Assembly (NCBI RefSeq): GCF_020172685.1
Contig: NZ_CP083986.1
Span: forward strand, 4,036,988-4,091,383
Direction of reading: 5' to 3'
From: [Mycobacterium] nativiensis
Lineage (GTDB): Bacteria > Actinomycetota > Actinomycetes > Mycobacteriales > Mycobacteriaceae
DNA: 54,396 nucleotides
A program made the position numbers and the translations under genes. The number at the start of each line of letters is the position of its first letter. Positions within the stretch are counted from its first letter, which is position 1. Below the pieces are notes generated by a model, which did not search any database, was not told where the DNA came from, and saw only the letters and a program-made list of their open reading frames with translations. This document shows positions 1 to 54,396 of this stretch, piece after piece.

Positions 1-100
1 TCATGGCGGGCAGCGGCGCCACCACCGGCGTGGCCGCAATCAAGCCAGCACCCACCACCGCAACACCAGCAGTGGCATAAGGACGAATAGCTGTACGCAA
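1..100 (-). CDS. Partial secreted/anchored hypothetical protein, N-terminus only
   Basis: The first 33 codons are present; the gene runs off the left edge. Translation from the TTG at 100 begins MRTAIRPYATAGVAVVGAGL and continues as a hydrophobic Ala/Val/Gly stretch ending in a Pro-rich VVAPLP segment. This matches the 'RPY-A-TAGVA-VGA' leader that I recall on many mycobacterial hypothetical secreted or PE/PPE-like proteins. A GAGGAG ribosome binding site (108-113) lies 7 nt upstream of the TTG, which supports this start despite the rare codon. The gene is divergent from the AraC-type regulator. The body of the protein is outside the window, so no function can be given. Confidence 0.6.
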   Translation of the reverse strand, partial: MRTAIRPYATAGVAVVGAGLIAATPVVAPLPAM

Positions 101-344
101 GGGAAATCTCCTCAAAGTAGTAACCACCGCCAAACAGCGGGACTCAGCACCAACCGACATGCGGGACCGGCTAGGCCGGCCGCAGGTTTTCCTCAGGTCG
201 ATACAGGAAAAAGTCGGCAATCGACGTCTGAACTGCACCAATGCCCAGGCGAGCGCCCATTTCATTCAGCACGTGTTAAGGCTATCCACTGTTTGTAAGT
301 CAAGTTAGGACAATATTTCGCAGGTTTGGACTATCGTCGGCCGC
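101..344. promoter_or_regulatory. Divergent intergenic region between the secreted-protein gene and the AraC-type gene
   Basis: This 244-bp region holds no gene. It must carry promoters for both divergent genes. The only elements I can point to are the GAGGAG site of the leftward gene (108-113) and a TATCGT -10 element at 332-337 for the rightward gene. The region is visibly richer in A/T around 255-330 than the coding sequence on either side, as expected for a regulatory region. Confidence 0.4.
332..337 (+). promoter_or_regulatory. Candidate -10 element (TATCGT), leaderless start of the AraC-type gene
   Basis: TATCGT fits the mycobacterial TANNNT -10 consensus and ends 7 nt before the ATG at 345. 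Transcription would therefore begin at or next to the start codon. No Shine-Dalgarno sequence precedes the ATG. GGACAA at 308-313 is a weak -35 candidate. Confidence 0.45.
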
Positions 345-1199
345 ATGCTTCGGACGGCTCGATTGGTGCGTCAGCGCGCCGGCGTGAAGGTCTACGAGTA
401 TCCGATCGATCCGCAAACGCCGCCGGTGGTGGTGGCCCGCGTCGGGCAGGAAAGGCTGTCCGAGCAGGGTCAGATCCACAACTTCCCGGCCCTGTGGTGC
501 GACCGGGCGACCGGGGTCGTCTACGTGGTTGCAATGGGCGCCACCGTCAGTCCGGCGGGTGTGGAAAGCACCGAGGACGGTGTCGCGGTGTTCTTCGATT
601 CCACTGCGGTCGGCGCCGACGGGGCGTCACCCTGGCTGACCTGGCAATCGCATCCACTGCTGCGCCTGTTCCTGCATGAGCAGGACGGCGGGCTGCTGCG
701 TCTGGAGGTTCCCGCCGCAGACCGCGCGTCGTTTTTTGCCACGCTCGACGCCCTGAAATCTGAACTGGCGAACCGGCGGGAGGGCTACCGCGAGGCGGTG
801 TCGGCACTGCTGACCCTGCTACTGATCTTCCTCACCCGGGCGGCCGGCGACAGGGCGGGCGAGTTGCGCCACGGCGACGAACCGCTGCTGGCCGAGGTTT
901 TCGCGACAATCGACCGGCGCTACAACGAGCCGTTGTCGCTGCGCGAAGTGGCGCGGGAGGTTTCGGTATCGGCGGGACATCTGACCACCGTCGTGCGCCG
1001 CCGCACCGGACGAACGGTGCTGGAATGGATCACCCAGCGCCGCATGGGCGAGGCCCGCCGCCTGCTCATCGACACCCGCCTGTCGATCACCGAGATCGGT
1101 GAGCGGGTCGGGCTGCCCGACGCGGCCTATTTCACTCGGCAGTTCCGCCAGGAACACGGCACCTCACCCAGCCAGTGGCGAAAGTGCCCTCCGCTGTGA
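345..1199 (+). CDS. AraC-family transcriptional regulator
   Basis: A 284-residue protein of the usual size for AraC regulators. Residues 1-180 form a ligand-sensing half beginning VKVYEYPID, likely cupin-like. Residues about 190-282 are the double helix-turn-helix: PLSLREVAREVSVSAGHL is the first HTH, and ITEIGERVGLPDAAYFTRQF followed by GTSPSQWR is the second HTH with the family's typical ending. It probably binds DNA as a dimer and may control itself and the divergent secreted-protein gene; that target is inferred from layout only. Its stop lies 9 bp from the stop of the convergent ESX-4 gene, so it occupies the place where esxU/esxT would be expected. The ATG at 345 is preceded by a -10 element rather than a ribosome binding site. 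Confidence 0.88.
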   Translation: MLRTARLVRQRAGVKVYEYPIDPQTPPVVVARVGQERLSEQGQIHNFPALWCDRATGVVYVVAMGATVSPAGVESTEDGVAVFFDSTAVGADGASPWLTWQSHPLLRLFLHEQDGGLLRLEVPAADRASFFATLDALKSELANRREGYREAVSALLTLLLIFLTRAAGDRAGELRHGDEPLLAEVFATIDRRYNEPLSLREVAREVSVSAGHLTTVVRRRTGRTVLEWITQRRMGEARRLLIDTRLSITEIGERVGLPDAAYFTRQFRQEHGTSPSQWRKCPPL

Positions 1200-1208
1200 T
1201 GTCGACCC

Positions 1209-2348
1209 TCAACTGACGGCATGGGCGGAACGTACCGCCTGCTCACACACCGGGCGCAGCGCATCGTCGCCGCCCGGCCCGCTCTGGCAGCCGATGCCGA
1301 TCCGCACCGCGTGATCGACCAACACCGCCCAGTCGACATGATGGCCGTCGCGAATCTCCCGATAGGTGACCACGGGGCGTCCCGCGCTACTGCCAGACGG
1401 GTCGAAATCGACGAAGACCCCAGGAGTTTCGGCGTCGGCGAGCTGCAGCGCCCGCTGCAGTGGTTCAGCCACGGCTGCCAGGGTGTCGCCGGCGGCCGGC
1501 GCTTGGGTGAGGTGCAGCACCAGCTGTGGGTCGGTCGGCGAGGCCACCTCCACCCGCGCCGATCCGGGCCCACCGGTGACCCGGCGCACCGGCCAATCGG
1601 CCGGCACCTGCACCGCCACCCGGCCCTCCACCAGATACGCAGCGGGGTTCACGGGTGGCGCGTCGTGGCCGATCCGTAGTCCCAGCGCGACGACACCCAG
1701 CGCGGCGGCGGCCGCGACCAGTCGCGGCCGGTCACCTTTGGTGTGCGCCGGTTCGCGCGTGGGGTCTGGAGCGGTGTCCGGTTCTGTTATGGCCGGCAGT
1801 TCTTCGACCACCGTCACGGACGCCGCACCCCACAGCTTCTCGGCGATCAGTGCCGCCAATTCCCCGGCCCCACCGGCTGCATCGATCACCACCCTGGCGG
1901 GGCTGTCGGCAACCACCCGGCGCGCCACCGCGGCGGCCACCTCGTCGGGCGGGCCGATACGCGGCTCGGCAACGGTTTTGGCGCCAGTGATGGCGACTAG
2001 ACGTCCCGCGATCTCCACGACGACGACGCCGTGGGTTGCGTTGGACAGCACTGCCGCTCGCGGCCGGGTGGTGACATGATCGGCCAGGCCTTGTGCCGCG
2101 GTGGTGAACAGCTCCACCCGCCGAGCCGGCCACCACGACGGGTGGATGATCTCGACCGTCTCGGTGGGCTCGGGGCAGGCCAGCACGCTGCGCAGCAGCT
2201 CCGGCAGCTCGACCGGCTGCCCGTCGACCAACGCGACCGGGTCGTCGATCCACTCCAGCGCCGCCGCGGAACCTACTGATTCAACTGCACCGCAACATAA
2301 CCGACGGATCACCGACGGACCGGCCTCGATGACGGCCCGGTGCGTCAC
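1209..2348 (-). CDS. ESX-4 type VII secretion-associated protein (Rv3446c-like)
   Basis: 379 residues. The GTG start overlaps the eccC4 stop by 4 nt (GTGA), so translation is coupled. The N-terminal half (about 1-185) looks like an actin/Hsp70-type ATPase fold remnant ([46 protein letters not shown]). A single membrane-spanning segment follows near residues 212-226 ([15 protein letters not shown]), and then a C-terminal extracytoplasmic domain ([20 protein letters not shown] and onward) with two Cys residues near the end. This layout is that of type VII secretion-associated proteins encoded next to EccC4. Its biochemical role in secretion is not established. In M. tuberculosis the next genes downstream are esxU and esxT; here they are absent. 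Confidence 0.85.
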
Positions 2349-5300
2349 GGCTCCCAGGCCACCTGGATGAGCCGCTCACCGTCGGCACGGGTCACCAGGA
2401 CCCCGCGCCCCGGCGGCAGGGGACCCGGCCGGACCGAACCGATCAGCGGGCCGTCACCGGGGTCGCTGCTCATCACCAACCCCATCGCGCCAAGATCGTG
2501 CAACGCGGCCAACACCGGTTCGTACATCGCCCGGGCCACCCCGCCGCTGCGTCGGGCCACCACCAGGTGCAGCCCGAGATCACCGGCGTGCGGCAGGTAT
2601 TCCAGCAGCGCCGTCAGCGGGTTGCCCGCGGCGGTGGCCACCAGGTCGTAGTCGTCGACCAGGACATACAGCTGCGGCCCGGACCACCAGGACCGATCGC
2701 GCAGTTGCTGCGGGGTCAGATCCGCACCGGGCATCCTCTCGCTGAGCCGGTCGATCAGTCCCGGCAGCAGCGCGTTCAGCGCGGGAGCGGACATCGCGTA
2801 GCCGGCCAGGTACTCGGTCTCCACGACGCCGAGCAGGCCGCGCCGATAGTCGACGACCAGCAGTTGCACCTGCTCGGCGGTGTGAGTCCGCACCAGTTCC
2901 CGGCACAAGGTGCGCAGCGTCGCGGTCTTGCCGCATTCGTTGTCGCCCAGAATCAACAGGTGCGGCCGTCGCCCGAAATCGACTGTGACAGGTCCGAGTT
3001 CGCGTTCGTCGACACCGAGCACCGGTCGATCGCCGGCCATCCCGGTCAGCGTCGCCCGATCGACGACGGCCGGCAGCAACGCAATCCGCGGCGCCACGGC
3101 ATTGCCATGCACCGGCTCCCAGCCATCGGGGCGCGCCACCAGCATGTGCAGTCCGTCGGGAGTCAGGCCGCGCCCGGGCCGGTCCCGGGGCACCCGCTGG
3201 GCCTGCCGGCGGTCCAGTTCGGATTCGGCCGGATCGCCGAGCCGCAGCTCGATCCGGGTGCCGATCAGGTCGCGTAACGCGGGCCGCACCTCGGCCCACC
3301 GCGATGCCGACAGCACGACGTGCACACCGTAGGACAGGCCCCGTCCGGCCAGGGCGACGATCCTCGCCTCCACATCGAATTCGCGGCACAGACCGGCCCA
3401 CCCGTCGATCACCAGGAACACGTGACCGGCCGGATCGTCGTCGCGGCGCGCCTCCCGCCGTTCCAAGATGGCCTCCATCTCGGCGACGGTGCGCCACACC
3501 AGGTCGGGTTGCCCGCGCCCGGCCACCGAGCCCACCTGCGGCAGCCCGCCCAGTGCGCCGAGCGTGCCACCACCGAAGTCCAAGCAGTAGAACGCCACCC
3601 GCGTCGCGTCGTGGGTGGCGCTCAGCGCGGCGATCAGCGTGTGCAGCGTCGTCGACTTGCCCGACTGCGGGGCGCCGACGACCGCGACGTGTCCGGCGGC
3701 GCCGTCCAGCCGGACCGACAGTGGAGTGCGCCGCTGCTCGAACGGCCGGTCCACGACGCCGATCGGGACACGAAGTCCTTGAGGTTCGCCGCCGAGCAGC
3801 TCGCCCAACGCCGGTGACTCCCCCAGCGGCGGCAGCCACACCCGCCGCGCCACCGGGCCGTGCCCGGCCAGCCGCTGCAGCATCGCCTGCAGCACAGTGC
3901 GTCCGGCCGGGTCCGGTGCTGTGGCGGCCGGACCACTCGGCGCCGCGGTGAACAGCCGCGCCCCGCGCGGGGCCGTCCGAGGAACGGGGCACGGACCGGA
4001 GACGAACGCGGCCTGGAATCGGGTCACATCGCCGTCAGCGGTCCGCAGGAATCCGGCCCCGGGACTGCTGGGCAGCTCGTAGGCGTCCGGCACGCCGAGC
4101 ACGATCCGGGATTCGGCGGCGGACATCGTTTTGAGGCAGATCCGGTAGGACAGGTGCGATTCCAGCCCGCGCAGTCGGCCTTCCTCGAGCCGTTGGCTGG
4201 CCAGCAGCAGATGAATCCCCAGGGAACGGCCCAGTCGGCCGATGGCGACGAAGGTGTCCAGGAAGTCGGGGTGCTGGTCGAGCAGCTCGGAGAACTCGTC
4301 GACGATGACCAGCAACGCGGGCAGGGCGGGCAGCGCCGTTTCGCTGCGGGCTTCGGTGTAGCCGGCGATACCGGACACGCCCGCCGCGCGCAACAATTCC
4401 TGACGCCGGTGCATCTCACCCGACAGGGCGTCACGCATCCGTTCCACCAGGGGCGCCTCGTCGGCCAGGTTGGTGATGATCGCGGCGACGTGCGCGGCCT
4501 GCTCGAATCCGAGAAAGGTTGCCCCACCCTTGAAGTCGACCAGGACCAGGTTCAGCTCCTCGGGGGAATGCCGGGCCGTCATGCCGAGGACCATGGTGCG
4601 CAGGAACTCCGATTTGCCCGAACCGGTCGCGCCGACGCACAGTCCGTGCGGGCCACTCCCCCGGTCGGCGGCCTCTTTGATGTCCAGGTGCACCGGGTTG
4701 CCGTCCGGGTCGGTGCCGAACGGCACGCACAGCCGCCCGGGTGCGCAAGTCCATCCGGCTGCCGGGTCGAACCGATCAATGTCGCCGATCCCCAGCAACT
4801 GCGCCCAACCGGCCGCGCCACTGGCCTGTGGCACCCGATGGCCGGCCAACCGCTGCGCGCACACCACCGCATCGGCAACGTCGAGGAAGTCCGATCGGCC
4901 GTGCTCGTCAACCGGCCACCGCCGCACGGCACCAACGACCCCGGCCGCGTCGACCACCGACAACCCCGCACACTCGTCGACGACCACCACCGCGCGCCGG
5001 CCCGCAAATGCGGTTTGGGCGGCGGCCAGGTCGGGGTAGCTCCGGTGGTGCGGCAGCCACTTCAGCCAATCCCAGTGGCCCGCCGAGTCGGTATCGACCG
5101 CCGCGATCGACACGATGTCCGGGCCGTGCAGGGCGGCCAGTTGGCACAACATCGCGCGCAACAGCCCGCGCGCCCGGTCGCCATCACCCACCAGCAGCAG
5201 CGGCGGCGCCCCCAGCAGCCGCACCGTTATCGGCACGTCCGGCACCGTCGCGTGGGTTTCCAGGAACCGGTTCAGCGCGGCTTCGGTGACCGGATCGGTG

Positions 5301-5836
5301 GGGTGGCCTCGATCCTTGGTTGGGGCCACCAGCCGGGTGACCAGAGTCGCCGGACCGATCCCCACCCGGACCCGACCGAAGTCGGTGTCGCCGATCCGTC
5401 GTTCCCACATCCGGGGGCCGCCGGCCAGCATCCACAGCACCTGCGGGTCGGGATGCGTCCAGGCCAGCGCTGATCGCTGGGCCGCTGCGGTCTCGGTCAC
5501 CGAGTCCCGCAGCCCGGCAAGATAATCCAGGTAGTTGTCGCGGCCGTCGTCGATATCGCCGACGTGACCTCGTTTTCGTCCGGCCAGTGCGGCCGCCACC
5601 GCCGAGGCGAGCATCATCAGCGGCAGCAGCGCGAAGACCGGACTGCGGCCGACCGGCGATCCCGAGCGGTAGATGACTGCGGTCATGCCGGCCATTCCGA
5701 CCGCCATCACCACCGGCAGCAGCCGGGTCAGTGCCACCCCGGATTCCGGTGCCGGCACCGATGGCGGTGCCGCAACAGAGATTTCACCGGCCTGCGGCAT
5801 TTCCGGCCGGCCCGCGATGCGTCCGTGCTCGGTCAT
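2345..5836 (-). CDS. eccC4: ESX-4 secretion ATPase EccC4 (FtsK/SpoIIIE type)
   Basis: 1163 residues from the ATG at 5836 ([10 protein letters not shown]); TTG (5860) and GTG starts just upstream are possible. Two membrane segments near residues 35-85 are followed by three FtsK/SpoIIIE-type ATPase domains. Their Walker A motifs are GATGSGKS (about 402-409), GAPQSGKS (721-728) and GDNECGKT (964-971). The first domain has a clear Walker B (LLVIVDEF, about 509-516). The third P-loop is less canonical, as is usual for the downstream EccC domains, which bind substrates and regulate. EccCa and EccCb are fused in one chain, as in ESX-4. EccC is the motor of the inner-membrane type VII complex. It is divergent from eccD4 and coupled to the downstream Rv3446c-like gene. 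Confidence 0.95.
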
Positions 5837-5951
5837 CGGCACACCGTAAGCAGCCCGCAATCGGCCGGCAAGTCAGCTGTGGAAGAGCGAAAACACCGGG
5901 TCCGCCACCGCGCTAGCGTGCGCCCAAGACGGAGAGCGAAGGAGGCCACAG

Positions 5952-7073
5952 GTGGCGGCTGCGGATTCGGGACTGCGTCGGGTCGCGGTGCACTCCGATG
6001 CCGGGCACGCCGATCTGGCACTGCCCGCCGGGGTACCGGTCGCGGCGCTGATCGCCTCGGTCGTAGACCTGCTGCCGCGCCCGCCCGGCCAGCCGCTGCG
6101 GCCGTATCGGCTCGGCCGGCCCGGCCGGACGCCGCTGGACGGCTCGAAAACCTTGGCGCAGCATGGTATCCGCGACGGTGCCGTGCTGGTGCTGACGCGA
6201 GCCGAGTTGACCGTGCCCGAGCCACGATTTGATGATGCCGCCGAGCAGCTCGCGGCAACCGTGCGGGCTGCAACATGCCCGTGGACGCCGTCGGCGCGCC
6301 GTCTGGCCGCCGCGCTGACGGCGTCGGGCATGGCCGGGGTCGCCGGGTTAGTGGCGGTCCCCGGCGGCCCCGGCGCCCCGAACGTGTTGCTGGCGATCGC
6401 CGCAGCCGGCACGGTGACGTCGCTGACGGTGCCGTCGAGCGGGTGCAGCGGGGCGGTCCGCACGATGCTGTGTTGCCTGGGTGGGCTGGCGGTGCTGACC
6501 GCTGTCGCCGGGATGGCCTGCGCGGTGACCGGAATCTCGGCCCGAGCCGTAGGCGTGGCGGCGGGTGTGGTCGCGGTCGGTGTGGCCCGGGTCGCGGGCC
6601 GGGTCGCGGTCGTGGTGTGCGGCCCGGGTGGTGAGGCGCATGACCTGTTGACCGGCTTGGTGGCCGGGTCGGCGGCGACGGTGGTGCTGGGCGCGGCCGG
6701 TATCGCCGTCGGGGAGCCGGTGCCCGGTGTGCCGCGGTCCGTCGGCGTGGTGTTCGTGGCTGCCGCCGGCGCGGCCCTGGTGCTGCGGGCCCGCTCACAT
6801 ACCGACGGCCGGCAGATCGCGGCGTTGCTGGCCGGTGGTGTCGCCGCGATCGGGATCGCCGTGCTGTCAGTGGATTCCGGTCCGTGGCCGGCGGTGGTGG
6901 CCGTGACACTGGCCGGGACCGCGGTCGTCGCCGGTTTCGCCACGCCGTCCGTACCCCCGCCGGCCCGGCGCGGCGCCGAAGTGCTGGAGAGCCTGACGTT
7001 GGGCGCGCTGGTGCCGCTGGCCTGCTGGGTCGGCGGCGTGTACGGCGTCGCCCGCGGACTGGGCCTGGGCTGA
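5952..7073 (+). CDS. eccD4: ESX-4 integral membrane protein EccD4 (short form)
   Basis: 373 residues starting at GTG 5952, with GGAGG (5941-5945) a few bases upstream. Residues 1-85 form the ubiquitin-like EccD domain (RRVAVHSDAGHADLALPAGV ... ILV-type strand DGAVLVLTRAEL). About nine membrane helices follow between residues 115 and 370, ending with the family signature LGALVPLACWVGGVYGVARG. EccD lines the central pore of the type VII inner-membrane complex. From memory, M. tuberculosis EccD4 is about 467 residues with eleven helices, so this one is short. The loop and helices in the middle (about residues 205-235, around ARVAGRVAVVVCGPGGEAHD) look compressed. The mycP4 gene begins 3 nt after its stop. 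Confidence 0.9.
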   Translation: MAAADSGLRRVAVHSDAGHADLALPAGVPVAALIASVVDLLPRPPGQPLRPYRLGRPGRTPLDGSKTLAQHGIRDGAVLVLTRAELTVPEPRFDDAAEQLAATVRAATCPWTPSARRLAAALTASGMAGVAGLVAVPGGPGAPNVLLAIAAAGTVTSLTVPSSGCSGAVRTMLCCLGGLAVLTAVAGMACAVTGISARAVGVAAGVVAVGVARVAGRVAVVVCGPGGEAHDLLTGLVAGSAATVVLGAAGIAVGEPVPGVPRSVGVVFVAAAGAALVLRARSHTDGRQIAALLAGGVAAIGIAVLSVDSGPWPAVVAVTLAGTAVVAGFATPSVPPPARRGAEVLESLTLGALVPLACWVGGVYGVARGLGLG

Positions 7074-7076
7074 GCC

Positions 7077-8417
7077 GTGCGCATTCGGCGCATCGCCAGA
7101 GCGTTCGGGGCTGCGGTGATCGCGGGGACCACGCAGTGCGTGGTCCCGGCGCATGCGGTCGCGCCGCCCCCGATCGACGGCACCCGACTTCCCGCCCCTG
7201 CGCCGGCCGCGCCCGCGCATCCCACCGTGCAGCGGGCGGTGTGCACGGTGCCGACGCTGGATCCGGGCCTGGCCCCCACTCAACTCGACGGGCTGGACCT
7301 GTCGGCGGTCTGGGCGCTGACCCGCGGGGCGGGCCAGCGGGTGGCGGTGATCGACACCGGCGTCACACCGCACCGACGGCTACCTCACCTGGTGGGCGGC
7401 GGCGACTATGTGTCCACCGGCGACGGCACGCAGGACTGCGACGGGCACGGCACCCTGGTCGCCGGAATCATCGGGGCTGCACCAGATCCGGGCACCGACC
7501 GGTTCAGCGGTATCGCACCGCTGGCCACCGTGATCGGAATCCGGCAGTCCAGCACCAGATTCGGCCCTGCCGGCGGGCCCCCGGGCGTCGGCGACATCGA
7601 GACCCTGGCCAAGGCGGTGCGCACCGCGGCCGACCTGGCTGCATCGGTCATCAACATCTCGTCGGTGGCCTGTCGGCCCGTCGGCTCCGGCCTGGACGAT
7701 CGGGCGCTGGGCGCAGCTTTGGCCTACGCGGTCGAGGTGAAGGGCGCCGTGGTGGTGGCCGCCGCGGGAAACACCGACGACGGGTGCGGCACCGACGGGC
7801 CGACGATCGTCAGCCCGGCCTGGTACGACGACTACGTGCTGACCGTGGGTTCGGTGGACGCCCGGGGCGCACCGTCGGCGTTCACCCGGGCCGGTCCGTG
7901 GGTCGACGTGGCCGCGCCCGGCGAGGCGGTGCTGTCGCTGAGCACCGTCGGTGACGCGATGGCCACCACCACCGGCGGCACCAGCTTCGCCGTGCCGGTG
8001 GTCAGTGGTCTGGCTGTGCTGATCCGGTCCCGTCACCCGGATTGGACCCCGCGCCAGGTGATGGACCGGATCACGGCCACCGCGCACCACCCGCCCGGTG
8101 GCCGGGACGACTTCGTCGGCGCCGGGGTGATCGACCCGCTGGCGGCCGTCGGCTCCGAGACGCCCCGCCCGGCCAAGCCGGCCACCAACGCACCGATGGT
8201 CCCGCCCGCCCCGGCCGCCCGGCCGGGGCCCGAACCCGCGGCCTCCGGGCTGCGCGCCGCGGTCACCGGTACCGCCGTGCTGCTCGCCGTCCTGCTGGCG
8301 TCGGTCACCGGCCGGGTGGTGGCCCGGACACGACGTCGCCGGCCCACAGAGCCTGGTCCCGACCCAGCAGCGGACCGGCCGGCAATCCGGCCAGCATCGG
8401 CCACGGGACTGCCGTAG
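7077..8417 (+). CDS. mycP4: ESX-4 mycosin protease MycP4 (subtilisin-like)
   Basis: 446 residues from GTG 7077, 3 nt after eccD4. A signal peptide covers about residues 1-27 (ending VVPAHA). The subtilase catalytic triad is visible: Asp93 (VAVIDTGV), His124 (DCDGHGTLVAG) and Ser303 (GGTSFAVPV), with the oxyanion Asn232 (AAAGN). A C-terminal membrane anchor lies near residues 385-410 (TGTAVLLAVLLASVTG) and is followed by an Arg-rich cytoplasmic tail. Mycosins are periplasmic, membrane-anchored subtilases that stabilise and cap the type VII membrane complex. The last 113 bp of the gene overlap the 3' end of eccB4 on the other strand. The overlap covers most of the Arg/Pro tail after the membrane anchor, so it constrains little of the fold. 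Confidence 0.94.
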   Translation: MRIRRIARAFGAAVIAGTTQCVVPAHAVAPPPIDGTRLPAPAPAAPAHPTVQRAVCTVPTLDPGLAPTQLDGLDLSAVWALTRGAGQRVAVIDTGVTPHRRLPHLVGGGDYVSTGDGTQDCDGHGTLVAGIIGAAPDPGTDRFSGIAPLATVIGIRQSSTRFGPAGGPPGVGDIETLAKAVRTAADLAASVINISSVACRPVGSGLDDRALGAALAYAVEVKGAVVVAAAGNTDDGCGTDGPTIVSPAWYDDYVLTVGSVDARGAPSAFTRAGPWVDVAAPGEAVLSLSTVGDAMATTTGGTSFAVPVVSGLAVLIRSRHPDWTPRQVMDRITATAHHPPGGRDDFVGAGVIDPLAAVGSETPRPAKPATNAPMVPPAPAARPGPEPAASGLRAAVTGTAVLLAVLLASVTGRVVARTRRRRPTEPGPDPAADRPAIRPASATGLP

Positions 8418-9402
8418 GCACGGCCGGCAGCCCCAGACTGTCCGCCGCCCCGGCGTCGGCGACGGCGAACCGCGTCCCGGTGTCCGCGATCAGATACGCG
8501 GCGCCGCCGGGCTGACCACTGACCCCGGCGCCCCGCACGTAGGCGCTGCGACTCGGCGGCAGATAGACCGCGTCCAGGGCGGGACCCGGCCCGTCGGCCT
8601 GGGCCAGTACCGTCGGCGTCGCACCGGCCGGCAGCGGCAGGCCCACCCCGGCCGACAACGTGATCCCGGCCGCGTCGTCGGCACGCCAGTGCACACACAG
8701 CGTGACCGCGGCGGCGGGTAACGCCGCCACGCCGCCGACATCCGCCGGCAGGGCCTCCGGCACCGCGTTGAGCAGCAGCCCCGACACCCGTCGCGGCGCC
8801 ACGGACTCCAGCCCCGGCTCGGTCGGGTTGACCGGAACGCGCCGCCCGGACCGCAGCAGATAGGTGGCCCCCGACTCGGCGCTGACGGCGACAACATCGG
8901 TCCTTGCGTACGCCGGCGGGTCGATCCCGGCGAGCAGGGTGGTGCCTCCGGCGCCGTCGTCGCACAGCGACCAGGTCGCCGTCGCCTCCAACGCCGGCCC
9001 GAGCACGCCGGGGGCGCCCTGGATGCCGAGCGGCGGTCCGCGCCGGGCCCGGCCGATCGCGGTCCCGGCCACCGGCCGCGGGTCGGCGGCGGCGCCGGTG
9101 ATCAGGCGGGCCGAGGCCAGGTTGAACACCGGGTGCACCGTGTCGCCGATCCGCACATACAGCGCCCCGGCGGCGCGATCCAGCAGGATTGGCGCGTCAC
9201 CGAGATCCGGTTGCGGACGCAGCACGGCCAGCACCCCGGCACCGGCCACCACAAGCACACTGAGCAGCGCCCCGGCGGCCAGTGCGTTCCCACCGGGCGC
9301 CGGGGCCCCGGCCGGCTGCCCGCATCGCAGCGCACGCTCCATCCGGCGGGCCAGGTATCGGTGGGCGCTGACCTGCCACCTCGTCGCCGAACGTCTGGTC
9401 AT
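8305..9402 (-). CDS. eccB4: ESX-4 membrane-complex protein EccB4 (short form)
   Basis: 365 residues from ATG 9402, with GGAGG just upstream. The N-terminus has the EccB pattern: the conserved cytoplasmic start RWQVSAHRYLARRMERALR, then one membrane helix near residues 41-60 (ALAAGALLSVLVVAGAGVLA), then PILLDRAAGALYVRIGDTVHPVFNLASARL, which is the start of the periplasmic repeat domain. AAYLIADTGTRFAV near residue 318 is the conserved C-terminal EccB motif. EccB forms the periplasmic part of the ESX inner-membrane complex. From memory, the M. tuberculosis homologue has about 470 residues, so this is a compact version lacking the C-terminal extension after the last motif. Its 3' end overlaps mycP4 by 113 bp, antisense. 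Confidence 0.9.
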   Translation of the reverse strand: MTRRSATRWQVSAHRYLARRMERALRCGQPAGAPAPGGNALAAGALLSVLVVAGAGVLAVLRPQPDLGDAPILLDRAAGALYVRIGDTVHPVFNLASARLITGAAADPRPVAGTAIGRARRGPPLGIQGAPGVLGPALEATATWSLCDDGAGGTTLLAGIDPPAYARTDVVAVSAESGATYLLRSGRRVPVNPTEPGLESVAPRRVSGLLLNAVPEALPADVGGVAALPAAAVTLCVHWRADDAAGITLSAGVGLPLPAGATPTVLAQADGPGPALDAVYLPPSRSAYVRGAGVSGQPGGAAYLIADTGTRFAVADAGAADSLGLPAVPTAVPWPMLAGLPAGPLLGRDQALWAGDVVSGPPPGR

Positions 9403-9497
9403 GCGCCTCCGTCTCCAGTGCCGCCGACGCTAGCCGCGGGCCGGGCCCACAGGGGCCCGGCCATCCACAGGTTTAGGAACCGTCGCTGCGGCTTCGG

Positions 9498-9503
9498 TAC
9501 CAT
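9498..9503 (+). promoter_or_regulatory. Candidate -10 element (TACCAT), leaderless start of first cutinase
   Basis: TACCAT fits TANNNT and is separated from the ATG at 9510 by exactly 6 nt (CCGCTT), leaving no room for a Shine-Dalgarno sequence. This implies a leaderless transcript, or nearly so. Confidence 0.45.
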
Positions 9504-9509
9504 CCGCTT

Positions 9510-10247
9510 ATGCATTTCGATCGATTGAGCGGCATATTTACCCGGTTCGGCACCCGCTGGGCCGCCCTTGGAGCGGTGGCGCTGATGTTCACGGCCCTGC
9601 TGACCATCCCCGCGGTGGCGCCGAGCGCGATTCCCTCGGCGGCCGCCTACGACTGCCCCGATGTTGAGGTCATCTTCGCCCGTGGCACCAGCGAGCCGCC
9701 CGGTGTCGGCCGGGTGGGCCGGGCGCTCATCGACTCGCTGCGCCAGCAGACCTCCAAGAAGGTCGACGAGTACGGCGTCAACTACCCCGCCGGCCGGCTG
9801 CAGCTGGGCGGCGGCGACGGCGCCAACGACGTGATCAAGCGCGTCAAGGCAGCGGCCGACGTGTGTCCGGACACCGAGTTGGTACTGGGCGGGTATTCGC
9901 AGGGCGCCTCGGTGATCGACATCGTCACCGGCACCCAGGTGGGCGGTATCAGCTGGGGCAGCCAGCTGCCCGCCGAGTACGCCAACCAGGTGGTGGCAGT
10001 GGTGGCGTTCGGCAACCCCGCCGTCCGCAGCGGCGGCCCGATCAGCTCGCAGAGTGCGCTGTTCGGCTCCAAGGCCCTGGATCTGTGCAACCCGGGCGAC
10101 CCGATCTGCCACGAGGGCCCCGGCAACGAGTGGACCGACCACACCGACGGCTACATCCCGGCACTGACCAGCCAGGCGGCCAACTTCGTCGCCGGCCGGC
10201 TTCGTGCCGCCGGACCGTCGGCCGGGCCGCTGCCGCTGGCTCCCTGA
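9510..10247 (+). CDS. Secreted cutinase-family serine esterase (Cut3/Rv3451-like)
   Basis: 245 residues. An N-terminal export signal ends near residue 46 (IPSAAA), and the mature start [19 protein letters not shown] is the typical cutinase opening. The alpha/beta-hydrolase triad is visible: Ser130 in GGYSQGA, Asp197 in CNPGDPIC and His211 in [10 protein letters not shown]. Cys residues at about 49, 119, 193 and 200 fit the two family disulfides. Mycobacterial cutinase-like proteins hydrolyse lipid esters outside the cell rather than plant cutin; the exact substrate cannot be read from sequence. It sits next to a second cutinase gene 58 bp downstream, the same pair that flanks ESX-4 in M. tuberculosis (Rv3451-Rv3452). 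Confidence 0.92.
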
Positions 10248-10305
10248 CCTGCGGCAACGCGGTTAGTTAGCTCATCAAGTTTTTGCTTCGCTAATATCTT
10301 TTGCT

Positions 10306-10941
10306 GTGAAGCCATACCGCATCCTGGCGGCCTCGGCCGTCGCCGCAGCGCTGCTGATCAACCCGACCCCGTCGTCCCTGCCGATCGCCTCGGCCGACGG
10401 CTGCCCGGACGTCGAGGTGGTGTTCGCCCGCGGCACCAATGATTCACCGGGACTGGGCCGGGTAGGCGATTCCTTCGTCGGCGCCCTGCGTGGTCGGACC
10501 TCACGCTCGGTCGGCGCGTACGCGGTGAACTATCCGGCCAGCTACGACTTCGGCCGGGCCGCCGACGGCGCCAACGACGCCAGCGGGCACGTCATGTGGA
10601 TGGTGGAGAACTGCCCGGGCACTCGCCTGGTGCTCGGCGGCTACTCGCAGGGTGCGGCGATCGTCGACATCATCGCCGCCGCACCGGTGCCCGGTTTCGG
10701 ATTCACCGCGCCGCTGCCCCCGGAGGCCGCCGACCACGTCGCGGCGGTCGCGGTGTTCGGCAACCCGTCGAACAAGTTCGGGCAGCCGCTGACGAACAGC
10801 CCCGCGTACGGGTTCAAGACGATCGACCTGTGCACCGACGGCGACCCGATCTGCTCGCCCGGGCGGAACTTCTCCGCGCACTCCGGCTACACGCCCGGCA
10901 TGACCAATCAGGCCGCCTCGTTCGTGGCCGGCCTGCTGTAA
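10306..10941 (+). CDS. Secreted cutinase-family serine esterase (Cut4/Rv3452-like)
   Basis: 211 residues starting at GTG 10306. A signal peptide ends near residue 30 (LPIASA), followed by DGCPDVEVVFARGTNDSPG. The triad is Ser114 (GGYSQGA), Asp180 (CTDGDPIC) and His192 (FSAHSGYT). It is a clear paralogue of the preceding cutinase but lacks that protein's longer Pro/Ala tail. The AT-rich stretch at 10277-10300 (including TAATAT at 10292-10297) just before the GTG is probably its own promoter, so the two cutinases need not share one transcript. Its stop lies 1 bp from the end of the convergent truA. Confidence 0.92.
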   Translation: MKPYRILAASAVAAALLINPTPSSLPIASADGCPDVEVVFARGTNDSPGLGRVGDSFVGALRGRTSRSVGAYAVNYPASYDFGRAADGANDASGHVMWMVENCPGTRLVLGGYSQGAAIVDIIAAAPVPGFGFTAPLPPEAADHVAAVAVFGNPSNKFGQPLTNSPAYGFKTIDLCTDGDPICSPGRNFSAHSGYTPGMTNQAASFVAGLL

Positions 10942-10942
10942 C

Positions 10943-11833
10943 TCAGCGGGTACGGATGTCCCGGGTGATCACGGTGCGTGCCCCGAGCTGGTCGTCCGGC
11001 GGGTAGTCGACCCCGACCAGCGTCAGGCCGCGCGCCGGTGCGGCGGTGAAGTCGCTGGAGCGGCGCTCGGCGTTCAGCAGATCGGCGCACCAGGTGACGC
11101 TGCGTCGACGCTCGCCGACCGCCAGCACAGCCCCGACCAGCGAGCGCACCATCGACCAGCAGAACGCGTCGGCGGTGACGTGCGCGGTGACCAGATCACC
11201 GTCACGCTCCCAGTCCAGCCGCTGCAGGTCGCGGATGGTGGTGGCGCCCTCACGATGACGGCAGAACGCCGCGAAGTCGTTCAGCCCCAACAGGTTCTGT
11301 GATGCCTCCGCCATCGCCTCGACGTCCAGGGGGCGCGACCAGGCGGTGACGTAGCGGGCCAGCTGCGGCGTCACCCCGTAGGGCGCCGTCGACAGCCGGT
11401 AGGCGTAGTGGCGCCGCAGCGCCGAGAACCGCGAATCGAAATCGGGCGCCGCGCGTTGCACCCGCAACACCCGGACGTCGACCGGCAGGAACCGCGCCAA
11501 TCGCCGCGTCAGCGCCAGAAATTCCGGCTCGTCGGGCCGTTGGCCGCGCGAATAGGCGTGCCTGACCGCATCTTCCGGGATATCGACGTGGGCAACCTGC
11601 CCGGTCGCATGCACGCCGGTGTCGGTGCGGCCGGCCCCGAACACTCGGACCGGAACGCGAAACACCGTCGCCAGCGTCTCTTCGAGAACGCCGGCGACGG
11701 TGCGCTGTCCAATCTGTACCGCCCACCCGGCGAAATCGGTGCCGTCGTAGGCGATGTCGAGCCGAAGCCGAACTTCGGCCCGGGACTCAGGACTCGTCAG
11801 TGGCTTCGGTGGCCTCGGGAGCCTCAGCCTCAA
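10943..11833 (-). CDS. truA: tRNA pseudouridine(38-40) synthase TruA
   Basis: 296 residues. It isomerises uridine to pseudouridine at positions 38-40 of the tRNA anticodon arm. The core begins [18 protein letters not shown], and the catalytic Asp71 is in the family signature [18 protein letters not shown] and [20 protein letters not shown] are also conserved TruA blocks. The start is uncertain. The only in-frame start codon that leaves the first beta strand intact is a TTG at 11833, which lies inside the end of rplQ and gives a 47-nt same-strand overlap. This is the last gene of the minus-strand alpha operon, so translation is probably coupled to rplQ. Confidence 0.95.
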
Positions 11834-12311
11834 CGGCCGACTCCTCGACCGTCTCGGCCTCGACCTTCTCCTCGACCTTCTCGGCGGGCTTCTCAGCAGC
11901 CTTCGGGGCCTTGGCGCCGGCCTTACGCGCCTTCTCGGCCTCAGAGGTCACCGTCTTCTCCCGGACCAGCTCGATCACGGCCATCGGGGCGTTGTCGCCC
12001 TTGCGCGCCTCGACCTTGATGATGCGGGTGTAGCCGCCGTTGCGGTCCGCGAAGTGCGGGCCGATCTCGGCGAACAGCGAGTGCACCACGTCCTTGTCGC
12101 GGATCTTCTTGAGCACCTCACGCCGGTTGTGCAGCGTGCCCTTCTTGGCGTGGGTGATCAGCTTCTCCGCGTACGGCCGCAATGCCCGGGCCTTGGGCTC
12201 GGTCGTCTTGATCCGGCCGTGGGTGAACAGCGAGGTGGCCAGGTTGGCCAGCAGCGCCTGCTGGTGCGAGGACGACCCGCCGAGACGGGGACCCTTGGTG
12301 GGCTTGGGCAT
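11787..12311 (-). CDS. rplQ: 50S ribosomal protein L17
   Basis: 174 residues. It starts [20 protein letters not shown], which is diagnostic of bacterial L17. The conserved L17 core covers about residues 1-120. After it comes a low-complexity tail rich in Ala, Glu, Lys and Val ([19 protein letters not shown] type), which is typical of mycobacterial L17 and makes the protein longer than the roughly 120 residues of E. coli L17. It lies 60 bp after rpoA in the alpha operon and its 3' end overlaps the truA start. Confidence 0.97.
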
Positions 12312-12371
12312 TGCGACTTCTCCTAAATGGGGCCGGCCCCCGTATCAGGTAGGGCCGGGACGGAATTCGTT

Positions 12372-13493
<1,122 letters not shown>

Positions 13494-14099
13494 TTACTTC
13501 GAGTAGAACTCGACGATCAGCTGCTCGGCGAGCGGCACGATGATCTGAGCGCGGTCCGGGAGCTGGTGGATCAGGATGCGCTGCCGCTCCCCGACCACCT
13601 GCAGCCAACCCGGGATCGGGCGGTCGCCCACGGTCTCCCGGGCGATCTGGAACGGCACGGTGTTGATCGACTTGTCCCGCACGTCGATGATGTCGTACTG
13701 CGACACCTGGTAGCTGGGCACGTCGACCTTGACACCGTTGACGGTGAAGTGGCCGTGGCTTACCAGCTGACGGGCCATCCGACGGGTCCGGGCCAGCCCG
13801 GCGCGGTAGACGACGTTGTCCAGCCGGCTCTCCAGGATGCGCAGCAGCTCCTCGCCGGTCTTGCCGCCGCGGCGTACCGCTTCCTCGTAGTAGCGGCGGA
13901 ACTGCTTCTCCATCACGCCGTAGGTGAAGCGAGCCTTCTGCTTCTCCTGCAGCTGCAGACGGTATTCGCTCTCCTTGATCCGCGCGCGGCCGTGCTGGCC
14001 GGGCGGGTAGGGACGCTTTTCGAACGCCTGGTCTCCGCCGATCAGGTCGACGCCGAGCCGGCGAGACTTGCGGGTGGCGGGTCCGGTGTAACGAGCCAT
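13494..14099 (-). CDS. rpsD: 30S ribosomal protein S4
   Basis: 201 residues, the usual length. It starts MARYTGPATRKSRRLGVDL. The S4 RNA-binding domain (about 92-155) contains RLDNVVYRAGLARTRRMARQ and GHFTVNGVKVDVPSY. The protein nucleates assembly of the 16S rRNA 5' domain. In many bacteria S4 is also the translational repressor of the alpha operon; whether that holds in mycobacteria is not shown here. The 78-bp spacer to rpoA is the second-longest in this cluster, after the gap between rpsM and rpmJ. Confidence 0.98.
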   Translation of the reverse strand: MARYTGPATRKSRRLGVDLIGGDQAFEKRPYPPGQHGRARIKESEYRLQLQEKQKARFTYGVMEKQFRRYYEEAVRRGGKTGEELLRILESRLDNVVYRAGLARTRRMARQLVSHGHFTVNGVKVDVPSYQVSQYDIIDVRDKSINTVPFQIARETVGDRPIPGWLQVVGERQRILIHQLPDRAQIIVPLAEQLIVEFYSK

Positions 14100-14123
14100 G
14101 TTGTTTCTTCTCCTCGAACCCGA

Positions 14124-14534
14124 CTAGACGCGACGGCGCTTGGGCGGACGGCAGCCGTTGTGCGGCTGCGGGGTGACATCGGAAATCGCGCCAACCTCGA
14201 GGCCGGCGGCCTGCAGCGAGCGGATCGCGGTCTCACGGCCCGAACCCGGACCCTTCACGAACACGTCGACCTTCTTCACGCCGTGCTCCTGCGCCTTGCG
14301 GGCGGCGTTCTCGGCGGCCAGCTGCGCGGCGAACGGGGTGGACTTACGCGAGCCCTTGAACCCGACGTGACCCGACGACGCCCAGGCGATGACATTGCCC
14401 TGCGGGTCGGTGATCGTCACGATCGTGTTGTTGAAGGTGCTCTTGATGTGCGCGGCACCATGCGGGATGTTCTTCTTTTCCCGCCGCCGAGTCTTCTGGC
14501 CCTTCTTGGGCCCGGTCGCTTTCTTCGTTGCCAT
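14124..14534 (-). CDS. rpsK: 30S ribosomal protein S11
   Basis: 136 residues. After a basic N-terminal tail ([20 protein letters not shown]) comes the conserved S11 core with [16 protein letters not shown], and it ends with the signature [19 protein letters not shown]11 forms part of the platform of the 30S subunit near the mRNA exit. Its start lies 5 bp after the rpsM stop, so the two are translated as a closely spaced pair. Confidence 0.98.
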
Positions 14535-14539
14535 GGGTC

Positions 14540-14914
14540 TTACCTGGCCTTCTTCTTACCGGCGATGGTGCGCTTGGGGCCCTTGCGGGTGCGCGCGTTG
14601 GTCTTGGTCCGCTGGCCGCGCACCGGCAGGCCGCGACGGTGCCGCAGACCCTGGTAGCAGCCGATTTCGATCTTGCGACGGATGTCCGCCTGCACCTCAC
14701 GGCGCAGGTCGCCCTCAACCTTCAGGTTGCGCTCGATGTAGTCACGCAACTGGGTGATCTGCTCGTCGGTGAGGTCCTTGGTGCGCTGGTCCTTGTCGAT
14801 ACCGGTCGCGGCCAGGATTTCGTTCGAGCGGGTACGGCCGATGCCGTAGATGTAGGTCAGCGCGATCTCCATACGCTTATCGCGCGGCAGGTCGACGCCC
14901 ACTAGTCGTGCCAT
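14540..14914 (-). CDS. rpsM: 30S ribosomal protein S13
   Basis: 124 residues from the ATG at 14914 ([20 protein letters not shown]). An in-frame upstream ATG at 14923 would add three residues, but the shorter form matches the family start exactly. The helix-two-turn-helix [14 protein letters not shown] and the basic tail [20 protein letters not shown] are typical. S13 contacts P-site tRNA and the 50S subunit through inter-subunit bridges. A 209-bp spacer separates it from rpmJ upstream. Confidence 0.98.
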
Positions 14915-15123
14915 GGGTGGCATTCCCTCTTTCGTAGCGGAGGTGTTGGTCCCAGCCCGTTCCCGGCCGAAATAGCTCCGGGGCCCGGCCTCCGATCCGG
15001 GCGTTGCCGAGCTGGCCCATCTCTAAAGATGCCAGCCAGCTCAGTGGTACTGGGAGGTCTGCATTCAGTTGTGGTCGGGGTACTGCTCGGGCTGATCGCC
15101 TGGCCAGATGCCGGCGATCGCCG
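14915..15123. other. Spacer between rpmJ and rpsM, no gene seen
   Basis: This 209-bp stretch is the longest gap inside the ribosomal operon. No open frame or RNA gene is recognisable. A GGAGG-like sequence is not obvious close to the rpsM ATG on the minus strand, apart from the purine-rich stretch near 14925-14932. It could hold an internal promoter or leader for rpsM-truA, but I cannot identify one. Confidence 0.3.
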
Positions 15124-15237
15124 CTAGCCCTGGCGCTGCTTGTGGCGCGGGTCGGAGCAGATCACCATGACCCGGCCATGCCGACGGATCACCCTGCACT
15201 TGTCGCAGATCGGCTTGACGCTGGGGTTCACCTTCAC
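15124..15237 (-). CDS. rpmJ: 50S ribosomal protein L36
   Basis: A 37-residue protein from GTG 15237: [20 protein letters not shown] followed by [17 protein letters not shown]. The four zinc-ribbon ligands of the C+ form of L36 are present (Cys11, Cys14, Cys27, His32). This zinc-containing form is the one expected under zinc-replete conditions; mycobacteria can encode a Cys-free paralogue elsewhere. It lies 55 bp after infA. Confidence 0.97.
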
Positions 15238-15292
15238 GGCTGCTGTGGTCCTGTTCTAATCGCTGGTTGACGTACTGGCGGCGCTTGGGGAG

Positions 15293-15514
15293 CTACTTGT
15301 ACCGGTAGACGATGCGCCCGCGGGTCAGGTCGTAGGGCGACAGCTCCACAACCACCCGGTCCTCGGGCAGAATCCGGATGTAGTGCTGCCGCATCTTGCC
15401 GCTGATGTGGGCGAGCACCTTGTGGCCGTTCTCCAGCTCAATGCGAAACATCGCATTGGGCAGTGGCTCGACCACTCGACCCTCGACCTCGATGGCACCG
15501 TCTTTCTTGGCCAT
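15293..15514 (-). CDS. infA: Translation initiation factor IF-1
   Basis: 73 residues from ATG 15514: [20 protein letters not shown] and ending [11 protein letters not shown]. It is a single S1/OB-fold domain with the typical [20 protein letters not shown] core. IF-1 occupies the ribosomal A site during initiation. It is the first gene of the minus-strand transcription unit that runs through rplQ and truA. A longer frame that reads through it from upstream is not conserved and is not the gene. Confidence 0.98.
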
Positions 15515-15686
15515 TGCTCTCCGGCGATCCTCCGTGTCTTGGCTTCCCTGGTATGTGCATGCGCCCGCCACGGCACAGCGCCTTAAGACTTCAAAACGTG
15601 GGCCGGTGGCAGAAAATTCCAGGTAAAACGCCAAGAATCTCAGACTGGACACGCCAGAGTCGATGCGGACGCCGCACCGTCGTCCC

Positions 15687-15715
15687 ACGATACCCGTTAA
15701 CGAGCCGGGCACCAA
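15687..15715 (-). promoter_or_regulatory. Candidate sigma-A promoter of the infA-rplQ-truA operon
   Basis: Read on the minus strand, TTGGTG (15710-15715) and TATCGT (15687-15692) are separated by 17 bp, the ideal spacing for a housekeeping promoter. The -10 matches 4 of 6 consensus bases and the -35 matches the TTG core. It would give infA a leader of about 165 nt. Matches of this quality can occur by chance. Confidence 0.35.
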
Positions 15716-15844
15716 AATCGTCGACGGCCGGAAAGCCCATGACCGACGCGCGACCGAGTGCGAGTGGGAAATCCCACGACGCGACGCGCCGGCGCGGCGT
15801 CGTGGATTTCCCGGCGGCGGGCACGAGGCCACCCGCGCCCCGGT

Positions 15845-16864
<1,020 letters not shown>

Positions 16865-16865
16865 C

Positions 16866-17438
16866 ATGGCGTTCCGCGAACTGGCCGTCCCGGGGGCCTA
16901 CGCGCTCACCCCGACCCAGCACGCCGATTCCCGCGGGGTGTTCTTCGAGTGGTTCACCGACCGTGAGTTCACCGCGTTCGCCGGGCACCGTTTCGACCTG
17001 CACCAGGCCAACTGCTCGGTGTCGAGCGCCGGGGTGCTGCGCGGTCTGCACTTCGCCGAGGTGCCGCCCGGCCAGGCCAAGTACGTCACCTGCGTGTCCG
17101 GGGCGGTCTTCGACGTCGTCGTCGACATCCGGGTCGGCTCACCGACGTACGGCCAGTGGGATTCGGTGCTGCTGGACACCCACAATCGCCGATCGATCTA
17201 TCTGGCGGCCGGATTGGCCCACGGATTCCTTGCGCTGCAAGATGATTCGACGGTGATGTACCTGTGTTCGTCAGGCTATGACCCGCAGCGCGAGCACACC
17301 ATCTGCGCGACCGACCCGGCAATCGGCATCGACTGGCCGGCCGATCACCCGCTGGTGCTCTCCGAGCGGGACCGCGACGCACCGTCGCTGGCGCAGGTCC
17401 GGGCCGCCGGACTTCTGCCTGACTGGGAGACCACCTAG
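16866..17438 (+). CDS. rmlC: dTDP-4-dehydrorhamnose 3,5-epimerase RmlC
   Basis: 190 residues, a cupin-fold epimerase acting after RmlB. The catalytic His62 (RGLHF), Lys72 (GQAKYV) and Tyr132 (VMYLCS) fall at the family positions. DNR-type substrate contacts are seen in [17 protein letters not shown]. It is slightly shorter at the C-terminus than the M. tuberculosis enzyme (about 202 residues from memory). rmlA and rmlD are not in this window, which is normal for mycobacteria, where the rml genes are scattered. Confidence 0.95.
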
Positions 17439-17443
17439 AAACC

Positions 17444-17473
17444 GGGTTGATTCGGCGGTCCAGCTTGGCTAAC
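17444..17473. repeat. Degenerate copy of the GGCGGTCC..AACCGCC intergenic repeat
   Basis: The sequence gggttgattcggcggtcc followed by agctt matches the left half of the 56-bp repeat found at 44761-44872, and ggctaaccgc matches its right end. About 22 bp in the middle are missing. It lies between the convergent rmlC and ABC exporter genes, and its right end contains the stop codon of the minus-strand gene. Confidence 0.6.
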
Positions 17474-19451
17474 CGCGTCCCGGCAGCCGCAGCCGCCAGC
17501 GCACCAGGCCGGTCCACACCGCGCCCAGCAACCCCAGGATGATCATGTCGGCCAGCCACCACCGGCCCGCGTGTGTCCACAGCTGGTCGTGTGCGGCCAG
17601 CGGGTCCACGGCGGTCAGATCGACGGTGCTGGCGCCGGCGGCGAAACCCCACCGCGACGGCAGGTACCAGGAGATCTGGTTCAACCCGAATCGGCCGCTG
17701 ATCGGGAACATGCCACCGGAGAACACCAGCGAGACCATGATCACCACCACCAGCATCGGCAGGATCTGCTCGGTCGATCTGGCCAGCGACGACAACGCCA
17801 GACCGATCAGCGCCGAGACGATCGCGGTGAGCGCCAGCGCCAGATACAGCTCGACGATCGGGCTGCCCAGCAGCACCGCACCCTGGGTGGGCGCACCCTT
17901 GCCGGCGATCACGATCGCGGTCAGCACCGCGGTCTGCAGCAGCGCGGCGGCGCTGTAGACCACCACCTTGGCGGCCAGGTACGCCGACGCCGACAGGCCC
18001 ACCGACTGCTCCCGGCGGAAGATGGCGCGCTCCCCCACCAGATCCCTGATGGTCAGCGCCGTGCCCATGAACGCCACCGAGACCAGCAGCACCAGCAGGA
18101 TCTCCGAGGCTTCGTCGGGTGAGCCGCCGCGCACATCGGCCACCCCGAAACCGGTGTCGCCGGGGACCACCAGCGCCAGCGCGCCGAGGATGAACGGCAG
18201 CAGCACCAGGAAGGCGAAGTAGCCGCGATCGGCCACGATCAGCCGCACCTGACGGCGGGCCACACTCGAAATCTGCCGATAGTGGCTGGTGCGCGCCGGT
18301 TTACCCGCCGGGCCGATCGGCGCGGGCCCGTGCGCCGGTCCCCGGTACGGAGCCGGAGATACCTGCTGGCGAGCCAGGAATGCTCCGTGTGCGGTGTCGG
18401 GCTCGGTGCTGACGAAGGCGAAGATGTCCGCCCAGTCGGTGCCGCCCATCGCTGCGCCGATACCGGAGGGCGGGCCCGCGAACGCGGTCTTGCCGCCGGG
18501 GGCCAGCAGCAGCACCTGATCGCACATGTCCAGATAGGTCAACGAGTGGGTCACCACCACCACGACGCGGCCGCCGTCGGCCAACCGCCGCAGCATCGTC
18601 ATGACCTGGCGATCCAGCGCGGGATCCAGGCCCGAGGTCGGCTCGTCGAGGATCAGCAGCGACGGTCCGGTGAGCAGTTCCATCGCCACCGACGCACGTT
18701 TGCGCTGGCCGCCGGAGAGCTTGTCGACACGGGTCTTGCGGTGCGGGGTCAACTCGAGTTCCTCGATCACCCCGTCGACCACGGCGCGGCGGTCGGCCGC
18801 GGAGGTGTCCGGCGGCAGCCGCAGCTCGGCCGCATACCCCAGCGCCTGTTCGACGGTGAGCTGGCGATGTACCACGTCGTCCTGCGGAACCACCCCGATG
18901 CGTGAGCGCAGCGACGCGTACTGAGCATGCACGTCGTGGCCGTCGAAGATGACCCGACCGAGGGTGGGTTGCATTGCGCCGCCCAGCAATTTGATCAGGG
19001 TGGACTTCCCCGCCCCGGACGGCCCGATCACCGCGGTCAGAGTGCCCGGACGCGCGGCGAACGAGACATCGGTGATCAGCTGCCGTCCATCGATGGACAG
19101 TCCGAGCCGATCCGCCTGGACCCCGCCGGAGTCGTGGGTCGCGGGCCGAACCGTGAGAGCCCCACCGGCGACGGTGAAGTCGGTGTTGCCCAGAGTGACG
19201 ACGTCACCGTCGTGCACCCTGGCCCGCTCCACGCATCGGCCGTTGACGAAAGTGCCGTTGATGCTGGCGTTGTCGACGATCTCCAGGCCGGCTTCGCCGG
19301 ACACCAGCGTGGCGTGCAGCCGGGACACCAGCGGGTCGGCGACCACGATGTCGCTGTCCTGTCGGCGACCGATGCGCACCACCCGACCCGCAGACGCTGC
19401 CGGGATCGCCACGGTGGGCGTCTCGTCGCCGATGAATGTGGGCCGTGTCAA
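17469..19451 (-). CDS. FHA-domain ABC-G type exporter (half-size, Rv1747-like)
   Basis: 660 residues from a TTG start. An N-terminal FHA phosphothreonine-binding domain (about 24-95) shows IGR at 27-29, SRLH at 43-46 and NASINGTFVNG at 61-71. The ABC ATPase follows: Walker A GPSGAGKS (143-150), signature LSGGQRKRA, Walker B LLILDEPTSGLDP. The C-terminal ABC2 membrane domain has about six helices (from YFAFLVLLPFILGALALV to MIILGLLGAVWTGL). The architecture is that of Rv1747, an exporter controlled by Ser/Thr kinases through its FHA domains, but with one FHA domain instead of two. Substrate unknown; lipid or glycolipid is plausible. It is divergent from the monooxygenase operon. Confidence 0.9.
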   Translation of the reverse strand: MTRPTFIGDETPTVAIPAASAGRVVRIGRRQDSDIVVADPLVSRLHATLVSGEAGLEIVDNASINGTFVNGRCVERARVHDGDVVTLGNTDFTVAGGALTVRPATHDSGGVQADRLGLSIDGRQLITDVSFAARPGTLTAVIGPSGAGKSTLIKLLGGAMQPTLGRVIFDGHDVHAQYASLRSRIGVVPQDDVVHRQLTVEQALGYAAELRLPPDTSAADRRAVVDGVIEELELTPHRKTRVDKLSGGQRKRASVAMELLTGPSLLILDEPTSGLDPALDRQVMTMLRRLADGGRVVVVVTHSLTYLDMCDQVLLLAPGGKTAFAGPPSGIGAAMGGTDWADIFAFVSTEPDTAHGAFLARQQVSPAPYRGPAHGPAPIGPAGKPARTSHYRQISSVARRQVRLIVADRGYFAFLVLLPFILGALALVVPGDTGFGVADVRGGSPDEASEILLVLLVSVAFMGTALTIRDLVGERAIFRREQSVGLSASAYLAAKVVVYSAAALLQTAVLTAIVIAGKGAPTQGAVLLGSPIVELYLALALTAIVSALIGLALSSLARSTEQILPMLVVVIMVSLVFSGGMFPISGRFGLNQISWYLPSRWGFAAGASTVDLTAVDPLAAHDQLWTHAGRWWLADMIILGLLGAVWTGLVRWRLRLPGRG

Positions 19452-19625
19452 CGCCTCACCGCCTCATCGGTTGGCCGGCATCCCCCGAACGCTGGGCTGC
19501 CCTGGCACCTAAACCGTACTGGCCGGCACTAGGTGTCAGCTGTGAAGGCACGCCGGGGATATCCGGCGCATTTGCGTACAACTACCTGGCGATGCGGAGC
19601 GCTGAACCACAGCGCGCCGCACGTC

Positions 19626-20804
19626 GTGATTCCAGGTGTGGGGACGACGCGGATCCTCGTTGTCGGCGCGGGCGTGGGCGGCATCTCCGTTGCGCGGGGA
19701 CTGCTGCGGGACGGGCATGAAGTCACCGTCTTCGAGCAGGGACCCGACGTACGGGCAGCCGGCGGCGCGGTGACCATCTGGCCCAACGGAGCGACGGTGC
19801 TTCGCCAGCTGGGTGTGGCGATGGACGGCGCCGGGCAGCGGCTTTCCACGGTCCGGATCATGACGTCGGCCGGCCGTCCGCTGGCCACGCTGGATCTGAC
19901 CACCATGGCCGACCGGCTCGGGGCCCCGGTTCGGATGGTTCCCCGCCGCGTACTGCTGGAACGCCTGCTGGACGGCTTCCCCCGTGACCGCATCCGCTGC
20001 GGCGCCCGGCTGGTCCTGGTGCACTCCAACCACCAGAGCGTGCGCGTCGGCTTCGACGACGGCAGCTGCGCCGACGGAGACGTGCTGATCGGTGCGGACG
20101 GACTGCATTCGCGGGTGCGCGACGTCGTCGGGGCACGCCACGCCAACCCGACCGGCTGGTGCAGCTGGCAGGGACTGGTCACCCTGCCCGACGTCGCCGA
20201 CACCGACGTCGCGCTCATCGCAATCGGCGAGCACGGGAACCTCGGCCTGTGGCCGGCCGGCGGCGGGGAGGTGCAGTGGTGGTTCGACCTGCCGTGGTCG
20301 TTCGGCTTCTCCCGACCGCAGCACCCGATCGAGGTGATCCGGTCGGCGTTCACCGGATGGTCCGATTCGGCCGATAGGGTCCTCGCCGCCCTGACCGAGG
20401 ACGATCTGGCGTCATCCCCGTATCCGCATTTCCGGCATCCGATTCCGCCGCCGGGCCACGGCGTGCTCACCCTGCTCGGCGATGCGGCACACACCATGCC
20501 GCCGACGCTCGCCCAGGGAACCAACCAGGCGCTGCTCGACACGATGGTGTTGCGTCAGGCGTTGTCGAACGTCGGCCGCGCCGCGCTGCCGGGCGCGCTG
20601 CGCGCCTACGAGCGGAGCAGGAGGCACCGGGTGGCGACGGTGTCGCGGGTGGCGTCGCTGCCGGTGTCGCACGGCGAGGCCGTGCTGCGGCCGGCGGCGC
20701 TGATCCCGGATCGGTTCCACACCTGGGCGCTGACGACGTTTCTGCGGTGGTCGAGCCACCGCCGGATGGCCACCGCAATCAGCCAGGCGATCAGCAGGCG
20801 GTGA
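19626..20804 (+). CDS. FAD-dependent monooxygenase (UbiH/PHBH-like)
   Basis: 392 residues from GTG 19626. In-frame GTGs at 19533 and 19638 are alternatives; I favour a start just before the FAD fold because the extra 31 residues look like non-coding sequence. The FAD/NAD dinucleotide motif is ILVVGAGVGGISVARGLL with the Glu of VFEQGPD. The second FAD motif GDAAHTMPPTLAQGTNQALLD is near residue 285, and the intermediate GADGLHSRVRDVVG (DG motif) is present. Such class A flavoproteins hydroxylate aromatic or polyketide-like substrates with NAD(P)H. The substrate is unknown. It heads a four-gene operon. Confidence 0.88.
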   Translation: MIPGVGTTRILVVGAGVGGISVARGLLRDGHEVTVFEQGPDVRAAGGAVTIWPNGATVLRQLGVAMDGAGQRLSTVRIMTSAGRPLATLDLTTMADRLGAPVRMVPRRVLLERLLDGFPRDRIRCGARLVLVHSNHQSVRVGFDDGSCADGDVLIGADGLHSRVRDVVGARHANPTGWCSWQGLVTLPDVADTDVALIAIGEHGNLGLWPAGGGEVQWWFDLPWSFGFSRPQHPIEVIRSAFTGWSDSADRVLAALTEDDLASSPYPHFRHPIPPPGHGVLTLLGDAAHTMPPTLAQGTNQALLDTMVLRQALSNVGRAALPGALRAYERSRRHRVATVSRVASLPVSHGEAVLRPAALIPDRFHTWALTTFLRWSSHRRMATAISQAISRR

Positions 20805-20807
20805 AAG

Positions 20808-21398
20808 TTGAGCACGACTGATCCGGTACGGGTACGCGGCGAGATCGACGCGCCGGCACGCTGGCTGTGGCTGCTCAAATGGTGCGTGCTGGCCGTCCCG
20901 CACTACCCGATCCTGATCGGGCTCTACCTGGTGTATCCGCTGCTGACTCTCGTTGCGGGCGTGGCGATCCTGTTCACCGGTCGGTTTCCGCGTCCCATCT
21001 TCGACTTCAATGTCGGGGTGCTGCGCTGGTCGTGGCGGGTGATGAATTACCGGTTTCCGATGAACGCCACCGACAAGTACCCACCATTTGCGCTGGCGTC
21101 CCGGCCCGACTATCCCGCCGATCTGCATGTCACCTATCCCGAACAGCTCAGCAGGTGGGCGGTGCCGGTGAGACTGCCGTTGGCACTGCCGCAGATCATC
21201 GCGTGCTGGGCGATGGAGCCGCTGCTGCAGGTGCTGTGCGTGATCGCCGCGGGGTGGTTGCTGTGCACCGGCGCGGCGTCGCCGAGCCTGTTCGACCTGT
21301 TGATGGGCATGGCGCGCTGGCGCTACCGGGTGGCCGTCTATGTGTCGCTGATGCGTGACGAGTATCCGCCGTACCGACTGGATATGGGCAGCCGATGA
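20808..21398 (+). CDS. DUF4389-type integral membrane protein
   Basis: 196 residues from TTG 20808, 3 nt after the monooxygenase stop. Two membrane regions are clear: WLWLLKWCVLAVPHYPILIGLYLVYPLLTLVAGVAILF near the N-terminus (split here by the Pro) and QIIACWAMEPLLQVLCVIAAGWLL near residue 140. Between them is the conserved block FDFNVGVLRWSWRVMNYRFPMNATDKYPPF, and the motif recurs near the end as MARWRYRVAVYVSLMRDEYPPY. The duplicated W-R-V-Y-x-YPPF/Y pattern is what identifies the DUF4389 family. Function unknown. Its 3' end overlaps the methyltransferase by 4 nt. Confidence 0.75.
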   Translation: MSTTDPVRVRGEIDAPARWLWLLKWCVLAVPHYPILIGLYLVYPLLTLVAGVAILFTGRFPRPIFDFNVGVLRWSWRVMNYRFPMNATDKYPPFALASRPDYPADLHVTYPEQLSRWAVPVRLPLALPQIIACWAMEPLLQVLCVIAAGWLLCTGAASPSLFDLLMGMARWRYRVAVYVSLMRDEYPPYRLDMGSR

Positions 21399-22024
21399 CA
21401 CGCGGTAATCCGTTGTTCCCGTATGTGTATCGACTCGGTATGCCGGTCTTCGACCGGTTGTTCTATCGCCGCTATCGCCGGGCGGCGATGAGTCATGCGA
21501 CCGGCCGGCTGCTGATGCTGGGCCTGGGTCCGGGCAGCGACCTGCTGTTCATCCCGCCCGCGGTGACGTCGGTCGCCGCGGTGGAGCCGGTGGCGGCGAT
21601 GCGGCGGATGGCATCGGCGCTCGCCCACCGACACGGCGTGGACGTCAATATCGTGGCCGGGGTAGGTGAGTCGATTCCGTTCCCCGACAACAGTTTCGAT
21701 TCGGTGCATGTCGGTCTGGTGTTGTGCTCGGTCGACGACGTCACGGCCACCCTCTCCGAGATCCGCCGGGTGCTCACGCCCGATGGCCGGTTGGTCGTGC
21801 TGGAACATGTCCGCGGCGACGGCACCATGGGGCGATTCCAGGACCTGATCGCCGGACCGTGGTCGTGGCTGGCGTCCGGGTGCAAGCCGAACCGGCGCAC
21901 CATCGACGCCATTGCCGCGGCCGGGTTCGACACCACCACGCTGCGCCGCATCCGGCGAACCCTGGTGCCGCCGCCATGTACGCCTCATCTTCAGGGATTC
22001 ACCACCGTAAGAAAGGAAATCTGA
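21395..22024 (+). CDS. Class I SAM-dependent methyltransferase
   Basis: 209 residues. The ATG overlaps the preceding stop (ATGA). Motif I, LLMLGLGPGSDL, is near residues 39-50, followed by the acidic residue of AAVEPVAAM. FDSVHVGLVLCSVDD is motif post-I/II, and EIRRVLTPDGRLVVLEHV is motif III, typical of UbiE/Methyltransf_11 enzymes that act on small molecules or lipids. It resembles the small mycobacterial Rv3342/Rv1405c-type methyltransferases. The substrate is unknown; its operon partners suggest it works on the product of the monooxygenase. Confidence 0.88.
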   Translation: MTRGNPLFPYVYRLGMPVFDRLFYRRYRRAAMSHATGRLLMLGLGPGSDLLFIPPAVTSVAAVEPVAAMRRMASALAHRHGVDVNIVAGVGESIPFPDNSFDSVHVGLVLCSVDDVTATLSEIRRVLTPDGRLVVLEHVRGDGTMGRFQDLIAGPWSWLASGCKPNRRTIDAIAAAGFDTTTLRRIRRTLVPPPCTPHLQGFTTVRKEI

Positions 22025-22557
22025 TGAACCGTTTATTCGCCCTCGCCACCGCTGCCGGTGTCGTCCTGCCCATCGGGCTCAGCCCGTTGGGCGCCATGAG
22101 CACCGCACCCGACGGTGCTCACGCCGCCGTCTCGACGACGGACACCGTGTTGACCGGTCACGCCGACGACCTGGGGCTGCTCGCGGCCACCCCGTTGGAC
22201 GGGTTCCAGATCCCGGACCTGACGTCCCTCGGGTCAGAACCCGTCGACAGTGTCTCGGACCCCGACTTCATAAGCAATATTCATGATCTCGGCATCCTCA
22301 CCCTCACATCGGCGGCCGACCCGGACGATGATTACATTGCGTTCGCCATCCAAACACCACTCTTCACCGATATTTTGACGTCCGGCGCCGACCCCGAGGG
22401 GACCTTGGGCTTAGGCGACGCGAGCATCGGCCTGGCCGGGGCGACGGTGAACACCTTCGAGAGTTCGGTCTTCCCGTTCCTCGACGGTTCGTTCACCCTT
22501 CCCTTCCCGGATCCGTTCACCGATCTGTTCACTCTGCTTGTCCAACTGGGCTTTTGA
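22024..22557 (+). CDS. Small secreted protein of unknown function
   Basis: 177 residues. The ATG shares one base with the methyltransferase stop (TGATG) and is preceded by AAGAAAGGAAAT, a good ribosome binding site. A signal peptide of about 35 residues ends at GAHA. The mature part is acidic, rich in Asp, Thr, Leu and Phe, with no Cys. It ends in a strikingly Phe/Pro-rich hydrophobic tail (VFPFLDGSFTLPFPDPFTDL and so on). No known domain is recognised. Similar Phe/Asp-Pro tails occur in some mycobacterial PE/PPE-like surface proteins; that resemblance is weak. Being the last gene of a tightly overlapping operon suggests a shared process with the monooxygenase, membrane protein and methyltransferase. 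Confidence 0.75.
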   Translation: MNRLFALATAAGVVLPIGLSPLGAMSTAPDGAHAAVSTTDTVLTGHADDLGLLAATPLDGFQIPDLTSLGSEPVDSVSDPDFISNIHDLGILTLTSAADPDDDYIAFAIQTPLFTDILTSGADPEGTLGLGDASIGLAGATVNTFESSVFPFLDGSFTLPFPDPFTDLFTLLVQLGF

Positions 22558-22575
22558 GACCTATTCGACTGAGCC

Positions 22576-25071
22576 TTACTCGACGCTGACCGCCTCGATG
22601 ATGTTCAGCCGCGCCGCCCGTCGCGCCGGCGGCAACGCCCCGAGCAGGCTGATCACCAACGCGCCGAGGGTGAACGCCAGCGCCATCGGGCTGGGCCGGA
22701 AGGTGACGGCGAAGCTCATGATGTCCGCGCTCACCAGGCTGTACAACCATTGGTCCAGCAGGCCCAGCAGCAGCCCGAACGCACCGCCGACGGCACCGAT
22801 ACCCACCGCCTCGGCCAGCACCATCCGCACCGTGAACCGGCGACTGGCTCCCATGGCCCGCAGGACCCCGAGTTCGCGGCGCCGCTCCAGCACCGAGAGC
22901 GTCAGCGTGTTGAACAGGGCGACCGCGGCCACGACCACCACGATGACCAACACCGCGTTGGCGATGAACATGCTCTGGTGCAGCGGCGCCTCCAGTCCGG
23001 CCAGCGCCGCGTCGCCGTCGTAGACGTGGTTGGGCGCGGGCACCACCCGACGGACCTCGTCCACCAGGTGACGGCGGTCCACCCCGGGAGAGCTGGTGAT
23101 CTGCAGCGTGGTCGCCACCGGCCGGTCGAACCACGCCCGCAGGTGTTCGAGGCTGATCCCGACGGTGCCGATGACCGTGGAGAAGTACGGCACCAGGGCC
23201 AGCACCGTCGTGCGCTGCGGGCCGTGCGGCGTCTGCAACTCCAGCTGATCCCCCACACCGACATGCAGCGTCTTACCGAGATTCGCCGACAGCACCACCC
23301 CGTGGCCGGTGAGCACCTGCTCGCGGAGCGGCGGGTCGAGCGCGCGATACAGCGGATCGTGGGTTCCCGGGGCGAACCCGTCGAGTAGGACGCGGGTACC
23401 GCCGACCACTGCGAATCCGACGGCGCCCTCGGTGACCCGTGCGACGCCCGGCACGGCGATCACCTTGTCGGCGAGATCACCGGGCAGCGCGTCGGTGGGA
23501 TAGCTGTCGGGCGGATCGGCGCTCACCCACACGTCGGCTCCCGCCGCCGGCGCGAAGACGTGACGCGCCGAGGAGACCATGTCGGAGTTGGTGCCGGTGA
23601 TCATCACCGTGGTGATCACGGCGATGATCACGGTCATGACGGTGGCCCACACCCGCCGCGGCGCACGCTGAATGGTCGCGGCCGCCAGTGCCCCAACGGT
23701 TCCGAAGAGCCGGGCCGTGGCTGCGGTGGCATTCACGATCGGTGTGGTGAGCGCGAATCCGAGCGTGATCTCGGCGCAGAACAACGCGATCATGGCGGCA
23801 AAGGCCAGCGTTCCGGGACGCCCGAGCGCCATCGTGATCGACAGTGCGAACACCACGAGCGCCAACACCCCGCTCGCGACCCGCAGCCAGCGAGGAACGA
23901 CGTCGGCAGCTGACACCCCGGCCGGCGCCAGGGCCTCGATCGGCGCGACCTTGTAGACCTGCCGGGTGGTCATCGCGGCCGCGGCCACGCCGGTGAGCAC
24001 GGTCGCCGCCAGCGCGACCGGAATGGCGTAGCCGGGCAACAGGTATTCGACACGGGCCTCCAGCCCCTGGGTTATCGCCGGTGGCAGACGGCCGATCGCC
24101 ATGCGGCCCGCGAAGATCCCGGCGCCCGCCCCGAGGGCCCCGCCGATCAGTCCGAGGATCGCGGCCTCGGCCAGCATGTCGCGCACGATCATGGCGCGCC
24201 GGCCCCCGATCGCCCGCAGCATCGAGATGACCGGCCGGCGCGCGGTGATCGCCATGGTCATCGTCGTGTAGATCAGGAACGCGCCCACCACCAGCGCGAC
24301 CGCCGCGCCCATCAGCGCCATGTAGTTCATCAGCTTGACCCCGTCGCCGGCCCGAGCCGCCCGCAGACTCGGGTCCGCGACAACGGCCCGGCCGCCCACA
24401 GCTGCGGTGACCGCCGCACGCACCGCCGCCAGGTCGGCGTCGGGCTTGATGGTGATCAGCAGCGAGTCGAGCTGCCCCATACGCCCGGTGACGTTCTGCG
24501 CCAACGCAAGTGGGGCCAGCACGTAATGACCGCCGTTGAGGTCGGCGAGCTGCTTGCCGGCCAGCACCTCGGCGACGACGACCGACCCCGAACCCAGCTC
24601 GAACGTCTCGCCTTCGGCATGATCGACGCCGGGCCCGACCCGGACCCCGTTGGGCTGCTGCGCCGCCGGCGGTGCGCCGACGGCGGTCTTCAACGCACCT
24701 TCCAGCGCGGCACTGCTCGCATCCGCGCCAAGCAACAGCACCGGCCCCGCCGCTGTGGTCGCCGAAGTCCGGATCATCGGCGCCGCGGTCGCCACCCCGG
24801 GCACCGCGGCGACCTCCGCGACGATGCTGTCGGGGAATCCCGCATCGGTGATACCGGAGACCTCCAGGGCCGCGATGCCGGCGATCTGATCGGCCAGCCG
24901 ATTCACCGATCCGGTGATGGACCCGAAGATGCCGAAGATCGCCACCAGATACAGGGCCGAGACCGCCATGACGGCGATCGAGGCGGTAGTGCGCCGACGG
25001 TGCACGGCGAGTTCACGCACGCTGAACACCCGCAGCCGGCTCGCGGCGGCCGTCACCGTAGCCGGTCTCAT
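22576..25071 (-). CDS. ABC transporter permease, FtsX/MacB type with two FtsX domains
   Basis: 831 residues from ATG 25071, which overlaps the ATPase stop by 4 nt (ATGA). A first membrane helix (TTASIAVMAVSALYLVAIFGIF) is followed by a large extracytoplasmic domain. Then comes the first FtsX unit (MGAAVALVVGAFLIYTTMTMAI; AEAAILGLIGGALGAGAGI), a central membrane segment, a second extracytoplasmic domain, and a second FtsX unit (NAVLVIVVVVAAVALFNTLTLSVLERRRELGVLRAMGASRR near the end). The last four helices and the ERRRELGVLRA signature are typical. Such permeases move or extract lipids, lipoproteins or peptides, or work mechanically on periplasmic enzymes. The partner ATPase is the adjacent gene. 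Confidence 0.92.
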   Translation of the reverse strand: MRPATVTAAASRLRVFSVRELAVHRRRTTASIAVMAVSALYLVAIFGIFGSITGSVNRLADQIAGIAALEVSGITDAGFPDSIVAEVAAVPGVATAAPMIRTSATTAAGPVLLLGADASSAALEGALKTAVGAPPAAQQPNGVRVGPGVDHAEGETFELGSGSVVVAEVLAGKQLADLNGGHYVLAPLALAQNVTGRMGQLDSLLITIKPDADLAAVRAAVTAAVGGRAVVADPSLRAARAGDGVKLMNYMALMGAAVALVVGAFLIYTTMTMAITARRPVISMLRAIGGRRAMIVRDMLAEAAILGLIGGALGAGAGIFAGRMAIGRLPPAITQGLEARVEYLLPGYAIPVALAATVLTGVAAAAMTTRQVYKVAPIEALAPAGVSAADVVPRWLRVASGVLALVVFALSITMALGRPGTLAFAAMIALFCAEITLGFALTTPIVNATAATARLFGTVGALAAATIQRAPRRVWATVMTVIIAVITTVMITGTNSDMVSSARHVFAPAAGADVWVSADPPDSYPTDALPGDLADKVIAVPGVARVTEGAVGFAVVGGTRVLLDGFAPGTHDPLYRALDPPLREQVLTGHGVVLSANLGKTLHVGVGDQLELQTPHGPQRTTVLALVPYFSTVIGTVGISLEHLRAWFDRPVATTLQITSSPGVDRRHLVDEVRRVVPAPNHVYDGDAALAGLEAPLHQSMFIANAVLVIVVVVAAVALFNTLTLSVLERRRELGVLRAMGASRRFTVRMVLAEAVGIGAVGGAFGLLLGLLDQWLYSLVSADIMSFAVTFRPSPMALAFTLGALVISLLGALPPARRAARLNIIEAVSVE

Positions 25072-25790
25072 CGCGCAACCAGCGCGGCGTCGGAACCGAC
25101 CCGACCGTCCTGCAAGGTGATCACCCGATCGGTGGCGGCGGCAGCATCGGCATTGTGGGTCACCATCACCACCAGCCGCCCGCGGCCGCGCTCGTGTGCC
25201 ACCTCGGCGAGCAACGCGAGAATCGATGCGCCGGTGGCGGAGTCGAGATTCCCGGTGGGTTCGTCGGCGAGGATCAGCGCCGGGTCCATCATCAACGCTC
25301 GCGCCACCGCGACGCGCTGCATCTGGCCACCGGACAGCTCCGCGGGCCGGTGTTCGATGCGGTCGCCGAGACCGACCCGATCCAGCAACCGCACCGCATC
25401 GGCTCGGGCTCTGCCCATCCGAACACCGTCGAGCAGCGTCGGGACCGCCACGTTCTCCCACGCCGAGAGAGTCGGCAGCAGGTTGAAGAACTGGAAGACG
25501 AAACCCACCCGGTGATGGCGAAACCGCGACTGTGCCTCGTCGCCGAGTCGGCCGATCTCCTCACCGTCGAAGGCGATGGACCCGGCATCGGGGGTGTCCA
25601 ATGCGCCGAGCAGGTGCAGCAGCGTGCTTTTGCCCGCCCCCGACGGCCCGACGATCGCCACGAACCGTCCACCGGACAGGCGCAGGCTGATTCCATCGAG
25701 TGCCCGCACCGCCTGATCGCCGACCTGATACTCCCGCACCACATCGCGCAGGTCGATGGTGAGTGCGCGCTGGTCACGTCGTCTGCTCAT
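25068..25790 (-). CDS. ABC transporter ATP-binding protein (MacB/LolD type)
   Basis: 240 residues from ATG 25790, which has GGGAGG immediately upstream; longer starts upstream lack a site. Walker A is GPSGAGKS (48-55), Q-loop FVFQFFNLLPTLSAWENV, signature LSGGQMQRVAVARAL, Walker B LILADEPTGNLD, H-loop VVMVTHN. The Q-loop region and signature place it in the LolD/MacB/FtsE group that pairs with FtsX-type permeases. Its stop overlaps the permease start, so the two form one translational unit. Only a 159-bp region separates it from the divergent mmsA. Confidence 0.94.
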   Translation of the reverse strand: MSRRRDQRALTIDLRDVVREYQVGDQAVRALDGISLRLSGGRFVAIVGPSGAGKSTLLHLLGALDTPDAGSIAFDGEEIGRLGDEAQSRFRHHRVGFVFQFFNLLPTLSAWENVAVPTLLDGVRMGRARADAVRLLDRVGLGDRIEHRPAELSGGQMQRVAVARALMMDPALILADEPTGNLDSATGASILALLAEVAHERGRGRLVVMVTHNADAAAATDRVITLQDGRVGSDAALVAR

Positions 25791-25879
25791 GGTCCTCCCG
25801 CGGGCCGCGCACCGCCGATATGAATACAACGAGTCCGGCCCACGAACGGTTCGAAAACGGACGCCACCCCCCTCGCATT

Positions 25880-25897
25880 TACTAGGATGTCCTAGTA
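25880..25897. promoter_or_regulatory. 18-bp palindromic operator upstream of mmsA
   Basis: tactaggatgtcctagta is a perfect inverted repeat (8 bp arms, TG centre), 52 bp before the mmsA ATG and about 90 bp before the divergent ABC gene. Its size and symmetry fit a site for a dimeric TetR- or GntR-type repressor, and its position fits control of valine catabolism. The regulator itself is not in the window. Confidence 0.65.
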
Positions 25898-25949
25898 TTC
25901 TTGGGGTCGGGCCGACTCCGGCTCACCACCACAGTCACGGGGATGACGC

Positions 25950-27470
25950 ATGACCACACAGATCTCGCACTTCATCGACGGCAAACGCGTCGCGGGCCAC
26001 TCGCAGCGCACCGCCGACGTATTCGACCCCAGCACCGGCGCGGTGCAGGCGAAGGTCCCACTGGCCGACGCCGCCGAAGTCGACACCGCCGTCGCCGTAG
26101 CCGTCGCCGCCCAAAAGGACTGGGCCGCATACAACCCGCAGCGCCGGGCCCGGGTGCTGATGCGCTTCATCACGCTGGTCAACGAGAACATGGACGAATT
26201 GGCCGAGCTGCTCTCCCGCGAGCACGGCAAGACCGTGGAAGACGCCCGCGGCGACATCCAGCGCGGCATCGAGGTGATCGAGTTCTCCGTCGGCATCCCG
26301 CACCTGCTCAAGGGCGAGCACACCGAGGGCGCCGGCCCGGGTATCGACGTGTTCTCGCTGCGTCAGCCGCTGGGTGTGGTGGCCGGGATCACCCCGTTCA
26401 ACTTCCCGGCGATGATCCCGCTGTGGAAAGCCGGCCCCGCGCTGGCCTGCGGCAACGCGTTCATCCTCAAGCCGTCCGAGCGTGACCCGTCGGTGCCGGT
26501 GCGGCTGGCCGAACTGTTCGCCGAGGCCGGGTTGCCGTCCGGGGTGTTCCAGGTGGTGCACGGCGACAAGGAAGCCGTGGACGCCCTGCTGGTCCACCCC
26601 GACATCGCCGCAGTCGGGTTCGTGGGCAGCTCCGACATCGCCCAGTACATCTATGCGACGGCCACCGCGAACGGTAAACGCGCCCAGTGCTTCGGCGGAG
26701 CGAAGAACCACATGATCGTGATGCCCGACGCCGACCTGGACCAGGCGGTGGACGCGTTGATCGGCGCCGGATACGGCAGCGCCGGCGAGCGCTGCATGGC
26801 GATCAGCGTGGCGGTGCCGGTCGGCGAGGAGACCGCGGACCGCCTGCGCGCCAGGCTGGTCGAGCGGGTCAACCAGTTGCGGGTCGGGCACAGCCTGGAC
26901 CCCAAGTCCGACTACGGACCGCTGATTACCGAGGCCGCCCGCGACCGCGTCAAGGACTACATCGGCCAGGGCGTGGAAGCCGGCGCCGAATTGGTGGTCG
27001 ACGGGCGCGAACGGGCCAGCGATGACCTGACGTTCGCCGACCAGAGCCTGGAGAACGGCTACTACCTCGGGCCCACCCTGTTCGACCACGTCACCACGGA
27101 CATGTCGATCTACACCGACGAGATCTTCGGCCCGGTGCTGTGCATCGTCCGGGCAGCCAATTATGAGGAGGCACTGGCGCTTCCGTCCGAGCACGAGTAC
27201 GGCAACGGGGTGGCGATCTTCACCCGCGACGGGGACACCGCCCGCGACTTCACCTCCCGGGTTCAGGTCGGCATGGTCGGGGTGAACGTGCCGATCCCGG
27301 TGCCGGTGGCCTACCACAGCTTCGGGGGCTGGAAGCGGTCCGGGTTCGGCGACCTCAACCAGCACGGCACCGCATCGATCACCTTCTACACCAAGGTCAA
27401 GACCGTCACCCAGCGCTGGCCGTCGGGCATCAAGGACGGGGCCGAATTCCACATCCCCACCATGGGATGA
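25950..27470 (+). CDS. mmsA: Methylmalonate-semialdehyde dehydrogenase (CoA-acylating)
   Basis: 506 residues, an aldehyde dehydrogenase-fold enzyme. It converts methylmalonate semialdehyde and malonate semialdehyde to propionyl-CoA or acetyl-CoA with NAD and CoA, the last step of valine breakdown. The catalytic Cys282 (GERCMAIS) and Asn151 (TPFNFP) are present. The Glu general base of ordinary aldehyde dehydrogenases is replaced (CFGGAKN near 247-253), as expected for the CoA-acylating subfamily. SFGGWKRSGFGDLNQHG near the end is the subfamily signature. The gene order mmsA-fadE9-mmsB matches M. tuberculosis Rv0753c-Rv0751c. A palindromic operator precedes it. Confidence 0.96.
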   Translation: MTTQISHFIDGKRVAGHSQRTADVFDPSTGAVQAKVPLADAAEVDTAVAVAVAAQKDWAAYNPQRRARVLMRFITLVNENMDELAELLSREHGKTVEDARGDIQRGIEVIEFSVGIPHLLKGEHTEGAGPGIDVFSLRQPLGVVAGITPFNFPAMIPLWKAGPALACGNAFILKPSERDPSVPVRLAELFAEAGLPSGVFQVVHGDKEAVDALLVHPDIAAVGFVGSSDIAQYIYATATANGKRAQCFGGAKNHMIVMPDADLDQAVDALIGAGYGSAGERCMAISVAVPVGEETADRLRARLVERVNQLRVGHSLDPKSDYGPLITEAARDRVKDYIGQGVEAGAELVVDGRERASDDLTFADQSLENGYYLGPTLFDHVTTDMSIYTDEIFGPVLCIVRAANYEEALALPSEHEYGNGVAIFTRDGDTARDFTSRVQVGMVGVNVPIPVPVAYHSFGGWKRSGFGDLNQHGTASITFYTKVKTVTQRWPSGIKDGAEFHIPTMG

Positions 27471-28645
27471 CGACAGAAACAGTGAACACGACTATGGACG
27501 ACGAAGAACGGGTGATCGTCGAGACCGCGGCGGCGTTCGCCGAGAAGCGGCTCGCCCCGTACGCACTGGAATGGGATGCCACGCACCACTTCCCGGTCGA
27601 CGTGATGCGCGAGGCCGCCGGTCTCGGGATGGCGGCGATCTACTGCAACGAGGATGCCGGCGGATCAGGCCTGCGCCGCCTGGACGGGGTGCGCATCTTC
27701 GAGCAGCTGTCGATCGCCGACCCGGTGATCGCCGCTTATCTGTCGATCCACAACATGTGCGCCTGGATGATCGACAGCTACGGCACCGAAGAACAGCGCA
27801 AATCCTGGGTGCCCAAGCTGGCGTCGATGGACTCCGTCGCCAGTTACTGCCTCACCGAACCCGGCGCGGGTTCGGACGCCAGCGCGTTGAGCACCCGCGC
27901 GGTGCGGTCCGGATCGGACTACGTCCTCGACGGCGTCAAGCAGTTCATCTCCGGCGCCGGTGTTTCGGACGTGTACGTGGTGATGGCCCGGACCGGGGAC
28001 GACAGCCCCCGCGGGATTTCAACGTTCATCGTCGAAAAGGGAGCGCCTGGACTGAGTTTCGGCGCCGCCGAGCAGAAGATGGGCTGGAATTCCCAGCCGA
28101 CCGCACAGGTGATCTTCGAGGGAGTGCGGGTGCCCGCCGAGGCGATGCTGGGCGGACCCGAAGGCGAAGGAACCGGTTTCTCGATCGCCATGAACGGCCT
28201 CAACGGCGGCCGGATCAACATCGCGGCCTGCTCGCTGGGCGGCGGCCAGGCCGCGTTCAACAAGACCGGCAGCTATCTGGCCGACCGCGAGGCATTCGGC
28301 AAGCCGCTGCTCGACGAGCCGACGATCCGGTTCACCCTCGCCGACATGGCCACCGCGCTTGAGACCTCCCGACTGCTGCTGTGGCGGGCGGCGACCGCGC
28401 TCGACGACGGCTCCGCAGACAAGGTGGAGCTGTGCGCGATGGCCAAGCGCTACGTGACCGACGCCTGCTTCGGTGTCGCCGACCAGGCCCTGCAACTGCA
28501 CGGCGGCTACGGGTATCTGCGCGAATACGGTCTGGAGAAAATCGTCCGGGATCTGCGGGTGCACCGCATCCTGGAGGGCACCAACGAGATCATGCGGCTG
28601 GTGATCGGCCGGGCCGAAGCCAACCGCGTCCGAGCCGGCCAGTAG
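27467..28645 (+). CDS. fadE9: Acyl-CoA dehydrogenase (isobutyryl-CoA dehydrogenase-like)
   Basis: 392 residues from ATG 27467, overlapping mmsA by 4 nt; an internal start at residue 10 (MDDEERV) is possible. The family blocks are YCLTEPGAGSDASAL (FAD/substrate loop), GWNSQPTAQVIFEGVRVP, QLHGGYGYLREYGLEKIVRD and the C-terminal LEGTNEIMRLVIGR with the catalytic Glu position. Gene context and the compact isobutyryl-CoA dehydrogenase-like sequence point to oxidation of isobutyryl-CoA to methacrylyl-CoA in valine degradation. It forms an operon with mmsA and mmsB. Confidence 0.93.
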   Translation: MTTETVNTTMDDEERVIVETAAAFAEKRLAPYALEWDATHHFPVDVMREAAGLGMAAIYCNEDAGGSGLRRLDGVRIFEQLSIADPVIAAYLSIHNMCAWMIDSYGTEEQRKSWVPKLASMDSVASYCLTEPGAGSDASALSTRAVRSGSDYVLDGVKQFISGAGVSDVYVVMARTGDDSPRGISTFIVEKGAPGLSFGAAEQKMGWNSQPTAQVIFEGVRVPAEAMLGGPEGEGTGFSIAMNGLNGGRINIAACSLGGGQAAFNKTGSYLADREAFGKPLLDEPTIRFTLADMATALETSRLLLWRAATALDDGSADKVELCAMAKRYVTDACFGVADQALQLHGGYGYLREYGLEKIVRDLRVHRILEGTNEIMRLVIGRAEANRVRAGQ

Positions 28646-28675
28646 CCGGTCACCAGCAGGGATAAAGGAGCACAC

Positions 28676-29560
28676 ATGCCGGAAACTCGCGCGGTCGCAT
28701 TCCTCGGGTTGGGCCACATGGGTGGGCCGATGTCGGTGAACCTGGTCGCCGCCGGTCACACCGTGCGCGGCTTCGACCCGGCGGCCGCGGCCGGCGAGAC
28801 CGCCGCGCAGCACGGCGTGATCATCTGCGCGAGTGCCGCCGAGGCGGTGGCCGACGCCGACACGGTGGTCACCATGCTTCCGCACGGGAACGCGGTGAAG
28901 AGCTGCTACGCCGAGATCCTCACCGAGGCCCGGCCGGGAACCCTGTTCATCGACAGCTCCACCATCTCGGTCGCCGACGCCCGCGAGGTGCATGAGCTGG
29001 CCGGCTCGCACGGGATGGCCCAGCTCGACGCTCCGGTGTCCGGCGGGGTCACCGGTGCGGTGGCCGGGCGGCTGGCGTTCATGGTCGGCGGCGACACCGA
29101 GGCGGTGCAGCGGGCTCAGGCGGTGCTGGAACCGATGGCCGCCAAGGTCATCCACTGCGGCGGGTCGGGTGCCGGCCAGGCCGCCAAGATCTGCAACAAC
29201 ATGGTGCTGGCCGTCCAGCAGGTGGCGGTCGCCGAGGCGTTCGTACTGGCCGAGAAACTCGGCCTGGCCGACCAGGCCCTGTTCGACGTGATGACCGGGG
29301 CGACCGGCAACTGCTGGGCGCTGCACACCAACTGCCCGGTCCCCGGCCCGGTGCCCACCTCGCCGGCCAACCGGAACTTCGAGCCCGGCTTCGCCACCGC
29401 GCTGATGAACAAGGATCTGGGCCTGGCGATGGACGCGGTGACATCGACCGGATCAGCCGCCCCGCTGGGCAGCCACGCGGCGGCGATCTACGCGGAGTTC
29501 GCCGCCGAACACAGCGCCGAGGACTTCAGCGCGGTGATCAATATGCTGCGCGGCAGCTGA
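28676..29560 (+). CDS. mmsB: 3-hydroxyisobutyrate dehydrogenase
   Basis: 294 residues from ATG 28676 with AAAGGAG 7 nt upstream. It oxidises 3-hydroxyisobutyrate to methylmalonate semialdehyde, the MmsA substrate. The Rossmann motif is FLGLGHMGGPMSVNLVAAGH. The beta-hydroxyacid dehydrogenase substrate block is DAPVSGGVTGAVAG. The catalytic Lys is in SGAGQAAKICNNM, and KDLGLAMD is a conserved C-terminal block. It completes the distal valine pathway with the two genes before it. The 30-bp gap after fadE9 is small enough for one transcript. Confidence 0.95.
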   Translation: MPETRAVAFLGLGHMGGPMSVNLVAAGHTVRGFDPAAAAGETAAQHGVIICASAAEAVADADTVVTMLPHGNAVKSCYAEILTEARPGTLFIDSSTISVADAREVHELAGSHGMAQLDAPVSGGVTGAVAGRLAFMVGGDTEAVQRAQAVLEPMAAKVIHCGGSGAGQAAKICNNMVLAVQQVAVAEAFVLAEKLGLADQALFDVMTGATGNCWALHTNCPVPGPVPTSPANRNFEPGFATALMNKDLGLAMDAVTSTGSAAPLGSHAAAIYAEFAAEHSAEDFSAVINMLRGS

Positions 29561-29576
29561 GCGGCCCGGACTGTCA

Positions 29577-29599
29577 GACCCCCCTGCGATGCTGGGGTC
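29577..29599. promoter_or_regulatory. Inverted repeat flush against the HNH gene start codon
   Basis: GACCCC (29577-29582) and GGGGTC (29594-29599) are perfect complements around an 11-base loop. The right arm ends directly before the ATG at 29600 and contains the only Shine-Dalgarno-like run (GGGG). In RNA the hairpin would hide the ribosome binding site; in DNA it could be a protein binding site. Confidence 0.5.
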
Positions 29600-30850
29600 A
29601 TGTCCTCAATCGCAGAGTCTGGCATCACGGAGCTGAGTCCGGCTCAGCGATTGGACGTGCTGTTTGAGGCGATGGCGGAGCTGGTCGGGCAACGCAATGC
29701 CATTGATGGGCGCCTAGTCGAGATCGTCGCCGAGATCGAACGCGACGAGCTGTGGGGCAACACCGGGTGCCGCTCGATCCCGGCACTGGTGGCGTGGAAG
29801 ACTGGGGTGTCACCGGGAAACGCCCACACCCTCGCCGCCGTGGCCCACCGGCTCCAGGAGTTCCCCCGCTGCGCGCAGGGGATGCGAGACGGCCGCTTCT
29901 CTCTGGATCAGGTCGGGGTCATCGCGGAGCGCGCCGCCGACGGCTCCGACGAGCACTACGCGCAGCTGGCCGGTGTCGCCACCGTCACCCAACTGCGCAC
30001 TGCCGTCAAACTCGAACCACGCCCCGAACCCGATCGTCGGCCCGAACCGGCGCGCTCGATCACCAAAACCAGCGACGAACACGGCAGCTGCTGGCGCATC
30101 AAACTCCCGCATCTGGATGCCGCGAAGTTCGACGCCGCTCTGCAATCACACCTTGACGCATTGATCGCCGCGTGGAAACGCGATCACGACAGTGGCGAGG
30201 GTGCTTCAGATCAGCGGCCACCGTTGCCGAGTACCGCCGATGCGTTCCTGCGTCTGGTCGAGGCGGGCTGGGACACCGAGGTAGCGGCTCGCCCGCAAGG
30301 GCAGCACACCACCGTAGTGGTGCACCTCGACGTGGAGCAGAAAGCTGCCGCACTGCATTTGGGGCCGCTGCTGACCGACGCCGCACGCCAATACCTGACC
30401 TGCGATGCCATCTGCGAGGTCTGGTTCGAACGCCACGGCGAACCCCTCGGCGCGGGCCGCACCACCCGCACCATCAGTCGCCGGCTGCGCCGCGCCCTGG
30501 AGCACCGTGACCGGACCTGCGTGGTACCCGGCTGCGGCGCCACCCGGGGCCTACACGCCCACCACATCGTCCACTGGGAAAACGGCGGCCCCACCGAACT
30601 GGCCAACCTCGTGCTGGTCTGCCCCTATCACCACCGGCGACACCACAGCGGCATCATCACCATCACCGGCACCGCAGCCAACCTCACCGTCACCGACCGC
30701 AGGGGCCGGCCACTAACGGCGGCATCGCTGGCCCGGCCCCCGACGAAGCCCGCACCCGCGGTCAAACCCTGCAAAGGACCCACCGGCGAACGCGCCCAAT
30801 GGTGGTGGTACCAACCCTTCCAACCCCAACCACCACCGACAAACAACTAA
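29600..30850 (+). CDS. DUF222 / HNH endonuclease-like protein (13E12 family)
   Basis: 416 residues. The N-terminal DUF222 domain (about 10-330) includes LWGNTGCRSIPALVAWKTGVSPGNAHTL in its first part. The C-terminal HNH nuclease motif (about 305-350) reads CVVPGCGATRGLHAHHIVHW, then NGGPTELANLVLVCPYHHRRHHSG; the two CxxC-type zinc ligands and the HH-N-H catalytic set look intact. A Pro/Gln-rich tail ends the protein. Members are multicopy in actinobacteria (the 13E12 repeat family of M. tuberculosis), are thought to be mobile or selfish elements, and have no firmly established function. No terminal repeats are visible here apart from the hairpin at the start codon. Confidence 0.9.
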   Translation: MSSIAESGITELSPAQRLDVLFEAMAELVGQRNAIDGRLVEIVAEIERDELWGNTGCRSIPALVAWKTGVSPGNAHTLAAVAHRLQEFPRCAQGMRDGRFSLDQVGVIAERAADGSDEHYAQLAGVATVTQLRTAVKLEPRPEPDRRPEPARSITKTSDEHGSCWRIKLPHLDAAKFDAALQSHLDALIAAWKRDHDSGEGASDQRPPLPSTADAFLRLVEAGWDTEVAARPQGQHTTVVVHLDVEQKAAALHLGPLLTDAARQYLTCDAICEVWFERHGEPLGAGRTTRTISRRLRRALEHRDRTCVVPGCGATRGLHAHHIVHWENGGPTELANLVLVCPYHHRRHHSGIITITGTAANLTVTDRRGRPLTAASLARPPTKPAPAVKPCKGPTGERAQWWWYQPFQPQPPPTNN

Positions 30851-30865
30851 GCCACCGACCTCCGC

Positions 30866-31522
30866 CTACTTCGCGATCGCCATCAGCGCGCCCGGCCTCA
30901 GCCAGCCGATGATCTTCACCAGCGTGGTGTCATCGATCGCTACGCAGCCCGCCGTTGGCCCGCCGTCGGTGGTGTGAAAGAAGTAGGCGGAGCCGTCACC
31001 GGGTGTGCGGGATTTGTTGACGCCGATGACCACCGCATGCCGGTACTGCGGGATGTTGAGGTTCTCGCTGACCGCGGTGTTGAACGGGCACTGGGCCTTT
31101 TTGCAGATCTGCATGGTGTTGTAGGTCGGACTGTTGGAATCGCTGTCCCACCAGTGGTCGGATCCGACCTGCACATACGGCAGGCCACCGCCGGGATTCG
31201 GAGCGGTGCCGAACGCCGAATCGAGGGTGTAAATCCCCATCGGGGTCGACGGCTCACCTTCCTTGGTCTGCGGCGTGATGCCTGCCGAGCCGACGTGTGC
31301 CGAAATCCCGGCCGCGACCGGTTCCCAGCCCGCGGTGGTCCGCTGATAGGCATCGATCTTTGCGGTCGAATGACCCACTCCGACAACCGAAACCACTTGG
31401 GTGGCGTTGCCGACCGCATTCCCGAACCACGGATCGACGACTGCCGCAGCCAGTGGGGCCATCACCGATGTCACGCCCATCGCACACAGCGCTGCGCACA
31501 GCAGAACTACCAGTCGACGCAC
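30866..31522 (-). CDS. Secreted L,D-transpeptidase-family (YkuD) protein
   Basis: 218 residues from GTG 31522, which gives a standard signal peptide (MRRLVVLLCAALCAMGVTSV, cleavage near AAA); a TTG at 31573 would add 17 polar residues. The C-terminal half carries the YkuD-type motif: RHAVVIGVNKSRTPGDGSAYFFH followed by HTTDGGPTAGCVAID, with catalytic Cys and the upstream His. STPMGIYTLDSAFG is the conserved 'TP-G-y' block. These enzymes form 3-3 peptidoglycan cross-links or are exported relatives that act on the wall. It lacks the Ig-like domains of LdtMt2-type enzymes, so it is closer to the short ErfK/YbiS-like group. The HAD-like gene lies just upstream on the same strand. Confidence 0.85.
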   Translation of the reverse strand: MRRLVVLLCAALCAMGVTSVMAPLAAAVVDPWFGNAVGNATQVVSVVGVGHSTAKIDAYQRTTAGWEPVAAGISAHVGSAGITPQTKEGEPSTPMGIYTLDSAFGTAPNPGGGLPYVQVGSDHWWDSDSNSPTYNTMQICKKAQCPFNTAVSENLNIPQYRHAVVIGVNKSRTPGDGSAYFFHTTDGGPTAGCVAIDDTTLVKIIGWLRPGALMAIAK

Positions 31523-31589
31523 CGCATCATGGTCGACGATCGGTGGTCGCGCGTCAATTAAACGGTGCGTCAACCAACCGGCGCGGCGA

Positions 31590-32123
31590 TCAACCAGCCG
31601 CGCGGCAGCTGAACCGGGCCACCACCCGCTGCGCCTGCAACTCGCGGCATCCGTTGGCCAGCAGACCGTCGTAGCCGGCCATGCCGGTGAAGATCGCCGG
31701 CAGGCCGATTGCCGAGGCGATGCGGGCTCCGGTCTCGGACCCGGCGATCACCAGCGTCTCCCCGGCGACGATGCCCAGCTCCCACAGCGCCAGCCGGTAG
31801 AGCTCGGCGTCACCGGCGGGGCCGGTCAGGTCGTCGGCGCTGACGATGGTCTCGGTCATGCCGTCCCCGATCAACTCCCGCACCCGTGCCTGCACCCAGT
31901 CGCGCGGCCCGGCCCCCACCACGGCGACCCAGATACCGGTGGCGAACAGGCTCAGCAGCAGGTCCACCAGCCCCGAGCGGGTCTCGCCGTCGGCGTCGGA
32001 AAGCGCATCGATATCGAAGATCACCGCTTGTAGTGGGTAAACCTCGGCGTCCGTCTGCACCTGGTCCCACCAGAACGGGCGGCCGGCACTGGTCCATGTC
32101 GCGAGCTCAGTTGTGATCTGCAT
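31590..32123 (-). CDS. HAD-superfamily-like hydrolase
   Basis: 177 residues from ATG 32123 (MQITTELATWTSAGRPFWWD); a longer frame reaching 32330 would read through an intergenic repeat and is not credible. The DxD nucleophile motif appears as VIFDIDALSD, motif II-like IWVAVVGAG, and motif IV-like LVIAGSETGARIASAIGLPAI with the usual GxxxD position changed to G-S-E-T. Phosphatase activity is therefore plausible but a degenerate, non-catalytic role is possible. Substrate unknown. It may be co-transcribed with the L,D-transpeptidase 68 bp downstream. Confidence 0.7.
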   Translation of the reverse strand: MQITTELATWTSAGRPFWWDQVQTDAEVYPLQAVIFDIDALSDADGETRSGLVDLLLSLFATGIWVAVVGAGPRDWVQARVRELIGDGMTETIVSADDLTGPAGDAELYRLALWELGIVAGETLVIAGSETGARIASAIGLPAIFTGMAGYDGLLANGCRELQAQRVVARFSCRAAG

Positions 32124-32203
32124 AACAACAGGGTGCCGAAAACAGGCGCGTCCGTCCTCCCCCATTGGGGGGATTCGGGCGGGGTAATCGCAGGCTTTGT
32201 CAT

Positions 32204-32357
32204 TTCGGCGGTCCCAGCTTCCGCTCACCTCCGCCGTCCCTTCGGGCCAACTCCGGCGAGCATCACCGAACCGCCTGCGCTTATTCGGCGGTCCCAGCTT
32301 CCGCTCACCTCCGCCGTCCCTTCGGGCCAACTCCGGCGAGCATCACCGAACCGCCTG
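32204..32357. repeat. Two identical 74-bp direct repeats, period 80 bp
   Basis: The stretch from 32204 to 32277 recurs without a mismatch at 32284-32357. Each copy begins ttcggcggtcccagcttc and ends accgaaccgcctg, so the ends are imperfect inverted repeats (GGCGGT / ACCGcc). The opening bases match those of the 56-bp repeat at 44761-44872 and the short copy at 17444. The pair lies between the divergent HAD-like and response-regulator genes, directly upstream of the regulator's -10 element. Confidence 0.85.
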
Positions 32358-32367
32358 ACAGGGGCCC

Positions 32368-32373
32368 TATTGT
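32368..32373 (+). promoter_or_regulatory. Candidate -10 element (TATTGT), leaderless start of the response regulator
   Basis: TATTGT fits TANNNT and ends 6 nt (CTTGCT) before the ATG at 32380, leaving no Shine-Dalgarno sequence. The -35 region would fall in the last bases of the second 74-bp repeat copy. Confidence 0.45.
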
Positions 32374-32379
32374 CTTGCT

Positions 32380-33030
32380 ATGCCCGTGCGACTGGTCCTC
32401 GTCGACGACCACGAAATGGTGATCGAAGGCCTGCGCGCCATGCTCACCGCCTTCGCCGAGCGGATCGACGTGGTCGGACAGGCCATCAATGCCGAGCAGG
32501 CCCTGTCGGTCGTCGCCGACACCAACCCCGACGTCGTGCTGTGTGATGTGCGAATGCGCGGTGAGAGCGGCCTGGATCTCTGCCTGGCGCTGCGGGAACG
32601 CGACCCGGAACGCAAGGTCGTAATGCTCTCGGTCTACGACGACGAGCAGTACCTGTTCGAAGCGCTGCGCGTCGGTGCCAGCGGTTACCTGCTCAAGAGC
32701 ATCAGCAGCGACGACTTGGTGCATCAGATCGAGTTGGCCCACCGCGGCGAGACGGTGATCGACCCCGGCCTGGCGGCCCGGGCGGCCGGCACCGCGGCGC
32801 GACTGCAGCGCGACGAGTTCTGGCCCGGCGCCCGCCAGGGCCTGACCCAGCGCGAGAGCGAGATCCTGGCCTACATGGTCAGCGGGCTGTCCAACCGCGG
32901 GATCGCCACGAAGCTGGTGATCGGCGACGAGACCGTCAAAAGCCACCTGCGTTCGATCTACCGCAAGCTGGGCGTCTCCGACCGCACCGGCGCGGTGGCC
33001 ACGGCGCTGCGCGAAGGCATCTACCGGTGA
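32380..33030 (+). CDS. NarL/LuxR-family response regulator
   Basis: 216 residues. The receiver domain (1-120) has the acidic pair Asp9-Asp10, the phosphorylation site Asp56 (VVLCDVRM) and Lys106 (YLLKSIS). The C-terminal LuxR-type HTH (about 150-212) reads LTQRESEILAYMVSGLSNRG with KSHLRSIYRKLGVSDRTGAV as the recognition region. It is the DNA-binding half of a two-component system. The partner histidine kinase starts 4 nt before its stop. No orphan target can be named; autoregulation is common in the family. The promoter abuts the 74-bp repeats. Confidence 0.95.
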   Translation: MPVRLVLVDDHEMVIEGLRAMLTAFAERIDVVGQAINAEQALSVVADTNPDVVLCDVRMRGESGLDLCLALRERDPERKVVMLSVYDDEQYLFEALRVGASGYLLKSISSDDLVHQIELAHRGETVIDPGLAARAAGTAARLQRDEFWPGARQGLTQRESEILAYMVSGLSNRGIATKLVIGDETVKSHLRSIYRKLGVSDRTGAVATALREGIYR

Positions 33031-34286
33031 GTTCCGCCGGCGGAAACCGCTCCCGCGCCCGCAAGCCCGGCGCGGTGCGGGACTTCGTCGACGCCAACCA
33101 TGAGCTGGCCCTGCTGCGCGAACTCATCCAGGCCGCCTCCAGCGGGCCCGGGGTGGAGCCGCTGGCCGCCGCGGCGGCCCGGATGATCACCGCGGCCACC
33201 GGCACCGACGTCTGCTTCGTGCACGTCCTCGACGACACCGAACGCTCGCTGACCCTGACCGGCGCCACCCCGCCGTTCGACACCGAGGTGGGCAAGATCC
33301 GGCTGCCCCTGGGGTCGGGGGTGTCGGGCTGGGTGGCGCGGCACCGCGAGCCGGTGGTGATCAGCCACGACAAGGAGGCCGATCCGCGCTACCTGCCGAT
33401 CGAGTCGCTGCGCGGACGCGACTTCACCTCGATGGTGTCGGTGCCGATGGAGACCGATCCGGGCGGGCTGGTGGGCGTGCTCAACGTGCACACCGTGACG
33501 CGCCGCGAGTTCACTCCCGGTGACGTCGAGTTGCTGCGGGTGATCGGCCGGCTCATCGCCGGCGCGATGCACCAGGCCCGGCTGCACCGCCAACTGGTGG
33601 CCCGCGAACGCGCCCACGAACTGTTCGTCGAGCAGGTGATCGAGGCGCAGGAGATCGAGCGGCGCCGACTGGCCGGTGACATTCACGACGGCATCTCGCA
33701 ACGGCTGGTGACGCTGTCCTACCGGCTGGATGCCGCCGCCCGGGCGGTCGGCAATGATCCGGACGAGGCGTCGGCGCAGCTGGAGGCCGCCCGCGAGCTG
33801 GCCGGGTTGACGCTGCAGGAGACCCGGGTGGCGATCAGCGGGCTGCGACCGCCGGTGCTCGACGATCTGGGCCTGTCCGGCGGTCTGGCCAGCCTCGCCC
33901 GGTCGATCCCGCAGCCGCGCATCGAGCTGGAGCTGGACGAGGCGCGGCTGCCCGAGCACATCGAGCTGGCGCTGTACCGGATCGCCCAGGAGGGCCTGCA
34001 GAACGTCGTCAAGCACGCCGAGGCAACCACGGTGCGGCTGAGGTTCGCCGTCGCCACCGACCCCGACACCGCCCGGCTGGAGATCGTCGACGACGGCGTG
34101 GGGTTCGATACGTTCGAGCACCCGGTGGGCGGCGATGAGATGGGCGGCTACGGGGTGCTGTCGATGGCCGAGCGCGCCGAACTGGTGGGCGGTCGGCTCA
34201 ACATCCGGTCGCGCCCCGGCGCGGGCACCGCCGTCATCGCCACCATCCCGATCCCGTCGCCGACGACGCGAGAATCCGCCGGTTAG
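33027..34286 (+). CDS. GAF-domain sensor histidine kinase (NarX/DevS-like)
   Basis: 419 residues from GTG 33027, overlapping the regulator stop by 4 nt. A GAF sensor domain (about 40-185) contains IRLPLGSGVSGWVARHREPV and FTSMVSVPM. It is followed by a HisKA_3 dimerisation helix with the phosphorylated His220 (RRRLAGDIHDGISQRL) and a HATPase_c domain (about 320-410) with ALYRIAQEGLQNVVKHAEAT, VDDGVGFD and GGYGVLSMAERAEL. There is no membrane segment, so it is a cytoplasmic sensor. There is one GAF domain rather than the two of DevS/DosT; I see no clear haem-binding His. The ligand is unknown. Confidence 0.94.
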   Translation: MSSAGGNRSRARKPGAVRDFVDANHELALLRELIQAASSGPGVEPLAAAAARMITAATGTDVCFVHVLDDTERSLTLTGATPPFDTEVGKIRLPLGSGVSGWVARHREPVVISHDKEADPRYLPIESLRGRDFTSMVSVPMETDPGGLVGVLNVHTVTRREFTPGDVELLRVIGRLIAGAMHQARLHRQLVARERAHELFVEQVIEAQEIERRRLAGDIHDGISQRLVTLSYRLDAAARAVGNDPDEASAQLEAARELAGLTLQETRVAISGLRPPVLDDLGLSGGLASLARSIPQPRIELELDEARLPEHIELALYRIAQEGLQNVVKHAEATTVRLRFAVATDPDTARLEIVDDGVGFDTFEHPVGGDEMGGYGVLSMAERAELVGGRLNIRSRPGAGTAVIATIPIPSPTTRESAG

Positions 34287-34783
34287 AAGTCGCCGGCGTT
34301 CCGCCGCAACGTCTCGATCACCTTCGACAGGGTGCGGGATTCGGCGGCCGACATCCCGACGTCGGAGAACACCTCGCGGTTGAGGCTGGCAGTCGCCTCG
34401 GCCACCGTCGAGCGGCCCCGGGCGGTGATCGACACCAGGGTGGTGCGGCCGTCGGTGGGATGCGGCAGCCGCTCCACCAGGCCGGCGGCCTCCAACCGCC
34501 GGATCGCGTGCGTGACGCTGGTGACGTGGACCTGCAGCCGGTCGGAGGCCTTGGTGATCGGCAGCGCGCCCGAGCGGCTGAACGCCAGCAGTCGCAGCAG
34601 CTCGAACCGGGAGAAGCTCAGGTCGTAGGGCCGCAGCGTCGCCTCCACCCGGGCCAACAGGATCTGGTGGGCCCGCATCACCGACGTCACCGCCACCATG
34701 CCGTCGGCGACCTCGCCCCAACCGGCGCGCTCCCAGTTGGCGCGGGCCAGCGCGATCGGGTCGGCGTCGTCGGGCGGGCTCAT
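34283..34783 (-). CDS. MarR-family transcriptional regulator
   Basis: 166 residues from ATG 34783 with GGGGAGA just upstream. The winged helix-turn-helix region LSFSRFELLRLLAFSRSGALP then ITKASDRLQVHVTSVTHAIRRLEAAGLVERLPHPTDGRTTLVSITARG is textbook MarR (about residues 52-120). It probably binds a phenolic or lipophilic ligand and represses a local or distant operon. Its stop overlaps the convergent kinase stop by 3 bases. It follows map by 14 bp on the same strand, so it may ride on the secY-adk-map transcript. Confidence 0.92.
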   Translation of the reverse strand: MSPPDDADPIALARANWERAGWGEVADGMVAVTSVMRAHQILLARVEATLRPYDLSFSRFELLRLLAFSRSGALPITKASDRLQVHVTSVTHAIRRLEAAGLVERLPHPTDGRTTLVSITARGRSTVAEATASLNREVFSDVGMSAAESRTLSKVIETLRRNAGDF

Positions 34784-34797
34784 GGTCTCCCCGCCCG

Positions 34798-35592
34798 TCA
34801 GGCCCGCGTCAGGATCCGGGGCCCGTCCTCGGTGACAGCGACGGTGTGTTCCCAGTGCGCGGCACGGGACCCGTCGGCGGTGACGACCGTCCACTCGTCT
34901 TCGAGGATGACGGTCTGGTCGGTGCCCAGCGTCAGCATCGGCTCGATCGCCAGCACCGACCCGACCACCAACTGCGGCCCGCGGCCCGGCGACCCCTCAT
35001 TGGGCAGGAACGGGTCCAGGTGCATCTCGCGACCGATGCCGTGGCCGCCGTACCCGGCGACGATGCCGAACCCGCGTTTGAACTGTGTCGCCGCGGCGCG
35101 GGCGGCCGTTTCGATGGCGTGCGAGACGTCGGTGAGGCGGTTGCCGGCAACCATCGCCGCGATCCCGGCCTCCATCGCCTGCCGGGTCGCCGCCGACAGA
35201 TCCTCGTCGGCGGTCTTGAGCGTCCCGATTCCGAAGGTGACCGCCGAATCGCCGTGCCACCCGTCCAGGATCGCGCCGCAGTCGATGGACACCAGGTCGC
35301 CGGGCTCCAGCACCTCGCTCACGGTCGGGATGCCGTGCACCACCCGGTCGTTGACCGAGCTGCAGATCGACGCCGGGAAGCCGTGGTACCCCAGGAACGA
35401 CGGCGTCGCACCCGCGTCCCGGATCACCGATTCGGCGACCTCGTCCAGTTGCAGGGTCGATACCCCGGCGGCGGCCGCCTCGCGCACCGCAGCCAGTGCG
35501 GCGGCGACGACGGCTCCTGCCGCGGCCATCGAGTCGAGCTCACCCGGGCTGCGATGCGGCACCACCTTGCGCCGCTTCGGCAGTCCGATCAC
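34798..35592 (-). CDS. map: Methionine aminopeptidase type I
   Basis: 264 residues from GTG 35592, which begins directly after the adk stop. It removes the initiator Met from new proteins. Metal-binding residues are visible: Asp in [20 protein letters not shown] (two Asp ligands), His in [12 protein letters not shown], Glu in [10 protein letters not shown] and the C-terminal [24 protein letters not shown]. It lacks the N-terminal SH3-binding extension of MapB (type Ic) and corresponds to MapA of M. tuberculosis (Rv0734) by its place after adk. Confidence 0.95.
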
Positions 35593-36144
35593 TTAGCGCC
35601 CCAGGGCGTTCAGTGCGCGGGCGAACACCTCGTCGAGCGTGCCGAGGGCGTCCACCACGTGCAGTTCGTGCTCGTCCTGGTAGTAGTCCAGCAGCGGCGT
35701 GGTCTCTTCGCGGTAGACCATCATGCGGTTGTGGATGACCTCGGCGGTGTCATCGGCGCGGCCACGCGCCTTGAGCCGCTTGAGCAGTTCGCTCTCGGTG
35801 ACCCGGAACTCCAGGACCGCATCCACCTTGGTGTTGCGGCGTTCCAGCATGGTGTGCAGCGCCTCGGCCTGCTCCACCGAACGGGGGTAGCCGTCCAGGA
35901 TGAAGCCGTCGGCGGCGTCGGGCTGGTCGATCCGGTCTTCGACCAGCGCGTTGGTCAGCTCGGGCGGCACCAGGTCGCCGGCGTCGAGGTATTGCTTGGC
36001 TTGGCGGCCCAGCTCGGTGCCCTCGGCGATGTTGTGCCGGAACAGGTCACCGGTGGAGATCTGCGGGACCCCCAGCTTCTCGGCCAGCTTCACCGCTTGG
36101 GTGCCCTTACCGGCCCCAGGCGGCCCCAGCAGTACGACTCTCAC
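35593..36144 (-). CDS. adk: Adenylate kinase
   Basis: 183 residues. It interconverts ATP, ADP and AMP. The P-loop is [10 protein letters not shown] at residues 7-16, followed by the NMP-binding [15 protein letters not shown] block and [13 protein letters not shown]. The LID is the short type ([15 protein letters not shown]), without the zinc-binding insert, as in other mycobacteria. The GTG start overlaps the secY stop by 4 nt (GTGA), and the map start codon follows its stop without a gap, so secY-adk-map are translationally linked. Confidence 0.97.
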
Positions 36145-37472
36145 TTGAGGAACCCTTCGTAGTTGCGCTGCATGAGCTGGCTTTCGATCTGCTTCACCGT
36201 GTCGAGGCCGACGCCGATCATGATCAGCACCGCGGTGCCGCCGAACGGCAGGTTCTGGACTGCGCCGGAGTTACCCATCTGCAGGAACAGGTTCGGCAGA
36301 ACCGAGATGACACCCAGATAGATCGAGCCCGGCAAGGTGATCCGGTTGAGCACGAACCGCAGGTAGTCCGCGGTCGGCCGGCCCGGCCGGATGCCCGGGA
36401 TGAAGCCACCGAACTTCTTCATCTCGTCTGCACGCTCGTCGGGGTTGAACGTGATCGACACGTAGAAGTAGGTGAAGAAGATGATCAGGCCGAAGTACAC
36501 GGCGATGTAGACCGGGTTCGACGGGTCGGACAGGTAGGTGCTGACGGTCTTCTCCCACCAGCTGTTGCCCGCACCGGCACTGCCGCTGTGCACCAACTGG
36601 GTGACCAGCTGCGGAATGTAGATCAGCGACGAGGCGAAGATGACCGGGATAACGCCGGCCTGGTTGACCTTGAGCGGCAGGTACGTCGAGGTGCCGCCGT
36701 ACATGCGCCGGCCCACCATCCGCTTTGCGTACTGCACCGGGATACGGCGCTGGCCCTGCTCGACGAAGACCACGCCGACGACGATGACCAGCGCGGCCAG
36801 GCAGACCATGGTGAACACCAGGCCGCCGCGGGAGTCGAGGATGGTCTTGCCCTCGATCGGAATGCGGGCGGCGATACCGACGAAGATCAGCAGCGACATG
36901 CCGTTGCCGATGCCGCGCTCGGTGATCAGCTCACCGAGCCACATCACCAGCACCGCGCCGGCGGTCATCACCAGCACGATGACGATCAGGGTGAAGATGC
37001 TGTGGTCGGAGATGATGTCGTGCCGCAGGCTGCAGGTCTGCAGCAGCCCGCCGTTGGCGGCCAGCGCCACGATGCTGGTCGCCTGCAGCACCGCCAGCGC
37101 GACCGTGAGGTAGCGGGTGTACTGCGTCATCTTGTTCTGGCCGGACTGGCCTTCTTTACGCAGTTCCTCGAAGCGCGGGATGACCACAGTCAACAGCTGC
37201 ACGATGATGCTCGCGGTGATGTACGGCATCACGCCGATGGCGAACACTGTCAACTGCAGCAGCGCGCCACCGGAGAACAGGTTGATCAGCGAGTAGACCT
37301 GTGCGGCGTCACCGCCGCTTACCTCTTTGATGCACTGCTGCACGTTCTGGTAGTCGACGCCGGGCGAGGGGATGGCGGCTCCCAGCCGGTACACCACGAT
37401 GATCCCCAGCGCGAACAGGATCTTGCGCCTCAGGTCGACCGTCCGCAGTGATGAGATGAAAGCCGAGAACAC
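36141..37472 (-). CDS. secY: Sec translocon channel protein SecY
   Basis: 443 residues from GTG 37472 ([20 protein letters not shown]), preceded by AGGAGGAGA; a longer reading upstream is not supported. There are ten membrane helices. Hallmark blocks are [16 protein letters not shown] (plug/TM2b region), [40 protein letters not shown] and [33 protein letters not shown]. SecY forms the protein-conducting channel with SecE and SecG. The gene order secY-adk-map is ancestral. Confidence 0.98.
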
Positions 37473-37785
37473 TCTTCTCCTCCTGCGCAGCCGAGGTTCG
37501 GTCGCGGCGTGCCAATGGGCTGGAATGTTTCCAGCCCCGGTTAGTCCTGGGGTGGTCCTGCGTTTTCGCGTCGACACACCGGCCAACCATGATGCGACCA
37601 CGCGTGCCTGTTTAGGCGCGTCAGCAGTCTACGAGACTAACAGCTCCATCCGGCGGGCCGGGCTGCCGTCCGGTGCCGCTGCCAGCGAACCGTCAGACGA
37701 AAAGCGTACAGTCGGCGACGGCTCGTTAAATTGGCTAACTAATCTTCCGGCGCTGTGTCGCCGACGTCCACAGGAGGTTCGAAAT
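37473..37785. promoter_or_regulatory. Divergent intergenic region secY / methyltransferase
   Basis: A 313-bp region without a convincing gene; frames that cross it have no conserved features. It contains the secY ribosome binding site on the left, the methyltransferase AGGAGG (37772-37777) on the right, an imperfect palindrome cagcagtctacgagactaac near 37622-37641 (AGTCT/AGACT arms) and an A/T-rich patch near 37725-37745. I could not assign -35/-10 pairs with confidence. Confidence 0.35.
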
Positions 37786-38730
37786 ATGAAACGCACCGGC
37801 CGATTTCCTGGCGACACCTGGGATCTGGCCTCCAGCGTGGGTGCCACCGCCACCGCGGTGGCCACCGGCCGCGCGATGGCCACCCGCGGCAACGGCACTG
37901 ACCGGCCGCTGATCAACGATCCGTTCGCCGAGCCCCTGGTGTGCGCAGTCGGGATGGATTCGTTCACCCGGCTGGCCACCGGTGAGCTGAACGTGGCCGA
38001 TCTCGGTGACGACGGCCAGATGGGTATCGCCCGGATGGCCGACAACATGGCCGTGCGCACCCGGTTCTTCGACGACTTCTTTCTCGACGCCGGCGCGGCG
38101 GGCGTCCGGCAGGCCGTCATCCTGGCCTCGGGACTCGACGCCCGCGCCTACCGGCTGGACTGGCCGGCGGGCACACGCGTGTTCGAGATCGATCAGCCCG
38201 AGGTGATCGCGTTCAAGACCCGGGTGCTGGCCGAGCAGGGGGCTCAGCCGACCGCCGACCGCCGGGCGGTGGCCGTCGATCTGCGCGACGACTGGCCCGC
38301 GGCGCTGCAGGCGGCGGGCTTCGATCCGGCCCAGCCGACGGCCTGGAGCGCCGAGGGCCTACTGGCCTATCTGCCCGCCGACGCACAGGACCGGCTGCTG
38401 GACACCGTCACCGCCCTGTCGGCGCCGCTGAGCCGCTTCGCGGTCGAGAACATCGCACAACTCGACGCGGCCGGCGAGGAGACCGCGCGTCAGCGCATGA
38501 AGGAGTCAGCGGCCCGGATGCGCGACCACGGCGTCGATCTCGACCTCACCGAGCTGATCTACTTCGGTGAGCGCAATGACGCCGCCGAGTACCTGGCCGA
38601 GCGCGGGTGGCGACTCGACAGCCACAGCGTCAACGAGCTGTATGCCGCGCACGGGCTGCCGCAACTCGACGACGACGACAGTCACGCCGGGCTGACCTAT
38701 GTCAGCGCGGTATTGGAGGGAGGACGCTGA
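37786..38730 (+). CDS. SAM-dependent methyltransferase, mycobacterial Rv0731c/Rv0726c family
   Basis: 314 residues from ATG 37786 with AGGAGG 8 nt upstream. Features of this LCMT-like family are all visible: the start [44 protein letters not shown], the SAM-binding block [17 protein letters not shown] with [12 protein letters not shown], and [23 protein letters not shown]. The family is strongly expanded in mycobacteria; substrates are mostly unknown. In M. tuberculosis members also flank secY-adk-map, so position is conserved. Its stop overlaps the start of a paralogue, and the two form an operon. Confidence 0.94.
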
Positions 38731-39647
38731 TGGCAGGCACCGGCCGATTTTCCGGGGACAGCTGGGATCTGGCGTCCAGTGTGGGCACGACGGCGACCAT
38801 GGTCGCCGCCGCCCGCGCACTGGCCAGCCGGGAGCCCGAGCCGCTGATCGACGACCCGTTCGCCGCACCTCTGGTGCGTGCGGTCGGGATCGACTTCTTC
38901 AACCGGCTGCTCGACGGTGAGCTCGAGCCCGCGGTGGCCGAGGAGGCCGGCGCCGCCGCCAAGCCGATGACCGACGTGATGGCGGTGCGCACCCGCTTCT
39001 TCGACGACTTCTTCCTGGGCTCTGCCGAGGCGGGCATCCGGCAGGCCGTCATCCTGGCCTCCGGGCTGGATTCGCGGGCCTATCGGCTGGCATGGCCGCA
39101 AGGCAGCGTCGTCTACGAGATCGACCAGCCGGAGGTGATCGATTTCAAGACCCGCACGCTGGCCGAACTCGGCGCCGAGCCCACGGCGCAGCTTCGCACG
39201 GTGGCCGTCGACCTGCGCGACGACTGGCCGGCCGCGTTGCGCCGCCACGGGTTCGACGAGACGAAGCCGACCGCGTGGAGCGCCGAAGGGCTCCTGGTCT
39301 ATCTGCCGCCGGACGCCCAGGACCGGCTGTTCGACAACATCACCGCGCTGAGCGCGCCGGGCAGCAGGCTGGCCACCGAATACCACCCCGACGGTGCCGC
39401 CACGCTCAGCGACTCGAACCAGTCGATAGGCCAACGCTTCGCCAAGCATGGGCTGGACCTCGACTTCGCCAACCTGATGTACGCCGGGGAGCGTCGGCCC
39501 GCCGGGGACTACCTGACCGAGCAGGGCTGGCAGGTGCGCAGCCGCAGCCGGCTCGAGGTCTTCACCGGCTATGGCCGCAGCTTCCCCGACACCGAGCTCG
39601 TGGCGCGGCTGCGCAATTCGGTTGCGATCGAGGCCATTCGCACCTAG
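38730..39647 (+). CDS. SAM-dependent methyltransferase, paralogue of the preceding gene
   Basis: 305 residues from ATG 38730, which shares one base with the upstream stop (TGATG) and has GGAGGGAGG before it. It has the same blocks in the same order as its neighbour: [100 protein letters not shown]. The two differ most in the region after the NITALSAP block, which usually forms the substrate pocket, so they may have different substrates. The pair looks like an old tandem duplication. Confidence 0.94.
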
Positions 39648-39664
39648 CGGCGCGCGGTGAGGGA

Positions 39665-41101
39665 TCAGGCCAGCAGGTCACCCAGCCACGGCAGGTCGAG
39701 GCTCCCCAGCAGCCCGTCGAACGAGAGGTTGTGGTCCCCGCCGAGCATCCCCCACAGGTCGGTGAACTCCGCCGAGCCCGACGACAGCGGCGGGTCGGTG
39801 GGCGCGATGACTCCCGATCCGGTCAGGTACGCGAACGCCCGGCCCACCTCGTCGGTCACGTTGACCACTGCCCCGCCGACGGTGTTGACCACCCACTGGG
39901 TGGCCTCGGCCAGTGCGCTGACCAAGAAGATGTCCTGATCGACGATCGACTGCAGGAACTTGTCGATCTCGCCGACCACAACATGGAGCCCGTACGGGAT
40001 GGCGGTGACCGCGGTGCGGAGGGCCAGCATGATGTCATTGCCGATGTTCGGGTAGCCGTACATCGCGATCGCGTCCAGCAACGACTGCTTGAGATCGACG
40101 GGCGTGACGATGCTGTCCAGGACGGCCGGGTCGTCCGCCAGCGAGACACCGTCGAAGTCCGAGCGCATCGGGATTCCGAACAGCGACAAGATCGTCGGCG
40201 TGATGTCGGCGATGGAGTAGTTCAGGTTCTGGCTGCCGTCGTTCGCGTGATCGCCGGCCTGGTCGAAGATGACGAACGTCGACGTCTCGTTGGGCGACTG
40301 GAAACCATGACCGATGCCCAGCGACTGCTGGTGGCCGTGGTCGGTGGTGATGATGATCGACCAGTCGTCGCCGGTGATCGCCTTGACCGCGGCGATCGCG
40401 GCCAGGATCTCCTGGATGTTGGCGCCGGTGTTCACCACGGCCTGCGCGTACTCGCTCGACCCGCCGCCGAACGCGTGTCCCATCTCGTCGACCTGCCCCT
40501 GGTAGGAGAACAGGAAGCTCGAGATGTCGTCCGGGTTGTTCTGGGTCGCCATGATCTGGGCGATGGTCTGCGCGGTGACATCCGCGTCAGCGTCGGCCCA
40601 GGTGGTCTCCATGGGAATGTAGGTGTTGCTGTCCGCCGCGTAGCCGCCCGCGCGGGCGAGGTCGTTGAGATAGTCCCAGTCGGAGATTATCGAGGTGTTG
40701 ACCTCCGGCTTGTAGTACTCGATGAGGTTGAACACCGAGGGCCATTTGTCATACACCTCGGGCCGGAACAGGTTGTTGACCACACCGTGCTTGTCGTCCC
40801 ACACCCCGGTGAGAATCGTCGACCACGCGGGCCCGGAGAACGTGGTGTGGTTGACCTCGGTCCCGGCTCCGGTGATGCCCTGGTCCATCAGCGTCTTGTA
40901 CCCGCTGTCGCTGTCGTAGGCGTACTGCAGGATCTTGTCGAGGTTGACGCCGTCGACGCCGATCAACAGCACGTGCTCGGCGGCAAGCAGCCAGTCGGCG
41001 GTCACCGCGGACAGCCCGGCCGGCGACCCCACCGCCGCCCCGGTACCCGCAACCAGGCCGGCGACCACCGCACCACTGAGAAACTGCTTGATTGTTGTCA
41101 C
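39665..41101 (-). CDS. Secreted alkaline phosphatase-superfamily phosphodiesterase
   Basis: 478 residues from GTG 41101 with a GAGGGA site. A signal peptide (MTTIKQFLSGAVVAGLVAGT, to about residue 30) precedes the catalytic domain. Metal-site motifs of the nucleotide pyrophosphatase/phosphodiesterase type are visible: Asp in HVLLIGVDGVN, nucleophile Thr/Ser in VNHTTFSGPAWSTILTGVW, QVDEMGHAFG, TTDHGHQ and IGHGFQS. The C-terminal 145 residues, after SDFDGVSL, form an extra Ala/Val/Leu-rich region without a known fold (IVTPVDLKQSLLDAIAMYGY onward). It probably hydrolyses a phosphodiester or phosphomonoester outside the membrane; the substrate is not known. Confidence 0.88.
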   Translation of the reverse strand: MTTIKQFLSGAVVAGLVAGTGAAVGSPAGLSAVTADWLLAAEHVLLIGVDGVNLDKILQYAYDSDSGYKTLMDQGITGAGTEVNHTTFSGPAWSTILTGVWDDKHGVVNNLFRPEVYDKWPSVFNLIEYYKPEVNTSIISDWDYLNDLARAGGYAADSNTYIPMETTWADADADVTAQTIAQIMATQNNPDDISSFLFSYQGQVDEMGHAFGGGSSEYAQAVVNTGANIQEILAAIAAVKAITGDDWSIIITTDHGHQQSLGIGHGFQSPNETSTFVIFDQAGDHANDGSQNLNYSIADITPTILSLFGIPMRSDFDGVSLADDPAVLDSIVTPVDLKQSLLDAIAMYGYPNIGNDIMLALRTAVTAIPYGLHVVVGEIDKFLQSIVDQDIFLVSALAEATQWVVNTVGGAVVNVTDEVGRAFAYLTGSGVIAPTDPPLSSGSAEFTDLWGMLGGDHNLSFDGLLGSLDLPWLGDLLA

Positions 41102-41248
41102 GATCGATGTCCCTCACCAGAGTTGAGCGGGTTAACTGGTCGCGACACTAGCAGACACCCAGCTAAAACTCAGGTTTCTCGAACTATTTCACTAATTTCT
41201 CCTATGCCAACACTGAAGAAATATCGGCCGACGTGAAATCGCGATTCG

Positions 41249-41278
41249 GCGACAGCCGGCCGCCGGCCACGGTATAAC
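41249..41278 (+). promoter_or_regulatory. Candidate sigma-A promoter, leaderless start of the serine hydrolase gene
   Basis: GCGACA (41249-41254) and TATAAC (41273-41278) are 18 bp apart and match 4 and 5 of 6 consensus bases. The -10 ends 7 nt before the ATG at 41286, so transcription should begin at the start codon. This is the best promoter match in the window. Confidence 0.55.
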
Positions 41279-41285
41279 CGCACCG

Positions 41286-42518
41286 ATGGTGCTCAAAATC
41301 AAGGTTTCACCGGACCTGATCAGCGGGGACGTCGACGAGGGCTACGGCAGAGTCGCCGACGCCTTCCGCGCGAATTTCGCCGGCGGCCGTGAGGTCGGCG
41401 CCGCGGTTTCGGTGTACCGCGACGGTGTCAAAGTGGTCGACCTGTGGGGCGGGTACCGCGACGGCGTCACCTCGGCGCCCTGGCAAGCGGACACCATGGT
41501 CAATGTCTTCTCCAGTACCAAGGGTGTGGCCGCCCTGGCCATGGCGTTGGCGGTGTCGCGGGGACTGTTCGGCTACGACGACAAGGTCGCCGACCACTGG
41601 CCGGAGTTCGCCCAGGCCGGCAAGGGGGACCTCACGGTCCGCCAACTCCTCGCCCATCAGGCCGGGTTGTGCGCGCTGAAGCCCGCACCCACCCTGGCCG
41701 ACGTCGCCGACCCGGACCGATTGGCGCCCATGCTCGCCGCGCAGAAGCCACTCTGGGCGCCGGGCACCCGGCACGGCTATCACGCGATCACGCTGGGCTG
41801 GTACGAATCCGAGCTCATCCGTCGCACCGACCCGGCCGGCCGCACCCTGGGCCGATTCTTCGCCGACGAAATCGCCGGCCCCCTCGGACTGGACCTGCAC
41901 ATCGGACTGCCGAATTCGGTGTCGCGCGACCGGGTCGCGCTGCTGCACCAGTGGAAGCGGGCGGAGTCGCTGCTGCACCTCAATGTCATGCCGGCCGCCC
42001 TGCTGGCCGCCTCGTTCAACCCGTTCGGCCTGCTGGCACGGGCGAGCGCCATGCCACGCGACATCAAACCCTGGGATGGCGACTACAACCGCGACGACGT
42101 ACGCGCCGTCGAGATCCCGTCGGCCAACGGGATCGCGACGGCCTCGGCGATCGCACGGCTCTACGGCGCCGCGGCAACCGCGGATCCCGGTTTGCCCCTG
42201 AGCGCCGGTGTGCGCGAAGCACTCATCGCGATGCCGGCGCCGCCGACCCGCGGTGAACGCGACAAGGTGCTGGGCGTCGAGGTTCTCTTCTCGCTGGGAT
42301 TGTCCAAACCGGCGTTCGGCGCAGTCTTCGGTTCATCGGATAAGGCTTATGGCACACCGGGTTTCGGTGGAAGTTTCGGATTCGCCGACCCCGATACCGG
42401 AGTCGGTTTTTCCTATGTGATGAACCGCCTGGGCTTCCACCTCTACAGCGACCCTCGCGAACTCGCGTTGCGCCAGGCGCTGTTCCGCGATGTGCTGGGC
42501 GCCAGACCGCAGACCTGA
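41286..42518 (+). CDS. Beta-lactamase-fold serine hydrolase (esterase/LipD type)
   Basis: 410 residues. The SxxK nucleophile motif is Ser76-Ser-Thr-Lys79 (VFSSTKG), followed by the class C/EstB blocks LAHQAGL and a Tyr in RHGYHAITLGWYESELIRR as the second catalytic element. A C-terminal GTPGFGGSFGFADPDTGVGFSYVMNR takes the place of the KTG strand. There is no signal peptide. Relatives in mycobacteria (LipD/LipP/LipL group) are lipid or ester hydrolases rather than true beta-lactamases. It has its own promoter and is convergent with the DUF732 gene. Confidence 0.9.
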   Translation: MVLKIKVSPDLISGDVDEGYGRVADAFRANFAGGREVGAAVSVYRDGVKVVDLWGGYRDGVTSAPWQADTMVNVFSSTKGVAALAMALAVSRGLFGYDDKVADHWPEFAQAGKGDLTVRQLLAHQAGLCALKPAPTLADVADPDRLAPMLAAQKPLWAPGTRHGYHAITLGWYESELIRRTDPAGRTLGRFFADEIAGPLGLDLHIGLPNSVSRDRVALLHQWKRAESLLHLNVMPAALLAASFNPFGLLARASAMPRDIKPWDGDYNRDDVRAVEIPSANGIATASAIARLYGAAATADPGLPLSAGVREALIAMPAPPTRGERDKVLGVEVLFSLGLSKPAFGAVFGSSDKAYGTPGFGGSFGFADPDTGVGFSYVMNRLGFHLYSDPRELALRQALFRDVLGARPQT

Positions 42519-42521
42519 CCG

Positions 42522-42827
42522 TTACATGTGCTCCGGGCAGTAGTGCGCCGTCGAGATCGCGGCGAACTGCGCGGCGGTCTGCACGCTGAATCCGGGGTTG
42601 GTGGACTGCACGGCGACGACGGTGTCCATCGGGGACAGTCCCGCGTCCATCAGCTGGCACACCGCGCGGCCGGCCGACACGGTGGCCTGGTCGTTGCCGG
42701 TGTGGCTCAGTCCGGCACCGGTGAGGGTGGCCAGGAACTGCCCGTCGACGCCTGTGGGCGCGGCGTGGGCGGGAGCGGCCAAGCCGACCATTGCGCTCAG
42801 ACCCGCCAGCAGCAGTAACCGTTTCAT
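42522..42827 (-). CDS. Secreted DUF732-family protein
   Basis: 101 residues. A signal peptide ends at PAHA (residue 22), and the mature part of about 78 residues has the DUF732 pattern: FLATLTGAGLSHTGNDQATV, ACQ-type Cys (GRAVCQLMDAG), then FAAISTAHYCPEHM with the second Cys, which probably forms a disulfide with the first. Such small exported helical proteins are common and multicopy in mycobacteria; function unknown. Confidence 0.88.
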   Translation of the reverse strand: MKRLLLLAGLSAMVGLAAPAHAAPTGVDGQFLATLTGAGLSHTGNDQATVSAGRAVCQLMDAGLSPMDTVVAVQSTNPGFSVQTAAQFAAISTAHYCPEHM

Positions 42828-42913
42828 GCCCGTAAGTCTGGGCGGAGCCGGTTACAGGCCCGTTACCGAGCTTTTTCTGTCACGAAGAGTTTTGTTGATT
42901 CTGTGTTACGCGC

Positions 42914-44695
42914 CTACCAGCGCGACTCCCCCAGCCACAGCACCTGGACGCCGTTGACCGACCGCTCCGCCTGCTCGACGATCCCGGCCAGCGACCGCAT
43001 CAGCAGGCTGCCGACGGCTTCGGTCAGCCCCGCCGCGGGCTGCGAGGACTGTCGGGGCCGGACGAACTCCCACAGTGACGAGCCGGGGTAGGACACGGTG
43101 CGGACCTGCGCATCCTCGTCAAGGCCGGCCAGCACCTTGGCCCGGTGGATCGCGGTGCGCAGTCCGCCCAGTTCGTCGACCAGGCCGCGCTCGGCCGCAT
43201 CGGCGCCGGTCCACACCCGCCCGCGTGCCACCGCGTCCACCTCTTCGGTCGACAGGTTGCGGCCTTGCGCGACCCGCGCCACGAAGTCGTCGTAGAACAG
43301 ATCGGTCAGGGTCTCGACCTGCCCCTGCTGCTCCGCGGTGAACGGGGCGTTGCTCGACCAGGCGTCGGCGTTGGCGCCGGTGCGCACCGTCTCGGTGCCC
43401 ACACCGAGACGGTCCTTGAGCTGGCGGGCGACCAGCTTTCCGGTCACCACCCCGATCGAGCCGGTGATGGTGCCCGGGTTGGCGACGATGGCGTCGGTGG
43501 CCGCCGAGATGTAGTACCCGCCGGAGGCGGCGACCGCCCCCATCGACGCCACCACCGGTTTGCCGGCCTCGCGGGCCTGCCGCACCGCCCGCCAAATGGT
43601 CTCCGACCCGGTGACCGCCCCGCCCGGACTGTCCACCCGCAGCACGATCGCGGCGACGTCGTCGTCGGCGGCCGCCTCGCGCAGCGCCGCGGCGATGGTG
43701 TCGCCCCCGACGTTGCGATTGCCCAACGGGGACAGCTGCGGCCCGCCGGTGCCGCTGACGATCGCTCCGGCCACCGTCACCACCGCGATCGCCGGCTTGC
43801 CTTTGCGGCCCGGCAGGGACGGCGCCCCCGAACGCTCGGCGGTGGCGCGGGCATAGCGCGTCAGGTACAGCCGCGGCGGCGCATCCGCGCTGTCCGCATT
43901 GACATGCGAATCTCCTTGGCCGCCTGCAAGTTCGGCGATCCGGCCGTAGGCTTCGTCGCGGAATCCGATCCGGTCGATCAGGCCCGCCGACACCGCGTCG
44001 TCGCGCAGCAGCGGCGCCCGGTCGGCCAATGCGTCGACGGCGGTGGCATCGACGTTGCGGGATTCGGCGACGGCCGCACGGACCTGGGCGTGCAGGCTCT
44101 CCACCAGCGCGGTGTCGGCTTCACGGTGCGCATCGGTGTAGGAGTCTTCGGTGAACATGTTGGCGGCCGACTTGTACTCGCCGCGGGCCACGAACTGCGC
44201 CTCGATGCCGGCCTTGTCCAGGGCCGTGCGCAAAAACGTCGCGTTGGTGGCGAAGCCGATCAGCCCGAGCATCCCCGAGGGCTGCATCCACACCTCGCCG
44301 AAGGCCGACGCTAGGTAGTAGGACAGCGTGCCCGGGTAGGTTTCGGCCCAGGCCAGCGACGGCTTGACCGCGGTGAAGGCGGCGATCGCAGCCCGTAGCT
44401 CCTGCACCGGTCCGGGCGAGGCCGCCGAAAGCTGCACTCGCGCAATCAACCCGGCGACCCGAGGATCCTCGGCCGCACGGTAGATCGCGTCCACCACCTC
44501 ACGCAGCACCGGCGGCTGCCCGCCGGAGCGGATCAGCGCTAGCGGATCGAAGGCGCCGGTCTCATGCGGCAGCGTCTGCAGGTCGAGTTCGAGTACGACA
44601 CCGTTGGGCACGCCGTGATGCCGGGCGGTGTCGATGCGACGGGCGACGCCGCGCAGGTCATCCAGGCCGGGCACCCCGGGCAGCAAGGTGAACAT
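42914..44695 (-). CDS. sppA: Signal peptide peptidase SppA (protease IV, 67K type)
   Basis: 593 residues, the long tandem-domain type. The general base Lys175 lies in the N-terminal domain (RGEYKSAANMF) and the nucleophile Ser391 in the C-terminal domain (AVAASGGYYISAAT), with VLRVDSPGGAVTGSETIWRA and NPGTITGSIGVVTGKL as flanking blocks. It degrades cleaved signal peptides at the membrane. It corresponds by position and length to M. tuberculosis sppA (Rv0724). No classical N-terminal membrane helix is evident here, so its membrane attachment may differ from the E. coli enzyme. A TANNNT box 6 nt before the ATG suggests a leaderless transcript. Confidence 0.94.
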   Translation of the reverse strand: MFTLLPGVPGLDDLRGVARRIDTARHHGVPNGVVLELDLQTLPHETGAFDPLALIRSGGQPPVLREVVDAIYRAAEDPRVAGLIARVQLSAASPGPVQELRAAIAAFTAVKPSLAWAETYPGTLSYYLASAFGEVWMQPSGMLGLIGFATNATFLRTALDKAGIEAQFVARGEYKSAANMFTEDSYTDAHREADTALVESLHAQVRAAVAESRNVDATAVDALADRAPLLRDDAVSAGLIDRIGFRDEAYGRIAELAGGQGDSHVNADSADAPPRLYLTRYARATAERSGAPSLPGRKGKPAIAVVTVAGAIVSGTGGPQLSPLGNRNVGGDTIAAALREAAADDDVAAIVLRVDSPGGAVTGSETIWRAVRQAREAGKPVVASMGAVAASGGYYISAATDAIVANPGTITGSIGVVTGKLVARQLKDRLGVGTETVRTGANADAWSSNAPFTAEQQGQVETLTDLFYDDFVARVAQGRNLSTEEVDAVARGRVWTGADAAERGLVDELGGLRTAIHRAKVLAGLDEDAQVRTVSYPGSSLWEFVRPRQSSQPAAGLTEAVGSLLMRSLAGIVEQAERSVNGVQVLWLGESRW

Positions 44696-44701
44696 GACGC
44701 G

Positions 44702-44707
44702 AGCCTA
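44702..44707 (-). promoter_or_regulatory. Candidate -10 element (TAGGCT), leaderless start of sppA
   Basis: On the minus strand TAGGCT fits TANNNT and ends 6 nt before the sppA ATG. No Shine-Dalgarno sequence is present. Confidence 0.35.
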
Positions 44708-44760
44708 CCGGCGCCGCACGACATGCCGGGGAGACGAAATTCGCGGTCCCGCTAGGGGCC

Positions 44761-44872
44761 GGGCTTGATTCGGCGGTCCAGCTTCGGCTCTCCTTCGTCG
44801 AGTCTCGCTAACCGCCGGGCTTGCATCGGCGGTCCAGCTTCGGCTCTCCTTCGTCGAGTCTCGCTAACCGCC
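44761..44872. repeat. Tandem 56-bp direct repeat (two units)
   Basis: Units 44761-44816 and 44817-44872 differ at two positions only. Each runs gggcttg..tcggcggtcc, agcttcggctctccttcg, tcgagtctcgctaaccgcc. GGCGGT near the left end and ACCGCC at the right end are inverted. The second unit's right end covers the TAG stop codon and last Gly codons of the PGRS-like gene. No gene lies between this pair and sppA. Confidence 0.85.
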
Positions 44873-47800
44873 GATGACGATGAGGTGGCTGGGAGCGCCG
44901 GCCCCACCGGCCCCGCCAGTGCTGCCGGTCGGTGCGCTACCCGGCTGGCCCGCGGTTCCGGCCGCTTCCCCGCCGTCGCCGCCGGTGCCGCCCGTCCCGC
45001 CGGCACCGCCGTTGCCGCCCGCGCCACCGGTGCCGCCATTGCCGGAGAAGGCATTGACCAGGCCGCCGCCGGCTGCACCGCCGTCGCCGCCGTCGCCGCC
45101 GTTGGTGCCTGCCGCCGAACCGGAACCGCCCTTGCCGCCCGAGCCGCCATCGGCTCCCGCGACGAGACCGACGCCGGCGAGGTTGTTGCCGCCGGTTCCG
45201 CCGGTGCCACCGGCACCACCGGTGCTGCCGGCCGTGCTGCCGGCCGCGCCACCGGTGCCACCGGCACCACCCGCGCCCCCCTGTAAGAGACCGACGAGGT
45301 TGCTGCCGCCGGTACCACCCATGCCGCCGGCACCGCCCACACTGCCGGCCCCGCTGCCGGCGGCGCCACCGGTGCCACCGGCACCACCCACGGCGCCGGT
45401 AGCCGCACCGAGCACGTTGCTGCCACCGGTGCCGCCCATTCCGCCGGCGCCGCCGATGCTGCCGTCGGCGTTGCTCGCCGCGCCGCCCGTGCCGCCGACG
45501 CCGCCCTTGCCGCCGCCGACGGTTCCGGCCAGGCCGTTTCCGCCATGACCGCCCTGTCCGCCTTCGCCCGCGACACTGCCGGCCTGGTTGGCGGCGCCAC
45601 CGCCGGTGCCGCCCGTGCCACCGGTTCCACCACCGCCGCCGACCACGGCGACGGCCGAATCACCACCGGCACCACCATCGCCGCCTGCACCGCTGGTACC
45701 GGCTGCACCCTGGTCGACTCCGCTGCCGCCGCCGACGCCGGCCACGCCGCCGGTGCCGCCGTGACCGCCCTGGCCGCCCGCTCCGAGCAGGCCGACGAGA
45801 TCACTCCCGCCCTTGCCTCCGGCGCCACCGACCCCGCCGTCGCCGCCGGCGCCGTTGCTGCCGGCTGCTCCACCGGCGGCGGTTCCTGCCACGCCGCCCA
45901 CACCACCGACGCCACCGGTACCACCGGCGGCACCGTCCTGCGGCCCCGCGGCGCCCACACCGGCCAAGGAATCGGCACCCAGACCGCCGACACCACCTGT
46001 GCCACCTGTCCCACCGGCTCCACCTGCGCCGGCGTTGAAACCGTCTCCGCCGGTACCCCCGGTGCCACCGGCACCGGCATTGCCACCGACGCCGGGGGGG
46101 ATGCCGCCGATCCCCAGGATTCCACCGGTGCCGGGCGTGCCGGTCACACCGGTACCGCCCTGGCCACCGGTGCCGCCCGCGCCGCCGTCGCCCTGCTGGG
46201 CGCGGGTGCCGTCGGTTTCCAGGCCGCCCTGACCGCCGGTGCCGCCGGTGCCGCCCTTCCCACCGGTGCCACCCGCCAGAGTCGAGGTCCCGTTGGTCCC
46301 CTGCGCGCCATTACCACCGACGCCACCGTCGCCGCCGACACCGGCATGCCCGTCGGCGCCGGTGGTGCCGCCGGTGCCGGACGCGGCCTGGTCGGCGCCG
46401 GCGCCGTTGAGACCGCCAGCGCCCGCTGTGCCAGCTGCGCCACCGTGGCCGGCGTTGCCGCCGGTGCCCCCGGTACCGCCAGTTCCGCCGTTGGCGCCGC
46501 TCAGCGTCGGCGAGCTGAAACCGCTGCCCCCGGTACCGCCCGCGCCGCCGTTGCCGCCCAGGCCGCCGTCACCGGCGTCACCGCCCTTGCCACCCGCGCC
46601 GACGTTGCCGTTGGTGCTGCCGACACCTGCGGCGCCACCTTGGCCGCCGGTCCCACCGCTACCGCCGGTGCCACCGTCGATTCCGTCGCCACCGGTGCCA
46701 CCGACGCCGGCGGCGACAGTGGCCGTACCAGCCGTACCGGTGCCACCGGTGTTGCCGTTGGACCCGGTGGTGCCGGTCGCGCCATCACCGCCGATACCGC
46801 CTTCACCACCGTTGCCACCGACACCCTGCAAGCCGGTGTCGCCGTCGGTTCCCGACGCGGCCCGATCCGCGCCGGCCCCATTAAGGCCACCGACTCCGGC
46901 CTTTCCGCCCGCGCCACCGTCACCACCGGTACCACCCGCGCCACCGATGCCGCCGTTGCCGCCGGCCAGCCCCGTCTCTCCGAGCTGGTCATAGCCCGCG
47001 CCACCGGTACCACCATTGCCGCCGGTTCCGCCCTGACCACCGGTCCCGCCGCTGCCACCGATTCCGCCGGCACCCACGACACCGTCAGTGGACCCGGTGC
47101 CCGCCGCACCTCCCTGGCCACCGCTACCGCCGTTGCCACCCGCCAGGCCCTGCCCGCCGGTGTGCCCGGCCTCGCCGGTACCCCCGTTGGGATCAGTGCT
47201 GTCACCGGCCGTGCCCGTGACACCGTCGGTACCGGTCGACCCGATCCCGCCGGTCGCACCATCGCCACCGATACCGCCTTCACCACCGTTGCCACCGACA
47301 CCCTGCAAACCGGTGTCGCCGTCGGTTCCCGACGCGGCCCGATCCGCGCCGGCCCCATTAAGGCCACCGACTCCGGCCTTTCCGCCCGCGCCACCGTCAC
47401 CACCGGTACCACCCGCGCCACCGATGCCGCCGTTGCCGCCGGCCAGCCCCGTCTCTCCGAGCTGGTCATAGCCCGCGCCACCGGTACCACCATTGCCGCC
47501 GGTTCCGCCCTGACCACCGGTCCCGCCGCTGCCACCGATTCCGCCGGCACCCACGACACCGTCAGTGGACCCGGTGCCCGCCGCACCTCCCTGGCCACCG
47601 CTACCGCCGTTGCCACCCGCCAGGCCCTGCCCGCCGGTGTGCCCGGCCTCGCCGGTACCCCCGTTGGGATCAGTGCTGTCACCGGCCGTGCCCGTGACAC
47701 CGTCGGTACCGGTCGACCCGATCCCGCCGGCGTTGCCGTTTCCGCCGTTGCCGCCGACGCCACCGTTTCCGCCAACGCCCTGGGTGCCCGCCGTGCCGCC

Positions 47801-50800
47801 AGCACCCGAGCCCGCCTGACCGCCGGCACCCATACCTCCGGCGCCACCGCTGCCGGCGGCACCCCCGGCACCACCATTGCCGCCCGCACCACCCACAGCA
47901 CCGTCACCACCGGAGGTGCCGGCAGCCGCCGTCAGATCCGAGGCGGCGTCATAGCCGTTGCCACCACTACCGCCGACACCACCGGTTCCACCATTGCCGC
48001 CATTGCCACCGGCACCACCAACACCACCGAGACCCTGGGTGCCATCGGTCGAACCATGCCCGCCAGCACCACCATTGCCACCGACACCACCACTGCTACC
48101 GGCGCCACCGGTCTCGCCGGTGCCGCCGTCAGTGCCTGCAGTGCCATCCACCGACAACGCCGACCCATCGGTGCCATCAGTACCCGCATCACCGACACCA
48201 CCGGTTGCCCCGTCAAAGCCGCGACCACCCACACCGCCGTTGCCGCCATCACCACCGGCACCCTGGGCGCCATCGAAACCACTGGCCGCACCACCCGCGG
48301 TCAGACCACCCGCGCCGCCGGCACCACCATCGCCGCCCACACCACCAGCACCACCAGCACCGCCAGCGACCCCGGCCTGAGTGGAGTCGGCACCGACAGC
48401 GCCCTCAGCACCCGTGCCACCCTTGCCACCGTTGCCACCGGTCCCGGCCACACCATCGGTGCCGTTGGCGGCCTGCACTCCGCCGGCACCGGTGCCACCG
48501 GCACCACCCGCGGCGGCATTACCGCCGGCACCACCCGTCCCACCGGTCGTACCGTCGGCACCCGGGGTCGCACCGTCAATGCCCGCTGAACCCGTGGAAC
48601 CGTCACCGCCGGAACCGCCATTGCCGCCGACACCACCAGCACCCTCGGTGCCCGCCGTGCCGCCAGCACCCGAGCCCGCCTGACCGCCGGCACCCATACC
48701 TCCGGCGCCACCGCTGCCGGCGGCACCCCCGGCACCACCATTGCCACCGGCACCACCCACAGCACCGTCACCACCGGAGGTGCCGGCAGCCGCCGTCAGA
48801 TCCGAGGCGGCGTCATAGCCATTGCCACCGCTACCGCCGACACCACCGGTGCCACCATTGCCGCCATTGCCACCGACGCCACCAACACCGCCGAGGCCCT
48901 GGGTGCCATCGGTCGAACCATGCCCGCCAGCACCACCATTGCCACCGACACCACCACTGCTACCGGCGCCACCGGCAACACCATCACCACCAGCAGTGCC
49001 AGCCGTGCCATCCACCGACAACGCCGACCCATCGGTGCCATCAGTACCCGCATCACCGACACCACCGGTAACTCCGTCGAAGCCGCGACCACCCACACCG
49101 CCGTTGCCGCCATCACCACCGGCACCCTGGGCGCCATCGAAACCACTGGCCGCACCACCCGCAGTCAAACCACCCGCGCCGCCGGCACCACCATCGCCGC
49201 CCACACCACCAGCACCACCAGCACCACCGGCGACCCCGGCCTGCGTCGACGCGGCACCGACAGCGCCCTCAGCACCCGTGCCACCCTTGCCACCGTTGCC
49301 ACCGGTCCCGGCCACACCATCGGTGCCGTTGGCGGCCTGCACTCCGCCGGCACCGATACCGCCGGCACCACCGGCGGCGGCATTACCGCCGGCACCACCC
49401 GTCCCACCGGTCGTACCGTCGGCACCCGGGGTCGCACCGTCAATGCCCGCTGAACCCGTGGAACCGTCACCGCCGGAACCGCCATTGCCGCCGACACCAC
49501 CAGCACCCTCGGTGCCCGCCGTGCCGCCAGCACCCGAGCCCGCCTGACCGCCGGCACCCATACCTCCGGCGCCACCGCTGCCGGCGGCACCCCCGGCACC
49601 ACCATTGCCACCGGCACCACCCACAGCACCGTCACCACCGGAGGTGCCGGCAGCCGCCGTCAGATCCGAGGCGGCGTCATAGCCATTGCCACCGCTACCG
49701 CCGACACCACCGGTGCCACCATTGCCGCCATTGCCACCGACGCCACCAACACCGCCGAGGCCCTGGGTGCCATCGGTCGAACCATGCCCGCCAGCACCAC
49801 CATTGCCACCGACACCACCACTGCTACCGGCGCCACCGGCAACACCATCACCACCAGCAGTGCCAGCCGTGCCATCCACCGACAACGCCGACCCATCGGT
49901 GCCATCAGTACCCGCATCACCGACACCACCGGTAACTCCGTCGAAGCCGCGACCACCCACACCGCCGTTGCCGCCATCACCACCGGCACCCTGGGCGCCA
50001 TCGAAACCACTGGCCGCACCACCCGCAGTCAAACCACCCGCGCCGCCGGCACCACCATCGCCGCCCACACCACCAGCACCACCAGCACCACCGGCGACCC
50101 CGGCCTGCGTCGACGCGGCACCGACAGCGCCCTCAGCACCCGTGCCACCCTTGCCACCGTTGCCACCGGTCCCGGCCACACCATCGGTGCCGTTGGCGGC
50201 CTGCACTCCGCCGGCACCGATACCGCCGGCACCACCGGCTGCGGCATTACCGCCGGCACCACCCGTGCCACCGGTACCACCGTTGTCACCGGGGTTCGCG
50301 CCGACATCACCGACGGCACCGACTGCGCCGTCACCGCCGGAACCACCATTGCCGCCCACCCCGCCGGCACCCTGATCACCGACCTGACCGGAAGCACCCG
50401 ACGCCGCCTGGCCGCCCGCGCCAGTACCGCCGGCGCCACCGGCGCCCGCCGCACCCCCGGCACCACCCGCACCGCCGACACCACCGACTGCGCCATCACC
50501 ACCGGAGGTCCCGGGCAACGCAGCCGCATCCAACGCGGCGTCATACCCATTGCCGCCCATGCCACCGGAACCACCGGTGCCGCCGGTGCCGCCATTGCCG
50601 CCGACGCCACCAACACCGCCGAGGCCCTGGGTGCCATCGACCGAGCCATGCCCGGCCGCACCACCATTGCCCCCGGAACCACCGGCACTACCGGCGCCTC
50701 CGGTCTCACCGACACCACCGACATCACCGGCCGTACTCGCCGACGTCGAGGTGCCGTCGTTGCCGTTACCGCCGGTGTTACCGGCCCCACCGGTTACCCC

Positions 50801-53800
50801 GTCAAAGCCGCGACCACCCACACCGCCGTTGCCGCCGTCACCACCAACACCCTGGGCGCCATCGAAACCACTGGCGGCACCACCCGCGGTCAGACCACCC
50901 GCGCCGCCGGCACCACCATCACCGCCGGCGCCGCCGTCTTGCCCGATGCCACCAGCGACCCCGGCCTGCGTCGACGCCAACCCGGCAGCACCATCAGCAC
51001 CGGTACCGCCCTTGCCGCCGGCACCCCCGTGACCGGCGGTGCCATCGGCGCCGCTGGCGGCCTGCACCCCGCCGGCACCTATACCGCCGGCGCCACCCGC
51101 GGCGGCGTTGCCACCCCTGCCACCCGTGCCACCGGTGGCGCCGGCCTCCCCGGCGTTCACTCCATTGCCACCGGCCGCGCCCGTGGAACCGTCGCCACCG
51201 GAACCGCCATTGCCGCCGACCCCGCCGGCACCCTGGTCACCGACCTGACCGGCAGCACCCGACGCCGCCTGGCCGCCCGCGCCAGTACCCCCGGCGCCAC
51301 CGGCGCCCGCCGCACCACCGGCACCACCGGCGCCGCCCGCGCCACCGAGCGCACCGTCACCACCGGAGGTGCCGGCAGCCGCCGTCAGATCCGAGGCCGC
51401 GTCATAGCCATTGCCACCCGAGCCGCCGGCACCACCGGTGCCGCCGGTGCCGCCATTGCCGCCGACACCACCAACACCGCCGAGGCCCTGGGCACCGTCA
51501 ACCGATCCGTGACCACCCGCGCCACCGTTGCCACCCACACCGCCGGCACTTCCCGCCCCACCGGTGTCACCGACACCGCCGACATCACCGGCCGTACTCG
51601 CCGACGTCGAGGTGCCGTCGTTGCCATTACCGCCGGTATTACCGGCCCCACCGGCTACCCCATCGAAGCCGCGACCACCCACACCGCCATTGCCGCCGGC
51701 ACCACCAACACCCTGGGCGCCATCGAAACCACTGGCCGCACCACCCGCGGTCAGACCACCGACGCCTCCGGCGCCACCATCACCGCCCAGACCACCATCG
51801 CCACCGGCACCACCAGCAACGCCCGCCTGCGTCGACGCCAACCCGGCCGCACCGTCCGCACCATTCCCGCCCCGACCGCCATCACCCCCCCGCCCCGCGA
51901 CACCCCCACTACCCCCGCCGGCACCGCCGCTGCCGCCCGCACCGGCGTTGCCGCCGTCACCGCCTGCTCCGCCGGTCATACCCCTCGCGCCCGGAGCCAC
52001 ACCGGCGTCGCCGATCGCACCCGCGGCGGCATTGCCACCCGAACCGCCGTCACCGCCGGCGCCCAACAAGCTGCCGTTACCACCCCGGCCGCCGTTGCCG
52101 CCGCTGGTGCCCGGCGCCGCGGTCGGGTCGCTGGCGGCGTCGTAGCCGTTGCCCCCGTCACCGCCGTTGCCCTGCTGACCGGACGGGCCGTTACCGGCCT
52201 GCCCGTCCGACCCAGTTGTCGAACCGGATCCACCCTCACCGGCCGCGCCGGCCTTACCGACCGCACCGCCGTCACCGCCGTTGCCCGCATCCGGATGTGC
52301 GGCGCTACCGTCGGCCCCGCGGCCCCCGTCGGCGGCCACCCCCGCGTCGCCGCCGTTGCCACCGGTGCCGCCGGCGCCCTGGCCGCCCGCGGTCGCGCCG
52401 TTGATGCCCTCGCCGCCGGCACCACCGGTACCGCCGGCCCCGCCCGCCCCGCCGCTGCCGGCTGCGCCACCGGCACCGCCGTTGCCGGTCCCGCCGTTCG
52501 CGAACGTGCCGGCTGCACCGGCGACGCCGTCGCCACCGTCACCGCCGTTGCCTCCAGTGGCCCCGACACCGCCCTGGCCGCCGCGATGGCCCGTGCCGGA
52601 ACCGACGCCACCAGCGCCGCCCGCGCCGCCGGCCTGACCAACGATGCCGTCCACACCAGCCTCGCCCGGCTGGGTGCCGGAAATGCCGTTGGCGCCGGAC
52701 GCACCCGCGGTGCCATCGCCACCGTTGCCGCCGTCACCGCTGCCGATGGCGTTGCCGCCGTTCCCGCCACCACCGCCGAATGCGCCGCCGCTGCCTGCGT
52801 CGCCCCCGTCGCCCCGCTCGGTGCCGCCGCTGCCGCCGTCACCGCCGCTACCGCCGGTGCTGCCGCCGATTCCGGTGCCATCACCGCCATCACCGCCGTG
52901 GCCGCCGTCGCCGTCAGCGCCGGCGTCACCGCCGGCACCCCCGTTGCCACCACTGCCTATGCCCTGCCCGGCGCCGCCGTTCCCGCCGGTCCCGCCGTTG
53001 CCGGCCTCGGTGCCGCCCGCGCCGCCGGCACCACCTTCTCCACCAGCGGCATCCTCACCGCCACCGCCGCCGTTACCACCGGCCCCACCGTTGCCGATGG
53101 TTCCACCGCTGCCTCCTGCGCCACCGGCACCGCCGGCCACCCCGGGAGTCGTCGAAGTGAAGCCATCACCGCCGGCACCGCCATGGGTCTCGCTGGGAGC
53201 CGGACCCGATCCGTCGACCCCGCCGACACCTGCCTGGCCGGTGCCCGCTGCCCCGCCGGTTCCGGCTGCACCACCGGCGCCACCCGCGCCGACCTTTCCG
53301 GCGTCACCCGCGTTGCCGCCGGCACCGCCATCGAGATGGTTCGCATCGCCGTCCGCGCCGTCGCCGCCGGTACCCCCGGCTGCGGCTTTACCTCCGGCAC
53401 CGCCGTCGCCGCCGTTGCCGTTGACGCCCGCCGCACCGGTCAGCGAGGTTGCCGCTCCCCCATTGCCGCCGATTCCACCGGCGCCGCCGGCCCCACCGTC
53501 GCCACCGGCTTGTCCGGCGACGCCGGCATCACCGGGGGCCGCGCCGTTCGCCCCGGCCAATCCGGCGACTCCGTCACCGCCATGGCCGCCATCGCCGGCA
53601 TTACCACCGGCACCACCGTTGGCGCCGGTGCCGCCCGCACCGCCGCTCCCGCCGGCGCCACCACTGCCACCCGAAACCCCGGGCGCCGCATCAGGATCGA
53701 TCGCCTGGTCGTATCCGGCCCCGCCGTTGCCGCCGTTGCCGCCGGCGCCGCCGTTGCCGTCGTCCGCGTACGTGGTGCCGTCAGCCTCCAGGCCGCCCCG

Positions 53801-54377
53801 ACCACCGTTTCCGCCGGCGCCACCGCTGCCGCCGGCGGTGCCGTCCGGGTCGGCGGCGGTACCGGCGACACCGTCAATCCCGTTGCCGCCCTTGCCGCCG
53901 TTGCCGCCGGCCCCCGCGCGGCCATCGGCGCCATCGGCTGCCGCCACTCCGCCGCCGCCCAGTCCGCCGACGCCGCCCAGGCCCGCGTCACCGCCGTTTC
54001 CGCCATTGATTCCGGCGGTGCCATTCGGGTCGGCCGCCGTGCCGGCAGCACCGTCCGCACCGTCGGCCCCGGCACCTCCGTTACCGCCTGCCCCGCCGAC
54101 CCCGCCCACGCCGTCCACACCGCCGGTACCCGTCGCGCCGGACGACCCGAAGAACGTGGCGCCCAGACCGCCCGCGCCGGCCTGCCCGCCGGCTCCGCCA
54201 CTACCGCCGTTTCCGCCGCTGGTCGCATTGCCACCATTGCCGTCGCCGCCGCCGGCGAAAGTGCCTGCAGCCCCGTCGAAGCCGGCACCACCCGCGCCCC
54301 CGGCACCGCCGGTACCCCCGGCACCGCCGTTGCCACCGTTGCCGAGCCACGTCGAACCGGCCCCGCCGTCGCCGCCC
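44864..54377 (-). CDS. Giant PGRS-like glycine-rich protein, 5' end missing
   Basis: One uninterrupted frame of about 3170 codons built of GGAGGxGG-type PGRS triplets with spacer blocks such as GNGYDAASDLTAAAGTSGGD, GGAASGFDGAQG and GRGFDGVTGG. The stop is TAG at 44864-44866, after ...SHLIVIGG. The 5' end, and so any PE domain and signal, is beyond the contig edge; I call it PGRS-like and not PE_PGRS for that reason. The apparent start codon in the final bases belongs to adapter sequence, so the first true residue is not known. Internal repeats of 159 and about 288 residues are present. It lacks the C-terminal LLFGNGG-type ending common in PE_PGRS proteins. Such proteins are usually surface-exposed, often through ESX-5. 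Its length exceeds most annotated members. Confidence 0.85.
46776..47729. repeat. 477-bp tandem repeat within the PGRS-like gene, two copies
   Basis: Copies at 46776-47252 and 47253-47729 are nearly identical; markers at two ends of the unit (46823/47300 and 47222/47699) are both offset by exactly 477 bp, or 159 codons. Each codes for one block with GAGYDQLGETGLAGGNGG and GLNGAGADRAASGTDGDTGL. The frame is kept across the junction. Confidence 0.85.
47785..51940. repeat. About 864-bp tandem repeat within the PGRS-like gene, about five copies
   Basis: The marker gtcagatccgagg occurs at 47931, 48795, 49659 and 51384, spaced 864, 864 and 1725 bp (twice about 862); a diverged copy fills the last gap. 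The unit codes for about 288 residues, from GYDAASDLTAAAGTSGG back to the next equivalent. The copies at about 48649-49512 and 49513-50270 look identical where I compared them. Outer copies (about 50376-51940) are more diverged. Confidence 0.8.
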
Positions 54378-54396
54378 CTGTCTCTTATACACATCT
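54378..54396. other. Untrimmed sequencing adapter (Tn5/Nextera mosaic end)
   Basis: The last 19 bases are ctgtctcttatacacatct, the exact reverse complement of the 19-bp mosaic end used in tagmentation libraries. It is not genomic. Read on the minus strand it creates a false ATG and the artefact peptides MCIRDR and MYKRQ. Confidence 0.97.

What the first reader, a model, noticed from the sequence alone, without database searches (positions are those of the whole stretch)
54378..54396. Library adapter at the contig end creates a false protein start
The final 19 bases equal the tagmentation mosaic-end sequence. Minus-strand translation gives MCIRDR fused to the PGRS-like protein, and another frame gives MYKRQ, so any database entry with these N-termini from this contig is an artefact. 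The giant gene is truly 5'-truncated and its start, PE domain and promoter are unknown.
Basis: partly seen in the sequence, partly recalled or inferred. Interest (0 to 1): 0.75.

Follow-up and report, generated by a model that had tools for sequence, protein, structure and literature searches.

The report
Sequencing adapter faking protein ends
The last 19 bases are leftover laboratory adapter, not bacterial DNA; they invent a false protein start, and the same adapter sits at 94 places of this supposedly one-piece genome and in many public protein records.

Summary
Bases 54378-54396 are an exact Tn5/Nextera mosaic end (ME); codons inside it create false starts MCIRDR (54394, minus strand, fused to a glycine-rich PGRS-like frame) and MYKRQ (54392). 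The place is not the end of a stand-alone contig but an internal gap of a one-contig, 5.28 Mb Mycobacterium assembly with 94 exact MEs: 83 abut N runs and 11 run into Nextera tails that stop at a gap or the record start. Beyond the window's ME lie 39 N, a P5-end remnant (11/12 bases) and poly-A, as expected for adapter read-through. Twelve short contigs lie between; 11 match relative G069 in ascending order, eight at 94-95%, versus 80-88% for the four main stretches there, so a second mycobacterium is probably mixed in. Two tag-only searches found 451 and 104 database proteins. Verdict: artefact, well explained, useful for quality control.

The parts
54378..54396 (-). Tn5/Nextera mosaic end (19 bases), synthetic library DNA; last genomic base is 54377
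44864..54394 (-). Adapter-started ORF of 3176 aa (MCIRDR + PGRS-like frame). The genuine part is a 5'-cut glycine-rich (PGRS-like) coding frame ending at the stop at 44864; its 5' piece lies elsewhere in the assembly
   Evidence: Pfam finds no family in two pieces of the window part; the PGRS hit is on the 5' piece
54201..54392 (-). False 63-aa ORF with N-terminus MYKRQ (GTG start inside the adapter)
42914..44695 (-). sppA-like signal peptide peptidase (Peptidase_S49), downstream neighbour used to find the orthologous locus

Best explanation
The 19 bases are the Tn5 mosaic end added by Nextera tagmentation. An insert shorter than the read was read through into ME, read-1 tail, i5 index and P5, and then off the template (poly-A plus noise). 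The untrimmed reads were assembled as a contig tip. Contigs were then laid along a reference into one pseudo-chromosome with 100-N gaps. The recognisable adapter core was masked to N, and the ME was left in place. Because ME read inward carries ATG and GTG codons in its two open frames, it manufactures MCIRDR and MYKRQ starts. Read outward it manufactures LSLIHI, CLLYTS and VSYTHL ends. The gene is a PGRS-repeat protein with a signal-like N-terminus, cut in two by the same kind of gap, with fragments of what is probably a second mycobacterium placed between the halves. Shown: ME identity, gap context, adapter arithmetic, 5' piece, missing PE hit, two copies of the same loci at different divergence. 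Inferred: order of processing steps, who masked the adapter, second organism as source, secretion by the signal.
For: Exact ME, 0 of 100 shuffles. 94 exact copies in G000, reversed control 0. 83 of 94 abut N, 11 of 94 continue in Nextera tails. Of 42 MEs next to a masked run under 90 N, 37 decode as adapter + 8-base index + P5/P7 with poly-A after (at most 2 mismatches, at least 8 A in 12); 5 miss that rule. The window's own end decodes: 39 N, 11/12 of the P5 end, 12/12 A. In the genus 11 of 198 genomes carry ME, so it is not a conserved sequence. In the capped scans 121 of 133 (GTDB) and 123 of 127 (IMG/VR) copies lie within 100 bases of a contig end (recounted in 74). Homology of contig 4096947 to its closest relatives starts at the first base after the ME. 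Tag-only queries return 451 and 104 proteins, those listed belonging to many different Pfam families. SKESA passage names this 19-mer a known Illumina adaptor.
Against: No reads could be inspected, so read-through is inferred from the assembly. 41 of 94 MEs abut runs of 90 N or more, which cannot be decoded. 5 of 42 masked runs miss the decoding rule, though four of these five still match the expected remnant at 9 to 14 bases. One of 133 GTDB copies (L082) has no contig end, gap or tail beside it. Of the 12 wedged contigs two match G069 at only 83-88% and one hardly at all, so the second-organism part is not uniform.
Confidence: 0.97

Rival explanations
1. The ME is real DNA of the strain: an engineered Tn5-type transposon (mutant library) inserted in the PGRS gene.
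For: Engineered Tn5 elements carry the same 19-base ME (recalled).
Against: 94 copies, each at a gap, within 80 bases of one, or at the record start; flanks are library read-1/read-2 tails and P5/P7 remnants. A transposon body was not searched for.
Confidence: 0.01
2. One reading: a plain contig end with a 5'-truncated PE_PGRS gene whose start is missing from the data.
For: The frame does run off the window's end.
Against: The 5' piece is in the assembly and gives a PGRS hit but no PE hit; orthologues in G016 and G069 begin with the same signal-like sequence.
Confidence: 0.04
3. The short contigs between the two gene pieces are true segmental duplications of this genome rather than a second mycobacterium.
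For: Genome quality figures give only 1.67 contamination; one wedged contig, 4096947, has no second copy in G000 at E <= 1e-100.
Against: 11 of 12 align to G069 in ascending order over about 200 kb; 8 of 12 do so at 93.8-95.2%, while main stretches over the same interval average 79.5-87.5%. Contig 4091663 and window 27241-28647 both map to one G069 locus.
Confidence: 0.1

Closest known systems
Illumina Nextera transposon adapters (Tn5 mosaic end with read-1/read-2 tails)
   Same: 19/19 identity, read-1 and read-2 tails, index-length gap, P5/P7 remnants, poly-A
   Different: Nothing differs; the outer adapter is mostly masked to N here
PE_PGRS proteins (Mycobacterium)
   Same: Glycine-rich PGRS repeats; PF21526 hit on the 5' piece
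   Different: No PE hit; signal-like N-terminus instead; lies between rplO and sppA
Adapter contamination of public assemblies (known problem)
   Same: Untrimmed adapter at contig tips (SKESA passage)
   Different: Here 94 copies hide inside a single gap-joined record; translated tags were not found in print, apart from the guppy MYKRQN case

Membership tests
Nextera/Tn5 mosaic-end adapter | Exact 19-base mosaic end | tested here: met
   19/19
Nextera/Tn5 mosaic-end adapter | Read-1 or read-2 tail outside the ME | tested here: met
   Masked at the window's own end; seen at 11 of 94 genome copies (19, 20)
Nextera/Tn5 mosaic-end adapter | Index, P5/P7 end and poly-A run-off beyond | tested here: met
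   Window end: 39 N, 11/12 P5 residue, 12/12 A; 37 of 42 decodable copies overall
Nextera/Tn5 mosaic-end adapter | Presence in raw reads at read ends | not testable with these tools
   No reads held
PE_PGRS | N-terminal PE domain (about 100 aa; passages) | tested here: not met
   Pfam scan of the 5' piece and of the starts of the G016 and G069 orthologues: PGRS only
PE_PGRS | PGRS (GGA-GGX) repeats | tested here: met
   PF21526 at 1.1e-12 on the 5' piece; no Pfam hit on two window pieces
PE_PGRS | GRPLI linker motif | not tested
   Not searched as a motif
Secreted PGRS-repeat protein with signal peptide | Positively charged then hydrophobic N-terminus with a small-residue site | tested here: inconclusive
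   Seen by eye in 3 of 3 aligned starts; no signal predictor was run

The most novel reading that the evidence does not exclude
Translated adapters form a systematic class of false protein ends (MCIRDR, MYKRQ, LSLIHI, CLLYTS, VSYTHL and longer forms with P7/poly-A) spread across unrelated families and sources, including NCBI and UniRef entries and named phage CDSs, and not described as such in the papers searched. One-piece gap-joined genomes hide them from checks that look only at record ends.
Probability: 0.8. Interest if true: 0.45.

Novelty: not a real feature. Interest (0 to 1): 0.33.

Why it matters
The MCIRDR protein would enter databases as a giant surface protein with an invented start, and its true start as a short protein with an invented end. 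A single-record genome looks finished but holds 94 adapter scars and probably fragments of a second mycobacterium, which misleads gene counts, synteny and PGRS catalogues. The peptide tags give a very cheap screen for protein databases: unrelated families sharing an exact 11-residue end are adapter-tagged.

Tried and rejected
Chance match: rejected. Conserved genomic motif: rejected, 11 of 198 genus genomes. Engineered transposon: rejected. PE_PGRS membership: not met. Searching the adapter-started protein for its database entry gave nothing usable. Paper searches for the peptide tags: MCIRDR in none and MYKRQ in one paper, a fish receptor; longer tags in none. Broader literature searches were seen as listings; none of the titles and abstracts shown was on translated adapters. 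NCBIfam gave no family for the PGRS starts. The species could not be named. The genus is taken from G052, whose contig C39 (last ME at 90302-90320) fits the named record NZ_LZSU01000039.1, Mycobacterium sp. 852013-51886_SCH5428379, 90320 bases. E. coli complete genomes gave no match to the 33-base read-1 adapter in 'near' mode, which needs 28 exact bases.

Full report
OBSERVATION. The last 19 bases of the window (54378-54396) are, on the minus strand, an exact Tn5/Nextera mosaic end (ME). It is the only match in the window at up to 3 mismatches, and none was seen in 100 dinucleotide shuffles. The three inward frames read RCV*, DVYKRQ and MCIRDR. One frame is stopped inside the ME. The other two contain start codons: ATG at 54394, giving a 3176-aa ORF to 44864, and GTG at 54392, giving a 63-aa ORF.

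WHERE IT LIES. The window is G000:C1:4036988-4091383 of a genome held as one contig of 5,276,002 bases. Just outside it are 39 N, 140 AT-rich bases and 100 N; its left edge also abuts a 100-N gap. The place is an internal gap of a gap-joined pseudo-chromosome, so checks that look only at record ends would miss it.

GENOME-WIDE COUNT. G000 holds 94 exact MEs plus three with 1-2 mismatches; the reversed control gives none. I looked at the surroundings of all 94 (93, the last, all again). 83 abut an N run, and the other 11 continue outward into Nextera read-1 or read-2 tail bases, two of them with one mismatch, and then reach N within 80 bases or the start of the record. 41 of the 83 abut runs of 90 N or more and cannot be decoded. 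The other 42 abut shorter masked runs, whose length plus leftover bases can be compared with tail + 8-base index + P5 or P7. With a rule of at most 2 mismatches and at least 8 A in the next 12 bases, 37 of 42 fit and 5 do not. The window's own end fits: 39 N, then 11 of 12 bases of the P5 end, then 12 of 12 A. This is the trace of an insert shorter than the read. Adapter letters are recalled; the SKESA paper (PMC6172800, one passage read) names the 19-mer as a known Illumina adaptor.

FALSE ORFS. Of the 93 MEs, the MCIRDR frame is open for at least 60 aa in 49 and the MYKRQ frame in 55; at least one of them is in 76 of 93. Two boundary checks were made. The window's false protein (first 666 residues) aligns to G016 from residue 6 on, where the adapter stops. 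The contig at 4096947 aligns to its closest relatives from the first base after its ME.

NOT A GENUS FEATURE. 11 of 198 genus genomes hold an exact ME, G000 included. G074, whose first contig is 5.9 Mb, has 21 copies (20 places listed, all in that contig); of three places opened there, two have MEs flanking a 100-N gap and one has a facing pair in continuous sequence. Of 16 loci opened from nine other genus genomes, 15 have the ME within 94 bases of a contig end and one borders N. Of the 12 farther GTDB copies, 7 border N within 4 bases, 4 carry adapter tails, and one (L082) has neither; the 4 farther IMG/VR copies all carry tail bases (recounted in 74).

THE GENE. Downstream of the frame is an sppA-like gene. 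In G022 the ribosomal gene rplO is followed by sppA with no glycine-rich ORF between. In G016 and G069 a long glycine-rich ORF stands between them (G016 also has a PPE gene). Those ORFs begin with MSRR... followed by a hydrophobic stretch and a small-residue site. In G000 the matching 5' piece is at another ME-tipped contig, minus strand, from about 4110938 to 4110158, next to rplO. It is 62-64% identical to the other two starts. It has a PF21526 PGRS hit and no PE hit, and it runs out into LSLIHI, the outward-reading adapter artefact. That contig has no N across the 39.8 kb fetched and its first 5.8 kb matches G069 at 87.5%, like the main contigs. So the start is not unknown, and a PE domain was tested for and not found. 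A signal function is inferred only. Pfam gives no family on two pieces of the window part itself, so the PGRS label for the window part rests on alignment to the relatives' genes.

WHAT LIES BETWEEN. Between the window's end and that contig the record places 12 short contigs of at least 300 bases. 11 of 12 align to G069 in ascending order (3865 to 4069 kb), eight at 93.8-95.2%, three at 91.1, 87.9 and 83.3%; the twelfth has only a weak partial match. Main stretches over the same part of G069 average 79.5% (window), 87.5%, 84.0% and 83.8%; two main stretches left of the window average 82.1% and 67.4%. Contig 4091663 is 88% identical to window 27241-28647; both map to one locus in G069 and one in G022, the contig at 94% and 91%, the larger window region at 83% and 86%. 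Contig 4096947 has no second copy in G000 at E <= 1e-100, so not every wedged contig is a duplicate. The simplest reading is fragments of a second mycobacterium, stacked in reference order. The contamination figure of G000 is only 1.67, and read depth was not available.

DATABASES. MCIRDR in a single N-terminal tag could not be searched. Artificial queries with one N-terminal and one C-terminal adapter tag and X between found 451 proteins (of 460 candidates) and 104 (of 181) at E <= 10 among 5.77 billion, limited to about 78-248 aa. All 120 listed in the first carry both tags. In the second 84 of 104 carry both, 17 only the C-terminal and 3 only the N-terminal one. The Pfam domains shown for them are very diverse. 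Sources named include NCBI entries of Klebsiella, Pseudomonas, Escherichia and Staphylococcus, and UniRef entries of the first two. Some carry translated P7 and poly-A as well. The 33-base read-1 adapter is in 26 of 50,697 phage records, 8 of 72,556 plasmid records and 0 of 20,395 E. coli records at a search needing 28 exact bases. In two phage records an annotated protein ends in adapter peptide: a tail-fibre CDS ending LSLIHI and a terminase CDS ending through CLLYTSDAADD.

LITERATURE. Searches of the held library for the peptide tags found MCIRDR in no paper and MYKRQ in one, and the longer tags in none. The one paper (PMC4658143, one passage read) quotes a guppy receptor beginning MYKRQN, so MYKRQ alone does not prove an artefact. 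For PE_PGRS architecture I read passages of PMC7550000.

VERDICT. A library artefact, certain for practical purposes. The added value is that the record is a gap-joined and probably mixed assembly with 94 scars, that the gene's start is elsewhere and lacks a PE hit, and that the tags pollute protein databases.

Noticed in passing
G000:C1:4091663-4109895 (L250, L297, L261): Twelve short contigs, 11 in ascending G069 order and eight of them 94-95% identical to it, probably from a second mycobacterium, placed between two halves of one gene.
   Followed up: partly
window 1: The window's left edge also abuts a 100-N gap; contig 4035720-4036887 just left of it is 93.7% identical to G069, like the suspected second organism.
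   Followed up: partly
L334 (G074:C1:133000-134200): Another Mycobacterium genome (first contig 5.9 Mb) has two MEs facing each other with a degraded adapter pair between and no N gap, i.e. adapter inside continuous sequence.
   Followed up: no
L391 (LR595870.1), L392 (MK373775.1): Public phage records whose annotated terminase and tail-fibre CDSs end in adapter-coded peptides.
   Followed up: partly
L082 3073-3091: The one GTDB copy of the ME, among the 133 seen, away from any contig end, gap or adapter tail; unexplained.
   Followed up: no
L331 2572-4029: In relative G016 a PPE gene with a SHOCT-like end lies between sppA and the PGRS gene; no such gene lies between them in the window or was seen at the G069 locus.
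   Followed up: no
window 29600-30850: DUF222/HNH gene with two further 78-80% copies in G000 and similar copies in relatives.
   Followed up: no
window 19654-25763: Matches G022 in inverted order relative to its surroundings.
   Followed up: no
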